Notes under the pieces: generated by a model
Seen by the model: only the letters and a program-made list of their open reading frames with translations
What the model was told of the DNA's origin: nothing
Databases searched by the model: none
Source of the DNA: Haloferula sp. BvORR071
GTDB taxonomy: Bacteria; Verrucomicrobiota; Verrucomicrobiia; Verrucomicrobiales; Akkermansiaceae
DNA: 64,000 nucleotides
Direction: 5' to 3'
Assembly: GCF_000739615.1 (NCBI RefSeq)
Contig: NZ_BATP01000035.1
Coordinates: 62,001 to 126,000, forward strand
Shown: positions 1 through 64,000 of the stretch, one piece after another
Numbering within the stretch: position 1 is the first letter of the stretch
Layout of the letters: every line of letters starts with the position of its first letter
Made by a program: the position numbers and the translations under genes

Positions 1-1050
1 ATCCTGCATGCCGGGCATCTCCAGTTCTTTGAAGAGGCGCGTGCCCATGGCGACTACCTGATCGTCTCCTTCGCATCCGCGGAAGTCCTCTGGCATCACA
101 AGCGTCGCAAGCCTTCGATCCCGGATGATCACAAGAAGGCGCTGCTCCAAGCGTTGAGGATGGTGGACGAAGTCATCATCACCCATGGTCACGACGAAGG
201 ACTCGATTTCAAAGAGGACTTCCTGCGCATCCGGCCCGCGATGTTGCTGGTTACGGATGACGACAAGTATGGCCAGCTGAAGCGTGAACTTTGCGCCGAG
301 GTGGGTGCGGAGTACCGGATCCTTGCCAAGACGCCGCCGAAGTTTGAGCCGGTTTCCACCAGCTCGATCGTGCGCTGGGTGCAGGCACCGACGGAGGCGC
401 CACTACGGGTGGACTTCGCCGGCGGCTGGCTGGATGTGCCGCGCTTTGCGAAGGCAGGGGAGTTCGTGGTGAATTGCGCGATCTCGCCCTTGGTATCGCT
501 GCGCGATTGGCCCTACGAAAAGCAGGCTGGTCTGGGCGGCAGCGGGGCGTGGGCTTTGCTCAATGGCAAGGATGGCATCGACTCGGAACTGGACCTTGGT
601 GTTGGCTGGCAGGATCCCGCGGTGATCCGCGAGACCGGTGTATGCGTGTGGCGCTCCGGTGAACGGCCGCAGCTCGACTTCAAGCGCAACGGTGATTTCC
701 TCAAAGGCCGGATGGCCGTTCTGTGGACCGCCGGTCAGCACGATACGCCTGGCGTGGTAGATCACCCGCGCGACTACGACCGGATCGCGGAATCCGGCCG
801 GATCGCACGTGATGGAGTTCTCTCGGAAGATGTCTTCCTGCTGGCGAAGGGCATTGCCCTCTATCACGAGACCCAGCTTGCCGAGGGCATGGAGCCATTG
901 CCGGAACTACCTGATGCCCTCGCCTGCAAGTACTGCGGTGGCGGCTACGGCGGCTACGCGCTCTATCTCTTCGCTGATGAGGCGGCTCGGGAAGGCGCAT
1001 TGCAAACGGTTCCCGAATTGCGCCCGGTGGAACCCTTCTGCCGGATCTAA
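1..1050 (+). CDS. Cytidylyltransferase/GHMP-kinase fusion, 5' end missing
   Basis: The reading frame is open from base 1, so the start lies upstream of the window; the ATG at 154 is internal. The N-terminal visible part has the HAGH version of the HxGH nucleotide-binding motif (LHAGHLQFFEEA) of RfaE/TagD-type cytidylyl- or adenylyltransferases. After about 130 residues a GHMP-kinase-like half begins (APLRVDFAGGWLDVP), followed by the phosphate loop GLGGSGA and the C-terminal glycine motif CGGGYGGYALYLF. This combination would phosphorylate a sugar or polyol and join it to a nucleotide, making an activated donor for the polysaccharide locus that follows. The substrate cannot be told; HddA/HddC-like heptose activation is one possibility. 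It lies 12 bp upstream of the WecG-type gene, so co-transcription is likely. Confidence 0.7.
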   Translation: MLHAGHLQFFEEARAHGDYLIVSFASAEVLWHHKRRKPSIPDDHKKALLQALRMVDEVIITHGHDEGLDFKEDFLRIRPAMLLVTDDDKYGQLKRELCAEVGAEYRILAKTPPKFEPVSTSSIVRWVQAPTEAPLRVDFAGGWLDVPRFAKAGEFVVNCAISPLVSLRDWPYEKQAGLGGSGAWALLNGKDGIDSELDLGVGWQDPAVIRETGVCVWRSGERPQLDFKRNGDFLKGRMAVLWTAGQHDTPGVVDHPRDYDRIAESGRIARDGVLSEDVFLLAKGIALYHETQLAEGMEPLPELPDALACKYCGGGYGGYALYLFADEAAREGALQTVPELRPVEPFCRI

Positions 1051-1062
1051 CAGGTCCCTCCG

Positions 1063-1830
1063 ATGCGCACGCAATCTGTCATCGGCCTGCCGCTGGCCTG
1101 CACCGACTATGCCGGTGCGGTGCGGTGGATCCTGGACCGCGCCAGCGTCACGGCGCGGCCGCTGGCAGTGGAAGCCGCGAATACCCACGTGGCCGCGCTC
1201 GCCCGTTCCGATTCGTCCTTCGGCGACGCGATGCGGCGCTTCGATCTGATCGTGCCGGATGGCATGCCGCTGGTGTGGTCCTTGAACGCCGCCCTGCCGA
1301 CAGAGGAAAGGCTGAAGGACCGGGTCTATGGACCTACCCTGATGCTGGAGACGCTCAGGGCCAGCGCCGGGCGACCGGAGTTCCGCCACTTTCTCTTGGG
1401 TGGGAAGGAATCCACGCTTGCGAAATTGGAAGAGGGATTCGCCCGGGATTTCCCCGGCCTGGCGCTCGCCGGCACCCACTCGCCGCCCTTCGGCGAGTGG
1501 CCGGAAGATGAGTTCGAGCGGATCTGTGAGAAGATCTGCGAGTCCCGGGCCAACTTGATCTGGGTCGGCCTCGGCTGCCCGAAGCAGGAGCACTGGATCG
1601 CCCGTCACAAGGACCGCCTGCCGCCCGGGATCTATTTCGGGATTGGTGCCGCCTTTGCCTTCCATGCCGGCGAGGTCTCGCAAGCGCCGGCCGTGCTGCA
1701 GAAGCTAGGTCTCGAATGGGCCTACCGGATCGCCGCCGAGCCGCGGCGTCTTTTCCGGCGCTACTTCACCTACAACTCGCTCTTCCTATGGTACAGCTTG
1801 CGGGACCGGATGCGGGGGCAGGCCCCTTGA
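1063..1830 (+). CDS. WecG/TagA/CpsF-family glycosyltransferase (GT26)
   Basis: 255 aa, the usual length of GT26 enzymes, which add a second sugar such as ManNAcA, ManNAc or glucose to a polyprenyl-diphosphate-linked sugar on the cytoplasmic membrane face. Family signatures are NTHVAAL at residues 40-46, PDGMPLVW at 65-72 and GLGCPKQEHWI at 169-179. The start is ATG at 1063, 12 bp after the preceding gene. In this locus it probably makes the second step of repeat-unit assembly after the initiating transferase encoded at 45558. The sugar donor cannot be predicted from sequence. Confidence 0.9.
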   Translation: MRTQSVIGLPLACTDYAGAVRWILDRASVTARPLAVEAANTHVAALARSDSSFGDAMRRFDLIVPDGMPLVWSLNAALPTEERLKDRVYGPTLMLETLRASAGRPEFRHFLLGGKESTLAKLEEGFARDFPGLALAGTHSPPFGEWPEDEFERICEKICESRANLIWVGLGCPKQEHWIARHKDRLPPGIYFGIGAAFAFHAGEVSQAPAVLQKLGLEWAYRIAAEPRRLFRRYFTYNSLFLWYSLRDRMRGQAP

Positions 1831-1846
1831 CCTCGATCGCCTCTTG

Positions 1847-1859
1847 TGGGAAATTCCCA
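1847..1859. promoter_or_regulatory. Palindrome at the toxin-antitoxin start, possible operator
   Basis: TGGGAA-A-TTCCCA is a perfect palindrome ending 2 bp before the GTG at 1862. AbrB/MazE-type antitoxins commonly autoregulate by binding palindromes at their own promoter, so this is a candidate operator. It would fall inside the coding region if the alternative TTG start at 1844 were used, which favours the GTG. Confidence 0.4.
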
Positions 1860-1861
1860 TC

Positions 1862-2101
1862 GTGAACGAAGTGCGGAAATTGGACTCTAGGCGGCGTGCA
1901 GTCTTTCCTGACTGTTATGCTCCAGGTGACATTTTCATCGAGGAAGAGGTGACGGCTGAGCGTGTAGTTTTTCGTCTCCTCAAGACTTCCGAGGCTCCGC
2001 TCGCCAAGGTTGTAGAAAAGGACGGTTACCTGTTTGTGGATCGACCCGTTGACCGGGAGTCCATCCGGAAGGCGATTCGCGCTGAGCGTGATGAGCGATG
2101 A
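1862..2101 (+). CDS. AbrB/MazE-like antitoxin
   Basis: 79 aa from GTG 1862 (a TTG at 1844 would add 6 residues). The N-terminal half, VRKLDSRRRAVFPDCYAPGDIF, has the pattern of the swapped-hairpin AbrB DNA-binding fold: a short strand, a conserved Lys/Leu-Asp-x-Arg and a GD turn, then EERV-FRLL. The C-terminal tail is charged and helical (DRPVDRESIRKAIRAERDER) as expected for a toxin-neutralising tail. Its stop overlaps the start of the PIN-domain gene (ATGA), typical of a co-translated antitoxin-toxin pair. Inferred to repress its own promoter and hold the PIN toxin inactive. Confidence 0.7.
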   Translation: MNEVRKLDSRRRAVFPDCYAPGDIFIEEEVTAERVVFRLLKTSEAPLAKVVEKDGYLFVDRPVDRESIRKAIRAERDER

Positions 2102-2493
2102 ACCCTTATTGGGACAGCTCGGTCATCATCGAAACGACTCTGAATCCCGCTCTTCTGGGGCCGCTTCAGAGTCTCCGTCCGTGGTGTCGACCGCATGCCT
2201 TGGCGGAGAGTTTCTCGACCTTGACGGGCGGCCGCTTGGGTTTCCGCGTCGATCCCGATCAAGCCTCTGCAATCCTTGCTAAGCTTTCGGCCCACCTGCG
2301 TTTCGTGGAATTGACCAGCGACGAAACCTTGGCGGCGCTCGCAACGGCAAAGAGCTTAGGGATCCGGGGCGGGCGGATTCACGACTTCTTGCATGTCGTT
2401 GCGGCGCGGAAGGCAGGTTGCACGGTGTTGGTCACGTTGAATCTCGCGGATTTCGCGGGAATTGATCCGCAGCTCATCATCGAATCTCCCTGA
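2098..2493 (+). CDS. PIN-domain toxin, VapC-like ribonuclease
   Basis: 131 aa, standard VapC length. The acidic residues that bind Mg2+ in PIN nucleases are at the expected places: D6 (PYWDSS), E37 (LAESFS), D96 (RIHDFLH) and D118 (TLNLADF). VapC toxins cleave tRNA or rRNA and stall growth unless bound by the antitoxin encoded immediately upstream, with which it overlaps by 4 bp. The pair sits between glycosyltransferase and sulfate-activation genes and has no evident link with polysaccharide synthesis, suggesting insertion as a stabilising module. Confidence 0.85.
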   Translation: MNPYWDSSVIIETTLNPALLGPLQSLRPWCRPHALAESFSTLTGGRLGFRVDPDQASAILAKLSAHLRFVELTSDETLAALATAKSLGIRGGRIHDFLHVVAARKAGCTVLVTLNLADFAGIDPQLIIESP

Positions 2494-2531
2494 CGGGCAA
2501 GCCGACCGCTGCTAGGATTTCTCACCTGACC

Positions 2532-3119
2532 ATGTCTGACATCCATCCGCACGCCACTCTTCCGCGCTACGACAAGGAAACCCTGCTCGGCCAGCAAGGC
2601 GTGGTCCTGTGGTTTTGTGGCCTCTCCGGTTCAGGCAAATCGACCATCGCCGCCGGCGTGGAGCGGGTGTTGCACCAGCAAGGCCGTTTCACGATCCGCT
2701 TGGATGGCGACAACCTGCGCACCGGCCTGAATGCCAATCTCGGCTTCAGCGACGATGATCGTCTGGAGAACATCCGGCGCACCTCGGAGATGGCCAAAGT
2801 CTTGGCGCAGAATGGGGTGATCGTGCTGTGTTCGCTGATCACTCCGCGCGGGATCCATCGGGATTTGGCCCGGGGAATTCTGGGAGATGACTTTGCTCTG
2901 GTCTACGTGAAGGCCAGCTTCGCCGCCTGCGAGGCGCGCGATGTGAAGGGCCTCTACGCCAAGGCCGCGCAAGGCCAAGTGGCGAACTTCACCGGCCGCG
3001 ACAGCAGCTTCGAGGAGCCCCACAATGCGGACCTGACGCTGGATACCGAACGGCTGTCGGTGGAAGACGCGGTCTCCGAAGTGCTTGATTTTGTAAGCGG
3101 CAGGCTGGTGTCCGCTTAA
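2532..3119 (+). CDS. cysC: Adenylylsulfate (APS) kinase
   Basis: 195 aa. Phosphorylates APS to PAPS, the universal sulfate donor. The P-loop GLSGSGKST is at residues 30-38, DGDNLR (58-63) and NLGFS follow, then the TPRG segment near the phosphorylation-site region; TGRDSSFEEP is the conserved C-terminal lid motif. It is a stand-alone enzyme, not fused to CysN. It precedes cysD and cysN but is separated from them by a hairpin. With no PAPS reductase gene visible and a sulfotransferase 3 kb downstream, its product probably feeds sulfation of the polymer rather than cysteine synthesis. Confidence 0.95.
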   Translation: MSDIHPHATLPRYDKETLLGQQGVVLWFCGLSGSGKSTIAAGVERVLHQQGRFTIRLDGDNLRTGLNANLGFSDDDRLENIRRTSEMAKVLAQNGVIVLCSLITPRGIHRDLARGILGDDFALVYVKASFAACEARDVKGLYAKAAQGQVANFTGRDSSFEEPHNADLTLDTERLSVEDAVSEVLDFVSGRLVSA

Positions 3120-3155
3120 TACATTATCAAGTTACTCAATTAAGTAATTATTGCT

Positions 3156-3183
3156 TGCCCCGACTCCGGGGTCGGGCTTTTCC
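3156..3183 (+). terminator. Rho-independent terminator-like hairpin after cysC
   Basis: CCCGAC and GTCGGG form a GC-rich stem around a short TCCGG loop, followed by GCTTTTCC. Just upstream (3132-3147) TTACT and AGTAA can form a weak AT-rich hairpin. It lies in the 123 bp between cysC and cysD, so it may attenuate read-through and leave cysDN on a separate transcript. Confidence 0.6.
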
Positions 3184-3242
3184 TCCCGCCCTCCGCCGCG
3201 CGGTCTCACTGGCGGCTTCCGATTTTCCGACCACCGATACCC

Positions 3243-4148
3243 GTGCCCAATTACCAGCTATCCCACCTTGATCAGATCGAAGCCGAGGCGATCTTCATCC
3301 TTCGCGAAACGGCGGCGCAGTTCCAGAATCCGGGTCTCCTTTTCTCCGGTGGCAAGGACTCGATCGTCATGGCTTGGATCGCCCGCAAGGCCTTCCACCC
3401 GGCGCGCATGCCCTTCCCGCTGGTGCACATCGACACGGGTCACAATTTCCCGGAAACCATCACCTACCGCGATGAGTTCGCGGAGAAGATTGGCGCCCGC
3501 CTGATCGTCGGATCGGTCCAGAAGTCGATCGATGAGGGTCGCGTGGTCGAAGAGAAGGGACCGAATGCTTCCCGCAACCGCGCCCAGACGACCACTTTGC
3601 TCGATACCGTGGCGGAATATCAATTCGACGCGATGCTCGGTGGTGGCCGCCGCGATGAAGAGAAGGCCCGCGCCAAGGAGCGCTTCTTCTCGCACCGTGA
3701 TGACTTCGGCCAGTGGGACCCGAAGAACCAGCGCCCCGAGCTCTGGAACCTTTTCAATGGCCGCAAGCATCCCGGCGAGCACTTCCGGGTTTTCCCGCTG
3801 TCCAACTTCACGGAGATGGACATCTGGATGTACATGCAGCGCGAGGGCATCGTCCTACCGAGCCTCTACTATGCTCACACTCGTGACACGGTGACCCGCA
3901 ACAACACGATCCTGGCGGTATCCGAGTTCGTGCAGCCGCGCGAAGGCGAGGTGGTGGAGAGCAAGACGATCCGTTTCCGCACCATGGGTGATGCCACCAT
4001 CACCGGTGCCGTCGAATCCACGGCGGACACCATGGACAAGATCATCGAGGAGGTCGCGGCCGCCCGCCAGACCGAGCGTGGCAACCGTGCCGACGACAAG
4101 CGCTCCGAGACCGCAATGGAGGACCGCAAGAAGGAAGGATACTTCTAA
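3243..4148 (+). CDS. cysD: Sulfate adenylyltransferase subunit 2
   Basis: 301 aa from GTG 3243; matches the usual CysD length. It is the catalytic subunit of ATP sulfurylase, making APS from ATP and sulfate. The PP-loop SGGKDS is at residues 35-40, HIDTGHNFPETI and GGRRDEEKARAKER are CysD hallmarks, and the C-terminal RFRTMGDATITGAVES is conserved. The partner cysN starts 47 bp downstream. Both subunits are required; CysN GTP hydrolysis drives the reaction. Confidence 0.96.
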   Translation: MPNYQLSHLDQIEAEAIFILRETAAQFQNPGLLFSGGKDSIVMAWIARKAFHPARMPFPLVHIDTGHNFPETITYRDEFAEKIGARLIVGSVQKSIDEGRVVEEKGPNASRNRAQTTTLLDTVAEYQFDAMLGGGRRDEEKARAKERFFSHRDDFGQWDPKNQRPELWNLFNGRKHPGEHFRVFPLSNFTEMDIWMYMQREGIVLPSLYYAHTRDTVTRNNTILAVSEFVQPREGEVVESKTIRFRTMGDATITGAVESTADTMDKIIEEVAAARQTERGNRADDKRSETAMEDRKKEGYF

Positions 4149-4195
4149 CCGATTCGTCCTCCCGCGCTTCCTTTTAAATCTTTCATTCGCTTTCC

Positions 4196-5440
4196 ATGGA
4201 TCTTCTTCGCTTCACCACCGCCGGCTCTGTTGATGACGGCAAGTCTACTCTCATCGGCCGCTTGCTCTACGATTCCAAGTCGATCTTCGAGGATCAGCTT
4301 GAAGCTATCGAAGAAACCTCCAAGCGCCGTGGCGATGGCCACGTGGACCTGGCTCTCCTCACTGACGGTCTGAAGGCCGAGCGTGAGCAGGGGATCACGA
4401 TCGACGTGGCTTACCGCTACTTCGCCACGCCGAAGCGCAAGTTCATCATCGCCGATACGCCGGGGCACATCCAGTATACCCGCAACATGGTGACCGGGGC
4501 TTCGACCGCGAACCTCGCGATCATCCTGGTGGATGCGCGCAAAGGCGTGATCGAGCAGACCAAGCGCCACAGCTTCATTGCGAACCTGCTGCGCATCCAG
4601 CACGTGGTGGTGGCGGTGAACAAGATGGACCTCGTGGACTACTCGCAGGAGGTCTATGAGCAGATCGTGAAGGACTACCAGGAGTTCGCCTCGCGTCTCG
4701 ACAACATTGTCGACATCACGCCGATCCCGATCTCCGCGCTCAACGGCGACAACGTGGTGGACAAGTCCTCGAGCATGCCTTGGTTCCAAGGTCCTTCGCT
4801 GCTCTATCATCTGGAACATGTTTACGTTGGCGGTGAAGAGAACCACGTGGACGCCCGTTTCCCGGTGCAGTGGGTGATCCGTCCGCAGAGCGATGAATGG
4901 CACGACTTCCGCGGCTATGCCGGTCGCGTGGCTGGCGGTGTCTTCAAGCCGGGTGATGAGATCTCCGTCCTGCCTTCCGGCTTCACCAGCCGGATCAAGT
5001 CGATCCACACCGCTGATGGCAATCTGGATGAAGCCTACGCGCCGCAGAGTGTGACGCTCACGCTGACGGACGAGATCGACATCTCGCGCGGCGACATGAT
5101 CGTCAAAAAGAACAATCCGCCGAAGACCTCGCAGGATCTGGAAGCGATGATCTGTTGGTTCTCGAACAAGCCGATGGCTTCGCGTGCCAAACTGATCCTC
5201 CGCCACACTTCGCGGGAGATGCAGGCGGTGGTCAGCGAGGTGAAGTACCTCGTGGACATCAACACGCTCCACAAGGTTGAAGGCGCGGGAACCTTTGCGA
5301 TGAACGACATTGGCCGCATCACCCTGCGCACCGCGCAGCCAGTGATCCACGATTCCTATCGTCGCAACCGGCAGACGGGATCTTTCATTCTGGTGGACCC
5401 GGGTACGAATGAGACCGTGGCTGCCGGCATGATCATCTGA
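4196..5440 (+). CDS. cysN: Sulfate adenylyltransferase subunit 1 (GTPase)
   Basis: 414 aa, an EF-Tu-like GTPase. G1 is GSVDDGKST (10-18), G3 is DTPGH (87-91) and G4 is NKMD (142-145); the beta-barrel domains follow. It is shorter than E. coli CysN (475 aa) and has no C-terminal APS kinase domain, consistent with a separate cysC upstream. It follows cysD in an operon. Ends ETVAAGMII. Together with CysD and CysC it supplies PAPS for the sulfotransferase at 6290. Confidence 0.95.
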   Translation: MDLLRFTTAGSVDDGKSTLIGRLLYDSKSIFEDQLEAIEETSKRRGDGHVDLALLTDGLKAEREQGITIDVAYRYFATPKRKFIIADTPGHIQYTRNMVTGASTANLAIILVDARKGVIEQTKRHSFIANLLRIQHVVVAVNKMDLVDYSQEVYEQIVKDYQEFASRLDNIVDITPIPISALNGDNVVDKSSSMPWFQGPSLLYHLEHVYVGGEENHVDARFPVQWVIRPQSDEWHDFRGYAGRVAGGVFKPGDEISVLPSGFTSRIKSIHTADGNLDEAYAPQSVTLTLTDEIDISRGDMIVKKNNPPKTSQDLEAMICWFSNKPMASRAKLILRHTSREMQAVVSEVKYLVDINTLHKVEGAGTFAMNDIGRITLRTAQPVIHDSYRRNRQTGSFILVDPGTNETVAAGMII

Positions 5441-5501
5441 TCGATCTTGTCGCGGACCATGGCGGCGTCCTTGCCGCACCCAGTTTCTAGACACCTTGCC
5501 G

Positions 5502-6266
5502 ATGTCGATCTCCCGCTGCGCGCAAAGTTGGATCAAGGGGGTCGCCTACCATTTTGGCTTCAGCCTGCGCAGGCTGCGTGTGGCCTCGCGAAATGCCGCC
5601 TCGGGTGGCGACTTCACCGGCAAGGTGCGGTCGCTGCTGCACAAGGTGGACCCCTACGAGGGCTTCCCTTGGCAGTCATATCCCGATGACGCTTCCGGCT
5701 GGGGTTCGGCTTCGCCGGCCTTCGGCGAACTCGTAGCTGCCAAGCGCCCGCAGCGGATCATCGAAGTGGGCACTTGGAAGGGCGGCTCGGCTCTGACACT
5801 GGCGGAGCATGTCGCCCAACTGGGTCTCGATGCCGAAATCATCTGCGTCGATACATGGCTTGGGGCCCTTGAGATGTGGACGGACCAGGAGGATGAGAGT
5901 CGCTTCGGGTCGCTGGCGCTCAAGCACGGCTATCCCACGCTCTACTATCAGTTCCTGGCGAACGTCTGCCGCGCGGGACGGCAATCCCTGATCACGCCCT
6001 TTCCGATTCCCTCGGTCACCGCGGCACAGTGGTTCGCCCTCCGCGATGTGCGGGCCGATTTGATCTACATCGACGGCAGCCACGAGGAAGAGGACGTCTA
6101 TCAGGACCTCGTCTCCTACTGGGATCTCGTCCGCCCCGGTGGCGTCTTGTTTGGTGATGACTGGGGTTGGGACGGCGTGAGATTCGCGGTCGAGCGCTTC
6201 GCCCGCGAAAACGGGCTGACGATCACGCATCGCCACGACAAGTGGGAGCTGGTGCGTCCTGCCTGA
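5502..6266 (+). CDS. Class I SAM-dependent methyltransferase, Methyltransf_24-like
   Basis: 254 aa from ATG 5502 (a TTG at 5496 is also in frame). The SAM-binding motif I is IIEVGTWKGGSA, an acidic strand end is ICVDTWLGA, and LIYIDGSHEEEDVYQDL plus GGVLFGDDW correspond to the later motifs. This pattern is shared with small-molecule or sugar methyltransferases related to CmcI/Methyltransf_24. It lies between cysN and the sulfotransferase, 23 bp before the latter, so it probably modifies the same polymer. The target hydroxyl is unknown. Confidence 0.75.
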   Translation: MSISRCAQSWIKGVAYHFGFSLRRLRVASRNAASGGDFTGKVRSLLHKVDPYEGFPWQSYPDDASGWGSASPAFGELVAAKRPQRIIEVGTWKGGSALTLAEHVAQLGLDAEIICVDTWLGALEMWTDQEDESRFGSLALKHGYPTLYYQFLANVCRAGRQSLITPFPIPSVTAAQWFALRDVRADLIYIDGSHEEEDVYQDLVSYWDLVRPGGVLFGDDWGWDGVRFAVERFARENGLTITHRHDKWELVRPA

Positions 6267-6289
6267 CCGGTGCCCGACCTGACCACGCC

Positions 6290-7078
6290 ATGCTCGTCTT
6301 CGTCCATATTCCTAAAACGGCGGGGACCACGCTGCACAAGGTCATCTCCCATCAATATCGCCGGAGGGATATTCTCATCCGGCACGATTCGGATGGGCCG
6401 GTGGCGGAGACCTTGGCGGGCCGGACGGGTGCGCCGCCCCAAGTGGTCATGGGCCACTACAGTGTGGGGCTGCATCGCCACGTGCCTGGGTTGCGCTATA
6501 TTACCTGCCTGCGCGAGCCGGTCGGCCGGCTGATTTCCCACTACCATTACGCCGCCAGCTTCACCGGGCACTACCTCCACCAGGCGATCCATCGGGAGAA
6601 GCTCGACCTGGCCGGATACGTCAGCAGTGGCTTGGCCGGAGAGCTGTCCAATGGCATGACCCGGATGCTGGCCGGGCTCGATGACGTGGAACAACCGGAA
6701 ATCGGGGATGCCGAGCTGGCGATGGCCAAGGAGAACATCGAGCGGCATTTCGACGGAGTGCTGCTCAACGATCGCTTCGACGAGGGTCTTCTGCTGCTTG
6801 CGGAGCGTCTTGGCTGGAAGACTCCTTACTACCTCCGGCGAAGGGTGGGCAATTATCCGGTCTCGGCCACCAAGCTGGATGCGGCGACCCGGAAACTGAT
6901 TGAAGATCAGAATGCCATCGACTTGCAGCTCTACGCTTGGGCGAAGTCACGATTCGAGGATTTGGCCGCATCCCGGCCGGACTTGGCCGAGCGGACCGCG
7001 GCCTTCAAGAAGCGGAACCTTGGGGTGGGGAGGGCGATTTTCATAGTCCGGGAAGCCCGGTGCCGGGCTTTCGGTTGA
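6290..7078 (+). CDS. PAPS-dependent sulfotransferase
   Basis: 262 aa from ATG 6290; a longer open frame to 6167 overlaps the upstream gene and is unlikely to be used. The 5'-phosphosulfate loop HIPKTAGTT is at residues 6-14 at the very N-terminus, and the 3'-phosphate-binding segment LREPVGRLISHYHY follows at about 74-87, as in Sulfotransfer_2 carbohydrate sulfotransferases. It would transfer sulfate from PAPS to a sugar hydroxyl. No signal peptide, so it acts in the cytoplasm, on nucleotide sugars or lipid-linked repeat units. cysCDN just upstream supplies PAPS. Confidence 0.88.
   Translation: MLVFVHIPKTAGTTLHKVISHQYRRRDILIRHDSDGPVAETLAGRTGAPPQVVMGHYSVGLHRHVPGLRYITCLREPVGRLISHYHYAASFTGHYLHQAIHREKLDLAGYVSSGLAGELSNGMTRMLAGLDDVEQPEIGDAELAMAKENIERHFDGVLLNDRFDEGLLLLAERLGWKTPYYLRRRVGNYPVSATKLDAATRKLIEDQNAIDLQLYAWAKSRFEDLAASRPDLAERTAAFKKRNLGVGRAIFIVREARCRAFG
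7054..7070 (+). terminator. GC-rich hairpin at the 3' end of the sulfotransferase gene
   Basis: AGCCCGG-TG-CCGGGCT is a perfect 7-bp stem with a 2-nt spacer, followed by TTC. It lies in the last codons of the sulfotransferase gene, the stop being at 7076. The T-tract is short, so termination is only possible; it may also stabilise the 3' end. Confidence 0.4.
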
Positions 7079-7348
7079 TCCTGAGGCGGGGAAGCCCTGA
7101 ACCTGAGGGGTTTAGAATCTGTTCATTTTTATTTGAACAGAGATGGCTGGCCGGGTTATGAAGCCATCCAACGAAAAGCTGGAGCCCGATGGCCGCCGAT
7201 TCGTTCAGATCCCTTAGGCTTTCGTCAGCTGCCGCGAGGCGGATGACCAAGGGCGGCAGCTTGCCGTTATTGTGCTGTTGATTTTACGCTTCTATTGCCC
7301 GGTTTGCGGGGCAAAGTCCCGCCCTGCCCCTTAGGGCAGCCTGTCGTC
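7079..7348. other. 270-bp intergenic region with two perfect inverted repeats
   Basis: No credible gene is seen. TCTGTTCA (7118-7125) and TGAACAGA (7134-7141) form an 8-bp perfect stem around an AT-only loop. Further on AGCTGCCGC (7227-7235) and GCGGCAGCT (7253-7261) form a 9-bp stem with a 17-nt spacer. The region separates the sulfation genes from the polymerase/flippase block, so it is the likely site of a promoter and 5' leader for the next operon. Neither stem is followed by a T-run. Confidence 0.45.
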
Positions 7349-8935
7349 ATGGAATCCAGTCAGATCAAGGCCCTGTTCATCGTCGTCCTCGCGTCGCTTT
7401 TCGCGGTGTACCTCGGTGTCGCGGCGGCCACGGCCCAGTTCGAAGCGATCGCCTGGGTCAGCGGTTTCATGGGCATCACCATGATTCTCGCCATGGGGCG
7501 GAATGTCTGGCTGCTCATTCCCGCCGCCCTTTCGCTTGATGGTACGATCAACGCGCTTCCTGGATCTCCACCTGCCTGGGCCTTCGCCGGGGCGATCGCC
7601 GCGACGATGTTCGTCATCCGTTTCGCCATGCGGCGTCCGGATTTCACCGTGAAGCTGGACCTGATCGATGCTGCGATCCTCTTGCAGGTTTTGGTGATCG
7701 GCCAGGCCTACGCCCGAAACCCGACCGGGATCCTTTTGCTGGGTGGTGACCGGGCGGGTGGTAAGTCCTACTTCATCTTCGCCGCAGCCTTCTTGGCCTA
7801 CGCCTGTATCGCGATCGTCAAGCCGCGCGAGAGCAGTGTCCGCTGGGTGGTGATCCTGATGATCTTGTTCTCGGTGGGTGACGGCCTCGTCTCGACCATC
7901 TCCGACTGGTCCGCCTCCTTCTCGGCCTTGGTGCTGCCGATCTACTCGAACGTGAACTTCGACACGGCGATGAGTGGTAGCGCGGGCTTCGACCTCGACG
8001 CGTTCCGCGGTGGTGGTGGTTTCTTCCTGCTCGGCCAAGCGATGGTGATGCCTTGCTTCTGCCTGGCCCGGCCGATCAGTTGCATGAATCCGCTCCGGCC
8101 CTGGCTCTTCGGCATCGTTCTCATCGGCTCCGTCCTCGTGCTGCTGAGCGGATTCCGAAGCGGTGTCGCCTATCTGGGGGCGGTCTTCGTGGTGTCCGCC
8201 CTGATCCGGCGCAAGCCGATCGACGCGGTCGCCGTCGGAGTGGTCGGAGCTCTCGGACTGATTGTGATCATCATGAGCGGACAGCTCAGGTCGCTTCCGT
8301 TCGGTGTGCAGCGTGTGCTCTCGGTCCTGCCGGTGGATGTCACCGCCGCGGCCCGGGCTGACGCGGAGAACAGCACGGAGTGGCGGATCGAGATGTGGAA
8401 GCTCGCGCTGACCACGGACCGCTACATCAAGAACAAGACCCTGGGCGATGGCTTCGGCTTCAGCTCCGCGGAAATGAAGGCCGTGCTCGATGCCGCCCAA
8501 GGCTTCGGCGACGATTTCGGAAGCGTGCAGGACCAGATGCTGGCGCAGGGGAGCTATCACGGCTTCCACGTGGAGACGATCCGTTTCACCGGTGTCGTCG
8601 GGCTACTGGCGGCGATTGTCCTGATGCTTGTGGGGTTCAAGAAAGCGATGCAGCTCGTCCGGCATTACCGGGGGACCTCCATGTTCCCCTATATCGCCTT
8701 CATTTGTATTCCCTTTTTGATCTACCCTTGGTGGTCGCTGCTGGTCTTCGGCTCGTATCGAGCGGAATTCCCGCAGTTCATTGTCACCATGGGGCTCCTC
8801 AAGTGGCTGGACAACCTGCGTCTTGCGCAGATGAAGGCAGTGCCTGTCGCCGCACTGGTCGAAGAATCGACCCCGGCCCCACGCTCGCGGATGCGCGCAC
8901 CTGCCTACGCCATTGCCGGTAGCCGGCAGGCTTGA
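7349..8935 (+). CDS. O-antigen polymerase/ligase-like membrane protein
   Basis: 528 aa from ATG 7349; an in-frame ATG at 7295 would add 18 non-hydrophobic residues. It has about ten or more hydrophobic segments, starting IKALFIVVLASLFAVYLGVAAA. The central hydrophilic loop carries TEWRIEMWKLAL, GDGFGFSS and GSYHGFHVETIRFTGVVGLL, the pattern of the Wzy_C/O-antigen ligase loop. Likely polymerises repeat units at the periplasmic face of the membrane. The flippase gene follows 58 bp later, as in Wzx/Wzy pathways. A second protein of this type is encoded at 46980. Confidence 0.75.
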   Translation: MESSQIKALFIVVLASLFAVYLGVAAATAQFEAIAWVSGFMGITMILAMGRNVWLLIPAALSLDGTINALPGSPPAWAFAGAIAATMFVIRFAMRRPDFTVKLDLIDAAILLQVLVIGQAYARNPTGILLLGGDRAGGKSYFIFAAAFLAYACIAIVKPRESSVRWVVILMILFSVGDGLVSTISDWSASFSALVLPIYSNVNFDTAMSGSAGFDLDAFRGGGGFFLLGQAMVMPCFCLARPISCMNPLRPWLFGIVLIGSVLVLLSGFRSGVAYLGAVFVVSALIRRKPIDAVAVGVVGALGLIVIIMSGQLRSLPFGVQRVLSVLPVDVTAAARADAENSTEWRIEMWKLALTTDRYIKNKTLGDGFGFSSAEMKAVLDAAQGFGDDFGSVQDQMLAQGSYHGFHVETIRFTGVVGLLAAIVLMLVGFKKAMQLVRHYRGTSMFPYIAFICIPFLIYPWWSLLVFGSYRAEFPQFIVTMGLLKWLDNLRLAQMKAVPVAALVEESTPAPRSRMRAPAYAIAGSRQA

Positions 8936-8993
8936 ATCTCCCCGGTGCTTTCCGCCGGCCCATCCGAAGCTTCCCTGAAGGGAGGCTCCTGAC

Positions 8994-10520
8994 ATGATAT
9001 CCGGGCTATTCCATCGCCTGCGGAGTTCCCCCACGGGACTCACGGCAGCCGCCGGCTATGCGGCGATGCTGAGCGCTGTATTCGTCGGCTTTTTCAATGT
9101 GCCGCTGGCGCTGAAATTCCTCAGCGGCAAGGAATTCGGCCTGTGGAATGTCGTGGGACAGACCTTGGGCTATCTTCTTCTGCTCGACTTCGGGGTTTCC
9201 TGGTCGGCCAGCCGGATGCTGGTCGGCCCGATGCGGGAGGGAAACCAGAAGGAACTCAACTCGTGGTGGACCATCATCGTGGCGGTTCTGATTTTCCAAG
9301 GCCTGCTGGTGGCGGGCATCGGGCTCGGGGCTGCCAAGCAGATCATCGGCTCCTTTGAGGACCTTCCGCCGGACCTGATCCCGGCGGCAGAGGGTCTTTG
9401 GGTCGGGATGATCCTGATCAACGCCATCCAGCTTCCCTTCCGGGCCTATACCGGAGTCCTCTATTGCCAGGACCGCTGGTACATCATGCACGTGGTGACG
9501 ATCCTCACCTCGTGGATCAACCTGATCGCATTTGCCATCCTGCTTTACGCAGGCTTCAGGACCTACGCCTACCTCATTGCCAGCCTGCTCTCGGTGGGAA
9601 CCAACTCGCTGCTGATGCAGTATATGGTCCGTCGCAGCGGCGTGCGGCTGCAGCTGGTTTTCCGGGGTTTCGATTTCGAGAAGCTGCGGGTTCTCTTCCG
9701 GTACAGCAGCGGGGTTTTCTTGTTGGCCTTGGCCGGTCAGATCGCCTTCACCTCCCAATCGCTCATCCTGAGCAAGGTGATCGGCCTGGAGGCGGTGACC
9801 GTGTTTGTCGTCAGTTACAAGTCCTTCACGGTGATCAAGGAGATCCTGAAGCGTGCCTTCGATTCCTTCAGTCCGCGCTGGATGCAGCTCTACGTGAGCG
9901 GTGACAAACAGGCGGTCTGGAACGAGTGGAAGAACCTGATGGCCTGGCTCTTGCCCACTGCGATGATCGGGGCACTAGGCATCCTGATCTTCAATCGCTC
10001 CTTCTCCATGCTCTACGGCGGCCCCGCCAACCATGAGAGCCGGGTCTTCGACTTGTTCACCGCCGTGGGCCTGGTAGCGCAAGTCTTCACTTACTTCACT
10101 GAGTTCGTCTTCCCGATGTCGGGAAGGGTCAAGGGCCGGAGTATCGCGGGAATCATCGATGCTGTGTTGCAGATGACTTCCGGAATCATGCTCACGCATT
10201 GGTACGGTGCCACCGGCCTGATGCTTGGCGCGCTCATCGGGCCGGTCTGCGTTTCCATTCCCTACCTTTTGCTGAAGGCACCCGCTCAACTCGGCATCTC
10301 GCGCCGGACGATGGTCGGCGCGGTAGCCCGCACCTATGGGCTCACGCTGCTCTGCATGGCTGGCAGTTTCTTTGCCCTGAATACGCCAGCGGCCACGCCC
10401 GATACCTGGGGCTTGAGTGGCATCGAGTGCCTTCTCGGCGTCGGCTTGGCCTGCCTCGGGCTCTTCTGGTTCTGGAAATTCCGCGGCATTTTCATGAGCG
10501 CCAAACGAGTGGAAGCGTGA
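8994..10520 (+). CDS. Polysaccharide flippase (Wzx/MOP superfamily)
   Basis: 508 aa with about 12-14 hydrophobic segments spread over the whole length and few soluble loops, typical of oligosaccharide flippases that move polyprenyl-linked repeat units across the inner membrane. N-terminal segments such as AAMLSAVFVGFFNVPLALKFLSG and GLWNVVGQTLGYLLLLDFGVSW fit the polysaccharide biosynthesis protein family. A strong Shine-Dalgarno GGGAGG lies 10 bp before ATG 8994. Its last codons overlap the GTG of the next glycosyltransferase by 4 bp, indicating translational coupling. Confidence 0.8.
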   Translation: MISGLFHRLRSSPTGLTAAAGYAAMLSAVFVGFFNVPLALKFLSGKEFGLWNVVGQTLGYLLLLDFGVSWSASRMLVGPMREGNQKELNSWWTIIVAVLIFQGLLVAGIGLGAAKQIIGSFEDLPPDLIPAAEGLWVGMILINAIQLPFRAYTGVLYCQDRWYIMHVVTILTSWINLIAFAILLYAGFRTYAYLIASLLSVGTNSLLMQYMVRRSGVRLQLVFRGFDFEKLRVLFRYSSGVFLLALAGQIAFTSQSLILSKVIGLEAVTVFVVSYKSFTVIKEILKRAFDSFSPRWMQLYVSGDKQAVWNEWKNLMAWLLPTAMIGALGILIFNRSFSMLYGGPANHESRVFDLFTAVGLVAQVFTYFTEFVFPMSGRVKGRSIAGIIDAVLQMTSGIMLTHWYGATGLMLGALIGPVCVSIPYLLLKAPAQLGISRRTMVGAVARTYGLTLLCMAGSFFALNTPAATPDTWGLSGIECLLGVGLACLGLFWFWKFRGIFMSAKRVEA

Positions 10521-11692
10521 GCAGCGGCGGAGAAAAAAAGGCGATTGCCCTGTGCCTGGAGTATCCCATCGCCGATCGCGGCGGTGTCAGTGTGCTGGTG
10601 CAGGAATTGGTCGCGGGACTCTCGGAGGATTTCGCCATTCGCCTAGTCAGCCCGGAACCCAGCGAAGGCGTGCTTGCCAGCAAGATCGGCGCGCAGTTGG
10701 CCGGCCATCTTTCCTTCCAGTTGATGTCGGTTCCGCCTTCGCCCAGCTACTTCAAGCAAGCGCGAGCATTCGCGGAGCAGCTCGGTGACGTGCGTCTGGT
10801 CCACTTCCATTGCGGTGGCACCTTTGGCTGGGGCAACCGCTGTCCGGCGCCTTCGATTCCCGAGTATTGCTCCAAGGCGGGACTCAAAACCGTGTGGACC
10901 AACCATCTCACTGATCCTCCGCGGCGCGCCTTCGCGTCGGTTGGCCGGGCCCCGTGGATTTCCGATCTCGCGGCACCCATCGGCAAGCTTGGCAAGATCC
11001 GCCAAACCCGCGCGACGGATGCCGAGATCGCGGTTTCAGAGCACGACCGCGACTACCTCGATTCCCAATACCCTGCCGATCAGCAGCGGCGTCGCATCTA
11101 TCATTCCCGCTTGGAAGAAAGCCCCGCCCCGGGAACGGAGCGGGAGCCGCTGATCCTCGCTGTGGGTCATGTGGCCTACCGGAAGGGCCAGGACGTGCTC
11201 GTCCGCGCCTTCCTCAATATCGCCGGAACTGCTCCGGGATGGACTCTGGAGATTGCCGGTCACGATGGTGGCGACGGCTGCTGGCAGGAGATCGAATCCC
11301 TGTGCGCGAATCATCCGCAGGGCTCGCGGGTGAAACTCCTCGGCGCTCATCCACGTCCAGCCGAGCTCATGGGGCGGGCTTCCATCTTTGTGCAGCCCTC
11401 CTTGGAGGAAGCCCTTGGCCTCGCATTGCAGGAGGCCATCTTCCTCGGTTGTCCGGCGATTGGCAGCCGGGTGGGAGGCATCCCCGAAGTGATCGATGAA
11501 GGCGAGACCGGCCTGCTGATCGAGCCCAAGAATGTGGCCGCACTTTCCGCAGCGCTGTCACGGCTGTTAGTGGATGCCGCCCTGCGTGGCCAGATGGGCG
11601 CACGGGGCCGGGATGCGATCCTGGGGAAGGGGATGACCCGGCAGCGGATGATTGAAGCCCACCGCAGCCTTTATCTGGAGCTTCTCGCGTGA
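10517..11692 (+). CDS. Glycosyltransferase family 4
   Basis: 391 aa from GTG 10517, overlapping the flippase stop by 4 bp; the open frame extends back to 10199 but that part is a shadow of the flippase gene. GT-B fold: the N-terminal domain has EYPIADRGGVSVLVQELVAGL (acceptor side) and the C-terminal domain starts at LILAVGHVAYRKGQDVLVRAF. The EX7E donor motif is EALGLALQE, followed by AIFLGCPAIGSRVGGIPEVID. Retaining glycosyltransferase using a nucleotide sugar; donor unknown. It overlaps the next glycosyltransferase gene by 4 bp. Confidence 0.88.
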   Translation: MSSGGEKKAIALCLEYPIADRGGVSVLVQELVAGLSEDFAIRLVSPEPSEGVLASKIGAQLAGHLSFQLMSVPPSPSYFKQARAFAEQLGDVRLVHFHCGGTFGWGNRCPAPSIPEYCSKAGLKTVWTNHLTDPPRRAFASVGRAPWISDLAAPIGKLGKIRQTRATDAEIAVSEHDRDYLDSQYPADQQRRRIYHSRLEESPAPGTEREPLILAVGHVAYRKGQDVLVRAFLNIAGTAPGWTLEIAGHDGGDGCWQEIESLCANHPQGSRVKLLGAHPRPAELMGRASIFVQPSLEEALGLALQEAIFLGCPAIGSRVGGIPEVIDEGETGLLIEPKNVAALSAALSRLLVDAALRGQMGARGRDAILGKGMTRQRMIEAHRSLYLELLA

Positions 11693-12915
11693 CGATGTCG
11701 TCTACCCTTTCATCTCCCGTCCTTCCCGCGCAGGCAGCCGGAAACCCCATCGTTCACGGGACGAAGGGCCAGTTTATCGTCGCGGCACCGGAGCGGGTGA
11801 ACTACTACGAGGACTACGCCCGGGTGCTCGCGAAGATCGATTCGCTTTACGGCTACTTCACCGGCAACCGCCGCGGCAGCAAGGGCATCCCCGGGGAATT
11901 GACCTACCTGAACCCGCTTTTCGGGCTCTTCATCAATGGCACCCGGCGGACCCTTCCCGGCTACACCGCAGAGTGGCTGCGCGCCGCGATCCATCCGCTC
12001 TTCGACCGTTGGGTGAGCATCGACGTGAAGCCGGGCATGCACGTGCTCTCGAGCTTCGGCTACGCGAACCGCTGTTTCAAGAAGGCCCGGGCAAATGGTG
12101 GCAAGACCTTCCTGGAGGCCGGGAACTCCCACCCGGAGAACTTCTGGAACACGGTGAAGGAAGAGCACCGCCGCTGGAAAGTACGGCGCCCGCCGTACCC
12201 GCCGAACTGGAACCGCCAGGGCCGCGAGATGGTGAAGCACGCGGACTACGTGCTGGCGCCCAGCAAGTACGTCGCCCAGTCCTTCCTCGACCGCGGCTTC
12301 ACGCAGGAGCAGATCATCCACTCGCCCTTTGCCATCAACCTCGACCTCTTCCGCCCGAAGAACGAGGAGATCCCGCCAAGCACGCCGATCCGGGTGGTGT
12401 GCACCGGCAGTGTCTCGCTGCGGAAGGGCATGCCCTATCTCATGGAGGCGGTGCGCATCGTGCGGAAAACCCGCGACGCCGTGCTGGTCCTCACCGACTC
12501 GGTGGAGAGCAGCATGAAGGACATCATCCCGAAGTACTCCGACGTGCCGATCGAGTGGGCTCCGCCGAAGCCGCACGCGGAACTCGCGGAGCATCTGCGC
12601 GGCTGCCACGTTTTCGCCCTGCTCTCGCTGGAGGAAGGCTTCGCGCGCACGGCAGCAGAGGCCTTGGCCTGCGGACTCCCGGCGGTGCTCACCTTCAACA
12701 CCGGCTCGGCCGATTGCATCAAACCCGGCGTGAATGGCGAGATCGTGCCGATCCGCGATCCACAAGCCGCGGCCGAAGCGATCTTGAAGTGTCACGAGCG
12801 CCTGCTGGAAAAGGGCAGGCCGGAGATTGGCGATCTCCACGAATACCTCTCACTGGAGCAATTCGAAGCCCGCTTCCTGAACGCGCTGCGCCGTATCGGT
12901 CTCCTCGAACATTGA
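11689..12915 (+). CDS. Glycosyltransferase family 4
   Basis: 408 aa from GTG 11689 (ATG at 11695 is equally possible), overlapping the preceding stop. The donor domain begins at IRVVCTGSVSLRKGMPYLMEAV; the EX7E motif is EGFARTAAE followed by ALACGLPAVLTFNTGSADCI and PGVNGEIVP. The N-terminal half is long and contains VLAPSKYVAQSFLDRGF. Its arrangement closely resembles the protein encoded at 34131 (EEGFARVLSE), so the two may be paralogs adding similar sugars. Confidence 0.86.
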   Translation: MTMSSTLSSPVLPAQAAGNPIVHGTKGQFIVAAPERVNYYEDYARVLAKIDSLYGYFTGNRRGSKGIPGELTYLNPLFGLFINGTRRTLPGYTAEWLRAAIHPLFDRWVSIDVKPGMHVLSSFGYANRCFKKARANGGKTFLEAGNSHPENFWNTVKEEHRRWKVRRPPYPPNWNRQGREMVKHADYVLAPSKYVAQSFLDRGFTQEQIIHSPFAINLDLFRPKNEEIPPSTPIRVVCTGSVSLRKGMPYLMEAVRIVRKTRDAVLVLTDSVESSMKDIIPKYSDVPIEWAPPKPHAELAEHLRGCHVFALLSLEEGFARTAAEALACGLPAVLTFNTGSADCIKPGVNGEIVPIRDPQAAAEAILKCHERLLEKGRPEIGDLHEYLSLEQFEARFLNALRRIGLLEH

Positions 12916-12919
12916 TTTC

Positions 12920-13933
12920 ATGAAACAGGCCATCTGGGACTTTCTCTACCGGTTCTTTCCCGACCACGGGCATCACCTGATGCCCAGCGCCGCCTTGTAC
13001 GATTGGCAAACCAAGCCGGAACTCGGAACAGGATCGGTCGTCACCGACGGACCTGAAACCAAGGACAGCCGCTTGCAACCGGACAACCCGCGCCTGGCCG
13101 AACTGCGGAAGCGCTATGCCGAATTCGACAAGCAGGCAACCACGCCGCTGGTCTGGAGCCCGGGCCGCGTCACGGCGGAAGAGCTACGCGGCTTCCGCGG
13201 TGCCGATATCTACGTCTGGCAATCGGGCGGCTTGCAGTATGGCCTGATGGCCCACGCCTTGGCCTACCACTACCTGCGCTCGCACGATGAACTCGGCCTG
13301 CTCGACCGGATGGATGACGATGCCGCCTTCGCCGTGCGCCGCTTCGACGTGGGCAACCGCAAGGTCTCGCGCGACCTTCTCGACTCCATTCTGGAGATCA
13401 ACTTCATCGAGCGCGAACTCGGGCTCTCGAAGAAGCCGGGTTTCAACATCCTCGACATCGGTGCCGGTTACGGCCGCTTGGCCCACCGCATGGTGCAGGC
13501 CATGCCAATGCTCGGGAAGCACCTCTGCACCGATGCGGTCCCGGAATCGACCTTCATCTGCGAGCATTACCTCGGCCATCGCGGCGTCACGGACAAGGCC
13601 CAGGTCGTGCCGCTCGATGAGATCGAGCGCACACTAGCGGCCACACCGGTGGATCTGGCGGTGAATATCCACAGCTTCTCCGAGTGCAGCCTGGAGGCGA
13701 TCGACTGGTGGGCGAAGCTGCTAGCCACCAACCGTGTGCCTTGGTTGCTGGTCTGCCCGAATGCGAAGCATGATGCCGGCCGCCATCTCGGTGTGGAAGA
13801 CGGCAGGGGCTTCAAGGGCGAGATCGAAAAGCATGGCTACCGTCTGGTGAAGATGGTGCCGAAGTTCGATGATCCGGTTCTCCAAGCCTACGGCCTGGAC
13901 CCGAGCTACTTCCACCTGTTCCAGCTCCAGTAG
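12920..13933 (+). CDS. Putative sugar O-methyltransferase
   Basis: 337 aa starting 4 bp after the preceding stop. The Rossmann methyltransferase core has motif I NILDIGAGYGRLAHR at about residues 174-188, followed by CTDAVPESTFICEHYL and VDLAVNIHSFSECSLEAIDWW. The pattern LDIGAGYGRLA...NIHSFSEC is typical of the putative sugar O-methyltransferase family found in bacterial polysaccharide loci. The N-terminal 150 residues are family-specific and contain YVWQSGGLQYGLMAHALAYHYL. Probably caps or decorates a sugar residue. Confidence 0.78.
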   Translation: MKQAIWDFLYRFFPDHGHHLMPSAALYDWQTKPELGTGSVVTDGPETKDSRLQPDNPRLAELRKRYAEFDKQATTPLVWSPGRVTAEELRGFRGADIYVWQSGGLQYGLMAHALAYHYLRSHDELGLLDRMDDDAAFAVRRFDVGNRKVSRDLLDSILEINFIERELGLSKKPGFNILDIGAGYGRLAHRMVQAMPMLGKHLCTDAVPESTFICEHYLGHRGVTDKAQVVPLDEIERTLAATPVDLAVNIHSFSECSLEAIDWWAKLLATNRVPWLLVCPNAKHDAGRHLGVEDGRGFKGEIEKHGYRLVKMVPKFDDPVLQAYGLDPSYFHLFQLQ

Positions 13934-13938
13934 TCGGA

Positions 13939-15102
13939 ATGCAGGAAGCGCAGCCAGAATCCGATCCGCCAAGGCTGCGGAGCTTTCCTTCCTTGTTTGG
14001 AGGAAAGATCCCGGCCCTGAATGGCTGGCGTGCGGTGTGCATCCTCCTGGTGCTGCTGCATCACTCCAAGTGGGTTCCCGGCGGCCCCGATTTCTTCGTC
14101 ACCGGTTTCGGTGGGCTCGGCGTCCGCTTCTTCTTCGTCATCAGCGGCTTTTTGATCACGGTGCTGATGCTCCGTGAGGTTGCGGGGCTGGGGCACCTGG
14201 AGGTGCTCTCCTTCTTCAAGCGCCGCTGCCTGCGCATCCTGCCCGTTTACTATGCCTTCCTGCTGGTGGTCCTCCTCCTGCAACTATGGACGCCGTACGA
14301 GTTGTCCACGCAGGAGTGGATCGGGAACCTGACCTTTACCAAGAATTACTTCGGCAGCGACTGGACGACCGGACACCTGTGGAGCCTGGGCGTTGAACAG
14401 CAGTTCTACCTGCTCTGGCCCTTTGCCTTCCGGGCCCTGAATCCTTCGGTCGCCCCACGCCGTACCCTAGCGTGGCTGGCGCTGCCGATGCTGCTCTGCC
14501 CGCTGCTCTGGGCCATCGGCTCGGTTGCGGGGATTCAAGGCCCCTTGGGTCTCGGCTCCTTCCTCATCAACGCCGATTCACTGGCTACCGGCTGCGCGCT
14601 CGCGGTGCTGCTCTGGCACTGGGGAGACAAGGTGAGTGGCTGGCTTGCGACGAAGCCGGCACTCTTGCTCGCCGCTGGCGCGCTGGTGGTTGCCGCGCCG
14701 CTCTGGCTCTCGCCGACATTGCGCGGTGTCCTGTTTGCCCTGACTTTCAGTTTTCCGACATTGCAGAATCTCGGGCTGGCCTTGTTGCTCGCCCTTTCCA
14801 TTCAGGCAGGCCGCAGCCGCTTGCTTGCATGGCTGGACTGGTCTTGGATCACCTTCATCGGCACCGTCTCCTACTCGCTCTACATCTGGCAGCAGATCTT
14901 CTGCACCAAGCCCGGAACCTTTGGTGCTTCGACCGCATGGTGGAATTCCTTCCCGACCTGGGTGCTGGCGGCCTTCCTCGCTGCGATTGTGTCGTACTAC
15001 CTGGTCGAGCGTCCCTTCCTGCGCATGAAGCGCCGGCACAGCACTGTTCCCGCAGAGCCGGTGGCAACTTCGGAGCTTCCCGCATGCCCGGGCGAGAAAT
15101 GA
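13939..15102 (+). CDS. Acyltransferase 3 family membrane protein (OafA-like)
   Basis: 387 aa with about ten hydrophobic segments. N-terminal signature PALNGWRAVCILLVLLHHS contains the family histidines, followed by GVRFFFVISGFLIT, FKRRCLRILPVYY and LWSLGVEQQFYLLWPF, all hallmarks of acyltransferase 3 proteins. These move an acyl group, usually acetyl from acetyl-CoA, across the membrane onto a sugar hydroxyl. The gene begins 5 bp after the sugar methyltransferase and ends 1 bp before the next glycosyltransferase. Confidence 0.9.
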   Translation: MQEAQPESDPPRLRSFPSLFGGKIPALNGWRAVCILLVLLHHSKWVPGGPDFFVTGFGGLGVRFFFVISGFLITVLMLREVAGLGHLEVLSFFKRRCLRILPVYYAFLLVVLLLQLWTPYELSTQEWIGNLTFTKNYFGSDWTTGHLWSLGVEQQFYLLWPFAFRALNPSVAPRRTLAWLALPMLLCPLLWAIGSVAGIQGPLGLGSFLINADSLATGCALAVLLWHWGDKVSGWLATKPALLLAAGALVVAAPLWLSPTLRGVLFALTFSFPTLQNLGLALLLALSIQAGRSRLLAWLDWSWITFIGTVSYSLYIWQQIFCTKPGTFGASTAWWNSFPTWVLAAFLAAIVSYYLVERPFLRMKRRHSTVPAEPVATSELPACPGEK

Positions 15103-15103
15103 G

Positions 15104-16246
15104 ATGAGTGCCCGGACGAAGATCGCCATTCTCGCGGACTCTCCTGTGGCCGCCCTCCGGGCCGGTGCCCAGGGGCGGGGTGCAGGGCAGGGGGCTACTT
15201 GGTTGCCGCCGCTGGCGCAGGCCTTCGAGGCCTACGATGATCTGGACATCACTTGGATCGCGCTTGAGCAAGGCATCCAGGAGAAGATCGACGAGCGCCA
15301 TCATGGCCAGCGCTTCATCGCGCTGCCCCACATCAAGAAGACCTACGACACCCTGCTGAACTACCTCCCGGCGCGACTGCGGCTGAAGAACGAGATCCGC
15401 AAGATCCAGCCGCAAGTTGTCCACGTCTGGGGGTCCGAGCACTACTATCCGAGCGTGCTGCCGGGCTTGGGCGTTCCTTCCGTTTACTCGATCCAAGGCA
15501 ACATGACCCACTATGCGAAGGTGGGTGCCCTGCCGGACAACTGGTACTGGCGCAAGCAGTGGCGCTATGAGGGCGGGTGGATCCCGCATGCCAGCGTGGT
15601 CGCCTGCGAGTCGCCATGGTCGCGTGAGATCGCCTTGGCCAATTGGCCGCAGATCGATGTCCGGGACATCGAGTGGGGAGTGCATCCTTCCTTCTACGAA
15701 GTGAAGTGGCAGCCTGATATGCAGCGGCCCTATCTCCTCTTCTGCGGCGCGATCGATTGGAGGAAGGGAATTGATGTGCTCTTCGATGCGCTGGCGCTAC
15801 TGCCCGACCGCAACTGGAGCATCCGCCTGGCCGGTGAAGGCTCCCTGCGCGGGGAAATGGAATCACGCGGCCTGCCGAAGGTGGAGTGGCTGGGCAATCT
15901 CAAGTGGGATGAACTCAAGCGCCAGATGGCAGGAGCCTCCGGACTTGTCGTTCCCACCCGTGCGGATACCGGGCCCTCGGTGGTGAAGGAGGCGCGGGTG
16001 ATCGGCCTGCCGGTGATCGCCTCCTGCCACGGTGGCCTGCGCGACTACATCAAGCCGGGCGTCAACGGCCTGCACATCGATCCTCTGGATGCTGCAACCC
16101 TCGCCAAGGCCATGAGCGAACTGATGTCCGATCCCGAGCTGATCCAGCGCCTCGGTGCCGGGCAGCATGAAGGAGACCGGGCCTACTTCCGCCCGGAGCG
16201 CGCGGCACGGTCCTTCCACGATCTCTATCTCGAACTCGCAAAGTGA
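15104..16246 (+). CDS. Glycosyltransferase family 4
   Basis: 380 aa. The acceptor domain has VHVWGSEHYYPSVL; the donor domain starts YLLFCGAIDWRKGIDVLFDALALL, and PTRADTGPSVVKE gives a DX7E form of the EX7E motif, followed by GLPVIASCHGGLRDYI and PGVNGLHIDP. The first acidic residue of EX7E is therefore Asp, as in some GT4 enzymes. The stop overlaps the start of the hexapeptide acyltransferase by 4 bp. Sugar specificity is unknown. Confidence 0.86.
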   Translation: MSARTKIAILADSPVAALRAGAQGRGAGQGATWLPPLAQAFEAYDDLDITWIALEQGIQEKIDERHHGQRFIALPHIKKTYDTLLNYLPARLRLKNEIRKIQPQVVHVWGSEHYYPSVLPGLGVPSVYSIQGNMTHYAKVGALPDNWYWRKQWRYEGGWIPHASVVACESPWSREIALANWPQIDVRDIEWGVHPSFYEVKWQPDMQRPYLLFCGAIDWRKGIDVLFDALALLPDRNWSIRLAGEGSLRGEMESRGLPKVEWLGNLKWDELKRQMAGASGLVVPTRADTGPSVVKEARVIGLPVIASCHGGLRDYIKPGVNGLHIDPLDAATLAKAMSELMSDPELIQRLGAGQHEGDRAYFRPERAARSFHDLYLELAK

Positions 16247-16863
16247 ACCTCGGCGAACTCAAGGTGAAGCTGATCAGCCTGCAGGCCCCTCTGTGGCGTG
16301 CCTGGGCAAAGCTCTGCCGAGTCGAGGTGGCGGATGATGTCTGCCTCATCGGGCGTCCGCATTTCCGGATCGCGCGGGGCGCAAAGGTGATCCTTTCGCA
16401 AGGGGTGAAGCTGTTTGGGATCAAGCAGATGAACCCGCTGATCGGCAGCGGTCGCAGCACCTTCTGGGCGATAGCACCCGGTGCCCTGATTGAGCTCGGC
16501 AAGGACGTGGGCGGCAGCGCCCCCTGCATCTGCGCGGCGCAGAGCATCCGCATCGGCGAAGGCACGATCCTCGGTGCGGACTGCCTGATCGTGGACAACG
16601 ATTTCCACCTGCCCGGCGAAGGGTGGACCTGGGGCTTCAATCCCGTGGAGACAGCGCGGCCGGTGGAGATCGGCCGGGGCTGCTTCATTGGCGCACGCTC
16701 GGTCATCCTCAAAGGCGTGACCATTGGCGACGGCGCAGTGGTGGGTGCCGGGGCCGTGGTCACCTCGGACGTGCCGGCTTTTCACATGGCCACGGGGAAC
16801 CCCGCGACCGTCCGTCCGCTGTCCGCCAAATGGCAGCGCGAGAATCAATCCCAAGGATCCTAA
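16243..16863 (+). CDS. Hexapeptide-repeat (left-handed beta-helix) acyltransferase
   Basis: 206 aa from GTG 16243, overlapping the upstream gene by 4 bp. From about residue 85 to 190 it shows repeated hexapeptides such as IGEGTILGADCLIV, IGRGCFIGARSVILKGVTIGDGAVVGAGAVV and ends with the ATGNPATVRPL motif typical of CatB/WbbJ-like O-acetyltransferases. The active-site-like histidine lies in DNDFHLPGEG. Acetylates a sugar hydroxyl using acetyl-CoA in the cytoplasm. Confidence 0.85.
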   Translation: MNLGELKVKLISLQAPLWRAWAKLCRVEVADDVCLIGRPHFRIARGAKVILSQGVKLFGIKQMNPLIGSGRSTFWAIAPGALIELGKDVGGSAPCICAAQSIRIGEGTILGADCLIVDNDFHLPGEGWTWGFNPVETARPVEIGRGCFIGARSVILKGVTIGDGAVVGAGAVVTSDVPAFHMATGNPATVRPLSAKWQRENQSQGS

Positions 16864-16864
16864 G

Positions 16865-17704
16865 GTGCAGTCGAATTCCTGGATCATCATCCCTGTCCAC
16901 AATCGCAAGGCCATCACGCGCGCGTGCTTGGAGCGCTTGCGTGCGCAGGGAGTCTTCGACCGGGCAAGGGTCTGCGTCGTCGACGATGCGTGCACGGACG
17001 GCACCCGCGAGATGCTGGAGTCAGAGTTTCCCCAAGTTCATTGCGTGGATGGGAACGGTCACCTCTATTGGGGTGGCGGCATCCTGGAGGGCATGAAGGT
17101 CGCGCACGCCGCCGGTGCCGGGGTGATGGTCTGGTTGAATGACGACTGCCTGCCCGCGGAGGGTGCGATCGATCATCTCATCGCCCGCGTCCTGGAGACG
17201 AAGGGGATCTGTGGTGGTGTGTGCCGCGATCCGGAGAGCCCCGATACAGTGACCTATAGCGGGACGCGCGTGGGCGAGGACGACATGGTGAAGCCGGGGC
17301 CCGGGGAGTTCCTGCACGTGGACTTGATCAATGGAAACCTGGTCGCGGTGCATCGCGAGGTCGTGGATCGCATCGGGCTTCCGCCGGGACGCGAACTTCC
17401 ACATTACGGTGGCGACTCCGTCTATGCGCTGCGCGCCGGGCGCGTCGGCATTCCCTGCGAAGTCTCCGGGGATGCCATCGCCACGAATCCGCCGAACCTC
17501 TACTTTGACCGCTTCGGAAAAAACAAGCCGGCCTGGTGGCTGCTGAAGGAGCCATTCCGGATCGGTTCGATCCTTTATTGGCCGACTTACTGGCGCTTCC
17601 TGCGCGAGGCATTCGGCTGGCGCGCCTACATCCGTTGGCCCGCCTACTTCATCCGCTTGGTGCGCTATCTGACTGCCGCGTTCGGGAGGCAGTTTTCGAA
17701 TTGA
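16865..17704 (+). CDS. Glycosyltransferase family 2
   Basis: 279 aa from GTG 16865, one base after the preceding stop; an in-frame ATG at 16724 is inside that gene. GT-A fold: [21 protein letters not shown] at the N-terminus, [15 protein letters not shown] with the DD nucleotide-binding pair, and VWLNDDC as the DXD-like metal site. [12 protein letters not shown] is a rhamnosyltransferase-like segment. The C-terminal part contains [32 protein letters not shown], which may associate with the membrane. Confidence 0.88.
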
Positions 17705-17738
17705 GGAAGTTCGCGATATCCGCGACTTATCTGGCCCC

Positions 17739-19667
17739 ATGCTCTTCTCCAAATACGGATTTCTCCGGCTCGCCGTCTGCGTGCCGGAGGTGGAAGTCGC
17801 TGCCGTCGAAGCGAACACGCGCCAGACCATTGCCGCGCTTGGAAAAGCCGCGGCGGCCGGTGCCCAGCTGGCGGTCTTTCCGGAACTGGGAATCACGAGC
17901 TACTCCTGCTCCGATCTCTTCTTCCAGCAGCGTTTGTTGGACGACGCGGAGCAGGCCGTGGGGCAGATCGCGGAGGCCTGTGCGGTTCACGGGATCGCGG
18001 CCGTCGTGGGGCTGCCCGTGCGCTACAAGGGCCGGCTCTTCAATGCCGCGGCGGTGATCGATTCGACTGGGGCGCTGGCCGCGATCGTGGCGAAGACCCA
18101 CCTGCCGACGAACAACGAGTTCTACGAACGCCGCTGGTTTGCCACGGCGCTCGATCTGCCGGACGGTGGGGAGATTTCCTTCCTGGGAAGCCAGGTGCCG
18201 TTTGGTGCCGATCTGCTTTTCCCGGTGGAAGGCTGGGGGGACTGCGTCTTCGGAGTGGAAATCTGTGAGGACCTCTGGTCCGTGATTCCTCCCAGCAGTG
18301 GGCAGGCGATTGCCGGAGCGAATGTGCTGCTGAATCTCTCGGCGAGCAATGAGCTGTTAGGCAAGGTCGGCTACCGCCGCGATCTCGTGCGCCAGCAGTC
18401 GGCGCGCTGCCTCGCGGCCTATGCGTATTGCTCGGCGGGTCCCGGCGAATCGACTTCCGATATCGTTTACTCGGGGCACTCGCTGATCTGCGAGAACGGC
18501 TCCCTCTTGGCCGAGACGGCACGCATGTCCTTCGAGGCCCAGATGGCGGTTGCGGATATCGATGTCGGCAAGCTCCACCATGAGCGCCTCGTCAGCAGCA
18601 GCTATCGGGAAAGCACCACGCGTTCCTTCCGGCGGATTAGCGTCTCGCTGAAGCCTTGGAAGGAAGGGGGCGGCTTGCTGCGGAAAGTGGATCCGCGGCC
18701 CTTCGTGCCGGCCGATCCCTTGCGGAGGACGGAGCATTGCGAGGAGATCTTCCGCATCCAGACGGTGGGTCTGGCGAAGCGCCTGCGCCACACCAAGAGC
18801 AAGGCGATCGTGCTCGGGCTTTCCGGTGGTCTGGATTCCACCTTGGCCGCGCTGGTCGCCGTCCGCGCCTTCGATCTGGTCGGCATCGATCGCAAGCAGA
18901 TCGTGGCGATCACCATGCCCGGCATGGGCACCACCGACCGCACACGCGACAACAGTGTGGTGCTGGCGGAGATGCTGGGTTTGACCCTGCGTGAGATCGT
19001 GATCCGCGAGGCGGTGGAGGTTCATTTCCGCGATATCGGCCATCCGCCGGATCTCCACGATATTACCTTCGAGAACTCGCAGGCCCGCGAGCGGACCCAG
19101 ATCCTGATGGATGTGGCCAACCAGATCGGTGGCTTCGTGCTGGGCACCGGTGATCTTTCCGAGCTCGCGCTCGGCTGGTGCACCTTCAACGGCGACCACA
19201 TGTCGATGTATCATGTGAATGCCGGGGTGCCGAAGACCTTGGTGCGCCACCTCGTCGAGTGGTGTGCCGATGAAGTTTTCCGCGGCCCGGAAGCGGCCGT
19301 GCTGCATGATATTGCGGCCACGCCGATCAGCCCGGAGCTTCTGCCGCCGGATACGGAAGGCAAGATCGCCCAGCAGACCGAGGAGGTCGTGGGGCCATAC
19401 TCTCTGCATGACTTCTTCCTCTTCCAGTTGGTCCGTCTTGGCTTCCCGCCGGACAAGATCCGCTATCTCGCGGAGATTGCCTTCGCGGATGAATACCCGC
19501 CGGAGGTGATTGCGAAGTGGCTCGATGTTTTTATCCGCCGCTTCTTCTCCCAACAGTTCAAGCGCAACGCGATGCCCGATGGCCCGAAGGTCGGTTCGGT
19601 CGCGCTCTCGCCGCGCGGGGACTGGCGGATGCCGAGTGACAGTGTCGCGGCATCATGGCTCAAGTGA
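17739..19667 (+). CDS. nadE: Glutamine-dependent NAD(+) synthetase
   Basis: 642 aa, the length of the two-domain form. The N-terminal nitrilase/glutaminase domain has its Glu-Lys-Cys triad at E49 (FPELGIT), K119 (VAKTHLPT) and C176 (GVEICEDLW). The C-terminal synthetase carries the P-loop LSGGLDST at residues 361-368. It amidates deamido-NAD using ammonia from glutamine. It is an essential housekeeping gene placed among glycosyltransferase genes, 34 bp after one and 19 bp before another, so it is probably co-expressed by position only. Confidence 0.96.
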
Positions 19668-19686
19668 ACTACTCCCAAGGCTGCCC

Positions 19687-20877
19687 TTGACCTCCGCTTC
19701 CTCCTCAACCGGGGGCTTCTCCTGTGCCTTGGTCACCGGAGCGCTCCAACCCTATGCGATCGACTTCTATCGTGCGCTGGATGCGTCGTTGAGGCGGCGT
19801 GGTGCCAGCCTGATCGTGCTGGTTGGCAGCCGCTCGACCTATCGCCCTTGGTCCTCGCTCGGGATCCAGGAGGATGATCCCCTGTTCCAGTTCGTCGGTG
19901 GCAAGTTTGCTCCGGCATGGATCCAGCGGATCCTGGGCTCGAGCTCCCGCGACAAGGTGTTCCTGCCGGGAAGCTCGAAGATTGGCAGCGCTTTGTCTGA
20001 ACGGCAGCCGGACATTGTCATCGTCAATGAGCGCAACCCGATCTGCCTCGGGGCGGCGGCATGGGCGAGGCGGCATGGCGTGCCTTGCATCCTTTCCACG
20101 GATATTGGGAGGAATCCGCCGCGCTATTCCTCGACTCGCATGCATCTGGTTTACCACCGCCTGATCGGTGGCTTTTTTGATGGCGTGCTGGCGAAGACGG
20201 TGGAGGGCAAGACCGCCTTTGCCCGGCGCGGTGCTCCGGTGCTCCTTGCGCCGCATGCCATCGATACCGCCCGCTATCCGCTTCCCACTTGTGCCAAGGA
20301 GGAGCCCTTCCGCTTTCTCTTCGTCGGGGTTTTGGAAGAGCGCAAGGGCCTGGATGTGTTGATGGCTGCCGCGCGGATCGCGCATGCCGCGGGCCATCGC
20401 TTCAGCGTGCGCCTCGTCGGTAGCGGTCCCTGGCAGGCCTCCGCTGAAGATGCGGCCAGCCCCTGGCTCTCGCTCGCGGGCTTCAAGGATGGAGACAACC
20501 TCATCGCGGAATATCATCAGGCTGGCGCCTTCGTCCTGCCCACGCGTGAAGACACTTATGCCGTGGTGGTTCACGAGGCTGCTTCCTGCGGTCTCCCGCT
20601 GCTGGTGAGCACTGGAGCTGGGGCCTCGCTGACTCTGGTCGAAGATGGCATCAGCGGTTATCGCTTTGCGCCGGCGGACTTCCGCAGGCTTGCGGAACAT
20701 ATGAGCCGCCTCTTAGAAGATTCGCAGCTTTGCCAGAATCTTGGTGCAGGAGCTCGGGCCTTGGCAGAGGAATGGTCCACCGATCGCGCGGGCGAGAAGC
20801 TCGCCGAATGGTTGCCCCAATTCCTGCGCTCCGGGCGTGCCAAGACTCGCGCTGGAGAACCCCGGGCTTCCCTATAA
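19687..20877 (+). CDS. Glycosyltransferase family 4
   Basis: 396 aa if it starts at TTG 19687, the only start codon after nadE that keeps the N-terminal strand FSCALVTGALQPYAIDFYRAL. The donor domain begins FRFLFVGVLEERKGLDVLMAAARI, and PTREDTYAVVVHE is a DX7E form of the donor motif, then AASCGLPLLVSTGAGASLTLVEDGISG. IVNERNPICLGAAAWARRHGVP in the N-terminal half is common in GT4 proteins of capsule loci. Sits between nadE and glf. Confidence 0.82.
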   Translation: MTSASSSTGGFSCALVTGALQPYAIDFYRALDASLRRRGASLIVLVGSRSTYRPWSSLGIQEDDPLFQFVGGKFAPAWIQRILGSSSRDKVFLPGSSKIGSALSERQPDIVIVNERNPICLGAAAWARRHGVPCILSTDIGRNPPRYSSTRMHLVYHRLIGGFFDGVLAKTVEGKTAFARRGAPVLLAPHAIDTARYPLPTCAKEEPFRFLFVGVLEERKGLDVLMAAARIAHAAGHRFSVRLVGSGPWQASAEDAASPWLSLAGFKDGDNLIAEYHQAGAFVLPTREDTYAVVVHEAASCGLPLLVSTGAGASLTLVEDGISGYRFAPADFRRLAEHMSRLLEDSQLCQNLGAGARALAEEWSTDRAGEKLAEWLPQFLRSGRAKTRAGEPRASL

Positions 20878-20896
20878 GGATTTAACAGATTTATTT

Positions 20897-22054
20897 ATGC
20901 CAGACCCTGTCCTGATTGTCGGTGCCGGATTCTCCGGTGCGGTGCTCGCCCGGCAACTTGCCGAGCTCGCGGATGTAAAGAGCATCGTCATCGACGCTCG
21001 CGACCACATCGCTGGCAATTGTCACACTGAGCGCGACGCGGAGACGGGCATCATGGTGCACACCTTCGGCCCGCACATCTTCCATACGGACCGTGCCGAT
21101 GTCTGGGCCTACGTGAACCGCTTCAGCGAGTTCCGTCCCTTCGTCAACCGGGTCAAGGCGACCACCGATCGCGGCGTCTTCTCGCTGCCGGTGAATCTCC
21201 ATACGATCAATCAATTCTTCGGCACCAGCATGTCTCCCGCCGAGGCGCGCGAATTCATCCAGGAGAAGGCCGACACCAGCATCGCCGAGCCCGCCAACTT
21301 CGAGGAGCAGGCCCTCAAGTTCATCGGCCGCGAACTCTACGAGGCCTTCTTCTACGGCTACACCAAGAAGCAATGGGGTTGCGATCCCACCGAACTTCCC
21401 GCCGCGATCCTGAGCCGCCTGCCGGTGCGTTTCAGCTACGACGACAACTACTACAACAGCCCCTTCCAAGGCATGCCGGCCGAGGGCTACACGGCGCTCA
21501 TCGCGAAGATCCTGGATCACCCGAACATCGAGGTCCGGCTCAACACCCGCTACGAGCATGCGATGGCGGAACAATTCGGACACGTCTTCTACACGGGACC
21601 GCTGGATGAGTATTTCGCGCATCGTCTCGGCCGCCTATCCTACCGCACGGTTTTCTGGGAGAAGAAGAAGAGCGAAGGCGATTTCCAGGGTGTGGCGGTG
21701 ATGAACTATCCCGACCCGAAGCTGCCCTACACCCGTATCCACGAGCACAAGCACTTCACGCCGTGGGAGAAGCACGACTCCACCCTCGCTTTTGTCGAGT
21801 ACAGCAAGGAGACCGGGCCGGATGACATTCCCTACTATCCGAAGCGCCTTGCCGCAGACAAAGAGCTGCTGGCTTCCTACGCTACGCTGGCAAATGCGGA
21901 GCAGAAGGTTTCCTTCCTGGGACGCCTCGCCACCTATCGCTATATGGACATGCACCAAGTGATCGGGGAGGCCATCGACTTTGCCGATGCGTGGCTTGCA
22001 GCGAAGTCCTCGGGAGCGAAGACCCCGACCTTCCCGGCGAAGGCTGCACTCTAA
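20897..22054 (+). CDS. glf: UDP-galactopyranose mutase
   Basis: 385 aa from ATG 20897, exactly the family length. The FAD-binding GAGFSGA is at residues 9-15, followed by DARDHIAGNCHTE and GPHIFHTDRADVWAYVNRF, the hallmark of UDP-galactopyranose mutases; YNSPFQGMPAEGYTALI and RLATYRYMDMHQVIGEAI are further signatures. It isomerises UDP-Galp to UDP-Galf, so the polymer made by this locus probably contains galactofuranose. The glycosyltransferase 14 bp downstream is a candidate user of UDP-Galf. Confidence 0.97.
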   Translation: MPDPVLIVGAGFSGAVLARQLAELADVKSIVIDARDHIAGNCHTERDAETGIMVHTFGPHIFHTDRADVWAYVNRFSEFRPFVNRVKATTDRGVFSLPVNLHTINQFFGTSMSPAEAREFIQEKADTSIAEPANFEEQALKFIGRELYEAFFYGYTKKQWGCDPTELPAAILSRLPVRFSYDDNYYNSPFQGMPAEGYTALIAKILDHPNIEVRLNTRYEHAMAEQFGHVFYTGPLDEYFAHRLGRLSYRTVFWEKKKSEGDFQGVAVMNYPDPKLPYTRIHEHKHFTPWEKHDSTLAFVEYSKETGPDDIPYYPKRLAADKELLASYATLANAEQKVSFLGRLATYRYMDMHQVIGEAIDFADAWLAAKSSGAKTPTFPAKAAL

Positions 22055-22068
22055 TAGAATCCCAGGTC

Positions 22069-23229
22069 GTGGCGAACTCGCTGGTCATCTACGTGTGCAA
22101 GGGGCTTCCCGCGAGAGCGGGCGGGGGACTGGGCGTCGCCTACAACTACCTTTCAGCCGCTTGGGGAAAGACACTGGAACCCGCGAGTGCCGATCACATC
22201 CTCCTTTGCGGAATGGCGGAAGCATCCTTGCCCTCGCAGGTGGAGAACTTCGATGCCTTCCTCGCCGGCCTCGACCTCGGGTCCAAGCGCGGAGCCAGCC
22301 TCTTGATCTGGCAGGCCGCACGGATCCGCGAGCTTGCGAAGCGCTACGAGCGTATCGTGGTGCTCGCCTTCACGCCGTACTACCTCTGGCCCTTGGTGCA
22401 GGTCTGCGGGAGGAAACTCGCCACCATCCACAGCGAGCACGGCAAGGGCGGCCGCCACAACGAACTCGCGGAAGAGCGCGGCAAGTTCGGCCTCCGCGAG
22501 CGCTTCGTCCAATGGTGCGTGGGCCACAACTTCCGCTTCCCGGATCGGGTCGTCTTTCCCAGTCGTGGAGCCCTCAACCTCTTCACGGAGAAGAACCCCG
22601 GACTCCGGGAAGATGCAGAAAACAAGGCCGCGATCCTCTACAATGGCGTCTCAACCTGTGAGGCCCCTTCGCCACGCCCAAACCATGGTCCGCTCAAGAT
22701 TGTCTCCGTGGCCCACCATGTGAGGGAGAAGGGTTTGGAGATGATGCTAGATTCCCTGCGTCTTTTCAGCGACGCCGGTGTTGAATGGCAAATGATCAAC
22801 TACGGCCAGCAAAGCACGCTGACACCGGAGCTCGTCGCCCAAGCCGACAGGCTTGGCATTGGCAGCCGCATCACTCATGCCGGCCTGCAGCCGCAGGCAG
22901 TTGTACGCAAGCAACTTGGCGAGGCGGATGTATTCTTGCACACGCCGGTGATCGTGGTCTTCGACCTCTCGCTATTGGAGGCGATGATGCATGCAGTGCC
23001 GGTGGTGACCGTTCCCTTGGAAGGCAACCGTGAGGCATTGGGTGAGGACTATCCGCTCTATGCGAATACCCCCGCGGAAGTCTCAGATCGTTTGAAATGG
23101 ATCGAAAATCATCGCGATGAAGCTGCCGAAATCGGCAAGGCTTTGCGCGAGAGGGCCTTGGAACTCTTCACGAGTGATGCCATGGTGAAGCACTATGCAG
23201 GCCTCCTAACGGAGCTTGCCCGGAACTAA
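22069..23229 (+). CDS. GT-B glycosyltransferase, GT4-like
   Basis: 386 aa from GTG 22069; the open frame goes back to 21991 inside glf. The N-terminus VIYVCKGLPARAGGGLGVAYNYLSAAW looks like the acceptor-side glycine-rich loop of GT4 enzymes, and LKIVSVAHHVREKGLEMMLDSLRLF opens the donor domain. The classical EX7E is not clear; the corresponding region reads HTPVIVVFDLSLLEAMMHAVPVVTVPLEGNREAL. The position directly after glf suggests that it may use UDP-Galf, which is inference only. Confidence 0.75.
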   Translation: MANSLVIYVCKGLPARAGGGLGVAYNYLSAAWGKTLEPASADHILLCGMAEASLPSQVENFDAFLAGLDLGSKRGASLLIWQAARIRELAKRYERIVVLAFTPYYLWPLVQVCGRKLATIHSEHGKGGRHNELAEERGKFGLRERFVQWCVGHNFRFPDRVVFPSRGALNLFTEKNPGLREDAENKAAILYNGVSTCEAPSPRPNHGPLKIVSVAHHVREKGLEMMLDSLRLFSDAGVEWQMINYGQQSTLTPELVAQADRLGIGSRITHAGLQPQAVVRKQLGEADVFLHTPVIVVFDLSLLEAMMHAVPVVTVPLEGNREALGEDYPLYANTPAEVSDRLKWIENHRDEAAEIGKALRERALELFTSDAMVKHYAGLLTELARN

Positions 23230-23249
23230 GTTATTTCGTCGCTTCAGTT

Positions 23250-24353
23250 ATGTCATCGCTAGAGCATCGCGCCGGCGGTAGAGACACGGCGGCGATGGTA
23301 AGCATCACCCCCACCGGAGCTCTGCCACTTGCTCCCGCAAGCACCTTGCGGGACCGGTCGATCGATATTTCCCGGATGGCGGCAGCCTTCCTGATCGTGG
23401 TCTTCCACGCGGCGGAGGCCTACTCCATGTCCGGTGGTGGCCCTTTCTTCGGCCGTCCCTTGTGGTCCGTGGTGGGTGACCTCTCCCTTTGGGGGCGGGT
23501 TCCTTTCTTCTTCTTCCTTTCCGGCTGCTTCGCGGCGCGATCCCTGCAGAAGAATCCCGGGGATCCGGGAGCCTTGGTTAAAAAGCGCCTGACCGCCTTG
23601 CTCCCTCCCTACCTGTTCTGGAATCTGGTCTCGATTTTGATGATCTGGATTGCCGTCAGCCAGGGATTCGGGAGTGCCTACGGCGGCGGCTTCAGCCTAT
23701 CCGGCGCCTTGGCCCAACTTACCGGTATTGGTTCGGCTCCGGCCAATGGACCGCTGTGGTTCGTGCGGGACCTGATGATTTGTTCCTGCCTCGCACCGCT
23801 GCTCAGCCGGGCTGGCGTGTGGTTGTTGATTCCCTGCGTGGCACTTGCCACCTTCCCGGAGATCCCGGAAGCATGGATCAGCAAGGGCTGCATCCGGCCA
23901 TCCTCGCTCGGCTATTTCGGGATCGGGATGCTGATGAACCTCGTCCCGCGCGGAACCATCAAAATGCTTTTTCCCAAGCCCGGTTGGGGCGCCCTGCTTT
24001 GCATCGGCCTGGGATTGGCCCGGACCGCCTTGGGTATGCTCAAGCCCGCGCTTAGCGGTGTTGCTTGCGGGGCCTTGGGAATTGTCCTGATCGGGATTTT
24101 CGTGGATCAGTCCATGCCCAAGCTGGCTGCTTGGCTCGGGCGGCACGCGAATTCCTCATTCCTGATCTTTGCAGCGAATGTTCCCTTTCTGGCCGCAGCC
24201 CGGCAGTTCTATCCGCTCCTGCCCTGGAAGCTGCCTTTGCTGGCCTACTACGGTTTGATGGCGCTGATTTTCGTATCCCTCGCGATCGGCGCGCACTCCC
24301 TTCTCAAGCGTTACACTCCCAAGCTGTTGTTCGTGGTTTCCGGCGGACGGTGA
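23250..24353 (+). CDS. Acyltransferase 3 family membrane protein
   Basis: 367 aa (an ATG at 23295 would remove 15 residues). Ten or so hydrophobic segments. RSIDISRMAAAFLIVVFHAAEAY holds the conserved N-terminal histidine, and GRVPFFFFLSGCFAARSL plus VKKRLTALLPPYLFW are acyltransferase 3 signatures. Compared with the 13939 protein the LWSLxVE motif is replaced by GPLWFVRDLMICSCLAPLL, typical of a different branch of the family. Probably O-acetylates the polymer or another surface glycan. Confidence 0.82.
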   Translation: MSSLEHRAGGRDTAAMVSITPTGALPLAPASTLRDRSIDISRMAAAFLIVVFHAAEAYSMSGGGPFFGRPLWSVVGDLSLWGRVPFFFFLSGCFAARSLQKNPGDPGALVKKRLTALLPPYLFWNLVSILMIWIAVSQGFGSAYGGGFSLSGALAQLTGIGSAPANGPLWFVRDLMICSCLAPLLSRAGVWLLIPCVALATFPEIPEAWISKGCIRPSSLGYFGIGMLMNLVPRGTIKMLFPKPGWGALLCIGLGLARTALGMLKPALSGVACGALGIVLIGIFVDQSMPKLAAWLGRHANSSFLIFAANVPFLAAARQFYPLLPWKLPLLAYYGLMALIFVSLAIGAHSLLKRYTPKLLFVVSGGR

Positions 24354-24384
24354 AGGAGTCAGCCACTTCATCACGCGCCCACTG

Positions 24385-27300
24385 TCACTGGCCGGCCGCC
24401 GGTTGGAAATCCACCCGCAGGAAGCCTTGTGCCGATGGCAGGGCCGGATCGGTGGCCTCCAATTCGTAGCGTCCTGAGATGGGGTCGACCTGACAATTCA
24501 GCTCCGGAGTCTCCGACGGGGCCCAGCTGTTGAGATCGGGGCTTGATTTCAGATTCCAAGTCACACCCCGGCCCTGACCGGGGTCCGGGAAGACGATAAA
24601 CCGGCTTTTCGGGATATCGTGGATCAGCGTATTGCTCGCAATCCGTGGATTACTGGCGATTGCGTACTCCACGAAATTCGGCAGGCCGTCCCCATCAGGA
24701 TCGGCATTGTCCTGAATTAGCGTTCCAGCGGCAATCTCCGCCGCCGTGAAGTAGCGTTGGGTCCATGTGCTCCAGCTCGGTTGCTCGACCGCTGCCAGCC
24801 GGTAGATTTTCCCGGATCCGATCACTGCCTGCGAGACAAGCAGCATTCCCGGGACGCCTGAGCTGCCGGTTTGCGGCGCTCCACTGACCATCGCGGGGTG
24901 CCAGGTTTGCTGGTCGCTGCTCTCCATCAGCCGGTAGCCGACCTCCGCGTTGTCGCGCCACAGAAAGTTCACCCGTCCTTGGTTTTCAGTGATGATCGGC
25001 GCGCTATCCACTTGGCTGGCGTTTGTGCCTTGGGAGTATTCCAGTAGATTCGAGCGGCCATCCCCGTCGGAATCGAGATCCAGGACCAGGGGAACCGCTG
25101 CCCCGCTGGACGGCTGCTGATAGACCCAGCCTTGCGCCGGCAGCGGCGATCCCGCCCCGCTGGCGCCACCCGCGCTCGGGGTCGAGAAGTAGCGGGCAAT
25201 TTCCCCGTAGGGGCTGATCAAATCCAAGCCGGCCCGTCCAAAGCAGCGCCCGTCATTGTCCGCCGCATTGAAGATTTGCACAGCCAGCACGTTCCCCGTC
25301 GGCTGAATCAGGCTGGAGAAGGCGGAGACATCCAGGGTCAAGGGATCGACACCCCACGAGTTGTCGCGCGATTCCGGTGCCGTCGTTCCGCTCGCCGGGG
25401 CATTGCAGGAAGCGATCTCGGTGCCGTTGATCCAAGCGCGGAAACCGTCGTCGAATTCCATCTTCAGCTTCATCGCCGCCACTTCCTGGCTGCTGCCAAT
25501 GAAGGGAATCCGCAGCAGGCAGCTCGTGCCGGGACTGAGCGGGCCGGTCGAGTCGGTAGTGAGTGGCTGGGTATCGGCATTGCCGGTCTGCACGTAGGCA
25601 TTCACACCCGCAGGCGAGTAGGCCCCCGTGGTGTCGTAGCTCGAGTAATCGATCACCGCATCGATCGGCGATCCGCTGCCGGAAGCACCCATGGCCAGCC
25701 ACAGGAAGCGGCTGGAATCCCGGGTCCGTCCATCGGTCCGCTGGCTGATCTCCACGCCATCCCGCCAGACGAAGAAATTGCGGGTCGGTGCGTGGTAGGC
25801 GATCCGGAAGGTGTGGAAGTCATCGGTATTGTCCGCGGTGGAAAGGACCGTCCCTTGGTCGTAGGGGCTTCCGAAGACCACTTGGTTGGACTGGATGTAG
25901 AGGGTCGTGTAGGCCCCACCCACGTGCCGGGTTCCGCAGCGGATCACGTAGCCGCCGGTGGGGCCGGTCTGAATCCCGTTGAGCTTCACTTTGTTTTCCG
26001 CCGTCCAGGAAGTGTCCGTCCCGGTGATCCAGGAGGGAACCGTTTGGCCCGCTCCGGTTCCGGCCGCCGCGTAGGTGCCGTCGCCTTGGGCGGACCAACC
26101 ACTCCCGATCAGGGTCCAGACTCCTGTCGGGCTTTGGTCCGCCGACCAGCGCTTCGCGAATTGGGCTTCCGTCCGCACCGGAAGTTCCGCTCCCGCACCG
26201 CCGGTTCCCGTCGTCCACGCGGCGTCATCGAATCCCGGTTGTTGCCAGCCCTGTGGCGGCGTCGCAGTCACCAGCCGCTGGTGGGGCGCGTTCGGGCCCA
26301 CCAGTGTGTTTGTCAGGGAATCAGCCCGGCCCAAAGAGCCATTTGGCGTCCAGTTCCGCCAGCCGATCGAATCCACCAGTTCGCCAGTCCGCGAGATCAG
26401 GCGCACTTCCGCCTCGGAGTTATCCACCGTGAAGTTCGCATGGAGGTTCTTGATCGGTGAATTGCGGTTCAATCCCGAGAGAAACACGATCCGGCGCTCC
26501 CCCGGCCACAGCACCGTGGAATTCGTGAAGGTGAAGCGCGTGGACCCCGGTCCCGAGTCCAAGGCCAAATCATCGAGACTGATCGCGAAGGCGGCGGGAT
26601 TGTAGAGCTCCACCCACGGATACTTGTATCCGTTCTCATCCGAGGGTGAGCTGGCTCCGGGGTTAGGCGCGGCCTCGGTCAGCCGCGGCAGCACGGAGGT
26701 CGCCTGCTCGGGCCAAGCCTGGCAATAGTTCAGTTCGGCCAGCCGCTTTAGACCGGGCTCCACTAGATGCAGGCCCTCGCCCGCCCACTGTGGCACTGCG
26801 GAAAGCTGGCTGTAGGAGTCGATCAGACCCACCCCGAGCGCCGGGCCTAACAAGTCCACCTTGGCTTGGATGCCGGGACGGTTCGGTGCCATCCCGTCAT
26901 TGTTGGTGGTGAAGACCGCACTGGGAAAGATGTTCCCCGGATAGGCGGGCTCGCCGATCGGCCCGCGGTAGTCCGGGGTCAGCCGGTTCCACAGGAAGAT
27001 CGAAGGATTTCTCCCGCCGGCGCGCCAGGTGCCCACCAGATCGCGGTATCCCTGCTCGAATTTGTCCCGGTCGTTCCAAGTGGGAATGCAGTCGTTCACC
27101 CCCAAGCCGCCGATGATGATGTCCGGCTGCCACTTCACGGTGCCGACCTGCTCGCCGCTCAAAATGTAGGCCCGGTCATCCTGACCGGGGTAGCGCCCGG
27201 CAGTTGCCCCGCCGTAGCCGTAGTTTCTCACCTGATAGCCGGGCCCTAGCAGGGTCGCCAGCTGGTCCGGGTAGGTCTTGCGCTTGATCGGGTATTCCAA

Positions 27301-27492
27301 CCAGTAGCCCCAAGTGACGCTTCCACCGACGCAGGCCACCTTCTTGGGAGCGGGGTCGGGGGAATTGATCGGAGCTGCTATGGCTGTGCCGGCGGCCACC
27401 AATGAAAGAATGGCAATTCCTGCCGGGTAACACGCCGTTTTGTCTTTGGGTTTAATAGCGAGTGACACCGCTAACACACAATCACGTCGCAT
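24385..27492 (-). CDS. Secreted SGNH-hydrolase/lamin-tail multidomain protein
   Basis: 1035 aa from ATG 27492 (a TTG 12 bp upstream also fits). A signal peptide runs to about residue 40 (GIAILSLVAAGTAIAA). An SGNH-type domain follows: block I reads GGSVTWG (56-62) and block III GVND (131-134), but the block V position reads GEGLHL rather than DxxH. Next comes a lamin-tail-like domain (YPWVELYNPAAFAISLDDLAL), then a region rich in beta strands that resembles a LamG/concanavalin fold (DFHTFRIAYHAPTRNFFVWRDG), a jelly-roll-like part (DDGFRAWINGTEIAS), and a C-terminal segment with DSDGDGRSNLLEYSQG and DPDGDGLPNFVEYA, typical of large verrucomicrobial secreted proteins. No PEP-CTERM anchor is visible. 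Transcribed against all its neighbours. Function is likely an esterase acting on an extracellular glycan, uncertain. Confidence 0.75.
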   Translation of the reverse strand: MRRDCVLAVSLAIKPKDKTACYPAGIAILSLVAAGTAIAAPINSPDPAPKKVACVGGSVTWGYWLEYPIKRKTYPDQLATLLGPGYQVRNYGYGGATAGRYPGQDDRAYILSGEQVGTVKWQPDIIIGGLGVNDCIPTWNDRDKFEQGYRDLVGTWRAGGRNPSIFLWNRLTPDYRGPIGEPAYPGNIFPSAVFTTNNDGMAPNRPGIQAKVDLLGPALGVGLIDSYSQLSAVPQWAGEGLHLVEPGLKRLAELNYCQAWPEQATSVLPRLTEAAPNPGASSPSDENGYKYPWVELYNPAAFAISLDDLALDSGPGSTRFTFTNSTVLWPGERRIVFLSGLNRNSPIKNLHANFTVDNSEAEVRLISRTGELVDSIGWRNWTPNGSLGRADSLTNTLVGPNAPHQRLVTATPPQGWQQPGFDDAAWTTGTGGAGAELPVRTEAQFAKRWSADQSPTGVWTLIGSGWSAQGDGTYAAAGTGAGQTVPSWITGTDTSWTAENKVKLNGIQTGPTGGYVIRCGTRHVGGAYTTLYIQSNQVVFGSPYDQGTVLSTADNTDDFHTFRIAYHAPTRNFFVWRDGVEISQRTDGRTRDSSRFLWLAMGASGSGSPIDAVIDYSSYDTTGAYSPAGVNAYVQTGNADTQPLTTDSTGPLSPGTSCLLRIPFIGSSQEVAAMKLKMEFDDGFRAWINGTEIASCNAPASGTTAPESRDNSWGVDPLTLDVSAFSSLIQPTGNVLAVQIFNAADNDGRCFGRAGLDLISPYGEIARYFSTPSAGGASGAGSPLPAQGWVYQQPSSGAAVPLVLDLDSDGDGRSNLLEYSQGTNASQVDSAPIITENQGRVNFLWRDNAEVGYRLMESSDQQTWHPAMVSGAPQTGSSGVPGMLLVSQAVIGSGKIYRLAAVEQPSWSTWTQRYFTAAEIAAGTLIQDNADPDGDGLPNFVEYAIASNPRIASNTLIHDIPKSRFIVFPDPGQGRGVTWNLKSSPDLNSWAPSETPELNCQVDPISGRYELEATDPALPSAQGFLRVDFQPAAGQ

Positions 27493-27829
27493 TGACGGCG
27501 GCAAGAGATGACTCGGTTAAGGAGTGTTAAGGCGAGAAACGCATTTGGGACTCTGCGCAGGTGTTAGAAGGCGGGCTTTCCCTGTGTTTCTAAGGCCCTC
27601 CCCGGTTTTCGCGCCATTTTCACATGGCCTGAAAAATTTAATTCCTGCTGATCTTCAGCGGCCATATGCGTTGATTCACGCAGGTGATCCGGCGCCTCGT
27701 TTTGCCTTTCCCTCGCCTCGGGAGGAAGGCAGAGAGTTCCGCGCAAAACGGTCCGGGATGACCCATGGGAAACTCTGCAAACAGCCTGCCGGCTGATCAC
27801 CTTCAAGAGAAACAGCTTTCGACGACACG
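27493..27829. other. Divergent intergenic region
   Basis: 337 bp between the divergent SGNH protein and FkbM-like genes with no convincing reading frame. It must hold both promoters. GTTAAGG occurs twice with a 10-bp period (27516-27522 and 27526-27532), 24-40 bp upstream of the SGNH start, which places both copies on one DNA face. No sigma-70 boxes are clear enough to annotate. Confidence 0.5.
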
Positions 27830-28669
27830 ATGAGAAGTCCCGCCTACCTGGCCTCCCGGCTCCTGCATAAATTACTCGTCTTCGCCGAGAAGCGCCTCCC
27901 CGGCGAGGGGATTTGGTTCGGGATGCGTTTCCGGATCGATTGCAAGGCCCGGCACGGCCCTTTCCAACAGGCCTTCATCCAAAAGGTTTACCCGAATGAC
28001 GCCCCGATCGAGGTGCTGGGAGGTCCCTTTGAAGGCATGCGCTATTTCGACGGCACTTTCTTCGGGCCGATCACCAGCCGTTGGCTGGGCTGCTACGAGG
28101 AAGCGCTTCACTCGGTGGTTCGCGAAGTCTTTGCCGGGAACTACCGGACCATCATCGATGTGGGCAGTGCCGAGGGCTACTACGCCGTGGGCTTGGCCCG
28201 GGCGCTTCCCCAGTGCGAAGTCTATTCCTTCGACACCGATCCGATTTCCCGCTCACAGCAGAAGCACCTGATCGAGCTGAACGGGACGAAGAATCTCCGG
28301 CTCGGCTCCTTCTGCGATCACGCCTTCCTTTCCCGGCCTTTGGAGGGACCGGTCTTCCTGCTGGTGGATATCGAAGGCTGGGAGTGGAAGCTCCTGGATC
28401 CCGAGGTCTGCCCGGCGCTCGCCAAGATGGACATCCTGACCGAGATCCACGACGGCTTCGGGCTCACCTATCAGCAAATGATCGATGGCCTGACGGCCCG
28501 CTTCGCGGCCACCCACGAGGTCATCCAGATCCACGACACGCCCCGCGTCGCCGCTGACTACATGGCCCGCACCCAAGGGCGCCTCAGCGAGTCCGAACTG
28601 GACGAAGCGGCGAACGAGTACCGCCCGTGGCGGAATTCCTGGCTGCGCTTCCGGCCCCGGAATGCCTGA
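27830..28669 (+). CDS. FkbM-like SAM-dependent methyltransferase
   Basis: 279 aa. The N-terminal 100 residues are basic and family-specific. Motif I is TIIDVGSAEGYYAVGLARAL at about residues 104-123, an acidic strand end is VYSFDTDPISRSQQ, and LVDIEGWEWKLLDP resembles the D-x-EG-x-E motif of FkbM-type methyltransferases. Probably methylates a glycan hydroxyl. It begins a plus-strand run that continues with the MBOAT gene 56 bp downstream. Confidence 0.72.
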   Translation: MRSPAYLASRLLHKLLVFAEKRLPGEGIWFGMRFRIDCKARHGPFQQAFIQKVYPNDAPIEVLGGPFEGMRYFDGTFFGPITSRWLGCYEEALHSVVREVFAGNYRTIIDVGSAEGYYAVGLARALPQCEVYSFDTDPISRSQQKHLIELNGTKNLRLGSFCDHAFLSRPLEGPVFLLVDIEGWEWKLLDPEVCPALAKMDILTEIHDGFGLTYQQMIDGLTARFAATHEVIQIHDTPRVAADYMARTQGRLSESELDEAANEYRPWRNSWLRFRPRNA

Positions 28670-28725
28670 GTACGGCACGCGCCGTCCCTTCCTCCCACAG
28701 GATCCCCACTGCCCCTTAGTTCCGA

Positions 28726-30201
28726 ATGCTTTTCAATTCCTGGGAGTTCGCCGTTCTGCTGGCGGTCACCTTTGTCCTCTACTACGCGCCCTGGTCGCGT
28801 GGTCGCCATGGCAAGGCCTGGCAGGTGACCTTGGCCCTTGCGGCCAGTGTCGTCTTCTACGGCTGGAAGGATCCGCGCCTGATCATCCTGCTCGCGGTCT
28901 CCTGTGTCGGGAACAGCGTAGCGACCGCCCGCATCATTCTCCACAAGGTGGCGGGGGATGAGGCACGCGTGAAGCACTGGACCCGTCTCGCGGTCATCCT
29001 GAATCTCGCGCTTCTGGCCATCTTCAAGTATGCGCCCTTTGTGGTGGGGATGATTCCCTTCCTGCCGCAGTCCTGGGTACAGGCGGTGAAGGGCATCCCA
29101 CTGCCGATCGGCATCTCCTTCTACACCTTCCACGGCATCAGCATGATCGTGGATGTCGCCCGCGGCGAGGTGACCCGTGAAGGCGATGCGATGCTCTCGA
29201 AGGGCGGGCGCTTTGCGAAGGGTGTGCGCGACATCGGCTTCTACCTGCTCTTCTTCCCGCAGCTCGTCGCCGGCCCCATCGTCAAGGCCAAGCAATTCTG
29301 GCCGCAGATCGCGGCCAAGCGCTTCGAGGCGATCCCCTGGATGTTCGTGATCCGGGCGCTGATCCTCGGCTACTTCCTGAAAGTCTTCGTCGCGGACAAT
29401 CTCGCGGAGCAGACCCGGGCGCTGACCACGCCGGATCTGGTGGGACTCTCGACCTCCGGGCCGCTCTTCCTCGTCCCGCTGCTCTATGGCTACGGCCTGC
29501 AGATCTTCGCGGACTTCGGCGGCTACTCGCTGATCGCCCTCGGGCTGGCTGCGCTCTTCGGCTACAAGTTCCCGGAGAACTTCAATTTCCCCTACCTCTC
29601 GACCAGTATCACCGAGTTCTGGCGGCGCTGGCACATGTCGCTCTCCGCCTGGCTCCGGGACTACCTCTACATCCCGCTCGGTGGAAACCGGAAAGGGGAG
29701 GGGAGGACCTACCTGAATCTCTTCCTCGTCATGTTCCTCGGCGGCCTCTGGCACGGCGCGGAGTGGAAGTTCGCGATCTGGGGCACGCTCCATGGCTTGC
29801 TCCTGGCAGTGGAGCGCTTCTTCACGCGCCGCCGCGGCAAGCTGGAGGAAAACCCCGGCCGCTCGCCCATCCGCGCGCTCTGTGGCTGGATCTACACCTT
29901 TCACGCGGTCACACTGCTCTGGCTCACCTTCCTGATGCCGGACATGGCGCACGTCCGCGCCTTCCTCAAGGGCGTCACCTGCGGGCAGTATCACATGTCC
30001 GGCCCGCCGGTCTTCTCGCTGCTTTTCTATGGCACCGCCGTGGTGTTCTATCATGCTTGGGGCTGGGGCCGCGAACACCGCCCCGGCCTCAGCGCGAAGC
30101 TGCACGGCCCGTTTTCCGAAGGCATGGTTCATGCGTTGATGCTCTTCCTCCTGATCACCAATCCCGGAGCTCCCAGTGGATTCATTTACTTCCAGTTCTG
30201 A
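28726..30201 (+). CDS. MBOAT-family O-acyltransferase (AlgI-like)
   Basis: 491 aa with about ten membrane segments. It has the AlgI/PatA-type MBOAT signatures: PLPIGISFYTFHGISMIVD, FFPQLVAGPIVKAKQFWPQI, EFWRRWHMSLSAWLRDYLYIPLGG with a histidine at residue 303, and GGLWHGAEWKF with the catalytic histidine at about 343. Moves acetyl groups from a cytoplasmic donor to the periplasm for polymer O-acetylation. The next gene overlaps it by 26 bp and encodes a periplasmic SGNH-type partner, the normal arrangement of such two-component acetylation systems. Confidence 0.93.
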   Translation: MLFNSWEFAVLLAVTFVLYYAPWSRGRHGKAWQVTLALAASVVFYGWKDPRLIILLAVSCVGNSVATARIILHKVAGDEARVKHWTRLAVILNLALLAIFKYAPFVVGMIPFLPQSWVQAVKGIPLPIGISFYTFHGISMIVDVARGEVTREGDAMLSKGGRFAKGVRDIGFYLLFFPQLVAGPIVKAKQFWPQIAAKRFEAIPWMFVIRALILGYFLKVFVADNLAEQTRALTTPDLVGLSTSGPLFLVPLLYGYGLQIFADFGGYSLIALGLAALFGYKFPENFNFPYLSTSITEFWRRWHMSLSAWLRDYLYIPLGGNRKGEGRTYLNLFLVMFLGGLWHGAEWKFAIWGTLHGLLLAVERFFTRRRGKLEENPGRSPIRALCGWIYTFHAVTLLWLTFLMPDMAHVRAFLKGVTCGQYHMSGPPVFSLLFYGTAVVFYHAWGWGREHRPGLSAKLHGPFSEGMVHALMLFLLITNPGAPSGFIYFQF

Positions 30202-31060
30202 GCGGCCGCGGCTTGCCTACGTGGCCTGCCTGCTTGCCGGGCTGGCGGCCTGCTTCGCCGTGCAGTCATTCCTGATCCGGCGTACCGGCGGCCGCACCAC
30301 TAAGAGCGAGTCGAACTACTTCTCCTCGATCGCCCGCTTGCAGAGCGGCATCCGCGGCGCCCCGCAGGTGATGTTCCTTGGCTCCTCGATCACCGGGCGC
30401 TTGCCGGATCGCAGCCGCGGCTTCAATGGTGTGGCGAATCTCGGCTGCGACGGTGGTAGTGCGATGGAAACCCTGCGCGCGATGGATGCTGGGATCATTC
30501 CGCGCGCCCCCTACCTGATCATTGAGGGCAACACCTTCTATCGGGCCGTTGGTGCGGAGGAAACCGATGTGGCGAAGGCGATGCACAAGCCGTGGTTCCG
30601 GCGCGGTGTCGCGCTGCCCAATCTCAGCGCCGCCGGTCGTCCTTCCTCGATGGCTTACACGCTGCTGATGGAGCGCAAGATGGGTGCCAGCAGTCCGGAT
30701 ATCGAGCCCTTCCCGGTCATCACGCAGCCGACCCTCAGTCCCCGGCCCCAACCGACCAGCAAGGCGGAGGATGCCCTCCTGGAGGAAGCTGTCGGGATTC
30801 TGCGCAGGCTCACGACCGCCGGCTCGAAGATCACCCTCATCATGTTTCCGCCCGGAGCGGAGCCCTCCTCGCCGAATCGCCGCCTGCCGGAGGAGCTCGC
30901 CCGCCGTGCCGGCCTGCCATTCTGGGATCTTGCGAATGCCGTTCCACCCGGCATGGTGAGGTTCACCGACGGCGTGCACATGGACCCTCCTAGTGCGACG
31001 GCGGCGGTTCGCACGATTTTTAAAGCCACGGGCTATCCATCCGCTCTTTCTCCAGAATGA
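30176..31060 (+). CDS. Membrane-anchored SGNH-like acetyltransferase, MBOAT partner
   Basis: 294 aa. One N-terminal hydrophobic segment (LAYVACLLAGLAACFAVQSFLI, about residues 13-34) should anchor it with the rest in the periplasm. Block I is FLGSSITGRL and the C-terminal catalytic pair is in FTDGVHMDP (DxxH form), so the Ser-Asp-His triad looks complete. Like AlgJ/AlgX or PatB proteins it would take acetyl from the MBOAT protein and pass it to the polysaccharide. It overlaps the MBOAT gene by 26 bp and the next glycosyltransferase by 4 bp. Confidence 0.78.
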   Translation: MDSFTSSSERPRLAYVACLLAGLAACFAVQSFLIRRTGGRTTKSESNYFSSIARLQSGIRGAPQVMFLGSSITGRLPDRSRGFNGVANLGCDGGSAMETLRAMDAGIIPRAPYLIIEGNTFYRAVGAEETDVAKAMHKPWFRRGVALPNLSAAGRPSSMAYTLLMERKMGASSPDIEPFPVITQPTLSPRPQPTSKAEDALLEEAVGILRRLTTAGSKITLIMFPPGAEPSSPNRRLPEELARRAGLPFWDLANAVPPGMVRFTDGVHMDPPSATAAVRTIFKATGYPSALSPE

Positions 31061-32265
31061 AGCCCGCGTCGTCGAAAGTCCTCCAAGTATTTAACCAGTA
31101 TCTGGAAACGGGTGGGGAAGAGGTCTGGGTCGACGAGATCTCAAGCTTCTCCGGACGCGGCTTCCAAGTGGACAATCTGCGCTTTCAGAGCAGCGAATGG
31201 ACCCGTAAGGGTGCGCCCACCCGTTTTCGACAAGCGCAGCGGGTCTGGGACAATCCGCAATCCCGAGATCGTCTGAGGGAAGCAGTGAAAACGGCGAATC
31301 CCGATGTGCTACTCTTCCACAATTTGATCCCCGTGGGTTCTTTGGGTCTATACGACGAAGCGGCCACGCTTGGCCTCCCTGTTCTTCAGTATATCCACAA
31401 TTTCCGGCCCTTCAGTCCCTCGGGCACTATGTGGGTGGGTGGTAGGGTCCATGATGGCGGCTTGTATGGCAACCCGTGGCCGGAGGTCTTCGGGCGCGCT
31501 TGGGAGCGGTCCTTCCTGCGTACCTTCCTGATGGCCACCTATCAATCGCGCCTAATTCGCTCTGGTGCGTTGGACGTCGTTAAGCGTTGGATCGCGGTTT
31601 CGGATTTCATGCGGGAGAAGTTCATCCTCGCCGGAATTCCGGAGGAGAAGGTGGTGACGCTCCGGCACTGCTGGAAGGCCCGCATCCATCCGCCCTCCGA
31701 CAATACGGGCGCCCACTACTTGTTCCTCGGACGTCTGGTCGCGGAGAAGGGCATCTACACAATCTTGGAGGGATGGCGTATTTTAGAGCGCCGGCTGGGG
31801 GATGCATGTCCCCGGCTCGTTGTCGCCGGATCGGGGCCTGAGGAAGCACGTATCCACGCGATTGCGGACAAGATGAAGAAGGTCGTCTGTCTCGGCTTCG
31901 TCTCCGGCCCGCCGAAGGACGAACTCCTGCGCGGCTGCCGGGCCTTGATTGCGTCTTCCATCTGGTGGGAGCCTCTCGGCCTAGTGGTGTATGAAGCCTA
32001 TGACATGACGCGCCCGGTGCTCGCCGCGGCCTCCGGCGGGCTCACGGAAACCGTTATCCCCGGCGTGACCGGGCTCTTGCACCCGCCGGGGGACGCCGCG
32101 GCCTTGGCGGATGACGTCGAGCGCATGGAAGCCATGGGCGAAGCCGGCCGCCTGGCGATGGGGGCCGCCGGCCGCGAATGGCTCACGGCCAATGCCTCTC
32201 CGGAAAAATGGCTCGCCGGATTCTCGGCCATCCTTGAATCCGTAGCCCACGCCAAGACTCCGTGA
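31057..32265 (+). CDS. Glycosyltransferase family 4
   Basis: 402 aa, overlapping the SGNH gene by 4 bp (ATGA). N-terminal VLQVFNQYLETGGEEVWVDEI, then a donor domain beginning HYLFLGRLVAEKGIYTILEGW. The EX7E motif is EPLGLVVYE, followed by AYDMTRPVLAAASGGLTETVIPGVTG. The protein lacks membrane segments and would work at the cytoplasmic face. It overlaps the hexapeptide acyltransferase by 4 bp, so the MBOAT to 37286 block looks like one operon. Confidence 0.88.
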   Translation: MKPASSKVLQVFNQYLETGGEEVWVDEISSFSGRGFQVDNLRFQSSEWTRKGAPTRFRQAQRVWDNPQSRDRLREAVKTANPDVLLFHNLIPVGSLGLYDEAATLGLPVLQYIHNFRPFSPSGTMWVGGRVHDGGLYGNPWPEVFGRAWERSFLRTFLMATYQSRLIRSGALDVVKRWIAVSDFMREKFILAGIPEEKVVTLRHCWKARIHPPSDNTGAHYLFLGRLVAEKGIYTILEGWRILERRLGDACPRLVVAGSGPEEARIHAIADKMKKVVCLGFVSGPPKDELLRGCRALIASSIWWEPLGLVVYEAYDMTRPVLAAASGGLTETVIPGVTGLLHPPGDAAALADDVERMEAMGEAGRLAMGAAGREWLTANASPEKWLAGFSAILESVAHAKTP

Positions 32266-32852
32266 ACCAGCTTCTCCAGAATCTTGTCCGGGCGGTGAAG
32301 GGTCTGCGCGACTTCTTCCTGGTCCATGTGATCTGGCGGCGCCACTCGATCGGCCGGAATTTCCACGCCGGTCGCCGCGTGGTGATGTGGGCGCCTAACA
32401 AGATCGTCATCGGCGAGAACTGCTACATCGGCCGCTACAGCCAGATCGAATGCGATGCGGAGATCGGCAACAATGTGATCATGGCCAACATGGTCGCCTT
32501 CGTCGGCCGCTACGATCATCACTTCCAGCACGTCGGCACGCCCACCCGCCTTGCCCAGCAGGTCCGTGATCCGGATTACGATTGGAAGGGTGTCGGCCTG
32601 AAGGTGGTGGTCGGCGACGACGTCTGGATCGGTTACGGTGCGATTATCCTCAGCGGGGTGAGGATCGGTGAAGGCTGCGTGATCGCCTCCGGCTCGGTGG
32701 TTACCAAGGATGTCGAGCCCTACGTCGTCGTCGGCGGGAATCCGGCCAAGCCCATCTGCCCGCGCTTCTCCGATCCTACCGATCTTGAACTCCACCGCAT
32801 GGCCATCGCCGCGCGCCGGAAGGTGGTCACGGGGCGGCAGAAGAAGAGCTAG
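32262..32852 (+). CDS. Hexapeptide-repeat acyltransferase
   Basis: 196 aa from GTG 32262. Left-handed beta-helix repeats appear as IVIGENCYIGRYSQIECDAEIGNNVIMANMVAFVG and VVGDDVWIGYGAIILSGVRIGEGCVIASGSVVTKDV, ending with VVVGGNPAKPI, the standard O-acetyltransferase signature. RYDHHFQHVG holds a likely catalytic histidine. It differs from the 16243 protein in its N-terminus, so the two probably acetylate different positions or sugars. Confidence 0.87.
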   Translation: MNQLLQNLVRAVKGLRDFFLVHVIWRRHSIGRNFHAGRRVVMWAPNKIVIGENCYIGRYSQIECDAEIGNNVIMANMVAFVGRYDHHFQHVGTPTRLAQQVRDPDYDWKGVGLKVVVGDDVWIGYGAIILSGVRIGEGCVIASGSVVTKDVEPYVVVGGNPAKPICPRFSDPTDLELHRMAIAARRKVVTGRQKKS

Positions 32853-32868
32853 TGCCCTTCGCCTCGTG

Positions 32869-34134
32869 ATGAGAATCCTGCTCTCCGCCTACTACTTTTC
32901 TCCCTACCAAGGCGGCGAGTCAGCCGTGGGGTGGCGTGTCGCCACGGAGCTCGCGAAGATCCACGATGTCACCGTGATCTGCGGTGACCTTTCCTCCGGC
33001 GCGCCGATCCGGAAGGAGCTGGAGCGTTACGAGAAGGAGCAGGGCTTGCCGCCGCGGCTGAAGTATCACCACATCCAGGCCACCGGGCGGATGCTCAAGA
33101 TCCACGATGCCCACGCGCTCCCGGGCCTGTGGTTCCTTTTTTACGAGGCTTATCGTAGGTGGCAGTTGGAAGCGGCCGCAGCCGCGCGAGAGCTGCATGC
33201 GGCCAGGCCCTTCGACCTGATCCATCACGTGAACGTGATCGGCTTTCGCGAGCCGGGCTACCTGTGGCAACTGGGCATTCCTTTCTTCTGGGGCCCGGTA
33301 TCAGGTGCACCCATGGTGCCGGAGGCCTTCATCACGGACTTCGGTCCCAAGGAAAAATTCCGCTGGGGAACCCGCAATCTTCTCAACCGCCTGCAGATCC
33401 GCATGGCGCGCCGCTCCGCCGCCGCCGCTCGCGCGGCCGTGAAGGTCTGGGCGGTCTCGAAGGAGGACCGCGCGGTCTTCGCCGGCTGGGGCGTCGATGC
33501 AGAGCCGATGCTGGAGACCGGCTGCGCCGTCGATCCGGGCCGCCAGCCCCGCTCCCGCGCTGCCGGCGAGCCGCTGCGCATTTGCTGGAGCGGGCTCTTC
33601 CAAGGGATCAAGGCGCTGCCGCTCTTGCTCCGCGCCATCGCGACCTCTCCGCACAAGGCGGCCATGCAGCTCGAAGTGCTCGGTAACGGGCCCGAGGCGG
33701 AACGCTGGAAGTCGCTCGCCAATTCCCTGGGTGTCGCAAGCCAAGTCCTTTTCCATGGTATGCTGCCTCGCGACAAGGCGCTCGAGGTCATGCAGCGTTC
33801 CCACTTGCTGGTCCACAGCTCGGTGAAGGAAGGTACGCCGCATGTCGTGCTTGAAGCTCTTTCCTTCGGCCTGCCGGTCATCTGCCACGATGCCTGCGGC
33901 ATGGGCACCGCCGTCACCGAGGCCTGCGGCATCAAGGTCCCGCTGGTGAATCCAGAGACCAGCATCGCGGGCTTCCGCGCCGCCCTCGACCGCTTCCACG
34001 CCGAGCCCGGCCTGCTCGAGCAACTCTCCCGCGGCGCCCTCGCTCGCGCGAATGAGCTCAGTTGGGAATCCAAGATCCAGCGGATCTCCGATACCTACCA
34101 GCAGGTCTTGGCCAACGCCACCCAACCGGCATGA
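32869..34134 (+). CDS. Glycosyltransferase family 4
   Basis: 421 aa from ATG 32869; an upstream in-frame ATG at 32710 lies inside the acyltransferase gene. MRILLSAYYFSPYQGGESAVGWRVATEL is the acceptor-side loop, IPFFWGPVSGAPMVPEAF is typical of this GT4 subgroup, and the donor domain begins LRICWSGLFQGIKALPLLLRAI. The EX7E motif is EGTPHVVLE. The stop overlaps the next glycosyltransferase start by 4 bp. Confidence 0.87.
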   Translation: MRILLSAYYFSPYQGGESAVGWRVATELAKIHDVTVICGDLSSGAPIRKELERYEKEQGLPPRLKYHHIQATGRMLKIHDAHALPGLWFLFYEAYRRWQLEAAAAARELHAARPFDLIHHVNVIGFREPGYLWQLGIPFFWGPVSGAPMVPEAFITDFGPKEKFRWGTRNLLNRLQIRMARRSAAAARAAVKVWAVSKEDRAVFAGWGVDAEPMLETGCAVDPGRQPRSRAAGEPLRICWSGLFQGIKALPLLLRAIATSPHKAAMQLEVLGNGPEAERWKSLANSLGVASQVLFHGMLPRDKALEVMQRSHLLVHSSVKEGTPHVVLEALSFGLPVICHDACGMGTAVTEACGIKVPLVNPETSIAGFRAALDRFHAEPGLLEQLSRGALARANELSWESKIQRISDTYQQVLANATQPA

Positions 34135-35300
34135 GCACTCAGCCCCGCGTGCTGATCTCGGCCATGCTCAAGTGGTATCTCCACCACACTGCTAGGGCCT
34201 TCGAGCAACGCGAGGCCCTCAGCGGCTATTGGGTTAGCAACGCCAATATCACCGGCGTCAAAAACTACCGCCGCATCTGGCCCTACCACCTGCTCAAGAA
34301 GCCCTTCTACCATCTTCCCTTCGTTCAATTGGAAGAGTGGAGCCGCTGGCTCTTCCTCCCTGCCTACGACGCCTGGCTTCTGCGCCAAACCCTCCCTGCT
34401 GACACCAATGTCGTGATGGCCCCCATGGGCTCCGCTGAACTTCTCTTCCAACTTGCCGACCGCCAGCAGAAGCCCGTCCTCAAGGTCTTCGATGCGCCTA
34501 ACAGCCACCCACGCCTCTACGCCAGACTCTGGCGCCAGGAGTGCGACGAGTTCAGCCCCGGTTATCAGATTCCCTTTCCGGATTCCGCTATCAACCGCAT
34601 CTCGCGTGAGATCGAACAGGCGGACCTCATTCTCTGCCCCAGTGTCTTCGTGAAGGACTCGATGGTCGCGGAGGGCGTTCCGGAGTCCAAATGCCACGTC
34701 CGCCACTTCGGCGTGGATACCTCCATCTTCAAGCCGCGCCCCGCCGTCCCGCAGAAGCCGGTCTTCATCTCGGTCGGCAGCATCTGCCTGCGCAAGGGCC
34801 ACCAGTATCTCTTCCGCGCCTTCGCCGAACTCCGCAAAACTTACCCGGAAGCGCGTCTCATCTGCATCGGTGGCCTGCGGCCGGACTTTGAGAAGGAATG
34901 GCCCGCGTGGCAGGGGATCGTGGAGTATCACTCTCTCCTTCCCCAGCAGCGCATCCCTGAATTGCTTCAGGAAGCCACTGCCTTCGTCCTCGCCTCGGTG
35001 GAGGAAGGCTTCGCCCGTGTCCTCTCCGAGGCCATGGCCGCCGGCCTGCCCATCATTGCCACCCACGAAAGCGGCGCTACGACGGTCGTCGAAGACGGCA
35101 AGCAAGGCCTCATCGTCCCCGCGCGCAGCATCACCGCCCTGCACAAGGCTATGGCCCGCCTCACCTCCGATCCGGCCTTGAACCAGCGCATGGGTGCTGC
35201 CGCCCTTGAGGCCGGCGCGATCGGCAACACCTGGCAAGACTACGGCGACAACTTGCTCCAGCGCATCTCCCAGGCTCTCGCCGCAAAGCTCTCTGCATGA
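34131..35300 (+). CDS. Glycosyltransferase family 4
   Basis: 389 aa from ATG 34131, overlapping the upstream gene by 4 bp. The donor domain starts PVFISVGSICLRKGHQYLFRAFAEL; the EX7E motif is EGFARVLSE with AMAAGLPIIATHESGATTVVEDGKQG after it. LCPSVFVKDSMVAEGVPESKCHVRHFGVD parallels the segment in the 11689 protein, indicating shared ancestry. The stop overlaps the GT11 gene start. Confidence 0.87.
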   Translation: MSTQPRVLISAMLKWYLHHTARAFEQREALSGYWVSNANITGVKNYRRIWPYHLLKKPFYHLPFVQLEEWSRWLFLPAYDAWLLRQTLPADTNVVMAPMGSAELLFQLADRQQKPVLKVFDAPNSHPRLYARLWRQECDEFSPGYQIPFPDSAINRISREIEQADLILCPSVFVKDSMVAEGVPESKCHVRHFGVDTSIFKPRPAVPQKPVFISVGSICLRKGHQYLFRAFAELRKTYPEARLICIGGLRPDFEKEWPAWQGIVEYHSLLPQQRIPELLQEATAFVLASVEEGFARVLSEAMAAGLPIIATHESGATTVVEDGKQGLIVPARSITALHKAMARLTSDPALNQRMGAAALEAGAIGNTWQDYGDNLLQRISQALAAKLSA

Positions 35301-36160
35301 TCCGCGCCCTCATGCTCGGCCGCACCGGCAACAACCTGTTCCAATACGCCATGGGACGGGTCCTCGCCGAACGCCATGGCGTGCCGCTGGTGCTGAACGC
35401 GAGTTGGTTCAACTTTGCGGGCTGGTCCCGCGTCTCCTGCCTGCGGCGTCTGCCGCTCAAGGCCGAGGTGACCCGGCCCTTCACCCTGACCGCGCGCGCG
35501 CTGCTCAAGCTTACCGGCAAGCACTACTGGGAGTACAGCCGCCTGCCGGTGATCCGCGAGACGGTGGAGGACCAAAGCTTTGATCCCCGCTACCTGGAGG
35601 CTCCTGCCGACTGCTTGCTCTTCGGCTACTTCCAGTCACCGCTCTACTTCCGCGGTATCGAGCCGCTCCTGCGCGAGGAACTCCGCATGGATGGCCTGTC
35701 ATGGGAAGCGGACACGCTCCGCATCCGCGACCGCATCCGCTTCAATAACACCGTCGCGGTCCACATCCGCCGCACCGACTACGTCGGCAATGCTCCTTTC
35801 GAAGTTTGCGATCTGGCCTACTATCGCGCTGCCATGAGTCGCCTCCGCGAGCGCATGGAAGGAGCCCGCTTCTTCCTCTTCTCCGACGATCCCGCCTGGT
35901 GTGCGCAGCACCTCGCGGCAGATGACGTCGAAGTCTGCGCTCTCCCTCACGGCGTGCAGGACCCTTTGCACGACCTCCACCTCATGAGCGAGGCCAGCCA
36001 TCACATCATCGCGAACAGCAGCTATTCGTGGTGGGCCGCATGGCTCGGTAAAAAAACGGGCCAGCAGGTGCTCATGCCCTCGGTATGGTATCGCACCGGC
36101 ATGAAGGCACCCGCGGAGGAAAAACGCTGCGATGGATGGGAGTTTGTCGATGTGGGCTAA
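35297..36160 (+). CDS. GT11-family fucosyltransferase-like protein
   Basis: 287 aa. N-terminal LMLGRTGNNLFQYAMGRVLAERHGVPL and VAVHIRRTDYVGN (the GDP-fucose-binding HxRRxDY motif, residues about 155-161) are the two signatures of alpha-1,2-fucosyltransferases of family GT11; FLFSDDPAWC and ANSSYSWWAAWLG complete the set. It would add L-fucose, or a related GDP-sugar, to a galactose. GDP-fucose synthesis genes are not in this window. The gene overlaps both neighbours. Confidence 0.9.
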   Translation: MIRALMLGRTGNNLFQYAMGRVLAERHGVPLVLNASWFNFAGWSRVSCLRRLPLKAEVTRPFTLTARALLKLTGKHYWEYSRLPVIRETVEDQSFDPRYLEAPADCLLFGYFQSPLYFRGIEPLLREELRMDGLSWEADTLRIRDRIRFNNTVAVHIRRTDYVGNAPFEVCDLAYYRAAMSRLRERMEGARFFLFSDDPAWCAQHLAADDVEVCALPHGVQDPLHDLHLMSEASHHIIANSSYSWWAAWLGKKTGQQVLMPSVWYRTGMKAPAEEKRCDGWEFVDVG

Positions 36161-37286
36161 AGCGAGAATCGTGATGGGCCGCCGCTGGCCGCAGCGCACC
36201 GTCGAGAAGCTCGCCTTCCCGGCGCTCCGGCGCTGGCGTGGCTGGCGCGGCGAAGGCCCCGAGCAAGGCGGCGTGCCCTTCGGAATCTTCCAAGAGAAGC
36301 AGGAGATCCGAGCAGGCCTCGTCAATGGCCGCATCATTGCCGATGGCCAATCCATCCCGCCCCTGCCGGAGCGTTCCGAGCTCATCGCCTGTGGTCTCCG
36401 TCAAGCGGGCTACGATTGGTGGCCAGTGCTCTGGACCCGCCGCGCCTCCGCCCGTCTGTTAGGTTCATCCCTCGTCCACACCGATCTCTATGGCCATGCC
36501 TGCTACGAGGCCATGTACGGTCCCCAGGCCACCGGCGATCCCGTCTGGCGCATCATCGGTAGCCATCCAGAGACCGAGTTGGCAGGAAGCTGGACCTCCC
36601 TCGTCTCCCGCTGGACCCGCGGCAGGAACTACTACCACTGGCTCACCGACGGCCTCACGCGCCTCCTTCACCTGCCATCCTTCCCGGAGGATACGAAGAT
36701 CCTCGTGCCACCCGGTCTCCCGCCCTTCGCCCTGGACAGCTTGAAGATGTTAGGTCTCGCCGACCGCGTCCGCGAAGCCACCGAGGAACACCTGCTGATC
36801 GAGAACTACCACTTCGCAGGACCCTCTGCTCTAACAGGCTGCGTGAATCCCATGGGCGTCGCTTGGCTGCGCAAGAGCTTCGGCCTGCCGCCCAAGCCCG
36901 CCGGTGGCCACCGCAAGATCTTCATCTCACGCCAGGGCACCACCCGCTCGGTCTCGAACCTCCGCGAAGTCGAGCACGCCCTCGCTGCCGATGACTGGGA
37001 GATCATCGATCCCGGCCGCCTTTCCTTCGGCGAGCAGCTTGAGACTTTCAAGCAGGCCCGCATCATCGCCGGCATCCACGGAGCGGGCATGACCAATGTC
37101 CTCTGGGCACCGCCCGGCACCCGCGTGGTGGAATTCATGCCGCGGAGCTTCCGCAATGCCTGCTACGAAGGCATCTCGCTTGTGCTGGGCCACTCCCACC
37201 AAGTGCTGATCTGCCAGTCGGACAGCCGCGGAAACATGCAGGTCTCCGCCGACCAGCTTCGTCAGGTATTAGCCGCCGGCGATTGA
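36132..37286 (+). CDS. GT61-family glycosyltransferase (DUF563)
   Basis: 384 aa; ATG 36132 overlaps the GT11 gene by 29 bp, and ATG 36150 is an alternative with an 11-bp overlap. Family signatures: GRNYYHWLTDGLTRLLHLPSF, then KIFISRQGTTRSVSNLREVE and ARIIAGIHGAGMTNVLWAPPGTRVVEFMP. GT61 members include bacterial capsule transferases related to beta-1,2-xylosyltransferases. The 3' end overlaps the convergent membrane protein gene by 25 bp. Confidence 0.88.
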   Translation: MDGSLSMWAKARIVMGRRWPQRTVEKLAFPALRRWRGWRGEGPEQGGVPFGIFQEKQEIRAGLVNGRIIADGQSIPPLPERSELIACGLRQAGYDWWPVLWTRRASARLLGSSLVHTDLYGHACYEAMYGPQATGDPVWRIIGSHPETELAGSWTSLVSRWTRGRNYYHWLTDGLTRLLHLPSFPEDTKILVPPGLPPFALDSLKMLGLADRVREATEEHLLIENYHFAGPSALTGCVNPMGVAWLRKSFGLPPKPAGGHRKIFISRQGTTRSVSNLREVEHALAADDWEIIDPGRLSFGEQLETFKQARIIAGIHGAGMTNVLWAPPGTRVVEFMPRSFRNACYEGISLVLGHSHQVLICQSDSRGNMQVSADQLRQVLAAGD

Positions 37287-38644
37287 AGTTCGGCCTCGGG
37301 CGGCACCACTTTCTTCCGGCGCCACCTCACCAGCAGTTGCCAGATCGCCAGCCCCAGCATTACCGAGGCGGTATCGAGCACCAGGTCCAGGACATCGTCC
37401 CAGCCAAAGCCGAAACCGAAGGCCCACTGGCAGAATTCCGATATCGCGCCTAGCGCTAGCGCCGGCCACATCGCACGCCGCGAGCCCATCAGCAGCCCTA
37501 GCAGCGCGGCCAGCATCGCAAAGCCCCCGAGGTGCGCGAATTTCTTCAACTCCGGCAGTCGCGATAGCAGCCAGCGCATCGGCCCGCCGCCGATCGCTTC
37601 CGGCGCTCCTTCTGCTGCGGATGGCACGGGTTGGGCAGCTGGCGCCGCAACCGGTGCTGCTTGAGGTGGTGCCACCACCACGACTGGTGCAGGAGCCGGC
37701 GCGGTGCTTGTGACCTCGGGCGTTGTTGCCGGGTGCTCGGCGATCACCGGGGGCGGAGCTGGTGCTGGCACAGGAGTCACAGGGGCCGGAGGTGGTGGCG
37801 GTGGCGGGGGAAGCACCGGAATCGGAAACGGTTTACCCATCGGGTGCCACGGGATCCACGGCCCCGGCAGACTCGAGTACCAGCCGAAGACCACCCACAA
37901 CCCGGCCGCAGCCACGACCTTCACCAGCGTCGTGCCTTCGCTCGCGACCCAGCGGCGGATTCCCCATGCCGCCCAGCCCAGCCACGCGGCCACCAGCAGG
38001 ATCAGCGCCGGAAACATCGCGGTCCGCCACCGCAGCGGCTGGACGCTGAAGGAGTAAATGGTGCACTCGCCCGACCGACCGGTGTTGGAGATCACGATCT
38101 TCGGCAGCGTCCCGTGCCGCGCCAGCGGCACCACGATGTCGCGATGCAAACGGGAGGTGTCCCCATACGCCGCCCACAGCAGCAGGTAGTCCGGCGCCAG
38201 CTTTCCATCCGCGTCGATCCACAGCAGCGTGGCCCGCGCATCGTCCCAGTCGTACTTTCCGTGCGCCAAGCCTTGGCAAGAGGTCTCGATCTGCACGTGC
38301 GCGAACTTCGCATCCGGCTGCTTCTTCCAGCGGAATTCCAGCCGCGGGAAATTCGGGTCAGACTTCAGCCGCAGCGGCTCCTTCCCATCCCCGCCCTCGG
38401 GCTTGCCCAGCGGCACCCGCATCACATCGTCCGGCGTGTGCCCCAGCGTCAGGGCCGCTTCCCCTGGCACCGCTTCGTAGCGGTATTGCCACAGCGCCCA
38501 GGTCAGCCCTGAGAGGAGTAGAAACGCGAGCAGATATCCGCAGACGGTGGCGGCGCGGCGAGGCACGCCGGAGGGAAGGGGAATTTCCTCCCCCGGGGAA
38601 GGCCAAAAGCCCCTTTGGGTCATCCGCACGCACGCACTCAGCAT
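37262..38644 (-). CDS. Membrane protein with VanZ-like domain and proline-rich linker
   Basis: 460 aa from ATG 38644 (ATG 38623 is also possible); the frame is open further upstream but that part is antisense to the GT2 gene. A first membrane segment (GYLLAFLLLSGLTWALW) is followed by an extracytoplasmic domain of about 160 residues, two more membrane segments (TAMFPALILLVAAWLGWAAW; VVAAAGLWVVFGWY), a proline/alanine-rich linker of about 90 residues with an eight-proline run, and a C-terminal four-helix VanZ-like domain (LKKFAHLGGFAML...EFCQWAF...DVLDLVLDTASVMLG). Domain order and the linker are unusual. The role is unknown; VanZ-like domains recur in verrucomicrobial exopolysaccharide loci. 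Confidence 0.68.
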   Translation of the reverse strand: MLSACVRMTQRGFWPSPGEEIPLPSGVPRRAATVCGYLLAFLLLSGLTWALWQYRYEAVPGEAALTLGHTPDDVMRVPLGKPEGGDGKEPLRLKSDPNFPRLEFRWKKQPDAKFAHVQIETSCQGLAHGKYDWDDARATLLWIDADGKLAPDYLLLWAAYGDTSRLHRDIVVPLARHGTLPKIVISNTGRSGECTIYSFSVQPLRWRTAMFPALILLVAAWLGWAAWGIRRWVASEGTTLVKVVAAAGLWVVFGWYSSLPGPWIPWHPMGKPFPIPVLPPPPPPPPAPVTPVPAPAPPPVIAEHPATTPEVTSTAPAPAPVVVVAPPQAAPVAAPAAQPVPSAAEGAPEAIGGGPMRWLLSRLPELKKFAHLGGFAMLAALLGLLMGSRRAMWPALALGAISEFCQWAFGFGFGWDDVLDLVLDTASVMLGLAIWQLLVRWRRKKVVPPEAELQSPAANT

Positions 38645-38686
38645 TCGCCAAGCACCCCTTCTCCCCGCTATCCCTTCTCCCGCCCG

Positions 38687-39484
38687 ATGGACTTTACCGT
38701 CATCACCGCGAATCTTAACCACGGCCATTTCCTGGCCGAGTGCCTCGCCAGCGTCGCGGAGCAAGCGGGCGTCACCCTCGAGCACCTCGTCATCGATGGC
38801 GGCTCCACCGATGACAGCGCCGCCATCGCCGCCCGCTTCCCGCATGTCACTTGGTCCCAAGGACCTGACAAGGGCATGTCCGATGCCATCAACAAGGGCT
38901 TCGACCGCGCCCAAGGCGATTGGGTCATCTGGCTGAATGCCGACGACCGCCTCAAGCCCGGCATCCTCCAGCAGGTCAAGCAAGCCGCCGCGAATACCAC
39001 CGCCGATATTCTCTACGGCGACTACGACTTCATCGATGAAAGCGGCCGCCTGATCCGCAGCATCCACATGCCGGACTGGTCGCCCTTCGTCCACGTCCAC
39101 CACTGCTGCTACATCGGCTCCACCGCCTGCTTCCTGAAGCGCGCCACCGTCATCGCCCCCGGCCATCGCCTCCGCGAGGACTTCCACTACGTCATGGATG
39201 GCGAGCTCTACGCCCGTCTCCATGCCAGCGGTCTGAACTTCGACCGCATGCGCCTGAATGTCGCCGACTTCCGCATCCACGGCGGCAATGCCTCCCTCCG
39301 TCACCTTGGCAAGCCCCGCGACCTCGAGACCATCCTCAAGGCCGAGCGCCAGCACGTCGAATCCCGCGCCATCCGCCGCGCCTACGGCCTCACGCTCTTC
39401 AGCGACCCCTACCTCAACGGCCTCGCCGACGGAGTCCTCTGGTTAGCCGCCAAAGGCTGGAAGGGCGTGATGAAGCTCAGGTAG
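38687..39484 (+). CDS. Glycosyltransferase family 2
   Basis: 265 aa from ATG 38687, 42 bp from the divergent VanZ-like gene. TVITANLNHGHFLAECLASVAEQ opens the GT-A fold, LEHLVIDGGSTDDSAAIAARF binds the nucleotide, and WVIWLNADDRLKPGIL supplies the DXD-like metal site (NADD). DFHYVMDGELYARLHASG is typical of WcaA/WcaE-like transferases of colanic-acid-type loci. Confidence 0.88.
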   Translation: MDFTVITANLNHGHFLAECLASVAEQAGVTLEHLVIDGGSTDDSAAIAARFPHVTWSQGPDKGMSDAINKGFDRAQGDWVIWLNADDRLKPGILQQVKQAAANTTADILYGDYDFIDESGRLIRSIHMPDWSPFVHVHHCCYIGSTACFLKRATVIAPGHRLREDFHYVMDGELYARLHASGLNFDRMRLNVADFRIHGGNASLRHLGKPRDLETILKAERQHVESRAIRRAYGLTLFSDPYLNGLADGVLWLAAKGWKGVMKLR

Positions 39485-39562
39485 ACGGACTGTTCCTGAC
39501 AGCGCGCCTTGCGGACGGCTCACTGGGTGCGCTGTTCTCCAGCGGGCTTCGACGGTCGAGTG

Positions 39563-40024
39563 CTATTCCACCGGCCGGTTCAACTCCGTCCGCCAATCCG
39601 CCGGGTCATCGCTGCTCTCCGGACCCACGAGGTAGCGCTCCCAGAATCCGGGGGCCTTCTTGAGTCCGCTCTTCTCAATCCACTCCATGAACTCTCCCCA
39701 GCCCTCGCCCAGATTCTCGTAGGGGCCGTGGTAGATCGTGCGCACCACCTTGGCGGCTTTCAACTCGCTGGCCTTCACCCGTCCAACCGGCTTCACCGGC
39801 GCGCTCACTGGCACCGCGACCTCGAAGTCGAAGATGTCCAACTCCCCGCGGAAGTGATAGCTCAACAATGGCCCCACCGGACCGATGCCCTGCGAACCCA
39901 CCGCCGCCATCACCTCCATGATTGCCGGCCCCATCACCTCTTGGATCTGGCTGCGGGGAATCGTCAGGTGGATTGCGGCAGTCAGTTGTGCCTCGGATTG
40001 CGTGATTTGCGGTGTCTCGATCAT
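39563..40024 (-). CDS. GyrI-like small-molecule-binding domain protein
   Basis: 153 aa. The fold-specific pattern is AAIHLTIPRSQIQEVMGPAIMEVMAAV, then IFDFEVAVPVSAPVKPVGRVKASELKAAKVVRTIYHGPYENLGEGWGEFMEWIEKSG and a C-terminal WERYLVGPESSDDPADWRTELNRPV. This matches stand-alone GyrI-like/AraC effector-binding proteins, which bind small hydrophobic or cationic ligands and have no DNA-binding domain. It begins 46 bp from the next minus-strand gene and has no obvious role in polysaccharide synthesis. Confidence 0.82.
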   Translation of the reverse strand: MIETPQITQSEAQLTAAIHLTIPRSQIQEVMGPAIMEVMAAVGSQGIGPVGPLLSYHFRGELDIFDFEVAVPVSAPVKPVGRVKASELKAAKVVRTIYHGPYENLGEGWGEFMEWIEKSGLKKAPGFWERYLVGPESSDDPADWRTELNRPVE

Positions 40025-40070
40025 GGTAGTTTGGGGTTGGTTTCAGGCACTCGACGAACAGCTCTCGAAA

Positions 40071-40655
40071 TTATGGACAGGTTTCTGCCTGGTACGCCCG
40101 GTGACGATAATATTTCGGCCGCGAGTCCAGCCGCAGGTGCAGCCAGGATACTCCCAGCCCGGCCGTGCTGAGCCAGACCGGCGCATCTGAAATCCGCGCC
40201 TTCATCGCCTCTCCCACCCCCTGCCAAAAGGTATCCACCTGCGTTTCCGGTGCCTCTCGCAAGAAGCAGGCGAGGTGCGTGTAGCAACTCGCCTCTGCCA
40301 GTGGTCCGGGCACCACGAGAACCGCATCGCCGCGGAGGTTCGGGAAAACCACCACCGCTTCGCCGCGGAAGTGTTCCGCGAAGGCCCCGACATCCGGCTT
40401 CACCCGCAGCAGCGGCGGCGCATCCACGAACACAAACTCAAAGGGCCGTTCCAGGCAGTCACGATTCACTGGCGGTGTTTCCCAAAAGAATGCCTCAAAA
40501 GGTGCCGCCCGCAGGAGGCCAGCAAACTCCTGCCGGAAACCGGAATTACCCTGCCACAAGCCAATCACCTCTCCATAGCTCAAGGGCCCGGTTCCATTCC
40601 TCACCGTTCCCTGCACCGTGCGCCCATCAAGCTGCTTGCTGCTGAATTCCCACAT
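40071..40655 (-). CDS. Conserved hypothetical protein, DUF6940-like
   Basis: 194 aa, soluble. Features include GRTVQGTVRNGTGPLSYGEVIGLW, FEAFFWETPPV, FVFVDAPPLL and the C-terminal WLHLRLDSRPKYYRHRAYQ. The last motif recalls the LDSRPKYY ending of a DUF6940-type family, which I recognise only from memory. It lacks signal peptide and membrane segments. Function is unknown; it lies in a minus-strand group of three small genes between glycosyltransferase genes. Confidence 0.55.
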   Translation of the reverse strand: MWEFSSKQLDGRTVQGTVRNGTGPLSYGEVIGLWQGNSGFRQEFAGLLRAAPFEAFFWETPPVNRDCLERPFEFVFVDAPPLLRVKPDVGAFAEHFRGEAVVVFPNLRGDAVLVVPGPLAEASCYTHLACFLREAPETQVDTFWQGVGEAMKARISDAPVWLSTAGLGVSWLHLRLDSRPKYYRHRAYQAETCP

Positions 40656-40685
40656 GAGTTCGGCTTGGCCGCATCGTCCCGCAGT

Positions 40686-40958
40686 TTACGAACTCGTGAC
40701 CGCTTTCCACGAACGCGATTCTTTCTGCCGCTGGAACAGGACCTCCGCGTCCCTGACCTTGGACTCGCCGGAGAGCCGGTACCGGAAGTGATAGTAAACA
40801 TCGTCGGCATCACCCTCCCCGGGATCCACCTCCAGGATGGTGGCAGTGGGATGGAGCTTCAGGAATTCGGCTTTGAGCTCCTTCTGCCTCGGTTCCTTCC
40901 ACGCCGCGGCGAAAACGGCGATGACGACGCAGGCCAAGAGTAACATGCGGACCTTCAT
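40686..40958 (-). CDS. Small secreted or membrane-anchored hypothetical protein
   Basis: 90 aa. MKVRMLLLACVVIAVFAAAWKEP is a short basic n-region plus hydrophobic core and could be a signal peptide or an N-terminal anchor. The rest is charged (GEGDADDVYYHFRYRLSGESKVRDAEVLFQ), with alternating residues suggesting beta strands. No family recognised. It lies 30 bp upstream of, and reads towards, the DUF6940-like gene. Confidence 0.5.
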   Translation of the reverse strand: MKVRMLLLACVVIAVFAAAWKEPRQKELKAEFLKLHPTATILEVDPGEGDADDVYYHFRYRLSGESKVRDAEVLFQRQKESRSWKAVTSS

Positions 40959-41049
40959 GGCGACGCGTTTGCTCTAGCCCCGATCCGCCGTCATTGCAAT
41001 TGTCCGCTGGGCTGGGCTGAATTCCTCAACCGCCGCTCGCTGCTTGTCT

Positions 41050-41973
41050 GTGACTTCCTCGCCCCGCATCGCCGCCGTCTTCGCGTGCTTCAACCGCCGC
41101 GCCGCCGCGCTCGAGTGCCTCCGCCGCCTCCGCGCCCAGACCCGCCAACCGGATCTGGTCGTCGTCGGCGACAATGCCTCCACGGACGGCACCGCGGGGG
41201 CTCTGCAGGCAGAGGGCTGGGACCGCCTCATCATCCTCAATACCGGCGATAACCTTGGCAACGCCGGCGGCGTCCAGGTCGCCATGGACCACGCCTTCAT
41301 CGTCGGGAAAGTGGATGCGGTTTGGGTCCTCGATGACGACTCATGGCCCCGCGCCGGAGCTTTGGAAGCCCTCCTCGCCAGCGGCTTCGATTCCCAGCTC
41401 GTTCGCCACAGCCTCCAGATCGACCCCACCGGCGGCCACTACTCCTGGCCCCTTCCCATCCGCGCCGGACACGGCGACTGGCAGACCATCCGCCACCCGG
41501 ACGAATGGCCGCAGGATGCCGACCGCGCCGAAAGCCGCGCCTCTTGGACCGGCGCAATGGTCCCCCGCGCCGCATGGGAAAAGGCCGGCCCCGTCCTCGG
41601 TGAACTCTTCATCCGCGGGGAGGATGAGGAATATCCCCGCCGCCTCGCAGCTGCCGGCTTCCACTTTGAGGCCGTCCGCGACTCCGTGCTCGACCACCCC
41701 TCGGCCAAGAACCTCCGCCGCTGGCGCATCGGTCACAAGGACTTCTGGTTCGAGACCGGCCTGGAGGACTGGAAGTTCTACTACGAGGTCCGCAACACCG
41801 CCTGGCTCATGTTCCGCCAAGGCTCTGTCCTCCAAGGCTGGGCCATCGCCCTCCTCCACCTCGCCGCCACCCTTCTCCACGAAGGCTACTCGCCCTCCCG
41901 TTGGCACACTTGGCGCATGGCCTTGGCGGACGCCCGGACCGGCAAGTTGGGCCGCCGCGACTTCCCGAAGTAG
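41050..41973 (+). CDS. Glycosyltransferase family 2 (GlfT2/rhamnosyltransferase-like)
   Basis: 307 aa from GTG 41050 (TTG at 41044 adds two residues). RIAAVFACFNRRAAALECLRRLRAQT opens the GT-A fold, VVGDNASTDGTAGAL binds the nucleotide, NLGNAGGVQVAMDHA and WVLDDDSWP (DDD metal site) follow, as in galactofuranosyltransferases and rhamnosyltransferases. The C-terminal WRIGHKDFWFETGLEDWKFYYEVRNTAWL is typical of GlfT-like members. Because glf is in the same locus, use of UDP-Galf is plausible. Confidence 0.88.
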   Translation: MTSSPRIAAVFACFNRRAAALECLRRLRAQTRQPDLVVVGDNASTDGTAGALQAEGWDRLIILNTGDNLGNAGGVQVAMDHAFIVGKVDAVWVLDDDSWPRAGALEALLASGFDSQLVRHSLQIDPTGGHYSWPLPIRAGHGDWQTIRHPDEWPQDADRAESRASWTGAMVPRAAWEKAGPVLGELFIRGEDEEYPRRLAAAGFHFEAVRDSVLDHPSAKNLRRWRIGHKDFWFETGLEDWKFYYEVRNTAWLMFRQGSVLQGWAIALLHLAATLLHEGYSPSRWHTWRMALADARTGKLGRRDFPK

Positions 41974-41995
41974 TCCGCTCACGCCGTGTGCGGAC
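41973..41995 (+). repeat. Hairpin directly after the GT2 gene
   Basis: GTCCGC-T-CAC-GCC-GTG-T-GCGGAC is a perfect inverted repeat with one T-T mismatch, beginning at the stop codon of the GT2 gene. Followed by AAAGGATTTTCGG, so it could act as a weak terminator or RNA-stabilising stem. Confidence 0.45.
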
Positions 41996-42146
41996 AAAGG
42001 ATTTTCGGCTGCCCGCCCCTCGGACGGTCCTCCTCCGGGTGCACGGAGGCACTTCCCCCCGCATGCACTCTTCCCGGCCCTTCACCTTGCCTCCGCCCGC
42101 CAGATCCGGTTTCATTTAGGCCTCAATCCAGAAAGGAAGGAGCCCC

Positions 42147-42611
42147 ATGCCTCTCAATAGCGAAGTAGCTTTCACCGTCAGGTGGGTCCAACTGCTGGAC
42201 GCAGCCTTGGTCTGGCTCGCCTTTTGGATCTCATCCCTGTTCCGAGTCCCCCTTAGGGAACTCCTCACGACGGTGGAATCTACCCATGGAGACCTGACCC
42301 TCTGGCAGATGAGCTGGGTCCTCTATATTGTCGTGCCTTTCACCCCGCTGGTCCTTGAGTTCTTTCACTTCTACCGCCGCCCGCGCCCCCCGTCCGCAGC
42401 CTTGGCATTCGCACAGCTCTTCAAGGCCGCCATCTGCATGACCTTGCTGGTCGGCGCGGTGGTTGTCTGGGCCCAGCTCGGCGGGGTCAGCCGCCTCATC
42501 CTGATGACCGGAGCCATCTTGACCTTGGCTGTCTTGTTCCTCCGTGAGCGCGTCTTTTTTGCCTTCTTCGACCGCGAGAGCTCCGATTCCACCGGCAGAT
42601 CGGTTCCCTAA
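42147..42611 (+). pseudogene. Truncated N-terminal copy of the initiating sugar transferase
   Basis: 154 codons that align from end to end with the first ~140 residues of the sugar transferase at 45558: both contain LLQLLDAALVW/VQLLDAALVW, SLFRVP, LWQMSWVLYIVVPFTPLVLEFF, FYRRPR and SRLIL, roughly half of all positions being identical by eye. It keeps the four N-terminal membrane segments but stops at ERVFFAFFDRESSDST, before the nucleotide-binding-like middle and the catalytic domain. The upstream element CCGGTTTCAT is shared with the full gene (42106-42115 and 45523-45532). It could be a dead remnant or a translated membrane-only protein; coding is still intact, so expression is possible. 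Confidence 0.72.
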
Positions 42612-42680
42612 GTCTCATGGAACCTGTCTGAAGCACGGGAACGCCCCATCTTATCCTGCCGTGCTCCATCCTTTGGTCCC

Positions 42681-43463
42681 TTATCGGGGAGGGGATGCCT
42701 CCGCGGCTCCTTCGGCAATTTTCCCCTCATGCAGCGGGTGGATCGCGTCCCATCTCGCGAACTCTGACAGATCGGTCCCTTTTAGATAAGTCGACTCGTC
42801 CATGGAGATCTCGATGCCCCGGGAGTCCAGAAGCCTCTTGCTCAAGAGCAACTGCCCCGAGCCGGATTTCACCACGCCGACTTCCATGAGAGTCCGTCCC
42901 CCTTCGCGCAGTTGCTTCTTCAGGAGCGCCTTCATCCCGTTCGTTCGCTCGGATCCGAGGGTCTGGCCCAAATTTCGGGAAAAGTCCTCGAAGATCTGCT
43001 TTGCCAGATCGCTGCAATCCGCGAGCTTGATATAGCGCTCTCCAACAGTGGAGACCAACTTCGCCCGCTTCAATTCAGCCGCTTTGAATTGCTCCAGAGC
43101 CTTCGCGATCTCCCGCCGTACCAACGGGCGTTCCTCTTTAGTGATCTGGAAGTAGCTGTAGATCCGGGGCGATACCTCGCCGGTGTCTTCCTCGAATACA
43201 TTCACCGCCAGGAGCGGCACGAGCTCAGGGGGCAGCGCTTGGTGTTCCCGATCATACTTCACCTCGTCCTGCGGTGGGACGGCGTCCGGGAGGGCTTGGT
43301 TTCTCACCGTTCCGGCAGGCTCCGGGGGAGCTCCCTCGGGCCGACCGGCCTCACCTTGGTGGGACCGGAGAAACACGGCGAACCCAAGGACAAGCACGAC
43401 GAGGACCGCCACTAAGGTCCGCCGCTTCCATGCTCCGGCTGAAGTTGCTGCCTCGGGCCTCAT
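42681..43463 (-). CDS. Single-pass membrane protein of unknown function
   Basis: 260 aa. After a basic N-terminus there is one membrane segment (TLVAVLVVLVLGFAVFL, about residues 16-32), then a low-complexity Pro/Glu-rich stretch, and a mostly helical, charged domain (EERPLVRREIAKALEQFKAAELKRAKL). SGSGQLLLSKRLLDSRGIEISMDES comes near the end. No family recognised. It is the third gene of a minus-strand group with the lipoprotein (12 bp upstream) and the Tat protein. Confidence 0.6.
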   Translation of the reverse strand: MRPEAATSAGAWKRRTLVAVLVVLVLGFAVFLRSHQGEAGRPEGAPPEPAGTVRNQALPDAVPPQDEVKYDREHQALPPELVPLLAVNVFEEDTGEVSPRIYSYFQITKEERPLVRREIAKALEQFKAAELKRAKLVSTVGERYIKLADCSDLAKQIFEDFSRNLGQTLGSERTNGMKALLKKQLREGGRTLMEVGVVKSGSGQLLLSKRLLDSRGIEISMDESTYLKGTDLSEFARWDAIHPLHEGKIAEGAAEASPPR

Positions 43464-43475
43464 GCAAGCACCCTA

Positions 43476-44213
43476 TCAGGGAGAAGCCTTTAGATAAAAG
43501 AACTCGCTGCGTTCCCCTTGGATCGGGTTCAGGGAGAATTTCTCGATTCGGCCATCTCCCTTCTCCCGTTCAACTTGAAAGGTCAGACCTCGCGTTTCCG
43601 GGGTGCTGTGGGCCAGGTCGGACAGCCCTTGTATCCCCGTCTGCTCGAGCGTGACCCGCATGCGGAGACCGAATTGGTCGTGAAGTTGCTCGCGAAGCAG
43701 GATCTCAAGACTCTCCAGCGGCAGATCCTTGGTTTCTTTCCGGAGCCCGGCGATGAAATCCCTCACGATCCCGGAGAGTTCCTCATCGGGAAGCGCTTCG
43801 ATCGTTACCGTCTTGCCGATGGGAAAGACCAGCGAAGAAGCGGACTGCCCTCGTAGGGTATTCGCCCTGCCGAAGGCTGTCTGCAACCTTTCGGCAATGG
43901 CAGGGACCGCCGCATAGGGAACCCCGATTTGCTTGAGGACGGACTCTTCGGCTTTGCCTCCCGAACTCGCAATTCTAGGCAGGGTCTCCAGCGCCGAAGA
44001 TCCCACGACTACTCCTTTCCCAACGCTTTGCGGTGAGGACTCAGGTGAGTGTTTCATGGCCTTGGATTGATCTATTTTGTCATTGGAGCCGGTCTTTTTC
44101 CGATCTTGGTCCTGCTCTTTCGGAGAGCAACCCGCCCCCAGACAACAAAGAACCACGGCGGGAATATAGCCCACCTTGGAGAAGCGGAAAAATCCGGCCT
44201 CAATTATAACCAT
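43476..44213 (-). CDS. Lipoprotein of unknown function
   Basis: 245 aa from ATG 44213, which overlaps the 3' end of the Tat gene by 10 bp; an upstream ATG at 44282 would bury the signal sequence. Signal peptide VGYIPAVVLCCLGAGC with lipobox LGAGC predicts a lipid-anchored, periplasmic or outer-membrane protein. A Ser/Lys/Glu-rich linker is followed by a domain with LETLPRIASSGGKAEESVL and DLPLESLEILLREQLHDQFG. No family recognised. It shares an operon with its two neighbours, so they probably work in one envelope process. Confidence 0.62.
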   Translation of the reverse strand: MVIIEAGFFRFSKVGYIPAVVLCCLGAGCSPKEQDQDRKKTGSNDKIDQSKAMKHSPESSPQSVGKGVVVGSSALETLPRIASSGGKAEESVLKQIGVPYAAVPAIAERLQTAFGRANTLRGQSASSLVFPIGKTVTIEALPDEELSGIVRDFIAGLRKETKDLPLESLEILLREQLHDQFGLRMRVTLEQTGIQGLSDLAHSTPETRGLTFQVEREKGDGRIEKFSLNPIQGERSEFFYLKASP

Positions 44214-45154
44214 TCGAGCAAATAGTCGGCCGTAGTCGTGGTGGCATTGGAAATCGTGAGCTTCCGCCGCAGTTGCCCGCAATCGTGGCCCGCGACGTAG
44301 ATTTGAAACGGGGTTTGGTCCTCGCCATTTGCAAATCTCCCCACAGGATCATTATACTGCCCCGACCGCATCCAAGCAATGCACAAGCTGTCTTCCTGTA
44401 CCGCGGTTCCATAGTACATCGGTCCTAGCGGCTCGTTGAATTGGTTGTTGATCCGGACCTGAACAAGCCGGAGGAACACCATTGGAAGAGCTAGTGTCGC
44501 GGGAGGAGTTTGATGTTCGGGGAGGCCAGCCACGATTTGGCCTTCATACTGCGCATGGGCATAGTAGCCGGTACTGCCGAACATGCCCGGGTGGCTCGCG
44601 ATTGGGTTTGTGCCTTTAACGATCTTGTCGGGCTTCACGACGTAGCACTTCGCCGAGCCTACAACATTGCCTTGGTGCACGGCTTCAATCAGGGATCCTT
44701 TCGGCCTGCGGCCGCCGTTGATCGGGGTGGACGGAGTAACCGCTTGGATACGGAGGAGAACCGTGCCGCTGCCGTCGTTGACGGTTTCAAAAATCGTGAT
44801 GCAGCCGGGTTCGTCGCCTCTTACTCTGAACTCAACTTCGGCGTCTTTCGGATGCACCGTCGCAGTGATCGTACAGTAGTTGGGCGGGGCTGAATTCGCA
44901 GGGGTGGCAGTGTCATGCGGCAAGGTCATCGGGGCATTGTTGCCATATATCCAATCGTACTTCCCCGTAAACTCCTGCATCTCCTCACGATATCCATGCT
45001 GATCCAAGCCTAGGTCGAAGTCCTTCATCTCCACCGTGACATCACTGCTTTCGACCGTGGTGCCACGGGCTCTTTCAAGGGATGCCACATTCCAAGCGAT
45101 CAAACTGACTGCAGTTGCTCCGCCGGTCCGCTTCAGGAACTGGCGGCGGGTCAT
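44204..45154 (-). CDS. Tat-exported protein of unknown function
   Basis: 316 aa from ATG 45154, which puts the twin-arginine motif TRRQFLKRTGG right at the N-terminus; ATG 45244 would add 30 residues before it. The hydrophobic core ATAVSLIAWNV is followed by a mature protein rich in beta strands and aromatic residues (YDWIYGNNAPMTLPH, YYAHAQYEGQIVAGLPEHQ, FQIYVAGHDCGQLRRKL). Tat export implies folding or cofactor loading in the cytoplasm. It has two cysteines in the second half and one CTITATVH near the start. No family recognised. It is the first gene of the three-gene group. Confidence 0.62.
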   Translation of the reverse strand: MTRRQFLKRTGGATAVSLIAWNVASLERARGTTVESSDVTVEMKDFDLGLDQHGYREEMQEFTGKYDWIYGNNAPMTLPHDTATPANSAPPNYCTITATVHPKDAEVEFRVRGDEPGCITIFETVNDGSGTVLLRIQAVTPSTPINGGRRPKGSLIEAVHQGNVVGSAKCYVVKPDKIVKGTNPIASHPGMFGSTGYYAHAQYEGQIVAGLPEHQTPPATLALPMVFLRLVQVRINNQFNEPLGPMYYGTAVQEDSLCIAWMRSGQYNDPVGRFANGEDQTPFQIYVAGHDCGQLRRKLTISNATTTTADYLLEWL

Positions 45155-45244
45155 GGAGTTGCTGGGGCCGTCGCTTCCAGTTGATTCCTGATTGATGCGC
45201 GGACGGAGCAGCTGGCTGCCTAGAGTAGGTGGCTTTCCTATCAT

Positions 45245-45557
45245 CAGATTTATTAAGTCTTCTGCTAGAATCTCTGTGCCAGTCAAGAAATGTCCGGTTT
45301 CTATCCCGTGGCTGGAGGGGCCGTCCCTTCTGGCTCGATCCTGACGACCGGCGGGACCGTGTCTTTTTCGCCTTCTTCGGCCGCGGGAACCGCGATCCCA
45401 AGGGCGGATAGGGCCCATGAGCCTTAGGGAGCGCCCAGCTTCCCATCCGCAAAAGCACGCAGTCCCTCCCATGAAACCGTAGGGTCCAGCCCTGAGCTTG
45501 GGCTTGCTTTACCCTGACCCTTCCGGTTTCATCGCGGCCGTTCGGTAGGAATTTTTC
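45245..45557 (+). pseudogene. Intergenic region with decayed piece of the sugar transferase copy
   Basis: This 313-bp region has no intact gene. From about 45325 to 45420 it resembles the 3' end of the truncated copy: CTGACGACCGG matches CTGATGACCGG at 42501, then, after a gap of about 30 bp, GTCTTTTTCGCCTTCTTCGG matches GTCTTTTTTGCCTTCTTCGA at 42552, and similarity continues to the stop (RVFFAFFGR against RVFFAFFDR). The remainder holds the leader of the sugar transferase at 45558, including the CCGGTTTCAT element. It appears to be a relic of a tandem copy upstream of the full gene. Confidence 0.6.
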
Positions 45558-46967
45558 ATGGCTGTTGGTCGCAAAGAAGCGTTCTCGATCCAATTGCTCC
45601 AACTGCTCGACGCAGCCTTGGTTTGGTTCGCTTTCTGGGTGGGTTCGTTATTCCGCGTTCCGATCCGCGACTTCCTCACCACGGATGATAAATCCGTCGA
45701 CATGAGCCTCTGGCAGATGAGCTGGGTGCTCTACATCGTGGTGCCCTTCACCCCGCTGGTCCTCGAATTCTTCCAATTCTACCGCCGGCCGCGGACCAAG
45801 ACCCCTCTGCAGGCCTTCAGCCAGCTCTTCAAGGCCTTGCTCTTCATGGCCTTGGTCATCGGCATGATGGTCACCTTCGCCCAGATCGCTGGTGCCAGCC
45901 GCCTGATCCTCGCCCTTGGCGGAGTCCTGACCCTGGTGGTGCTCTTCATCCGCGACCGCCTCTTCCACTCCTACTTGCGTCGCCAAGAGCTCCTCGACTA
46001 CGCCAAGGAGCGCATCATCATCGCCGGCTCCGATGAGGAGATTGATTCCTTCTTCGGCGAGGTGGATGAGGAGGACAGCAGTCTCTGGCAGATCGTCGCG
46101 CGTTTCGATCTTTCGGAGCGTCCGGTTGAGGAGCTCTACAGCCTGCTCAAGCAGAACTCCGTGGAGCGCGTGATCTTCACCGCCCGCGATACCGGGTTCG
46201 GCAAGGTCGCCGAAGGGGTGGAAGCCTGCGAGCTCCAAGGGGTGGAGGCATGGATTGTGGCCTCCTTCATCCGCACCCAGATTGCCCGCCCGACCTTCGA
46301 TGTCGTCGGCAAGAAGCCGATGCTGGTGCTGCGCTCGACTCCCGAGCTCTCTTGGGAGCTGGCTTGCAAGGCGGTGATCGACCGCGTCGGTGCCTTCTGC
46401 CTCATCCTAGGCACTTCGCCACTGTGGATCTTCGCCATCATCGGCATCAAGATTGCCAGCCCGGGTGCCCCGGTCTTCTTCCGCCAGCGCCGCGCCGGCC
46501 GCTACGGCAAGCCCTTCCGGATGTGGAAGTTCCGCACCATGGTGCCGGATGCGGAAGCCCAGCTCGCCAAGGTCAAGGAGGAGCACGGCAACCACATGGA
46601 AGGCCCGGTCTTCAAGCTCGACCGCGACCCGCGCGTCTTCGCCTTCGGTGCCCTGCTGCGCAAGCTGAGCATCGATGAGCTGCCCCAGCTCCTCAATGTC
46701 CTGCGCGGCCACATGAGCCTGGTCGGCCCGCGTCCTCTGCCGATCTATGAGGTGGACGCCTTCGAGAAGTCCGAGCACCGCCGCCGTCTGAGCGTGAAGC
46801 CGGGGATCACCTGCGAGTGGCAGGCCGGCGGCCGCAACAAGATCACCAGCTTCGAGCAGTGGGTGGAAATGGACCTCCGCTACATCGACAACTGGTCCCT
46901 CTGGCTCGATATCAAGATCTTGCTCCGCACCATCCCCGCGGTTTTGCTGGGGCGCGGCGCGAACTGA
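45558..46967 (+). CDS. Polyprenyl glycosylphosphotransferase (initiating sugar transferase)
   Basis: 469 aa. Four N-terminal membrane segments, then a Rossmann-like soluble part (RIIIAGSDEEIDSFF), a fifth hydrophobic helix (AFCLILGTSPLWIFAIIGIKIA) and the bacterial sugar transferase catalytic domain: PVFFRQRRAGRYGKPFRMWKFRTM, LSIDELPQLLNVLRGHMSLVGPRP and RLSVKPGITCEWQAGGRN. It transfers a sugar-1-phosphate to undecaprenyl phosphate and so starts repeat-unit synthesis (WcaJ/ExoY type). Probably the first enzyme of the whole locus. A truncated copy lies at 42147. Confidence 0.95.
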   Translation: MAVGRKEAFSIQLLQLLDAALVWFAFWVGSLFRVPIRDFLTTDDKSVDMSLWQMSWVLYIVVPFTPLVLEFFQFYRRPRTKTPLQAFSQLFKALLFMALVIGMMVTFAQIAGASRLILALGGVLTLVVLFIRDRLFHSYLRRQELLDYAKERIIIAGSDEEIDSFFGEVDEEDSSLWQIVARFDLSERPVEELYSLLKQNSVERVIFTARDTGFGKVAEGVEACELQGVEAWIVASFIRTQIARPTFDVVGKKPMLVLRSTPELSWELACKAVIDRVGAFCLILGTSPLWIFAIIGIKIASPGAPVFFRQRRAGRYGKPFRMWKFRTMVPDAEAQLAKVKEEHGNHMEGPVFKLDRDPRVFAFGALLRKLSIDELPQLLNVLRGHMSLVGPRPLPIYEVDAFEKSEHRRRLSVKPGITCEWQAGGRNKITSFEQWVEMDLRYIDNWSLWLDIKILLRTIPAVLLGRGAN

Positions 46968-46979
46968 GCCGGTTTTCCG

Positions 46980-48944
46980 ATGAGGTGGGTTTCAGGTGTT
47001 TGTTTCGCCCTGGCGTTGGTCTTCGGGGTCTCCTTGGGTGGCCAGACGATCGATTACACTTGGGGTCCCGCCTTGCTGGCCCTGTCGCTCGCCTTGCTGA
47101 GCGCTGCGGGAGGAGCCTCAGCCTTGAAGGAGCGGGGGAAGGGGACTTGGATCGCATTGACCTTCCTCTTCCTAGCCTGGGGCTGGGTCCTCTGGCGCTG
47201 TTGGGGCAGTCCGGTGCAGGAGTTCGCCCGCGCCGATGCCCTTCTGGTCGGCGGTATGATCGCGGGCTGCTTCTGGGGCCTTCTGGCTGCCCCAAGTGGC
47301 GCGGCGGTCCGGATCGTGATGCTGGCGCTGGCCGTTCTGGGCCTGGTGAATCTGGCCTTCGTGCTTTGCCAGGTGAGGGATTCCTCCTTCTCCTGGCCCT
47401 TCGCCAGCCGTCCCGGGTTTTTCCCTTCCGGCCTTTTCGGGCACTACAATCACCTCGCGGACTTCTCCGTGGTTTCGGTGGCCTTGCTGGCGGCGCGCTT
47501 CTTCTTCGCTGGGGATTCCAAGCTTGAGCGGATTGCCCAGGCCTTGGGCGTCATTGCCGCGACCGCCTGCGTGTTCATCTCCACCTCGCGTGGTGGCATG
47601 GTCGCGCTCTGTGCAACTGGAGCGACCCTGATGGTCCTCGCAGCGTTGATCGCATGGCGGGACAAGTCGAAGAAAGCCCGCCTGCTGGCCATCGCCGCAC
47701 TGGCGGGCCCGCTCATCTTGGCCTTGGTCGCGGTTCCGGTCTTGAAGCATTTCCAAGAGCGGCGCGGGATTCAGGACCTCAGCCTGAGCCAATTCGCCGA
47801 CAACCGTACCCGCTTGCAGTTGTACGGCACTGCAGTGGACATCTCCATGAACCACCCGCTCAGCGGCGGCGGCAGCCGCAGCTACGGCTGGGAAAAATAC
47901 GCCGCTTGGAAGCCGGAGGAAGGCGGCATGCTGCCCCGGAATGATGACTTTGTTCACAACGAGTTCCTCCAGTCGGCGGTCGAATATGGCTGGCTCGGAG
48001 CTCTTCTGATTGGCTGTGGGGTGCTCTCCGCCGTGCTCTGTTCGGTGGCCGGCCTCTTCTCTGCCGATCCCTCCTCGCGCTTCCCGCGCGGGCCGATCGA
48101 TGCCCTGATGTGTGGCGGTCTGGCCGCGATGGCGGGCACCTTGGTGAATTCGAATTTCAGCTTCGTGACCCACACGATTCCCGGCGCGATCTACCTCGGC
48201 CTGGCGATTGGGTTTGCCTTGCCGCGGCGGGCGGAAGAGGTCTACCCATCCTCCCGCGCCACCTTGGTGGCGGCGCTTCTGCTCCTTCCCTTGGCCGGGA
48301 TTCTGGCCGTGACGGGCATTCGCGGGACCAGGGTTTACCGGGCGGTGTGGCCGGTGAGTTTTGGCAAGGAGCGTCTCGGCGTTTACGCGCCGGGTATTTC
48401 GCTGGAGCTGATGGGTGACGCCTTGGAACACTGGCCGAGTGCCCACCTCGCGGGTCGCGCCGGACACGTGGCGCGCCGGGCGGCGGAGCGCCAGGGGCAG
48501 CCGGAGGATGAAGTCCGCGACTGGCACAGCAAGGCGGTGGAATTCTACAATCGGGCTGGCAAGCTCAACCCCAACGATCCCGAGTGGGCGCTCAACCGCG
48601 CGATCGCTCTCTCCGCCCTGAACCGCAACGATGAGGCCGACCGCAGCTACGAGGAGGCGGTCCGCCTGCAGGGTGGCATGGAAGGCAGCTTCCGCGCCCG
48701 CTACTACTTCGCCCAGCACCTCTTCCACCGCTACCATAGCGCTTGGGAAAGTCGCGCCTGCACCCCGGGCCAAGCGCTCACCGGTTTCATTCGCGCGCGC
48801 GACCTGCTCAAGGAAGCCAACAGCATGACCGAGCAGTGGGTGCGGGGTAAGGAAGAGGCCGCCTTCCAGAAGAACCTCGAGGATATGATCGCCTTCCTGG
48901 AGGGTGCTCATGTCACCCCCGAGCCCCTGCTGGAGCAGAAATAA
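46980..48944 (+). CDS. O-antigen ligase-family protein with C-terminal TPRs
   Basis: 654 aa. About 11 membrane segments, with the Wzy_C/WaaL loop signatures GLFGHYNHLADFSVVSVALLAARF, RTRLQLYGTAVDISMNHPLSGGGSRSYGWEKYAAW and VHNEFLQSAVEYGWLGALLIG. The last ~170 residues are soluble and helical with a tetratricopeptide-like repeat (NRAGKLNPNDPEWALNRAIALSALNRNDEADRSYEEAVRLQGG). Fits the TPR-tailed exopolysaccharide ligases found next to exosortase loci. It starts 12 bp after the sugar transferase. It may be the polymerase for this polymer, the 7349 protein being for a second one. Confidence 0.85.
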   Translation: MRWVSGVCFALALVFGVSLGGQTIDYTWGPALLALSLALLSAAGGASALKERGKGTWIALTFLFLAWGWVLWRCWGSPVQEFARADALLVGGMIAGCFWGLLAAPSGAAVRIVMLALAVLGLVNLAFVLCQVRDSSFSWPFASRPGFFPSGLFGHYNHLADFSVVSVALLAARFFFAGDSKLERIAQALGVIAATACVFISTSRGGMVALCATGATLMVLAALIAWRDKSKKARLLAIAALAGPLILALVAVPVLKHFQERRGIQDLSLSQFADNRTRLQLYGTAVDISMNHPLSGGGSRSYGWEKYAAWKPEEGGMLPRNDDFVHNEFLQSAVEYGWLGALLIGCGVLSAVLCSVAGLFSADPSSRFPRGPIDALMCGGLAAMAGTLVNSNFSFVTHTIPGAIYLGLAIGFALPRRAEEVYPSSRATLVAALLLLPLAGILAVTGIRGTRVYRAVWPVSFGKERLGVYAPGISLELMGDALEHWPSAHLAGRAGHVARRAAERQGQPEDEVRDWHSKAVEFYNRAGKLNPNDPEWALNRAIALSALNRNDEADRSYEEAVRLQGGMEGSFRARYYFAQHLFHRYHSAWESRACTPGQALTGFIRARDLLKEANSMTEQWVRGKEEAAFQKNLEDMIAFLEGAHVTPEPLLEQK

Positions 48945-49063
48945 GCCCGCGCCGCTGCAATCACTTCACGGCTCCGCCAGGCAAGGTATTCAGGCTATTT
49001 CCGGAGGTTTCCGGAGGTTCAGATTTCGCGGCCTTTCGCGGTCAAAGCCAAGCCTCCACCCGC

Positions 49064-49870
49064 TCAATTCAGGGTGGTGATCTGCTTCCAATTGATATTG
49101 TTCTCGGCGATTTCGCCCAGCAGCGAGCGGACCTCCGAATCCGCAGTCTTCAGATCCGGCAGGCTGCCCCAGTTGAAACGGGGGTCTTCCGTGCCCGCCC
49201 GGAAGCGCATGGTTACCAGGATGTAGGCCCACTTCTGGGCCTGGCCCTTGGCGAGCCGGTCACGCATATCCACCAAGGTCCGCGCCTTGTGGCTCTCGGT
49301 GATCATCTCGTTGCCCACGAAGAAATAGTAGGTCAGGTAGTTGAACTCGACCTCGGTCTTCTCGGTCTCTGAGGTCGCGATCCACTCCTTCCTTTTCGAA
49401 ATCAACTTGCGGGTTGGAAGGGTGCCGGCCTTGGGCAGAGCGATTCCCGCTTTCCCCGCGTCGACGATCTCGTGGCCATTGGCCGTCTGGCAATCGATCC
49501 GCGACTGCTCCGAAAGGTAGATCTCGTGGCCTTGGGCGCCCATGCAGCGCTCCGGGCGGTGGATCGAGTTCGCGAGGTCTTGGCCGGAGAGCACGATCGA
49601 AAGCTCGGCCTGATCCTCAATCCCGCGCATGTAGAGTGAATTCCAAGTCCCCGGGCGCACGATCTTGCAACTGGCCTTGGAGAAGCGGGTATCGCTCGCC
49701 AGCGAGTTGATTTCCTTGTCCGTCGGAAGAACAGGCGTGGTCGTCCAGTCGCCGATTTCCTTCGGAATCTCCAGGCTCATGGCCGACTCGACCACCTTGA
49801 AGGGCGGAAGCATGAAGATCGAGGATAGGCCGACCCCGAGGATCGCTGCCAGAAGGGTGGACCGCTTCAT
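49064..49870 (-). CDS. epsI: Exosortase-associated protein EpsI (DUF3485)
   Basis: 268 aa with an N-terminal hydrophobic segment (STLLAAILGVGLSSIFML) and the DUF3485 pattern IPKEIGDWT, IHRPERCMGAQGHEI (usual HRPERC form), LTYYFFVGNEMITES and KAYILV-like strands. EpsI partners the exosortase in exopolysaccharide-linked protein sorting; the substrate-specific function is not settled. Its ATG overlaps the exosortase stop by 4 bp, so the two are translationally coupled. Confidence 0.86.
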   Translation of the reverse strand: MKRSTLLAAILGVGLSSIFMLPPFKVVESAMSLEIPKEIGDWTTTPVLPTDKEINSLASDTRFSKASCKIVRPGTWNSLYMRGIEDQAELSIVLSGQDLANSIHRPERCMGAQGHEIYLSEQSRIDCQTANGHEIVDAGKAGIALPKAGTLPTRKLISKRKEWIATSETEKTEVEFNYLTYYFFVGNEMITESHKARTLVDMRDRLAKGQAQKWAYILVTMRFRAGTEDPRFNWGSLPDLKTADSEVRSLLGEIAENNINWKQITTLN

Positions 49871-50907
49871 GGGACGGTGGTGGGGGCCGAGGTGACATCG
49901 CCGCGCTCGTGGACAATTCTCGGTTCCACGTCGGAATCCTTATCCCCGGACTTCCGGCCGACCACATGGCGCACGGCCTTCTTCTTCGGCTTCTTCCATG
50001 GCAGGCCTTGCTCCAAGATGGAGTGGACCAGCAGCAAAAGGCAGAGGGAGATCGGGTAGAAGATCACCAAGCCGGACCAGTCGTGCCAAGTGTGGCGGGC
50101 AAAGTCCGGATTGCCGTATTCGGCGATCACGAAGATCGAGGTCAGGCGCAGCATATTGCCGAAGATCGCCAGCGGGAAGGCGGCCAGCAGCAGGATCCCC
50201 TTCTTCCACAGGCTGACCTTGGCCAAGTAGGCCCAGACCGTGGAGATCATGATCAGGGCCATCAGCGAGCGGATACCGCCGCAGCCCTCGTCGATCTCCA
50301 GCGGCTCCCAGAGCTTGCTGGCGGATTCGATCTTGGTGCCACTCACGTGGACCTTCACGCCGAAGAGTTCCGAACCCCACTGAGACAACTGCGTAGAGAG
50401 CATCTGCAGTTTCACCGTGGCTTGCTGGAACTCCGGCACCGGAACGGCCAGCCACAGGAAAAAGAAGGGGAAGAACAAGAGCCGGGAAAGCTGCCAGCCC
50501 CAGAGATAGAGGGAAGAACCCCAGAGGATCATCGGCAGGCCGGCGATCGCCAGGCGCGGCTGACCGCAGCGATGGGAGGCCACGAAGAAGAGGATCCCGA
50601 GCAGCAGCATGGGCAGGCCGAGCCAGTGGCTCTTTCCTTCCTTGGCAAGGCGCACGAGGTTTTTCCACTGCCAGGCAACCAAGCCGACCATGATGATCGG
50701 GACCATGAAGCCGTGCTCATAACGGGTCTCCTTGTTCCACGCGCTCTGCAGCCAGTAGAGCGGGGAGCGGTTGCCGATCACCCCGAAGCCGCCAATCACG
50801 GCGTAGTAAACCGCGATGATGGCCCCGCAGATCGCAGGCCCGAGCCAAGTGGGCAGGGCACTCTCCGGGGGTGACGAGTGCGATGGCGGGTTCGGACTTT
50901 CCATCAT
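49867..50907 (-). CDS. Exosortase
   Basis: 346 aa from ATG 50907 (ATG 50904 is adjacent; the frame is open further but not supported). It has about eight membrane segments. The transpeptidase-like triad is present: C209 in IDEGCGGIRSL, R254 in FGNMLRLTS and H275 in HTWHDWSGLVIF. It would cleave a C-terminal PEP-CTERM-like sorting signal and join the protein to a surface glycan or lipid. No protein with such a C-terminus is visible in the window, so substrates must be elsewhere. Its divergent neighbour prs begins 67 bp away. Confidence 0.9.
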   Translation of the reverse strand: MMESPNPPSHSSPPESALPTWLGPAICGAIIAVYYAVIGGFGVIGNRSPLYWLQSAWNKETRYEHGFMVPIIMVGLVAWQWKNLVRLAKEGKSHWLGLPMLLLGILFFVASHRCGQPRLAIAGLPMILWGSSLYLWGWQLSRLLFFPFFFLWLAVPVPEFQQATVKLQMLSTQLSQWGSELFGVKVHVSGTKIESASKLWEPLEIDEGCGGIRSLMALIMISTVWAYLAKVSLWKKGILLLAAFPLAIFGNMLRLTSIFVIAEYGNPDFARHTWHDWSGLVIFYPISLCLLLLVHSILEQGLPWKKPKKKAVRHVVGRKSGDKDSDVEPRIVHERGDVTSAPTTVP

Positions 50908-50974
50908 TCTTCGGGATGCAGGGTTGCCGATCCGGGCGCGAGTGTCAACAATCCCGGCCCGCCGCCCGTCCCGC

Positions 50975-51901
50975 ATGAAACTGATCAGTGGAACTTCCCA
51001 CCGCGCGCTCGCAGAGCGCATTGCAGAAACCCTCGGTGAACCCTTGGCCGACGTCCACGTCACGGCCTTCCCCGACGGTGAAACTTTCGTCAAAATCAAC
51101 GAGAACATCCGCGGTGACGATGTCTTCATCGTCCAGCCGAGCTGTCCGCCGACGAATCACAACATCATGGAGTTGCTGATCATGGTGGATGCCGCCCGCC
51201 GCGCCAGCGCCGGCCGGATTACCGCCGTGATGCCCTTCTTCGGCTATGCCCGCCAGGACCGCAAGGATCAGCCCCGCGTGCCGATCACGGCGAAGCTGGT
51301 GGCCAACCTCCTGACCTCCGCCGGTGTCGGCCGGGTCCTGACCATGGACCTCCACGCCCCGCAGATCCAAGGTTTCTTCGATATTCCGGTCGATCATCTC
51401 TACGCCAAGCCGGCGCTGATTCACTACCTGCGCGAGCGCCACCCTGACCCCTCGAACATCACGGTGGTGTCCCCGGACGTGGGCGGGGTGAAGATGGCCC
51501 GCTCCTATGCGGAGGCCCTCGGCGCAGATCTCGCGATCGTCGCCAAGCACCGCGTCAGCGCCACCCGCGTGGAGGCGACCAATGTGATCGGCGACGTGGA
51601 AGGCCGCGATGTGATCCTAGTGGATGACATGACCGAAACCGCCGGCACCCTCACCGCCGCCGCGGAGATCCTCCAGAAGCACGGGGCGAAGCGCGTTTTC
51701 GCCGGGGTTTCCCACGCAGTTCTTGGCGAGATGGGTCGTGAGCGGATCAAAAATTCCGTGATCGAGGAGATCATCACCACCGACTCTGTGCCCCAAGCCA
51801 GTGGGGAAAAGGTCCGCGCCGTGGGCATCGCGCCGCTGCTCGGCGAAGCCATCCGCCGCATCCACGGCGGCCAGTCGGTGACTTCCTTGTTTGAAGTTTG
51901 A
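50975..51901 (+). CDS. prs: Ribose-phosphate pyrophosphokinase
   Basis: 308 aa from ATG 50975; the frame is open upstream but antisense to exosortase. It makes PRPP from ribose 5-phosphate and ATP. Signatures: FVKINENIRGDDVFIVQPSCPPTNHNIMELLIM, MPFFGYARQDRKDQPRVPI with the catalytic-flap arginines, VLTMDLHAPQIQGFFDIPVDHLYAKP, and the PRPP loop LVDDMTETAGTL (usually DDMIDTAGT). First gene of a prs-rplY-pth-rpsF-ssb run. Confidence 0.97.
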   Translation: MKLISGTSHRALAERIAETLGEPLADVHVTAFPDGETFVKINENIRGDDVFIVQPSCPPTNHNIMELLIMVDAARRASAGRITAVMPFFGYARQDRKDQPRVPITAKLVANLLTSAGVGRVLTMDLHAPQIQGFFDIPVDHLYAKPALIHYLRERHPDPSNITVVSPDVGGVKMARSYAEALGADLAIVAKHRVSATRVEATNVIGDVEGRDVILVDDMTETAGTLTAAAEILQKHGAKRVFAGVSHAVLGEMGRERIKNSVIEEIITTDSVPQASGEKVRAVGIAPLLGEAIRRIHGGQSVTSLFEV

Positions 51902-51928
51902 GGATCAGGGACTGGCGGATTTTCGGAA

Positions 51929-52031
51929 GGACCGGGATGGATCCGATGGATGGGATTTAGAAGAATCCCGATTCCAGCCTCACCATCCAGTCTTCTTCCT
52001 CTCATCCCATTCATCCTATCCATCCCGGTCC
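51929..52031. repeat. Long imperfect inverted repeat between prs and rplY
   Basis: A 28-bp arm at 51929-51956 (GGACCGGGATGGAT plus ATGGGAT) is matched by its inverted copy at 52004-52031 (ATCCCAT plus ATCCATCCCGGTCC), with only three mismatches and a 47-nt spacer. The DNA could extrude a large cruciform, and the RNA a strong hairpin. No T-run follows closely. It lies in a 248-bp gap that also carries the rplY leader. Confidence 0.75.
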
Positions 52032-52149
52032 AAATCTCTTGGAACTCGGGGAAACAATTTTTTGACAAATTCGGGTCCGCCCGTTACAGACCCCGCCCCC
52101 GGCCGCGGAACATCGCTGCCGGAACTCGAATCCCACGCCTTTTTCCGCC

Positions 52150-52740
52150 ATGGCCAAGAAGCACGTCCTGCAAGCCGAACTGCGTCAACGTACCGGTTCC
52201 GGAGTCCTCAAGCAAATGCGCCGCGAGGGCTGGGTTCCCTCCGTGATCTACGGGGTCGGCACTGAAAACAAGAACCTGAAGGTCAATGCAAAGGCCTTCG
52301 ACGAGTTGCTGGCCCACGCCACCTCGGAAAACATTCTCATCAACCTCGACCTCTCCGGTGCGAGCCAGCTGGCCTTCCTCAAGGCCGTCCAGCACGACCC
52401 GCTTTCGGGCAAGCCGCTGCACGTGGACTTCCTGGCGATCGACGAGAAGTCGGAAATCACCGCCCACATCCCGGTGCACCTCGTCGGCGAGCCGATCGGC
52501 GTGAAGGCCGGCGGCATGCTTGAGCAGCTCAGCCACACCCTGGAAGTCCGCTGCGCCGCAGCTGAGCTCCCGGAAGTGCTGGAGTTCGATGTCGCCCACC
52601 TCGACGAAGGTGACTCGCTCCACATCGGCGACGTGAAGCTGCCGGCTGGTGTGACCGCCACCCACGCGGCTGACGTCGTGATCGCCCACCTCGCGAAGAC
52701 CGCCGCTGCGGTTTCCGAAGGCGCGACCGCCGCTGCCTGA
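52150..52740 (+). CDS. rplY: 50S ribosomal protein L25 (general stress form, bL25)
   Basis: 196 aa, the long Ctc-type form. The N-terminal 5S rRNA-binding domain runs AKKHVLQAELRQRTGSGVLKQMRREGWVPSVIYGVG; the C-terminal beta domain has IPVHLVGEPIGVKAGGMLEQLSHTLEVRC and DSLHIGDVKLPAGVTA. It ends in an Ala/Lys-rich tail. Binds 5S rRNA in the large subunit. A strong terminator follows. Confidence 0.96.
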   Translation: MAKKHVLQAELRQRTGSGVLKQMRREGWVPSVIYGVGTENKNLKVNAKAFDELLAHATSENILINLDLSGASQLAFLKAVQHDPLSGKPLHVDFLAIDEKSEITAHIPVHLVGEPIGVKAGGMLEQLSHTLEVRCAAAELPEVLEFDVAHLDEGDSLHIGDVKLPAGVTATHAADVVIAHLAKTAAAVSEGATAAA

Positions 52741-52758
52741 GGCATTTGATTTTTACCA

Positions 52759-52795
52759 GCCCGGTTCGCCTCACGGCGGACCGGGCTTTTCTTTG
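52759..52795 (+). terminator. Rho-independent terminator after rplY
   Basis: GCCCGGTTCGCC, a TCAC loop and GGCGGACCGGGC form a 12-bp stem with one wobble pair, followed by TTTTCTTTG. It separates rplY from pth. Confidence 0.85.
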
Positions 52796-52800
52796 AAAAT

Positions 52801-53388
52801 TTGGAGTCTGGAGCTTCCATCACCGCGATCGTTGGCCTCGGCAATCCGGGGCGGCAGTATGAAGGCACGCGCCACAACGCGGGCTTCATGGTGCTCGACC
52901 GCATGGCGCTGGGGGCAGGAGTGGCCTTCAAGGCCGAGCCGAAGTGGCAGAGCCATGTCGCCAAGCTTCCCGGCTCCGGGGTGCTACTGGTTAAACCCCA
53001 GTGCTTCATGAACTTGAGCGGTCGCCCGGTCCGGCAAATCGCCGCCTTCCACAAGTGGGCTCCCGAGCAGGTCCTGGTCGTCTATGACGATGCCGCGCTG
53101 CCGCTGGGCAAGCTGCGCTTCCGCGAAAAGGGCAGTGCCGGCGGCCACAACGGGATCAAGTCGCTGATCGAGCATTTCGGCGGCGACAACTTTCCGCGCC
53201 TGAAGGTGGGAATCGGCTCCTCGGACGCCGGTGAAATGGTAGGTCACGTGCTCGGGAATTTCCGCGCCGAGGAGCGGGAACTGCTTGAAAACACGCTTGC
53301 AAGGGCAGGGGCAGCTGTGCAGCTTGCGCTCTCCCAAGGCCTAGGCACGGCCGCGAATTTTTATAACAGTAATCACGGAACACCCTAA
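52801..53388 (+). CDS. pth: Peptidyl-tRNA hydrolase
   Basis: 195 aa from TTG 52801, the only usable start that keeps the first strand ITAIVGLGNPGRQYEGTRHNAGF. Catalytic H25 and N15 are present; LVKPQCFMNLSGRPV and VVYDDAALPLGKLRFREKGSAGGHNGIKSLIEHF complete the family signature. It recycles tRNA from prematurely released peptidyl-tRNA. The coding sequence starts only six bases after the rplY terminator, so the promoter must overlap it or read-through is needed. Confidence 0.95.
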   Translation: MESGASITAIVGLGNPGRQYEGTRHNAGFMVLDRMALGAGVAFKAEPKWQSHVAKLPGSGVLLVKPQCFMNLSGRPVRQIAAFHKWAPEQVLVVYDDAALPLGKLRFREKGSAGGHNGIKSLIEHFGGDNFPRLKVGIGSSDAGEMVGHVLGNFRAEERELLENTLARAGAAVQLALSQGLGTAANFYNSNHGTP

Positions 53389-53403
53389 CAAACGTCTCAC
53401 GTC

Positions 53404-53697
53404 ATGAGCAGCAGCAGGAAATACGAAGGACTGGTCATCCTCAATCCGAAGACCGAAGGTGCAAGCATCGACGAACTCGTGAAGTCCGTCGGCAAGGAAC
53501 TCGAAGCCGAAGGCGCCAAGCTGGACCAAGTCCAGGAGATCGGCCGCCGCAAGTTCTCCTACACCTCGCGCCACCTTGAGAGCGGTCACTACGTGAACTA
53601 CTTCTTCAAGGCTGAGCCGGATGCGATCGACCGCATCAAGGCCAAGCTCAAGCTGAACATCAACGTGCACCTGCAGCACTACCAGCGCGTCGCTTGA
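53404..53697 (+). CDS. rpsF: 30S ribosomal protein S6
   Basis: 97 aa. The ferredoxin-like S6 pattern is RKYEGLVILNPKTEGASIDELVKSVGKELEAEGAKLDQVQEIGRRKFSYTSRHLESGHYVNYFFKAEPDAIDRIKAKLKLN. It binds S18 and the central domain of 16S rRNA. It lies 15 bp after pth and 66 bp before ssb; rpsR and rplI, which commonly follow, are absent here. Confidence 0.96.
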   Translation: MSSSRKYEGLVILNPKTEGASIDELVKSVGKELEAEGAKLDQVQEIGRRKFSYTSRHLESGHYVNYFFKAEPDAIDRIKAKLKLNINVHLQHYQRVA

Positions 53698-53763
53698 TTG
53701 ATCGGATTTCGCTGCGCGAAAAAGCTGTTCAAAAGAACGTCTCCCTAGTCTGATCGACCTGCT

Positions 53764-54273
53764 ATGGCCAATCTCAACAAAGTCCTCCTGCTCGGCAACC
53801 TGACGCGCGACCCGGAGGTCCGCTACACGCCCAAGGGGACCGCGGTCGGTGATCTCGGCCTCGCCGTGAACCGGCGGGTGGCTGACGGCAATGGCAACTG
53901 GTCGGACGAAGTGACCTTCGTGGACGTGACCGTATGGGGCACGAACGCGGAGAACGCGCAGAAGTACCTGACCAAGGGCCGCGGCGTCTTCATCGAAGGC
54001 CGCCTGCAGATGGACACCTGGGAGGACAAGCAGTCCGGCCAAAAGCGCAGCAAGCTCAAGGTCGTCGCCGAAGTGCTCCAATTCCTGCCGGACGGCAAGG
54101 GTGGCACCCCGGGCGGCGGTGGTGGTGGCGGTGGAGGCAACTACCAGCAGCGCGATCCTGGCTATCAGGGTGGTGGCGGCGGTGGCGGCCAACAGCGCTC
54201 CGGTCCGCCGCAAGGTGGATCCCCGGCCGAGCCCGGGGACTACCGGGATGAAGAGGACGACATTCCGTTCTGA
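53764..54273 (+). CDS. ssb: Single-stranded DNA-binding protein
   Basis: 169 aa. The OB-fold runs from NKVLLLGNLTRDPEVRYTPKG to LKVVAEVLQFLP, followed by a Gly/Gln-rich flexible linker (GGGGGGGGGNYQQRD) and the protein-interaction tail EDDIPF. It coats single-stranded DNA in replication and repair. The glycine stretch is unusually pure. A strong terminator follows. Confidence 0.97.
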   Translation: MANLNKVLLLGNLTRDPEVRYTPKGTAVGDLGLAVNRRVADGNGNWSDEVTFVDVTVWGTNAENAQKYLTKGRGVFIEGRLQMDTWEDKQSGQKRSKLKVVAEVLQFLPDGKGGTPGGGGGGGGGNYQQRDPGYQGGGGGGGQQRSGPPQGGSPAEPGDYRDEEDDIPF

Positions 54274-54285
54274 TTTGATTTACTG

Positions 54286-54316
54286 AAAAGGCCGGGCGCT
54301 TGCCCGGCCTTTTTTG
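54286..54316 (+). terminator. Rho-independent terminator after ssb
   Basis: AAGGCCGGGC and GCCCGGCC form a strong GC stem with a short GCTT loop, followed by six T residues. Ends the rpsF-ssb transcript. Confidence 0.9.
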
Positions 54317-54362
54317 TTGGAGGAGAGGGAGTGCAACCTGCCATATCTAACATTCAGCCAGA

Positions 54363-54896
54363 ATGAAAACTCGTTCGAAGCACCAACCACTGTTGATCAC
54401 GTTTGTCTCCATCTTGTTCCTCACAGGCTGTGATCGGAGCGGCTCAGGTTCGACAGGCGGCCAATCGTCCGCTCACGAACAAGCACCCGGAGCCAAGCAC
54501 GCCGGCGGGGATGCGACGGACACGGGAGAGCGCGGGGCGCAACCTGCAAGGGTTCAGGATCGGGTTCCAACCCCTGAGTCTCAAATGTTGAGAGGCGTAA
54601 CAGGTCAGCTGGATGAATTGCAGTCCCAGAGACGACTGCTTGAGCCAGCAGAGCAATCCAAGCGAGAGGCATTGAACTCGCTGCGAGGCGTCCCAAAGGA
54701 AACCAAGATCGATGTCGAGACCGATCATATCGCTGGAGGAAATGGTCGAGACGCTGTTCCGGGGGAACAGGAGGCCTTGGATGCCTACCTTACCGTGGCA
54801 CTTGAGCTTCAAACGCTTGAAGCAAAGGAGAAGCTTTTCAATGAGCAGCTCGAAAGGCTCAAGGCGCGCAAGGCAGACAAATCAAAGACGGAATAG
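54363..54896 (+). CDS. Small lipoprotein, unknown function
   Basis: 177 aa. A signal peptide with lipobox (LLITFVSILFLTGC) is followed by a low-complexity Gly/Ser/Asp-rich linker and a charged, coiled-coil-like region (QLDELQSQRRLLEPAEQSKREALNSLRG, LQTLEAKEKLFNEQLERLKARKADK). Base composition is a little less GC-rich than the neighbours. No family recognised. It probably is an envelope protein. Confidence 0.65.
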   Translation: MKTRSKHQPLLITFVSILFLTGCDRSGSGSTGGQSSAHEQAPGAKHAGGDATDTGERGAQPARVQDRVPTPESQMLRGVTGQLDELQSQRRLLEPAEQSKREALNSLRGVPKETKIDVETDHIAGGNGRDAVPGEQEALDAYLTVALELQTLEAKEKLFNEQLERLKARKADKSKTE

Positions 54897-54965
54897 TCCG
54901 GGATATCCGACGCCGACAGGCCGTGAATTTGAGCTGCTCCGTCCCATACGCGTGTGCGGACTACC

Positions 54966-56129
54966 TCACTCGCGGTGGAGCAGGGCGTTCTTGATGAGCT
55001 GGACGCGCTTGAGGGCGTCGTCGACTTCGGCGCCGAGGAAGTTGGCATGCCCCATCTTGCGGCGGCCGATGGCGCGGCGCTTGCCGTAGAGGTGGAGGAA
55101 GGCGGAGCCGTCGGCGAAGAGGGGGGTCCAGTCGGGCGGGTCGATTTCGCCGGGCCACATGTCGCCGAGGAGATTGAGCATTACCACCGGGGAGAGCAGG
55201 CGGGTGGAGCCGGCGGGGAGGCCGCAGATGACGCGGACCTGCTGCTCGAACTGCGAGGTGGCGCAGGCGTCGAGGGTGTGGTGACCGGAATTATGGGGCC
55301 GTGGGGCCATTTCGTTCACCAGCAAGGAGCCATCCGGCAGGTAGAAGAATTCGACGCCCATGATCCCTTGGTAATCAAGGGCGATGGCGACCTCACAGGC
55401 GATCACCTTGGCCTCGGCGGCGACGGCGGGGCTGACGCGGGCGGGGACGATCGAGACGTCGAGGATGTGGTGGCGATGGCGGTTTTCGGCGGGGTCGTAG
55501 ACCGCCAGGGAGCCATCGGCCGCGCGGGCGACCATCACGGAGAGCTCGCGCTCGAAGGGGATGAAGGCTTCGAGCACGGCGCGCTCGGTGCCGAAGTTGG
55601 CCCAGACTTGGGCGGGGTCCTCGCCGCCTTCCAGCTTGAGCTGGCCCTTGCCGTCGTAGCCGAAGGCAGCGGTCTTCAGGACCGCGGGGGTGCCGATCTT
55701 CGCGATGGCAGCGGCGAGTTCTTCGGCGGAGGCGACGACCTCGAAGGGGGCGCAGGGGATGCCGTTGGCCTTGAGGAAGGTCTTTTCCCGCTCGCGGTGC
55801 TGGCAGATCGCTACGGCATTCGGCGAGGGGTGGAGCTGGATCCGGGCGGCGACGGCTTCGAGGGTTTCGCGCGGGATGTTCTCGAATTCGACGGTGGCGA
55901 CGGCGGCCTTGGTGACGAATTGCTCCAGCGCCTCGGGCGAGTCGAAGGGCGCGTCGATGGCCTCATCCGCGACCACGATGGCCGGTGCCTCGAGGCCGCC
56001 GGTCCAGACGAGGGTGCGGTAGCCCATGCGGCGGGCTTCCATGCAGAACATGCGGCCGAGCTGGCCGCCGCCGAGGATGCCGAGCACGGAGCCCGGCGGG
56101 ATCACGGGAGATGGGTTCACCGTTGCCAT
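54966..56129 (-). CDS. purK: N5-carboxyaminoimidazole ribonucleotide synthase
   Basis: 387 aa, ATP-grasp family. GSVLGILGGGQLGRMFCMEARRMGYRTLVW opens the preATP-grasp domain; VLKTAAFGYDGKGQLKLEGG binds ATP, MVARAADGSLAVYDPAENRHRHHILDVSIVPA and YQGIMGVEFFYLPDGSLLVNEMAPRPHNSGHHTLDACATSQFEQQ are PurK signatures. It makes N5-CAIR from AIR, ATP and bicarbonate. It follows purE on the minus strand, with 114 bp between the two. Confidence 0.96.
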   Translation of the reverse strand: MATVNPSPVIPPGSVLGILGGGQLGRMFCMEARRMGYRTLVWTGGLEAPAIVVADEAIDAPFDSPEALEQFVTKAAVATVEFENIPRETLEAVAARIQLHPSPNAVAICQHREREKTFLKANGIPCAPFEVVASAEELAAAIAKIGTPAVLKTAAFGYDGKGQLKLEGGEDPAQVWANFGTERAVLEAFIPFERELSVMVARAADGSLAVYDPAENRHRHHILDVSIVPARVSPAVAAEAKVIACEVAIALDYQGIMGVEFFYLPDGSLLVNEMAPRPHNSGHHTLDACATSQFEQQVRVICGLPAGSTRLLSPVVMLNLLGDMWPGEIDPPDWTPLFADGSAFLHLYGKRRAIGRRKMGHANFLGAEVDDALKRVQLIKNALLHRE

Positions 56130-56146
56130 TCAGGGGGGCGAAGGAA

Positions 56147-56178
56147 AACCACGGAATGCGCGGAATACACGGAAAAAA
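56147..56178. repeat. Short 9-bp-period CGGAA repeat
   Basis: CGGAA recurs at 56152, 56161 and 56170, giving a CACGGAAT-like string with a 9-bp period in front of purK. It resembles the dispersed ACGGAATACACGGAA-type elements seen in several bacterial genomes. Its role is unknown. Confidence 0.5.
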
Positions 56179-56181
56179 GAC

Positions 56182-56212
56182 AGGTGCCGGGTGATCAGTG
56201 AGTGGTGATCGG
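56182..56212 (+). repeat. Dispersed repeat copy upstream of purK
   Basis: A 31-bp copy of an element whose core is GTGATCAGTG flanked by GTGCC and GTGATC. The other two copies lie at 56772 and 56837. It sits between purK and purE. Confidence 0.6.
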
Positions 56213-56243
56213 TGGAAGAGGCTTGGGTGTGCGCAGCTGTTGG

Positions 56244-56738
56244 TCAGCCCAGATCGGGGAGTTGGGCGGCCTTGACGGTCTCGTTCTGCTGCTTGCGGAA
56301 GGCTTGGAGCTTGGCGAGGAGGGCGGGGTCCTCGCCGGCGATGATGGCGACGGCGAAGAGGGCGGCATTGATGGCTCCGGCCTTGCCGATGGCGAAGGTG
56401 GCGGTGGGGATGCCGCCGGGCATCTGGACGATGGAGAGCAGGGAATCCATGCCCTTGAGGGCGTGGGACTCGACGGGGACGCCGAGCACGGGAAGATCGG
56501 TGATGGCGGCAGTCATGCCGGGCAGGTGGGCGGCGCCGCCGGCCCCGGCGATGATGCATTTCAAGCCGCGGCCACGGGCCTCAGCGGCGTAGGAGAAGAG
56601 TTTGTCGGGGGTGCGATGGGCGCTGACAACCTCGGCCTCCCAAGCCACGCCGAAGTCCTTCAGGGTCTTGGCGGCGTGCTCCATGGTCGGCCAGTCCGAG
56701 GTGCTGCCCATGATGATTCCGACGAGTGGGGTTGCCAT
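56244..56738 (-). CDS. purE: N5-CAIR mutase
   Basis: 164 aa from ATG 56738. [21 protein letters not shown], then [15 protein letters not shown] (catalytic H and substrate binding) and [17 protein letters not shown] with [35 protein letters not shown] are the PurE fingerprint. It converts N5-CAIR to CAIR in purine synthesis, one step after PurK. Confidence 0.97.
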
Positions 56739-56771
56739 GCGCGGAGCGCAAAACAGAACGTGGGAGCTTGC

Positions 56772-56866
56772 AAGTGCCGAGTGATCAGTGGGCAGTGATC
56801 CGCGAAATGCAAAAGGCACTTTTGGCGGGCTTTCCACGGATCACCGCTCACTGATCACCTGGCACT
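56772..56866. repeat. Inverted pair of the dispersed repeat between purE and thrB
   Basis: The copy at 56772-56802 (AGTGCCGAGTGATCAGTG and onwards to GTGATCCG) is repeated in inverse orientation at 56837-56866 (CGGATCACC to GGCACT), with 26 of 30 positions matching and a 34-nt spacer. It forms a large potential hairpin between divergent genes. The same element occurs singly at 56182. Confidence 0.75.
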
Positions 56867-56927
56867 CTCCTGCTGACCGCATTCGCGCTCGCGCGTGGGG
56901 CGGCGGGCTGCTACGCCCCCCGCGCTC

Positions 56928-57890
56928 ATGCTGAAGGAAGCCATCCAGGAAGTCCGCGTTTTCGCGCCCGCCACTGTCGCCAATGTCGCTTGCGGCTACG
57001 ACGTGCTGGGCTTCGCGATTGACGCGCCCGGGGACGAGATTGTCGTCCGTCATTGTGACAAACCCGGCCTGCACATCACTAAGATTACCGGTGACGAGGG
57101 CAAGCTGCCGAAGAATCCGGAGAAGAACACGGCCGGTGTGGCGGCGCTGGATTTGCTGCGCCACCTCGGCATGACCGACCGCGGGATCGAGATGGAGATC
57201 CACAAGAAGATGCCTTTTGGGTCGGGTCTCGGATCCTCTGCGGCCTCGGCGGTGGCGGGTGCCTTCGCAGTGAACAAGCTGATCGGCGAGCCGCTGTCCA
57301 AGAAGCAGTTGCTGCCCTTCGCGATGGCCGGTGAGGCCTCTGCGGATGGAGCCTGGCACGCGGACAACGTGGGACCCTGCCTGCTGGGGGGAATCGTTTT
57401 CATCCGCTCGAACGACGAGCTGGACGTGGCGCAATTGCCCGCGCCGAAGAATTTGTGGGCGGCGGTGGTGCACCCGGACATCGAGGTGCTGACCAAGGTC
57501 GCCCGTGAGATCCTGCCGAAGGACATCCCGCTGGTGAATGCGACCCAGCAGATCGGCAATCTGGGCGGTCTGCTCTGCGGGATCATCCAAGAGGATTACG
57601 GCCTGATTTCGCGCTCGATCCACGACGTGATCGCCGAGCCTCGTCGCCAGAAGCTGATCCCGGAATTCTACAAGGCGAAGCGCGCGGCGCTGGCTGCGGG
57701 TGCGCTGGGCTTCTCGATCTCCGGTGCGGGTCCGAGTGTCTTCGCGCTCTGCGAGGGTGAGGAGACGGCGCGCAAGGTGGGTGAGGCGATTTCGAAGGTG
57801 TTTTCGGCGATCCCGCTGGGGAACCAGGTTTACGTTTCCAAGATCAATCCCCACGGCGTGCACGTGGTGGAGGAGAAGGCGGCGAAGTGA
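56928..57890 (+). CDS. thrB: Homoserine kinase
   Basis: 320 aa from ATG 56928. GHMP kinase: VFAPATVANVACGYDVLGFAID at the N-terminus, ATP loop PFGSGLGSSAASAVAGA at residues 96-112, and C-terminal GAGPSVFALCEG. It phosphorylates homoserine for threonine synthesis; thrC is at 59735, with three other genes in between. The motif ADNVGPCLLGG matches homoserine kinases of this branch. Confidence 0.93.
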   Translation: MLKEAIQEVRVFAPATVANVACGYDVLGFAIDAPGDEIVVRHCDKPGLHITKITGDEGKLPKNPEKNTAGVAALDLLRHLGMTDRGIEMEIHKKMPFGSGLGSSAASAVAGAFAVNKLIGEPLSKKQLLPFAMAGEASADGAWHADNVGPCLLGGIVFIRSNDELDVAQLPAPKNLWAAVVHPDIEVLTKVAREILPKDIPLVNATQQIGNLGGLLCGIIQEDYGLISRSIHDVIAEPRRQKLIPEFYKAKRAALAAGALGFSISGAGPSVFALCEGEETARKVGEAISKVFSAIPLGNQVYVSKINPHGVHVVEEKAAK

Positions 57891-57979
57891 GGGGGTGGCA
57901 TCATCTACGGGGATGGGCTCTTGAAATGCTACCGGCGTTTGGAATCGTCATAACGGTCATCCGGCGATAGACTGCGCTG

Positions 57980-58591
57980 GTGGACCCTATTCTTAGATGG
58001 ACAGGGGAGCTTGCCCGGAGTCCACAGGTAGGGAATTTCCTTCTGAATCGCACCCGGGTTGGAGAGGTCGGTGCCATCCAGCTTTCAAACTTGGAAGGAG
58101 GAGGCGTCTTTTACAGGGCCGCCAAGAGGGCAGTGACATGGATTTCACGGTACTGCCCGCAGCGCTACCATCGGCTGGTCCGGCGCATCGGGTGGTTGGA
58201 AAACCGGCGATTGGTCCAAGGACCGGGAACCTTCGTGCTATACCTGCCGTGGAGAGTGCTGACGATGGATTTCAGGGATTTAGGGGATGAAGATTTGTCT
58301 GCCGCCTATCTGGCATGCGGCTTGGTTGTGCAGGCTTTCCTTCTTAAGCATCGCTACAAGAGAGGAGACATCTCCGATGAGCAACTGGTGAGGCTCGGGC
58401 GCGTGGCACACCGCGATGCCGCCCGCTTTCTCAAAGGGCTGGAACGAGATCGTCCGGAGCTCGCGCGGAAGGTGAGGGAAGTTTTTCCGGAGTTTGATCC
58501 CGGCCTTTTCCTCGCAGGGCAGCGCATGCCCTTCGCCCGGAAAATCAAATTTGTGCGGAAGAGAAAGCTGGCCGCACCTCGTGCTAATTGA
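57980..58591 (+). CDS. Hypothetical protein
   Basis: 203 aa from GTG 57980. Soluble and rich in Arg/Leu. Features include GEVGAIQLSNLEGGGVFYRAAKRAVTWI, CPQRYHRLVRRIGWLENRR, AAYLACGLVVQAFLLKHRYKRGDISDEQLVRLGRVAHRDAARFLKGLE and a very basic end (KIKFVRKRKLAAPR). No family recognised. It lies between thrB and the HicB-like gene. Confidence 0.5.
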   Translation: MDPILRWTGELARSPQVGNFLLNRTRVGEVGAIQLSNLEGGGVFYRAAKRAVTWISRYCPQRYHRLVRRIGWLENRRLVQGPGTFVLYLPWRVLTMDFRDLGDEDLSAAYLACGLVVQAFLLKHRYKRGDISDEQLVRLGRVAHRDAARFLKGLERDRPELARKVREVFPEFDPGLFLAGQRMPFARKIKFVRKRKLAAPRAN

Positions 58592-58635
58592 GGAGTGCAG
58601 GAGCCAGCGGTTTGCGCTAAAGCTCACTCAAGACA

Positions 58636-58803
58636 ATGACGGGGAAATTCGACGTCGTGATCGAGATGGATGCCGAAGGCTGGCTCGTGGCGAGCGTGCC
58701 TTCGCTGCACGGTTGCCACACTCAGGCCCGGTCCTTCCATGGGTTGGAAGCGCGGATCCGCGGAGCGATCGAGCTTTGCCTGGATGACGATGACGCCTCC
58801 TGA
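58636..58803 (+). CDS. Solitary HicB-like protein
   Basis: 55 aa from ATG 58636. FDVVIEMDAEGWLVASVPSLHGCHTQARS is the HicB beta-sheet motif (usual form E-DEEGWYVASVPELPGC-TQ), followed by a helix, LEARIRGAIELCLDDDD. It is short even for this family and lacks a C-terminal DNA-binding extension. No hicA toxin is seen next to it, so it is either an orphan antitoxin-like protein or a remnant of a HicAB pair. HicB domains of this type also occur as stand-alone proteins. Confidence 0.7.
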   Translation: MTGKFDVVIEMDAEGWLVASVPSLHGCHTQARSFHGLEARIRGAIELCLDDDDAS

Positions 58804-58972
58804 GGTGGAAATGACGCGGGACGATCTCCGGGAACTGTTTCAATTGGGTTTAAGCTTCCCTCGTCTTGCACGATCATGCTCTACCAATCCGCGCTCTTGC
58901 CGAAGGTGAACCGGGCTTTTCGGCTCGCAAATTCCGGTAGATCGCGGATTATCTCCACATGTCCAAGGACCG

Positions 58973-59698
58973 ATGCGAAGAAATGCGCCAAGCTCGCTTG
59001 AAGATGCCGCGGCGCAGCTCCGCCGAGGCATGGGCGCAGCACGACGCGGCCGTAATAGCCTCCCGGAACTTCGGGACCTCGAGCGCGGAGTCCTCAAGGA
59101 CTGGTTCGCCGGTCAAGGAAGGATCTTCCAAGAAGACCCGACGCTGAAGCTGGAGCGCTGCCAGTCGCACGGCGAGCACCGGGTCGGCTTTCATCACGAC
59201 ACCGACTGCTGGTGGAAAACCACGCATCCCGGGAAGTGTGGAGTTGGTGCCGAATTCGACTACGGCGATCTACCTCCCTTCGAGATAGCAGGAATCTCGG
59301 CGCGGGAGCTTCTGCCCTCAGAGTATCTGGACCGTCTCTTGCTTTTTAACCGCGAGTTCGGTGACGACATTCGGATCGAGGGTTTCTTGGATGCCGACCT
59401 TCCAAGCCTGGTGATTTCGCAGCCTGACATCGTTGGCTCACCTGCCACTGCGGAGCAGATGAAAGACGAAATGCTGGTTTCGGGCTACAAGACGCTTCCC
59501 GGCGTTCAGTTGGGAAAGGCTGGGTCCATTTCCTTCTACAATCCCGAATCGAGAATCGCGCTCTTTGATGCTCATCCCGGAAACTTCTTCCATGCCAAAG
59601 GCATGACTCTGCCCATCGACGGGATCATTCTACAAATCACCAACGATTCCGAACATGACTGGCTTTGCGCACGTGCAGCAGTGCCGAATTCGTTCTGA
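58973..59698 (+). CDS. Polyvalent-protein kinase-like domain protein
   Basis: 241 aa. The middle and end have a pattern I associate with the putative protein kinase domain of polyvalent proteins: GEHRVGFHHDTDCWWKTTHPGKCG (N-lobe like), PSEYLDRLLLFNREFGDDIRIEG, SLVISQPDIVGSPATAEQMKDEM and RIALFDAHPGNFFHAKGMTLPIDGIIL (HPGN and PIDG in place of the catalytic loop and metal site). If a kinase, its substrate is unknown; such proteins are common on mobile elements. The first 50 residues are Arg-rich. It ends 36 bp before thrC. Confidence 0.5.
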   Translation: MRRNAPSSLEDAAAQLRRGMGAARRGRNSLPELRDLERGVLKDWFAGQGRIFQEDPTLKLERCQSHGEHRVGFHHDTDCWWKTTHPGKCGVGAEFDYGDLPPFEIAGISARELLPSEYLDRLLLFNREFGDDIRIEGFLDADLPSLVISQPDIVGSPATAEQMKDEMLVSGYKTLPGVQLGKAGSISFYNPESRIALFDAHPGNFFHAKGMTLPIDGIILQITNDSEHDWLCARAAVPNSF

Positions 59699-59734
59699 TT
59701 GGCACTTGGCACTTCTTCTTCACCTAGCACTTCC

Positions 59735-61036
59735 ATGCTCTACCACTCCACCAACAATCCCGCCCACCGGGTCGATCTGAAGGAAGCGATCCTGCGTTCG
59801 CTGCCGCCGGACAATGGTCTCTACATGCCGGATAGCATGCCGGTGCTGGGCCAGGATTTCTGGGCGATCTGGCGGGAGCTGAGCTTTCAGGAGATCGGCT
59901 ATGCGGTGGCGCATGCGTTTTTCCATGAGGATGTGCCGGCGGCGGATCTGAAGCAGATCGTGGAGGGCACGCTATCTTTCGACGCGCCGCTGGAGATGCT
60001 GGCGCCGGGGGATCATATCCTGGAACTCTTCCACGGGCCGACGCTGGCCTTCAAGGATTTCGGAGCGCGCTTCATGGCGCGGCTGATGGCCTGGCTGGTG
60101 CGCGGCGACAACCGTGAGCTGACGGTGCTGGTGGCGACTTCCGGCGATACCGGGGGGGCGGTGGCCTCGGCCTTCCACAAGGTGCCGGGGACGCGGGTGA
60201 TCATCCTCTACCCGGAAGGCAAGGTCTCCGGACTTCAGGAGAAGCAGCTCACGACGCTGGGTGACAACGTCAGCGCGTTGGAGATCGATGGGACCTTCGA
60301 TGACTGCCAGCGTTTGGTGAAGTCGGCTTTCTTGGATCGTGCGTTGGCGGAGCGGTTGAATCTGACTTCGGCGAACTCGATCAATCTCTCGCGCTTGGTG
60401 CCGCAGAGCTTCTACTATATCCATAGTGCCCGGCAGTTGCCCTTGGGAGTGGAACCTGCCTTCGTAGTGCCTTCGGGGAACTTCGGCAATCTCACTGCCG
60501 GTCTGCTGGCGGTGCAGCTTGGCCTGCCGGTGAAGAAGTTCCTGGCGGCGACGAATGCGAATGACGTGGTGCCGGCCTATCTGAAGAGCGGCGATTACCA
60601 GCCGCGGCCGAGCACGGCGACCATCTCGAATGCCATGGACGTGGGCGCGCCCTCGAACTTCGCGCGGATGCAGGCACTCTTCGGCAATTCGTGGGAAGCG
60701 ATGCGCGGCAAGATCGAGGGCATGACCTTCACGGATGATCAGACGCGTGCGGCGATCCGCGAGGTGAAATCACTCTACGACTACGAGATCGACCCGCACG
60801 GGGCGGTCGGCTGGCTGGCGGCACGGAAGTGGCGCGCGGCGAATCCCGGCAATGCCACCATTACGCTGCTGACTGCGCATCCTTCGAAGTTCATCGATGT
60901 GATGGAGCAGGAGATCGGGAAGGGCAGCCTGGAGATTCCGGAGCGTCTGGCGATCCTGGCAGACCGGGAGAAGGTGGCAGGCAAGATGCCGGCGGATGAG
61001 GCGACCTTCAAGGAGTGGCTGGCTTCGGTGCACTAG
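59735..61036 (+). CDS. thrC: Threonine synthase
   Basis: 433 aa from ATG 59735; PLP-dependent. LYHSTNNPAHRVDLKEAILRSLPPDNGLYMPD is the N-terminal pattern, PLP lysine K107 is in PTLAFKDFGARFM, followed by LVATSGDTGGAVASAF and SANSINLSRLVPQSFYYIHSA. It makes threonine from O-phosphohomoserine. The start codon is in a short stretch with two GGCACTT repeats. Confidence 0.97.
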   Translation: MLYHSTNNPAHRVDLKEAILRSLPPDNGLYMPDSMPVLGQDFWAIWRELSFQEIGYAVAHAFFHEDVPAADLKQIVEGTLSFDAPLEMLAPGDHILELFHGPTLAFKDFGARFMARLMAWLVRGDNRELTVLVATSGDTGGAVASAFHKVPGTRVIILYPEGKVSGLQEKQLTTLGDNVSALEIDGTFDDCQRLVKSAFLDRALAERLNLTSANSINLSRLVPQSFYYIHSARQLPLGVEPAFVVPSGNFGNLTAGLLAVQLGLPVKKFLAATNANDVVPAYLKSGDYQPRPSTATISNAMDVGAPSNFARMQALFGNSWEAMRGKIEGMTFTDDQTRAAIREVKSLYDYEIDPHGAVGWLAARKWRAANPGNATITLLTAHPSKFIDVMEQEIGKGSLEIPERLAILADREKVAGKMPADEATFKEWLASVH

Positions 61037-61059
61037 GGTGCGTCGAACAGCCTGTGAAC

Positions 61060-61095
61060 CACGAATGAAAGGCAGAGGGCCTGCCTTCATTCGTG
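61060..61095. terminator. Long hairpin between convergent thrC and 61148 genes
   Basis: CACGAATGAAAGGCAG and CTGCCTTCATTCGTG pair over 15 bp with one bulged A around an AGGGC loop. There is no clear T-run on either side; it could serve both convergent transcripts. Confidence 0.55.
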
Positions 61096-61147
61096 ATGGG
61101 GATTTGGTGATCCAGGGGACAGTCTTGGGCCTTGGCTGGCTGCGGGT

Positions 61148-61699
61148 TCAGATGGAGTTCAGGAACTCGGGGCTGCAGCCTTTGACAGTGAACCAGCCGT
61201 CCTTGTGCTTGCGGACGCTGACGGCGTTGGTGATGGCGATGACCACGAGGCTGGCGACCATAAGGATCGCGGCGACGATGGCGACGGGGCCGGCGGCGGA
61301 GTTCTCCAGGTAGACCAGACCGGCGATGAGGATGGCCACGCCGGCGAAGAAGCCGAGGGTGGCGAGGGTCTTGCGCTTCACCAGGCGGCTGCGTTCCTCG
61401 CGGCAGAGAGTGTAGGTGACCTTTGCGCGCTTGCTCATGAGCGAGGCGAGGAGGAGCACGGGAAGGAGGGCGAAGGGGAGGAAGATATAGATCCAAGGCG
61501 GAGTCCAGGTGAGCTGGACCTGCTTGTTCCAGTCCTTCACTTCCTGTGGCTGGTTGGTCTTGATGCAGCGGGCTGGCAGCACGGCTCCATCGCGGATCAT
61601 GAGGAAGTTCTCGTGGCGGTAGAACAAAGAGCCAGGCGGAGGGGCCGTATCGGTAGTGGCAGGCGCGCTGTAAGGATTCGGTTGAGGAGAATTTTCCAT
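61148..61699 (-). CDS. Small membrane protein, paralog of 62658 gene
   Basis: 183 aa from ATG 61699 (an ATG at 61714 adds five residues). After a Pro/Ser/Asn-rich N-terminus there is FYRHENFLMIRDGAVLPARCIKTNQPQEVKDW, then LTWTPPWIYIFLPFALLPVLLLASL and two more hydrophobic segments, and KDGWFTVKGCSPEFLNSI at the end. Four membrane segments in all. Family recurs in verrucomicrobial genomes; function unknown. Much of it matches the 62658 protein. Confidence 0.62.
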   Translation of the reverse strand: MENSPQPNPYSAPATTDTAPPPGSLFYRHENFLMIRDGAVLPARCIKTNQPQEVKDWNKQVQLTWTPPWIYIFLPFALLPVLLLASLMSKRAKVTYTLCREERSRLVKRKTLATLGFFAGVAILIAGLVYLENSAAGPVAIVAAILMVASLVVIAITNAVSVRKHKDGWFTVKGCSPEFLNSI

Positions 61700-61853
61700 G
61701 GAGATGATATTCAAGTTATAGCTTGGATCGCGCTCCGGCGGCGAGAAAAAATCGCCGGGAAGGGCGCCGCATGCAACGAGCTTGGATCCACTTTCCGCAA
61801 AGCGGAATCGCTGGCGACCCCTGTAAACGCTCCAGATATCGGGCGCTTGCGGG

Positions 61854-62636
61854 TTACGGCAGGGGGATGATTTCGCCGAAGATCTCCTTGAAGCGCTTCG
61901 CGTCTGCCGCGGTCAACATCAAGGGGTGTCCCGTGGCGGGGTCAGAGTAGGCAAGTCCGATCAAGGCATCTGTAAGTGAAGACGGTACTGTGATCTTCAC
62001 GTCCCTGCGGCCGAAGGCGGCGAAGTAATCCTCGATATGCATGCCCGCCAGCATGGCGTCGGCGGCTTCCTTGCCGAAGGCTTCCCGGAGCTGCTTCCTC
62101 ATCTGGACAAGGACGGCATCGCCCGAGGCTTGGTCGCCGGAGATAAAATAGACCTTCTCACCCTCCTTGGCGCCGGGATCGGTGCCCGGGCGAACTCGCT
62201 CCGTGAGGAGGCTCTCCATGTCCTTCCATGCCTGGTCGAGGATAGTTTCGGCCTTCGGCCGGTCGGCCTCGGTGAGGCCGGCGTCGATGAGAGCCGCGAC
62301 CGGCAGGCGCCGCAGTCTCGGGGACGTAGGGGTGCCGGGAGATTTGGTTTTGGCGGCCGTCGTTTTCGTGGACACCAGCAGCGGGCTGGTGTCATGGGCG
62401 CTGGCCGGATCCTTGGCCGAGGGAATGATCCAATGCTCCTTGGCCGGCAGCTCGCCGGGATCCTTGCTCAGGCGCAGGGGCCAGCCACCGGGGGCCAGGG
62501 CCTTGCCGAAAATCAGCCAGCCGCCCGCCAGCCCGAGAAGGGTGTAGGTCAGCCAGTTGGTGATTCTGACGAGCTTGGATTGCACCGGTAGTAGCTTGGT
62601 TGATAGCAGGGCCCGGGGTCGGGCGCAAGAGGACAT
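61854..62636 (-). CDS. Membrane-anchored hypothetical protein
   Basis: 260 aa. One membrane segment near the N-terminus (ITNWLTYTLLGLAGGWLIFG) and a cytoplasmic or periplasmic remainder with a Thr/Ser/Lys-rich linker, then PRLRRLPVAALIDAGLTEADRPKAETILDQAWKDMES and VYFISGDQASGDAVLVQMRKQLREAFGKEAAD. The end has GHPLMLTAADAKRFKEIFG. No family recognised. It is placed between the two paralogous membrane proteins, reading with them. Confidence 0.5.
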   Translation of the reverse strand: MSSCARPRALLSTKLLPVQSKLVRITNWLTYTLLGLAGGWLIFGKALAPGGWPLRLSKDPGELPAKEHWIIPSAKDPASAHDTSPLLVSTKTTAAKTKSPGTPTSPRLRRLPVAALIDAGLTEADRPKAETILDQAWKDMESLLTERVRPGTDPGAKEGEKVYFISGDQASGDAVLVQMRKQLREAFGKEAADAMLAGMHIEDYFAAFGRRDVKITVPSSLTDALIGLAYSDPATGHPLMLTAADAKRFKEIFGEIIPLP

Positions 62637-62657
62637 GGAGCCCGACGGCTAGCGGGC

Positions 62658-63212
62658 CTAGAGTGAGTCCAGGAATTCCCGGGAGCAGCCTTTGAGCGTG
62701 AACCAGCCGTCGTTGAATTTCTTCACGCTGAGCGCATTGGTCACCACCAGAATGATCAGACTCACGAGCAGAGTGAGAACACCGAGACAGGCACCGATTA
62801 AGGCCAGATTGCCATTCAGGGTGATGATGGAGACCGTCCCGCCAACCCCGCCGGCCACGGCGGCGAGGAGGGAGATGCTCCGGCGCTGAATCAGCTTCCG
62901 GCGGGCTTCGCGGCTCATGCTGTAGGTAACGAAGGCCTTCTTCGCGATGCAGAGTGAGACGATGACGGCGACAAGGAGGTGGATTAGGATCAGGGCCCAC
63001 ACCCATGGCGGAGTCCATGTGAACTTGGTCCGCTTGGTCCAGTCATCCGGGCCGATCGGACGGTTGGTATGGACGCAACGGAGTGGGAGGACGGCGCCAT
63101 CGCGGATTACCAACATATCACCTTCACGATAAAAGCTGCCTCCGACGGGAGCCGGCGGCAGGTCCATGGCGAGAGGTGCCTGGTAGGGATTGGTGGGTGA
63201 ACTGGGATCCAT
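62658..63212 (-). CDS. Small membrane protein, paralog of 61148 gene
   Basis: 184 aa from ATG 63212; an upstream ATG at 63257 is in frame. It shares with the 61148 protein FYR-x-L-IRDGAVLP-RC-TN-P, DW-K, TWTPPW and the end DGWFTLKGCSREFLDSL. Four membrane segments: WVWALILIHLLVAVIVSLC, SISLLAAVAGGVGGTVSII and others. Probably a duplicate of the other gene. It is divergent from the sigma factor, 85 bp away. Confidence 0.62.
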   Translation of the reverse strand: MDPSSPTNPYQAPLAMDLPPAPVGGSFYREGDMLVIRDGAVLPLRCVHTNRPIGPDDWTKRTKFTWTPPWVWALILIHLLVAVIVSLCIAKKAFVTYSMSREARRKLIQRRSISLLAAVAGGVGGTVSIITLNGNLALIGACLGVLTLLVSLIILVVTNALSVKKFNDGWFTLKGCSREFLDSL

Positions 63213-63297
63213 TGGGTGGCCGTCTCTTATCGATCGCTGGAGAAAATCGCCAGCCAAGAAGCTTCCAGGAACAGGGGTCGCGGGTTATCAAAGGGTG

Positions 63298-63840
63298 ATG
63301 GATGATGTCACCCGCGTGCTGAATGCGATGGCCGCCGGGGATGAGTCCGGCTCGGCGGAATTGCTGGCATCGATCTATGGCGAGCTGCGGCGGATGGCGG
63401 CGGGGAAGATGGCGGGCGAGAGGTCGGGGCACACCTTGCAGGCGACGGCGCTGGTGAATGAGGCCTACCTGCGGTTGGCGGGCGGGGCGGGGGATTGGGC
63501 GAACCGGCGGCATTTCTTCGGCGCGGCATCGGAGGCGATGCGGCGGATCCTGGTGGAAAACGCGCGACGCCGGGCGACGGACAAGCGGGCGGGGGTGAAG
63601 ATGGATCTGAATGAGGAGATCCATGAGCTGCAACAGGATGAGAAGCTGCTGCAGGTGCACGAGGTGCTGGATGAGCTGGAAGCGGAGGACCCGCTCAAGG
63701 CGAAGATTGTGAAGCTCCGGTTCTTCGTGGGGTTGGGGCACGATGAGATCGCGGCGCTGCTGGAGGTGAATGAGAAGACAGTGCGGCGGCACTGGGAGCT
63801 GGCGCGGGTGTGGTTGTTCCGGGCGATCAAGGAGGGCTAG
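63298..63840 (+). CDS. ECF-type RNA polymerase sigma factor (TIGR02999-like)
   Basis: 180 aa from ATG 63298 (preceded by AAAGGGTG). MDDVTRVLNAMAAGDESGSAELLASIYGELRRMAAGKMAGERSGHTLQATALVNEAYLRL is the region-2 pattern of the planctomycete/verrucomicrobial ECF group, and the C-terminal half, KAKIVKLRFFVGLGHDEIAALLEVNEKTVRRHWELARVWLFRAI, is the region-4 helix-turn-helix. Members are usually paired with a serine/threonine kinase as here; activation may involve phosphorylation. Confidence 0.9.
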   Translation: MDDVTRVLNAMAAGDESGSAELLASIYGELRRMAAGKMAGERSGHTLQATALVNEAYLRLAGGAGDWANRRHFFGAASEAMRRILVENARRRATDKRAGVKMDLNEEIHELQQDEKLLQVHEVLDELEAEDPLKAKIVKLRFFVGLGHDEIAALLEVNEKTVRRHWELARVWLFRAIKEG

Positions 63841-63917
63841 GCGTAGCCCGGAGGAGGGCCTTGAAAAAAGTTTCTTCCGGGTGTCCGTTTTTCGCTCAAG
63901 ATGGCGCACGTGGGGTC

Positions 63918-64000
63918 ATGATGGATACACATGACGACATCTTCGCGGTGGCACGGGAACTTCCGGCTGCCGAGCGGCGGGCTTATCTGGAGGCGGCTTG
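63918..64000 (+). CDS. Start of a probable serine/threonine protein kinase
   Basis: The window ends after 27 codons, giving MDTHDDIFAVARELPAAERRAYLEAA from ATG 63921 (a second ATG precedes it at 63918). The pattern I-F-x-x-A-R-x-LP-x-x-ER-x-x-YL-x-x-A is the usual N-terminus of kinases that follow TIGR02999 sigma factors. The kinase domain itself is outside the window. Confidence 0.6.
   Translation, partial: MMDTHDDIFAVARELPAAERRAYLEAA

Follow-up and report, generated by a model that had tools for sequence, protein, structure and literature searches.

A stand-alone copy of the membrane half of an initiating sugar transferase, a three-gene operon and a relic next to the complete enzyme in Haloferula sp. 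BvORR071

In Haloferula sp. BvORR071 the gene for a complete initiating phosphoglycosyl transferase (F; 45558..46967, plus strand, 469 amino acids) is preceded by an open, stand-alone copy of its membrane half (S; 42147..42611, plus strand, 154 amino acids), by three genes on the minus strand (the trio, 42681-45244) and by a relic of 79 nucleotides (45352..45430, plus strand). All positions are those of the window, the whole stretch of 64,000 nucleotides that was analysed. The most likely explanation is a tandem duplication followed by insertion of the trio together with a second short copy, with S as a possible partner of F. Taken as a whole, however (this history, the retention of S as a protein and the tuning of F by S), we judge the explanation slightly less probable than its negation.

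By its domain profiles, F is a member of the large monotopic phosphoglycosyl transferases (WbaP, WcaJ, EpsZ; TIGR03025, PF02397 with PF13727). A profile search gives 362.6 bits with TIGR03025 (cut-off 295.55), 213.3 bits with the C-terminal bacterial sugar transferase domain PF02397 (cut-off 27, E 2.5e-63) and 26.9 bits with a central PF13727 (cut-off 25, E 5.8e-6), and this agrees with the full-length transferase that an earlier note on this DNA had placed downstream of the trio. S is homologous to the membrane half of these enzymes (approximately the first 145 residues) but differs in having no catalytic domain: the Pfam search gave no PF02397 match in S, and PF13727 reaches only 15.7 bits, below its cut-off of 25. 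S matches TIGR03025 partially (positions 1-119 of 445, E 0.00039, 19.8 bits, far below the cut-off). Residues 4-144 of S are 59% identical to the start of F, while DNA identity is 76% in the best ungapped block of 212 nucleotides and 68% across 426 aligned bases. The frame is open from the ATG at 42147 to the stop at 42611, with no stop in its 154 codons and no frameshift relative to F, and over about 141 codons the two differ in length by one whole codon. The earlier description of a truncated yet open transferase copy is borne out by this. Hydropathy indicates four N-terminal membrane helices, and an AlphaFold2 model predicts long helices at residues 5-31, 52-72, 84-109 and 114-148 (mean pLDDT 74). 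A Foldseek search with this model gave no PDB match at E <=0.001, and WbaP is absent from the 40 matches listed.

Both intact copies had also been said to share an upstream sequence. CCGGTTTCAT is found before S and before F, where it closes a promoter-like element, TTGCCT-17-TTTCAT for S (42087..42115, plus strand) and TTGCTT-17-TTTCAT for F (45504..45532, plus strand). These putative promoters come from a pattern scan and, for F, also from alignment with a relative (G003). The strict pattern TTGCNN-17-TTTNAT, which was written after sight of the sequences, has just two occurrences in 128,000 bases, one before S (42087) and one at 45504, and also precedes F in 3 of 15 relatives. A scan for sigma-70 consensus promoters found 2 where 1.1 were expected, neither of which coincides with the element of S or that of F. 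When the stretches preceding S and F are aligned directly, the result is only marginal (score 28, equalled by 36 of 2000 shuffles). The stretch in front of S aligns with the upstream region of F in G003 (score 42) and in a second relative, G010 (score 38), and none of 500 shuffles equalled either score. Positions 45467-45557 align to their counterpart in G003 (score 80, against at most 35 in 500 shuffles), and this native F upstream sequence abuts the relic. A third, inverted motif at 45471-45479 was rejected, since its counterpart in G003 is ordinary sequence upstream of F.

The decayed piece that the earlier note located at about 45325-45420 is real, but its bounds and its origin have to be revised. 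The relic is 73% identical to 42543-42621, the homology continuing 10 nucleotides beyond the S stop. The note had staked its case on an alignment above random, and the alignment found is far above it: the local score is 74, none of 1000 dinucleotide shuffles exceeded 40, and a reverse-complement control of S gave 33. A weak extension of 18 nucleotides (45334-45351) lacks significance when the full frame of S is the target (141 of 2000 shuffles) and is borderline for a chosen stretch (26 of 2000); the start at 45325 was therefore slightly early. We also considered whether the relic could be a piece of F and rejected this. Against the N-terminal half of F the score is 26 (equalled by 270 of 1000 shuffles), and against the whole of F it is 37 (equalled by 6 of 1000), far under 74 and from an alignment in the catalytic part (approximately 46390-46445). 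Because the relic matches the 3' end of S beyond the stop, and not the N-terminal half of F, it is what is left of a second short copy, and the truncated form therefore predates the second duplication.

In four relatives (G003, G010, G002 and G005) the site is empty: the gene for a GT2-type glycosyltransferase is followed directly by F, with neither S nor the trio. The F of G003 is 88% identical to the one described here. In our genome the GT2-type gene is the left neighbour (41044..41973, plus strand; PF00535 E 2e-11; 78.7 bits with the GlfT1 model, below the cut-off of 330), an attribution also based on synteny. Since these four relatives have GT2 and F without S or trio, the trio appears to have arrived at this site. 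No S or trio gene was found upstream of F in 24 annotated loci.

The protein tree suggests that S stems from the F of this lineage, a point that the DNA tree does not settle. In the protein tree S is sister to the F of this genome (support 99/94), with a branch length of 0.83 compared with 0 for F, and an AU test of F plus G003 excluding S gives p 0.040. In the DNA tree the branching point of S is not settled (AU p 0.13-0.29), and the site patterns of S, F, G003 and G010 are divided 12 : 11 : 7. The trees include 12 of the 31 collected rows; the others were omitted by choice, being mostly more distant, and one (L029) is the wrong gene. The membrane half is matched in 242 of 386 genomes of the order. 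Among the rows checked, which did not include G361 (two rows near a contig start), G309 (372 amino acids) and G115 (339 amino acids), no further genuine stand-alone copy was found. The other frames below 400 amino acids among the matches listed are contig ends within the gene (G332, G228 and G297) or a full gene split between frames (G366), and the idea of S as a widespread small protein was rejected, the checked short frames being contig-end or broken full genes. In a separate search, 43 matches in 43 other matching genomes all lie in frames of at least 468 amino acids.

The trio consists of gene A (44204..45244), gene B (43476..44213), which overlaps the end of A, and gene C (42681..43463, 260 amino acids), all on the minus strand and with start codons of our choice. 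A encodes a protein with a predicted twin-arginine leader. This leader is of the type ITRRxFLKRTGGATVAxLVAWN (leader search) and TRRQFLKRTGGAT is visible, with TIGR01409 near its cut-off (16.5 bits, cut-off 16.7) and PF10518 at 16.1 bits (cut-off 22.7). It is part of a larger group of export cassettes. B resembles a lipoprotein by eye (an N-terminal hydrophobic stretch plus a Cys) and C is probably membrane-anchored; neither matches a Pfam family at cut-off. A single-sequence structure model of A has a mean pLDDT of 36, too low for the model to be of use. The three minus-strand genes of the earlier note are thus present, but the description 'unrelated' does not hold: they form an operon with a diverged second copy on contig C63 of the same genome (A 36%, C 27% and B 21% identity, the last with a pairwise E of 2e-8). 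There is no transferase copy beside the C63 trio, and the trio is therefore independent of S. A full trio was found in none of 115 other genomes. In a set of 386 genomes, gene C is matched in 5 other than its own, the best match being in G012 (E 1.2e-8), and no Tat-leader gene is visible within the 15 kb inspected. No transposase, integrase or phage gene was matched in the trio using Pfam, NCBIfam and PADLOC, and PHROGs gave weak matches for C alone (E 0.018 and 0.034). Plasmid, phage or defence cargo was considered for the trio and found no support (PADLOC, PHROGs and a plasmid search with gene A). Inverted repeats of at least 14 nucleotides form seven pairs in 41500-46700, none of which brackets the trio at its ends.

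It is quite probable that S was duplicated from F, that a second S-type copy arose with the trio between the two, and that the right-hand copy decayed. Duplication would have placed a copy of the upstream element and of the first 145 or so codons of F between F and its GT2 neighbour. The result is S, a four-helix membrane protein in which the cytoplasmic and catalytic domains are missing. Another S-type copy would then have arisen, the operon (Tat-leader protein, lipoprotein, anchored protein) would have settled between the copies, and the right-hand copy would have been reduced to the relic. A single crossover in S with a circular molecule bearing the trio and the 3' end of S could generate the order whole S, trio, 3' end of S, F; tandem duplication followed by insertion would leave the same order. 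The earlier proposal of a tandem duplication with trio insertion, or of an exchange site, therefore survives as far as duplication of the 5' transferase part with its upstream element and arrival of the trio (four empty sites) are concerned, but has to be modified because a second short copy is the source of the relic. An assembly artefact or strain mis-join is highly improbable as the source of the arrangement. The genome is a draft of 66 contigs and one strain of the species was compared, but S, trio, relic and F all lie within one contig of 169,590 bases, completeness is 96% with a contamination of 0.07%, and S and F differ at about one third of positions, too large a difference for mis-joined strain copies.

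For most of its existence S has probably been maintained by selection as a protein. Among 105 residues that are equal in F, G003 and G010, S has changed 37, and these changes are uneven: the helix 1, 2 and 4 blocks account for 9 (of 62 residues), the N-tail, helix 3 and C-tail for 28 (of 43). Such unevenness arose in 2 of 20000 permutations with 12 equal bins and in 0 of 20000 with 8 bins. It is this uneven change, together with the kept frame, that makes retention as a protein probable. Recent gene conversion is not the reason for the likeness to F, since 30 of the 66 same-residue codons in helices 1, 2 and 4 differ in codon. The synonymous bias that the earlier note proposed as a check on S is only partly present. 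The distance-based dN/dS is 0.49 on the S branch (95% interval 0.28-0.95) and 0.05 on the F branch. A polarised count over sites equal in F, G003 and G010, however, assigns 14 synonymous and 55 replacement changes to the S branch, with one more site that, considered singly, would create a stop. The synonymous share of 20%, compared with a neutral expectation of 16% (p 0.23), is by itself near neutral. Of several segments tried in this count, codons 46-78 are the only ones to depart from it (p 0.014), and the hydropathy of the helices is kept at the 10% level only (100 of 1000 simulations).

S could also be a leftover, formerly held and now drifting to loss like the relic, with the trio as the sole working part of the insert. 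We regard this as a real possibility without favouring it. The near-neutral synonymous share, the long protein branch and the decay of the sister copy (the relic) point in this direction, as does the loss of an N-terminal motif, GRKEAFSIQ (of 11 conserved residues, S has changed 8, compared with 0-2 in five full-length controls). Nor would stop-free survival without selection be very rare: it occurred in 212 of 5000 simulations at 0.55 substitutions per site and in 746 of 5000 at 0.2, indels not being counted. The uneven distribution of change, a frame with only a whole-codon length difference, the kept upstream element and a dN/dS interval below 1 all argue against it. If S is a leftover, the locus still shows an operon settling between gene copies without a recognisable transposase.

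Partial gene duplication can give dominant-negative or regulator copies in which the contact domain is kept and the active domain is gone. As a partial paralogue of this kind, S is a putative case. That it is a partner or tuner of F is a tentative suggestion, which we think somewhat doubtful. A duplicate of the F promoter would drive expression of S, which would insert into the membrane as a four-helix bundle and pair with the matching bundle of F; a partner with no catalytic domain would lower or tune polysaccharide initiation. WbaP is described as a dimer in which the four-helix bundles make a stalk with modest contact in helix 3, most of the contact lying in the cytoplasmic domain (PMC10942596). 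This domain is absent from S, which counts against pairing of S with F. Helix 3 is variable in full-length relatives as well, so its change in S is uninformative on pairing. EpsZ activity is suggested to hinge on dimer state and on a helper (PMC12802240). This helper, EpsW of Myxococcus, resembles S as proposed here in that it is a distinct protein suggested to adjust an initiating transferase by way of that enzyme's dimer state, but it is described as a single-domain response regulator whereas S would be a duplicate of the membrane domain of the enzyme itself. The same paper presents the sharing of undecaprenyl phosphate among polymers as an open question.

A more specific version is unlikely: S would be a dedicated regulator derived from the membrane half of its target enzyme, forming mixed bundles with F and kept when the trio was installed, and would link surface-protein export to polysaccharide. 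We consider it improbable that S acts apart from F, as a partner of another four-helix membrane enzyme (for example, a PglF-like dehydratase) or of the adjacent trio. A similar four-helix domain is reported in large transferases and PglF-like dehydratases (PMC10942596), and S and trio are both missing from the 24 annotated loci; no S accompanies the C63 copy of the trio, however, and the residues of F are largely kept in helices 1, 2 and 4 of S. For the accessory domains of large phosphoglycosyl transferases, membrane bundle included, the paper on WbaP describes the roles as unclear (PMC10942596). A natural lone bundle beside its parent enzyme offers a ready test of the role of the bundle.

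An Rfam scan of the window gave nothing at the gathering threshold, a terminator scan found 5 where 5.2 were expected, and a hairpin between S and C is weak (z -1.1 on the plus strand and -2.3 on the minus strand). To the right of F lie a gene for a Wzy_C/O-antigen ligase family protein (46980..48944, plus strand; PF04932 E 8.3e-19) and one for an exosortase (49867..50904, minus strand). The latter scores 145.9 bits with TIGR02602, above the cut-off of 105.55, and for this reason the locus was marked as exosortase-associated. It resembles exosortase-associated polysaccharide loci in this exosortase and in the Wzy-type ligase and transferase nearby; it differs in that the EpsI-like gene scores below its cut-off and in that a Tat leader is carried by the trio.

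The genome under study is a 7.8 Mb draft in 66 contigs. Its initiating phosphoglycosyl transferase, F (45558-46967, plus strand), scores 362.6 bits with TIGR03025 (cut-off 295.55), and the nearest named matches are Verrucomicrobiota records, including Luteolibacter marinus and Akkermansiaceae MAGs. The surrounding locus is of the polysaccharide type: it holds a Wzy-type ligase, an exosortase that passes its cut-off and an EpsI-like gene that falls short of its own. In four compared genomes (G003, G010, G002 and G005) F directly follows a glycosyltransferase gene, GT2 (41044-41973 in the window), with neither of two features seen here: S (42147-42611), a stand-alone copy of the four-helix membrane half of F, and a minus-strand trio, A (44204-45244), B (43476-44213) and C (42681-43463). 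None of 24 annotated loci (some genomes counted twice) has S or a trio gene upstream of F. The GT2-F boundary is a place of gene turnover, since other loci often hold a different minus-strand gene there. Such a gene, which shares 25-35% identity with part of window 37262-39355, lies between GT2 and F in L032, L035 and L038 and just upstream of F in L036, L005, L006 and L015.

S is an open frame of 154 amino acids. Over its residues 4-144 it is 59% identical to the start of F, it ends just past the fourth predicted helix, and a domain search found no catalytic domain in it. A structure predicted from a nine-sequence alignment has four long helices (mean pLDDT 74), and Foldseek returned no PDB match for this model at E 0.001 or better. 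The only matches in its own genome are S and F themselves. Of 56 other genomes, 43 give one match apiece, always in a frame of at least 468 amino acids; the membrane half was matched in 242 of 386 genomes of the order, with no further genuine stand-alone copy among the matches listed and checked.

A duplication within this genome's lineage is likely, rather than proven, as the source of S. In the protein tree S groups with the F of its own genome (support 99/94; the S branch has length 0.83, the F branch 0), and placing F with G003, or with G003 and G010, apart from S is weakly rejected (AU p 0.040 and 0.036). On DNA the grouping has support 75/67 and every alternative tested survives (AU p 0.13, 0.24, 0.29); for the quartet S, F, G003 and G010 the site patterns divide 12 : 11 : 7.

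The decayed piece before F (the relic, 45352-45430), which the same note took for transferase sequence, is real but derives from a second S-type copy and not from F itself. It matches 42543-42621 at 73% over 79 nt, ungapped, covering the 3' end of S and 10 nt past its stop, with a score of 74; the best of 1000 dinucleotide shuffles reached 40. Its match to the N-terminal half of F is no better than chance (270/1000 shuffles); against the whole of F the best score is 37 (6/1000 shuffles), in the catalytic part. A second S-type copy therefore formerly stood directly before F. From about 45467, to the right of the relic, the sequence is F's own original upstream region, since it aligns with the corresponding stretch of G003 at score 80 (best of 500 shuffles 35). 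One crossover joining S to a circular molecule that bore the trio and a 3' end of S would give whole S, trio, S 3' end and F. Duplication of S, insertion of the trio and erosion of the second copy would give the identical order; both routes fit the data equally. Neither a transposase or integrase gene nor long terminal repeats turned up at the locus.

S and F do share an upstream motif, CCGGTTTCAT, the right end of TTGC(C/T)T-17-TTTCAT. The pattern TTGCNN-17-TTTNAT, composed after inspection of the sequences, has just two occurrences when both strands of the 64 kb are scanned, one belonging to S and the other to F. In S, F, G003, G010 and G005 it begins 54-60 nt upstream of the start, and its strict form is absent from 12 of 15 relatives' upstream regions examined. 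A sigma-70 consensus scan flagged neither element. The upstream regions of S and F show only a marginal mutual alignment (36/2000 shuffles), but that of S aligns with those of F in G003 and G010 (0/500 shuffles each). We read the element as a putative promoter duplicated along with S.

A, B and C form an operon in which A and B overlap, with a G+C of 58% (window 62.5%). Across 116 genomes per search, our own included, the trio was found in no other genome: A matched in six others, mainly over its leader, B in none, and C once, weakly (G003, E 2.3e-4). With a two-row profile of C, 5 further genomes out of 386 gave weak matches. A distant relative of C (E 1.2e-8) lies at G012:C14:91873-92514, and the 15 kb retrieved there show no Tat-leader gene. 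Contig C63 of our own genome carries a second trio with the same gene order (locus L075; stop codons not counted): A' (10247-11362), B' (9519-10247) and C' (8739-9476), respectively 36%, 21% and 27% identical to A, B and C. Its G+C is near 46%, and no transferase copy lies beside it. By inference, the trio encodes an exported protein held at the surface, along with two envelope partners.

Whether S still works was addressed through its substitutions, and the synonymous bias sought by the earlier note was only partly borne out. The S branch has a dN/dS of 0.49 (0.28-0.95; F branch 0.05) and the frame is kept relative to F, but synonymous changes make up 14/69 of the polarised S-branch changes, not above neutral expectation (p 0.23). 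F, G003 and G010 agree at 105 residues. Of these, S has replaced 9/62 within the helix 1, 2 and 4 blocks and 28/43 in the remainder (N-tail, helix 3 and C-tail); permutation equalled this unevenness in 2/20000 runs with 12 equal bins and 0/20000 with 8. Helix 3 also varies in full-length relatives; the loss of an N-terminal motif (8/11 conserved residues changed, against 0-2/11 in five controls) is, unlike this, peculiar to S. Our reading is that, for most of its existence, loose constraint probably preserved S as a membrane protein. A free S bundle could pair with F and tune it, because in WbaP the two four-helix bundles form the dimer stalk, with modest contact via helix 3 and most dimer contact in the cytoplasmic domain (PMC10942596), and for EpsZ a helper favouring the dimer has been proposed to govern activity (PMC12802240). 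We hold this role to be possible though somewhat doubtful, and give about the same credence to S being a drifting leftover. The near-neutral synonymous share fits such drift, as do a hydropathy preserved at the 10% level only and a stop-free frame that survives without selection in 212 to 746 out of 5000 simulations ignoring indels, which is not very rare; the dN/dS, the kept frame and the uneven changes speak against it.

The leader of A matches 26 places in 15/116 genomes, where the mature parts differ, the weakest matches resembling ordinary Tat signals. RR.FLKR.GGA is invariant in ten A-type leader peptides, themselves chosen with a similar pattern. A near-fixed Tat leader, ITRRxFLKRTGGATVAxLVAWN, heads a set of genes with a variable mature part (window 45172; L075:11296; L076:8715 and 11288; L077-L081, L067 and L082-L107); lipoprotein-like or membrane-anchored genes often come after them. 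At 9 of the 14 strongest leader places (E up to 1e-9) the fetched DNA holds a GT25/Core-2-branching fusion or a 'YTVAFD...VFRN' glycosyltransferase, counting G014, the query source, two places that are one locus and G006, with fragments only, and with flanks of differing length. The five without one comprise four in our own genome and one in G010. The set looks like an export-plus-glycosylation cassette, and literature searches listed nothing on it. In G006 the GT25-type gene (L077:2548-3035) is fragmented and adjoins its Tat-leader gene.
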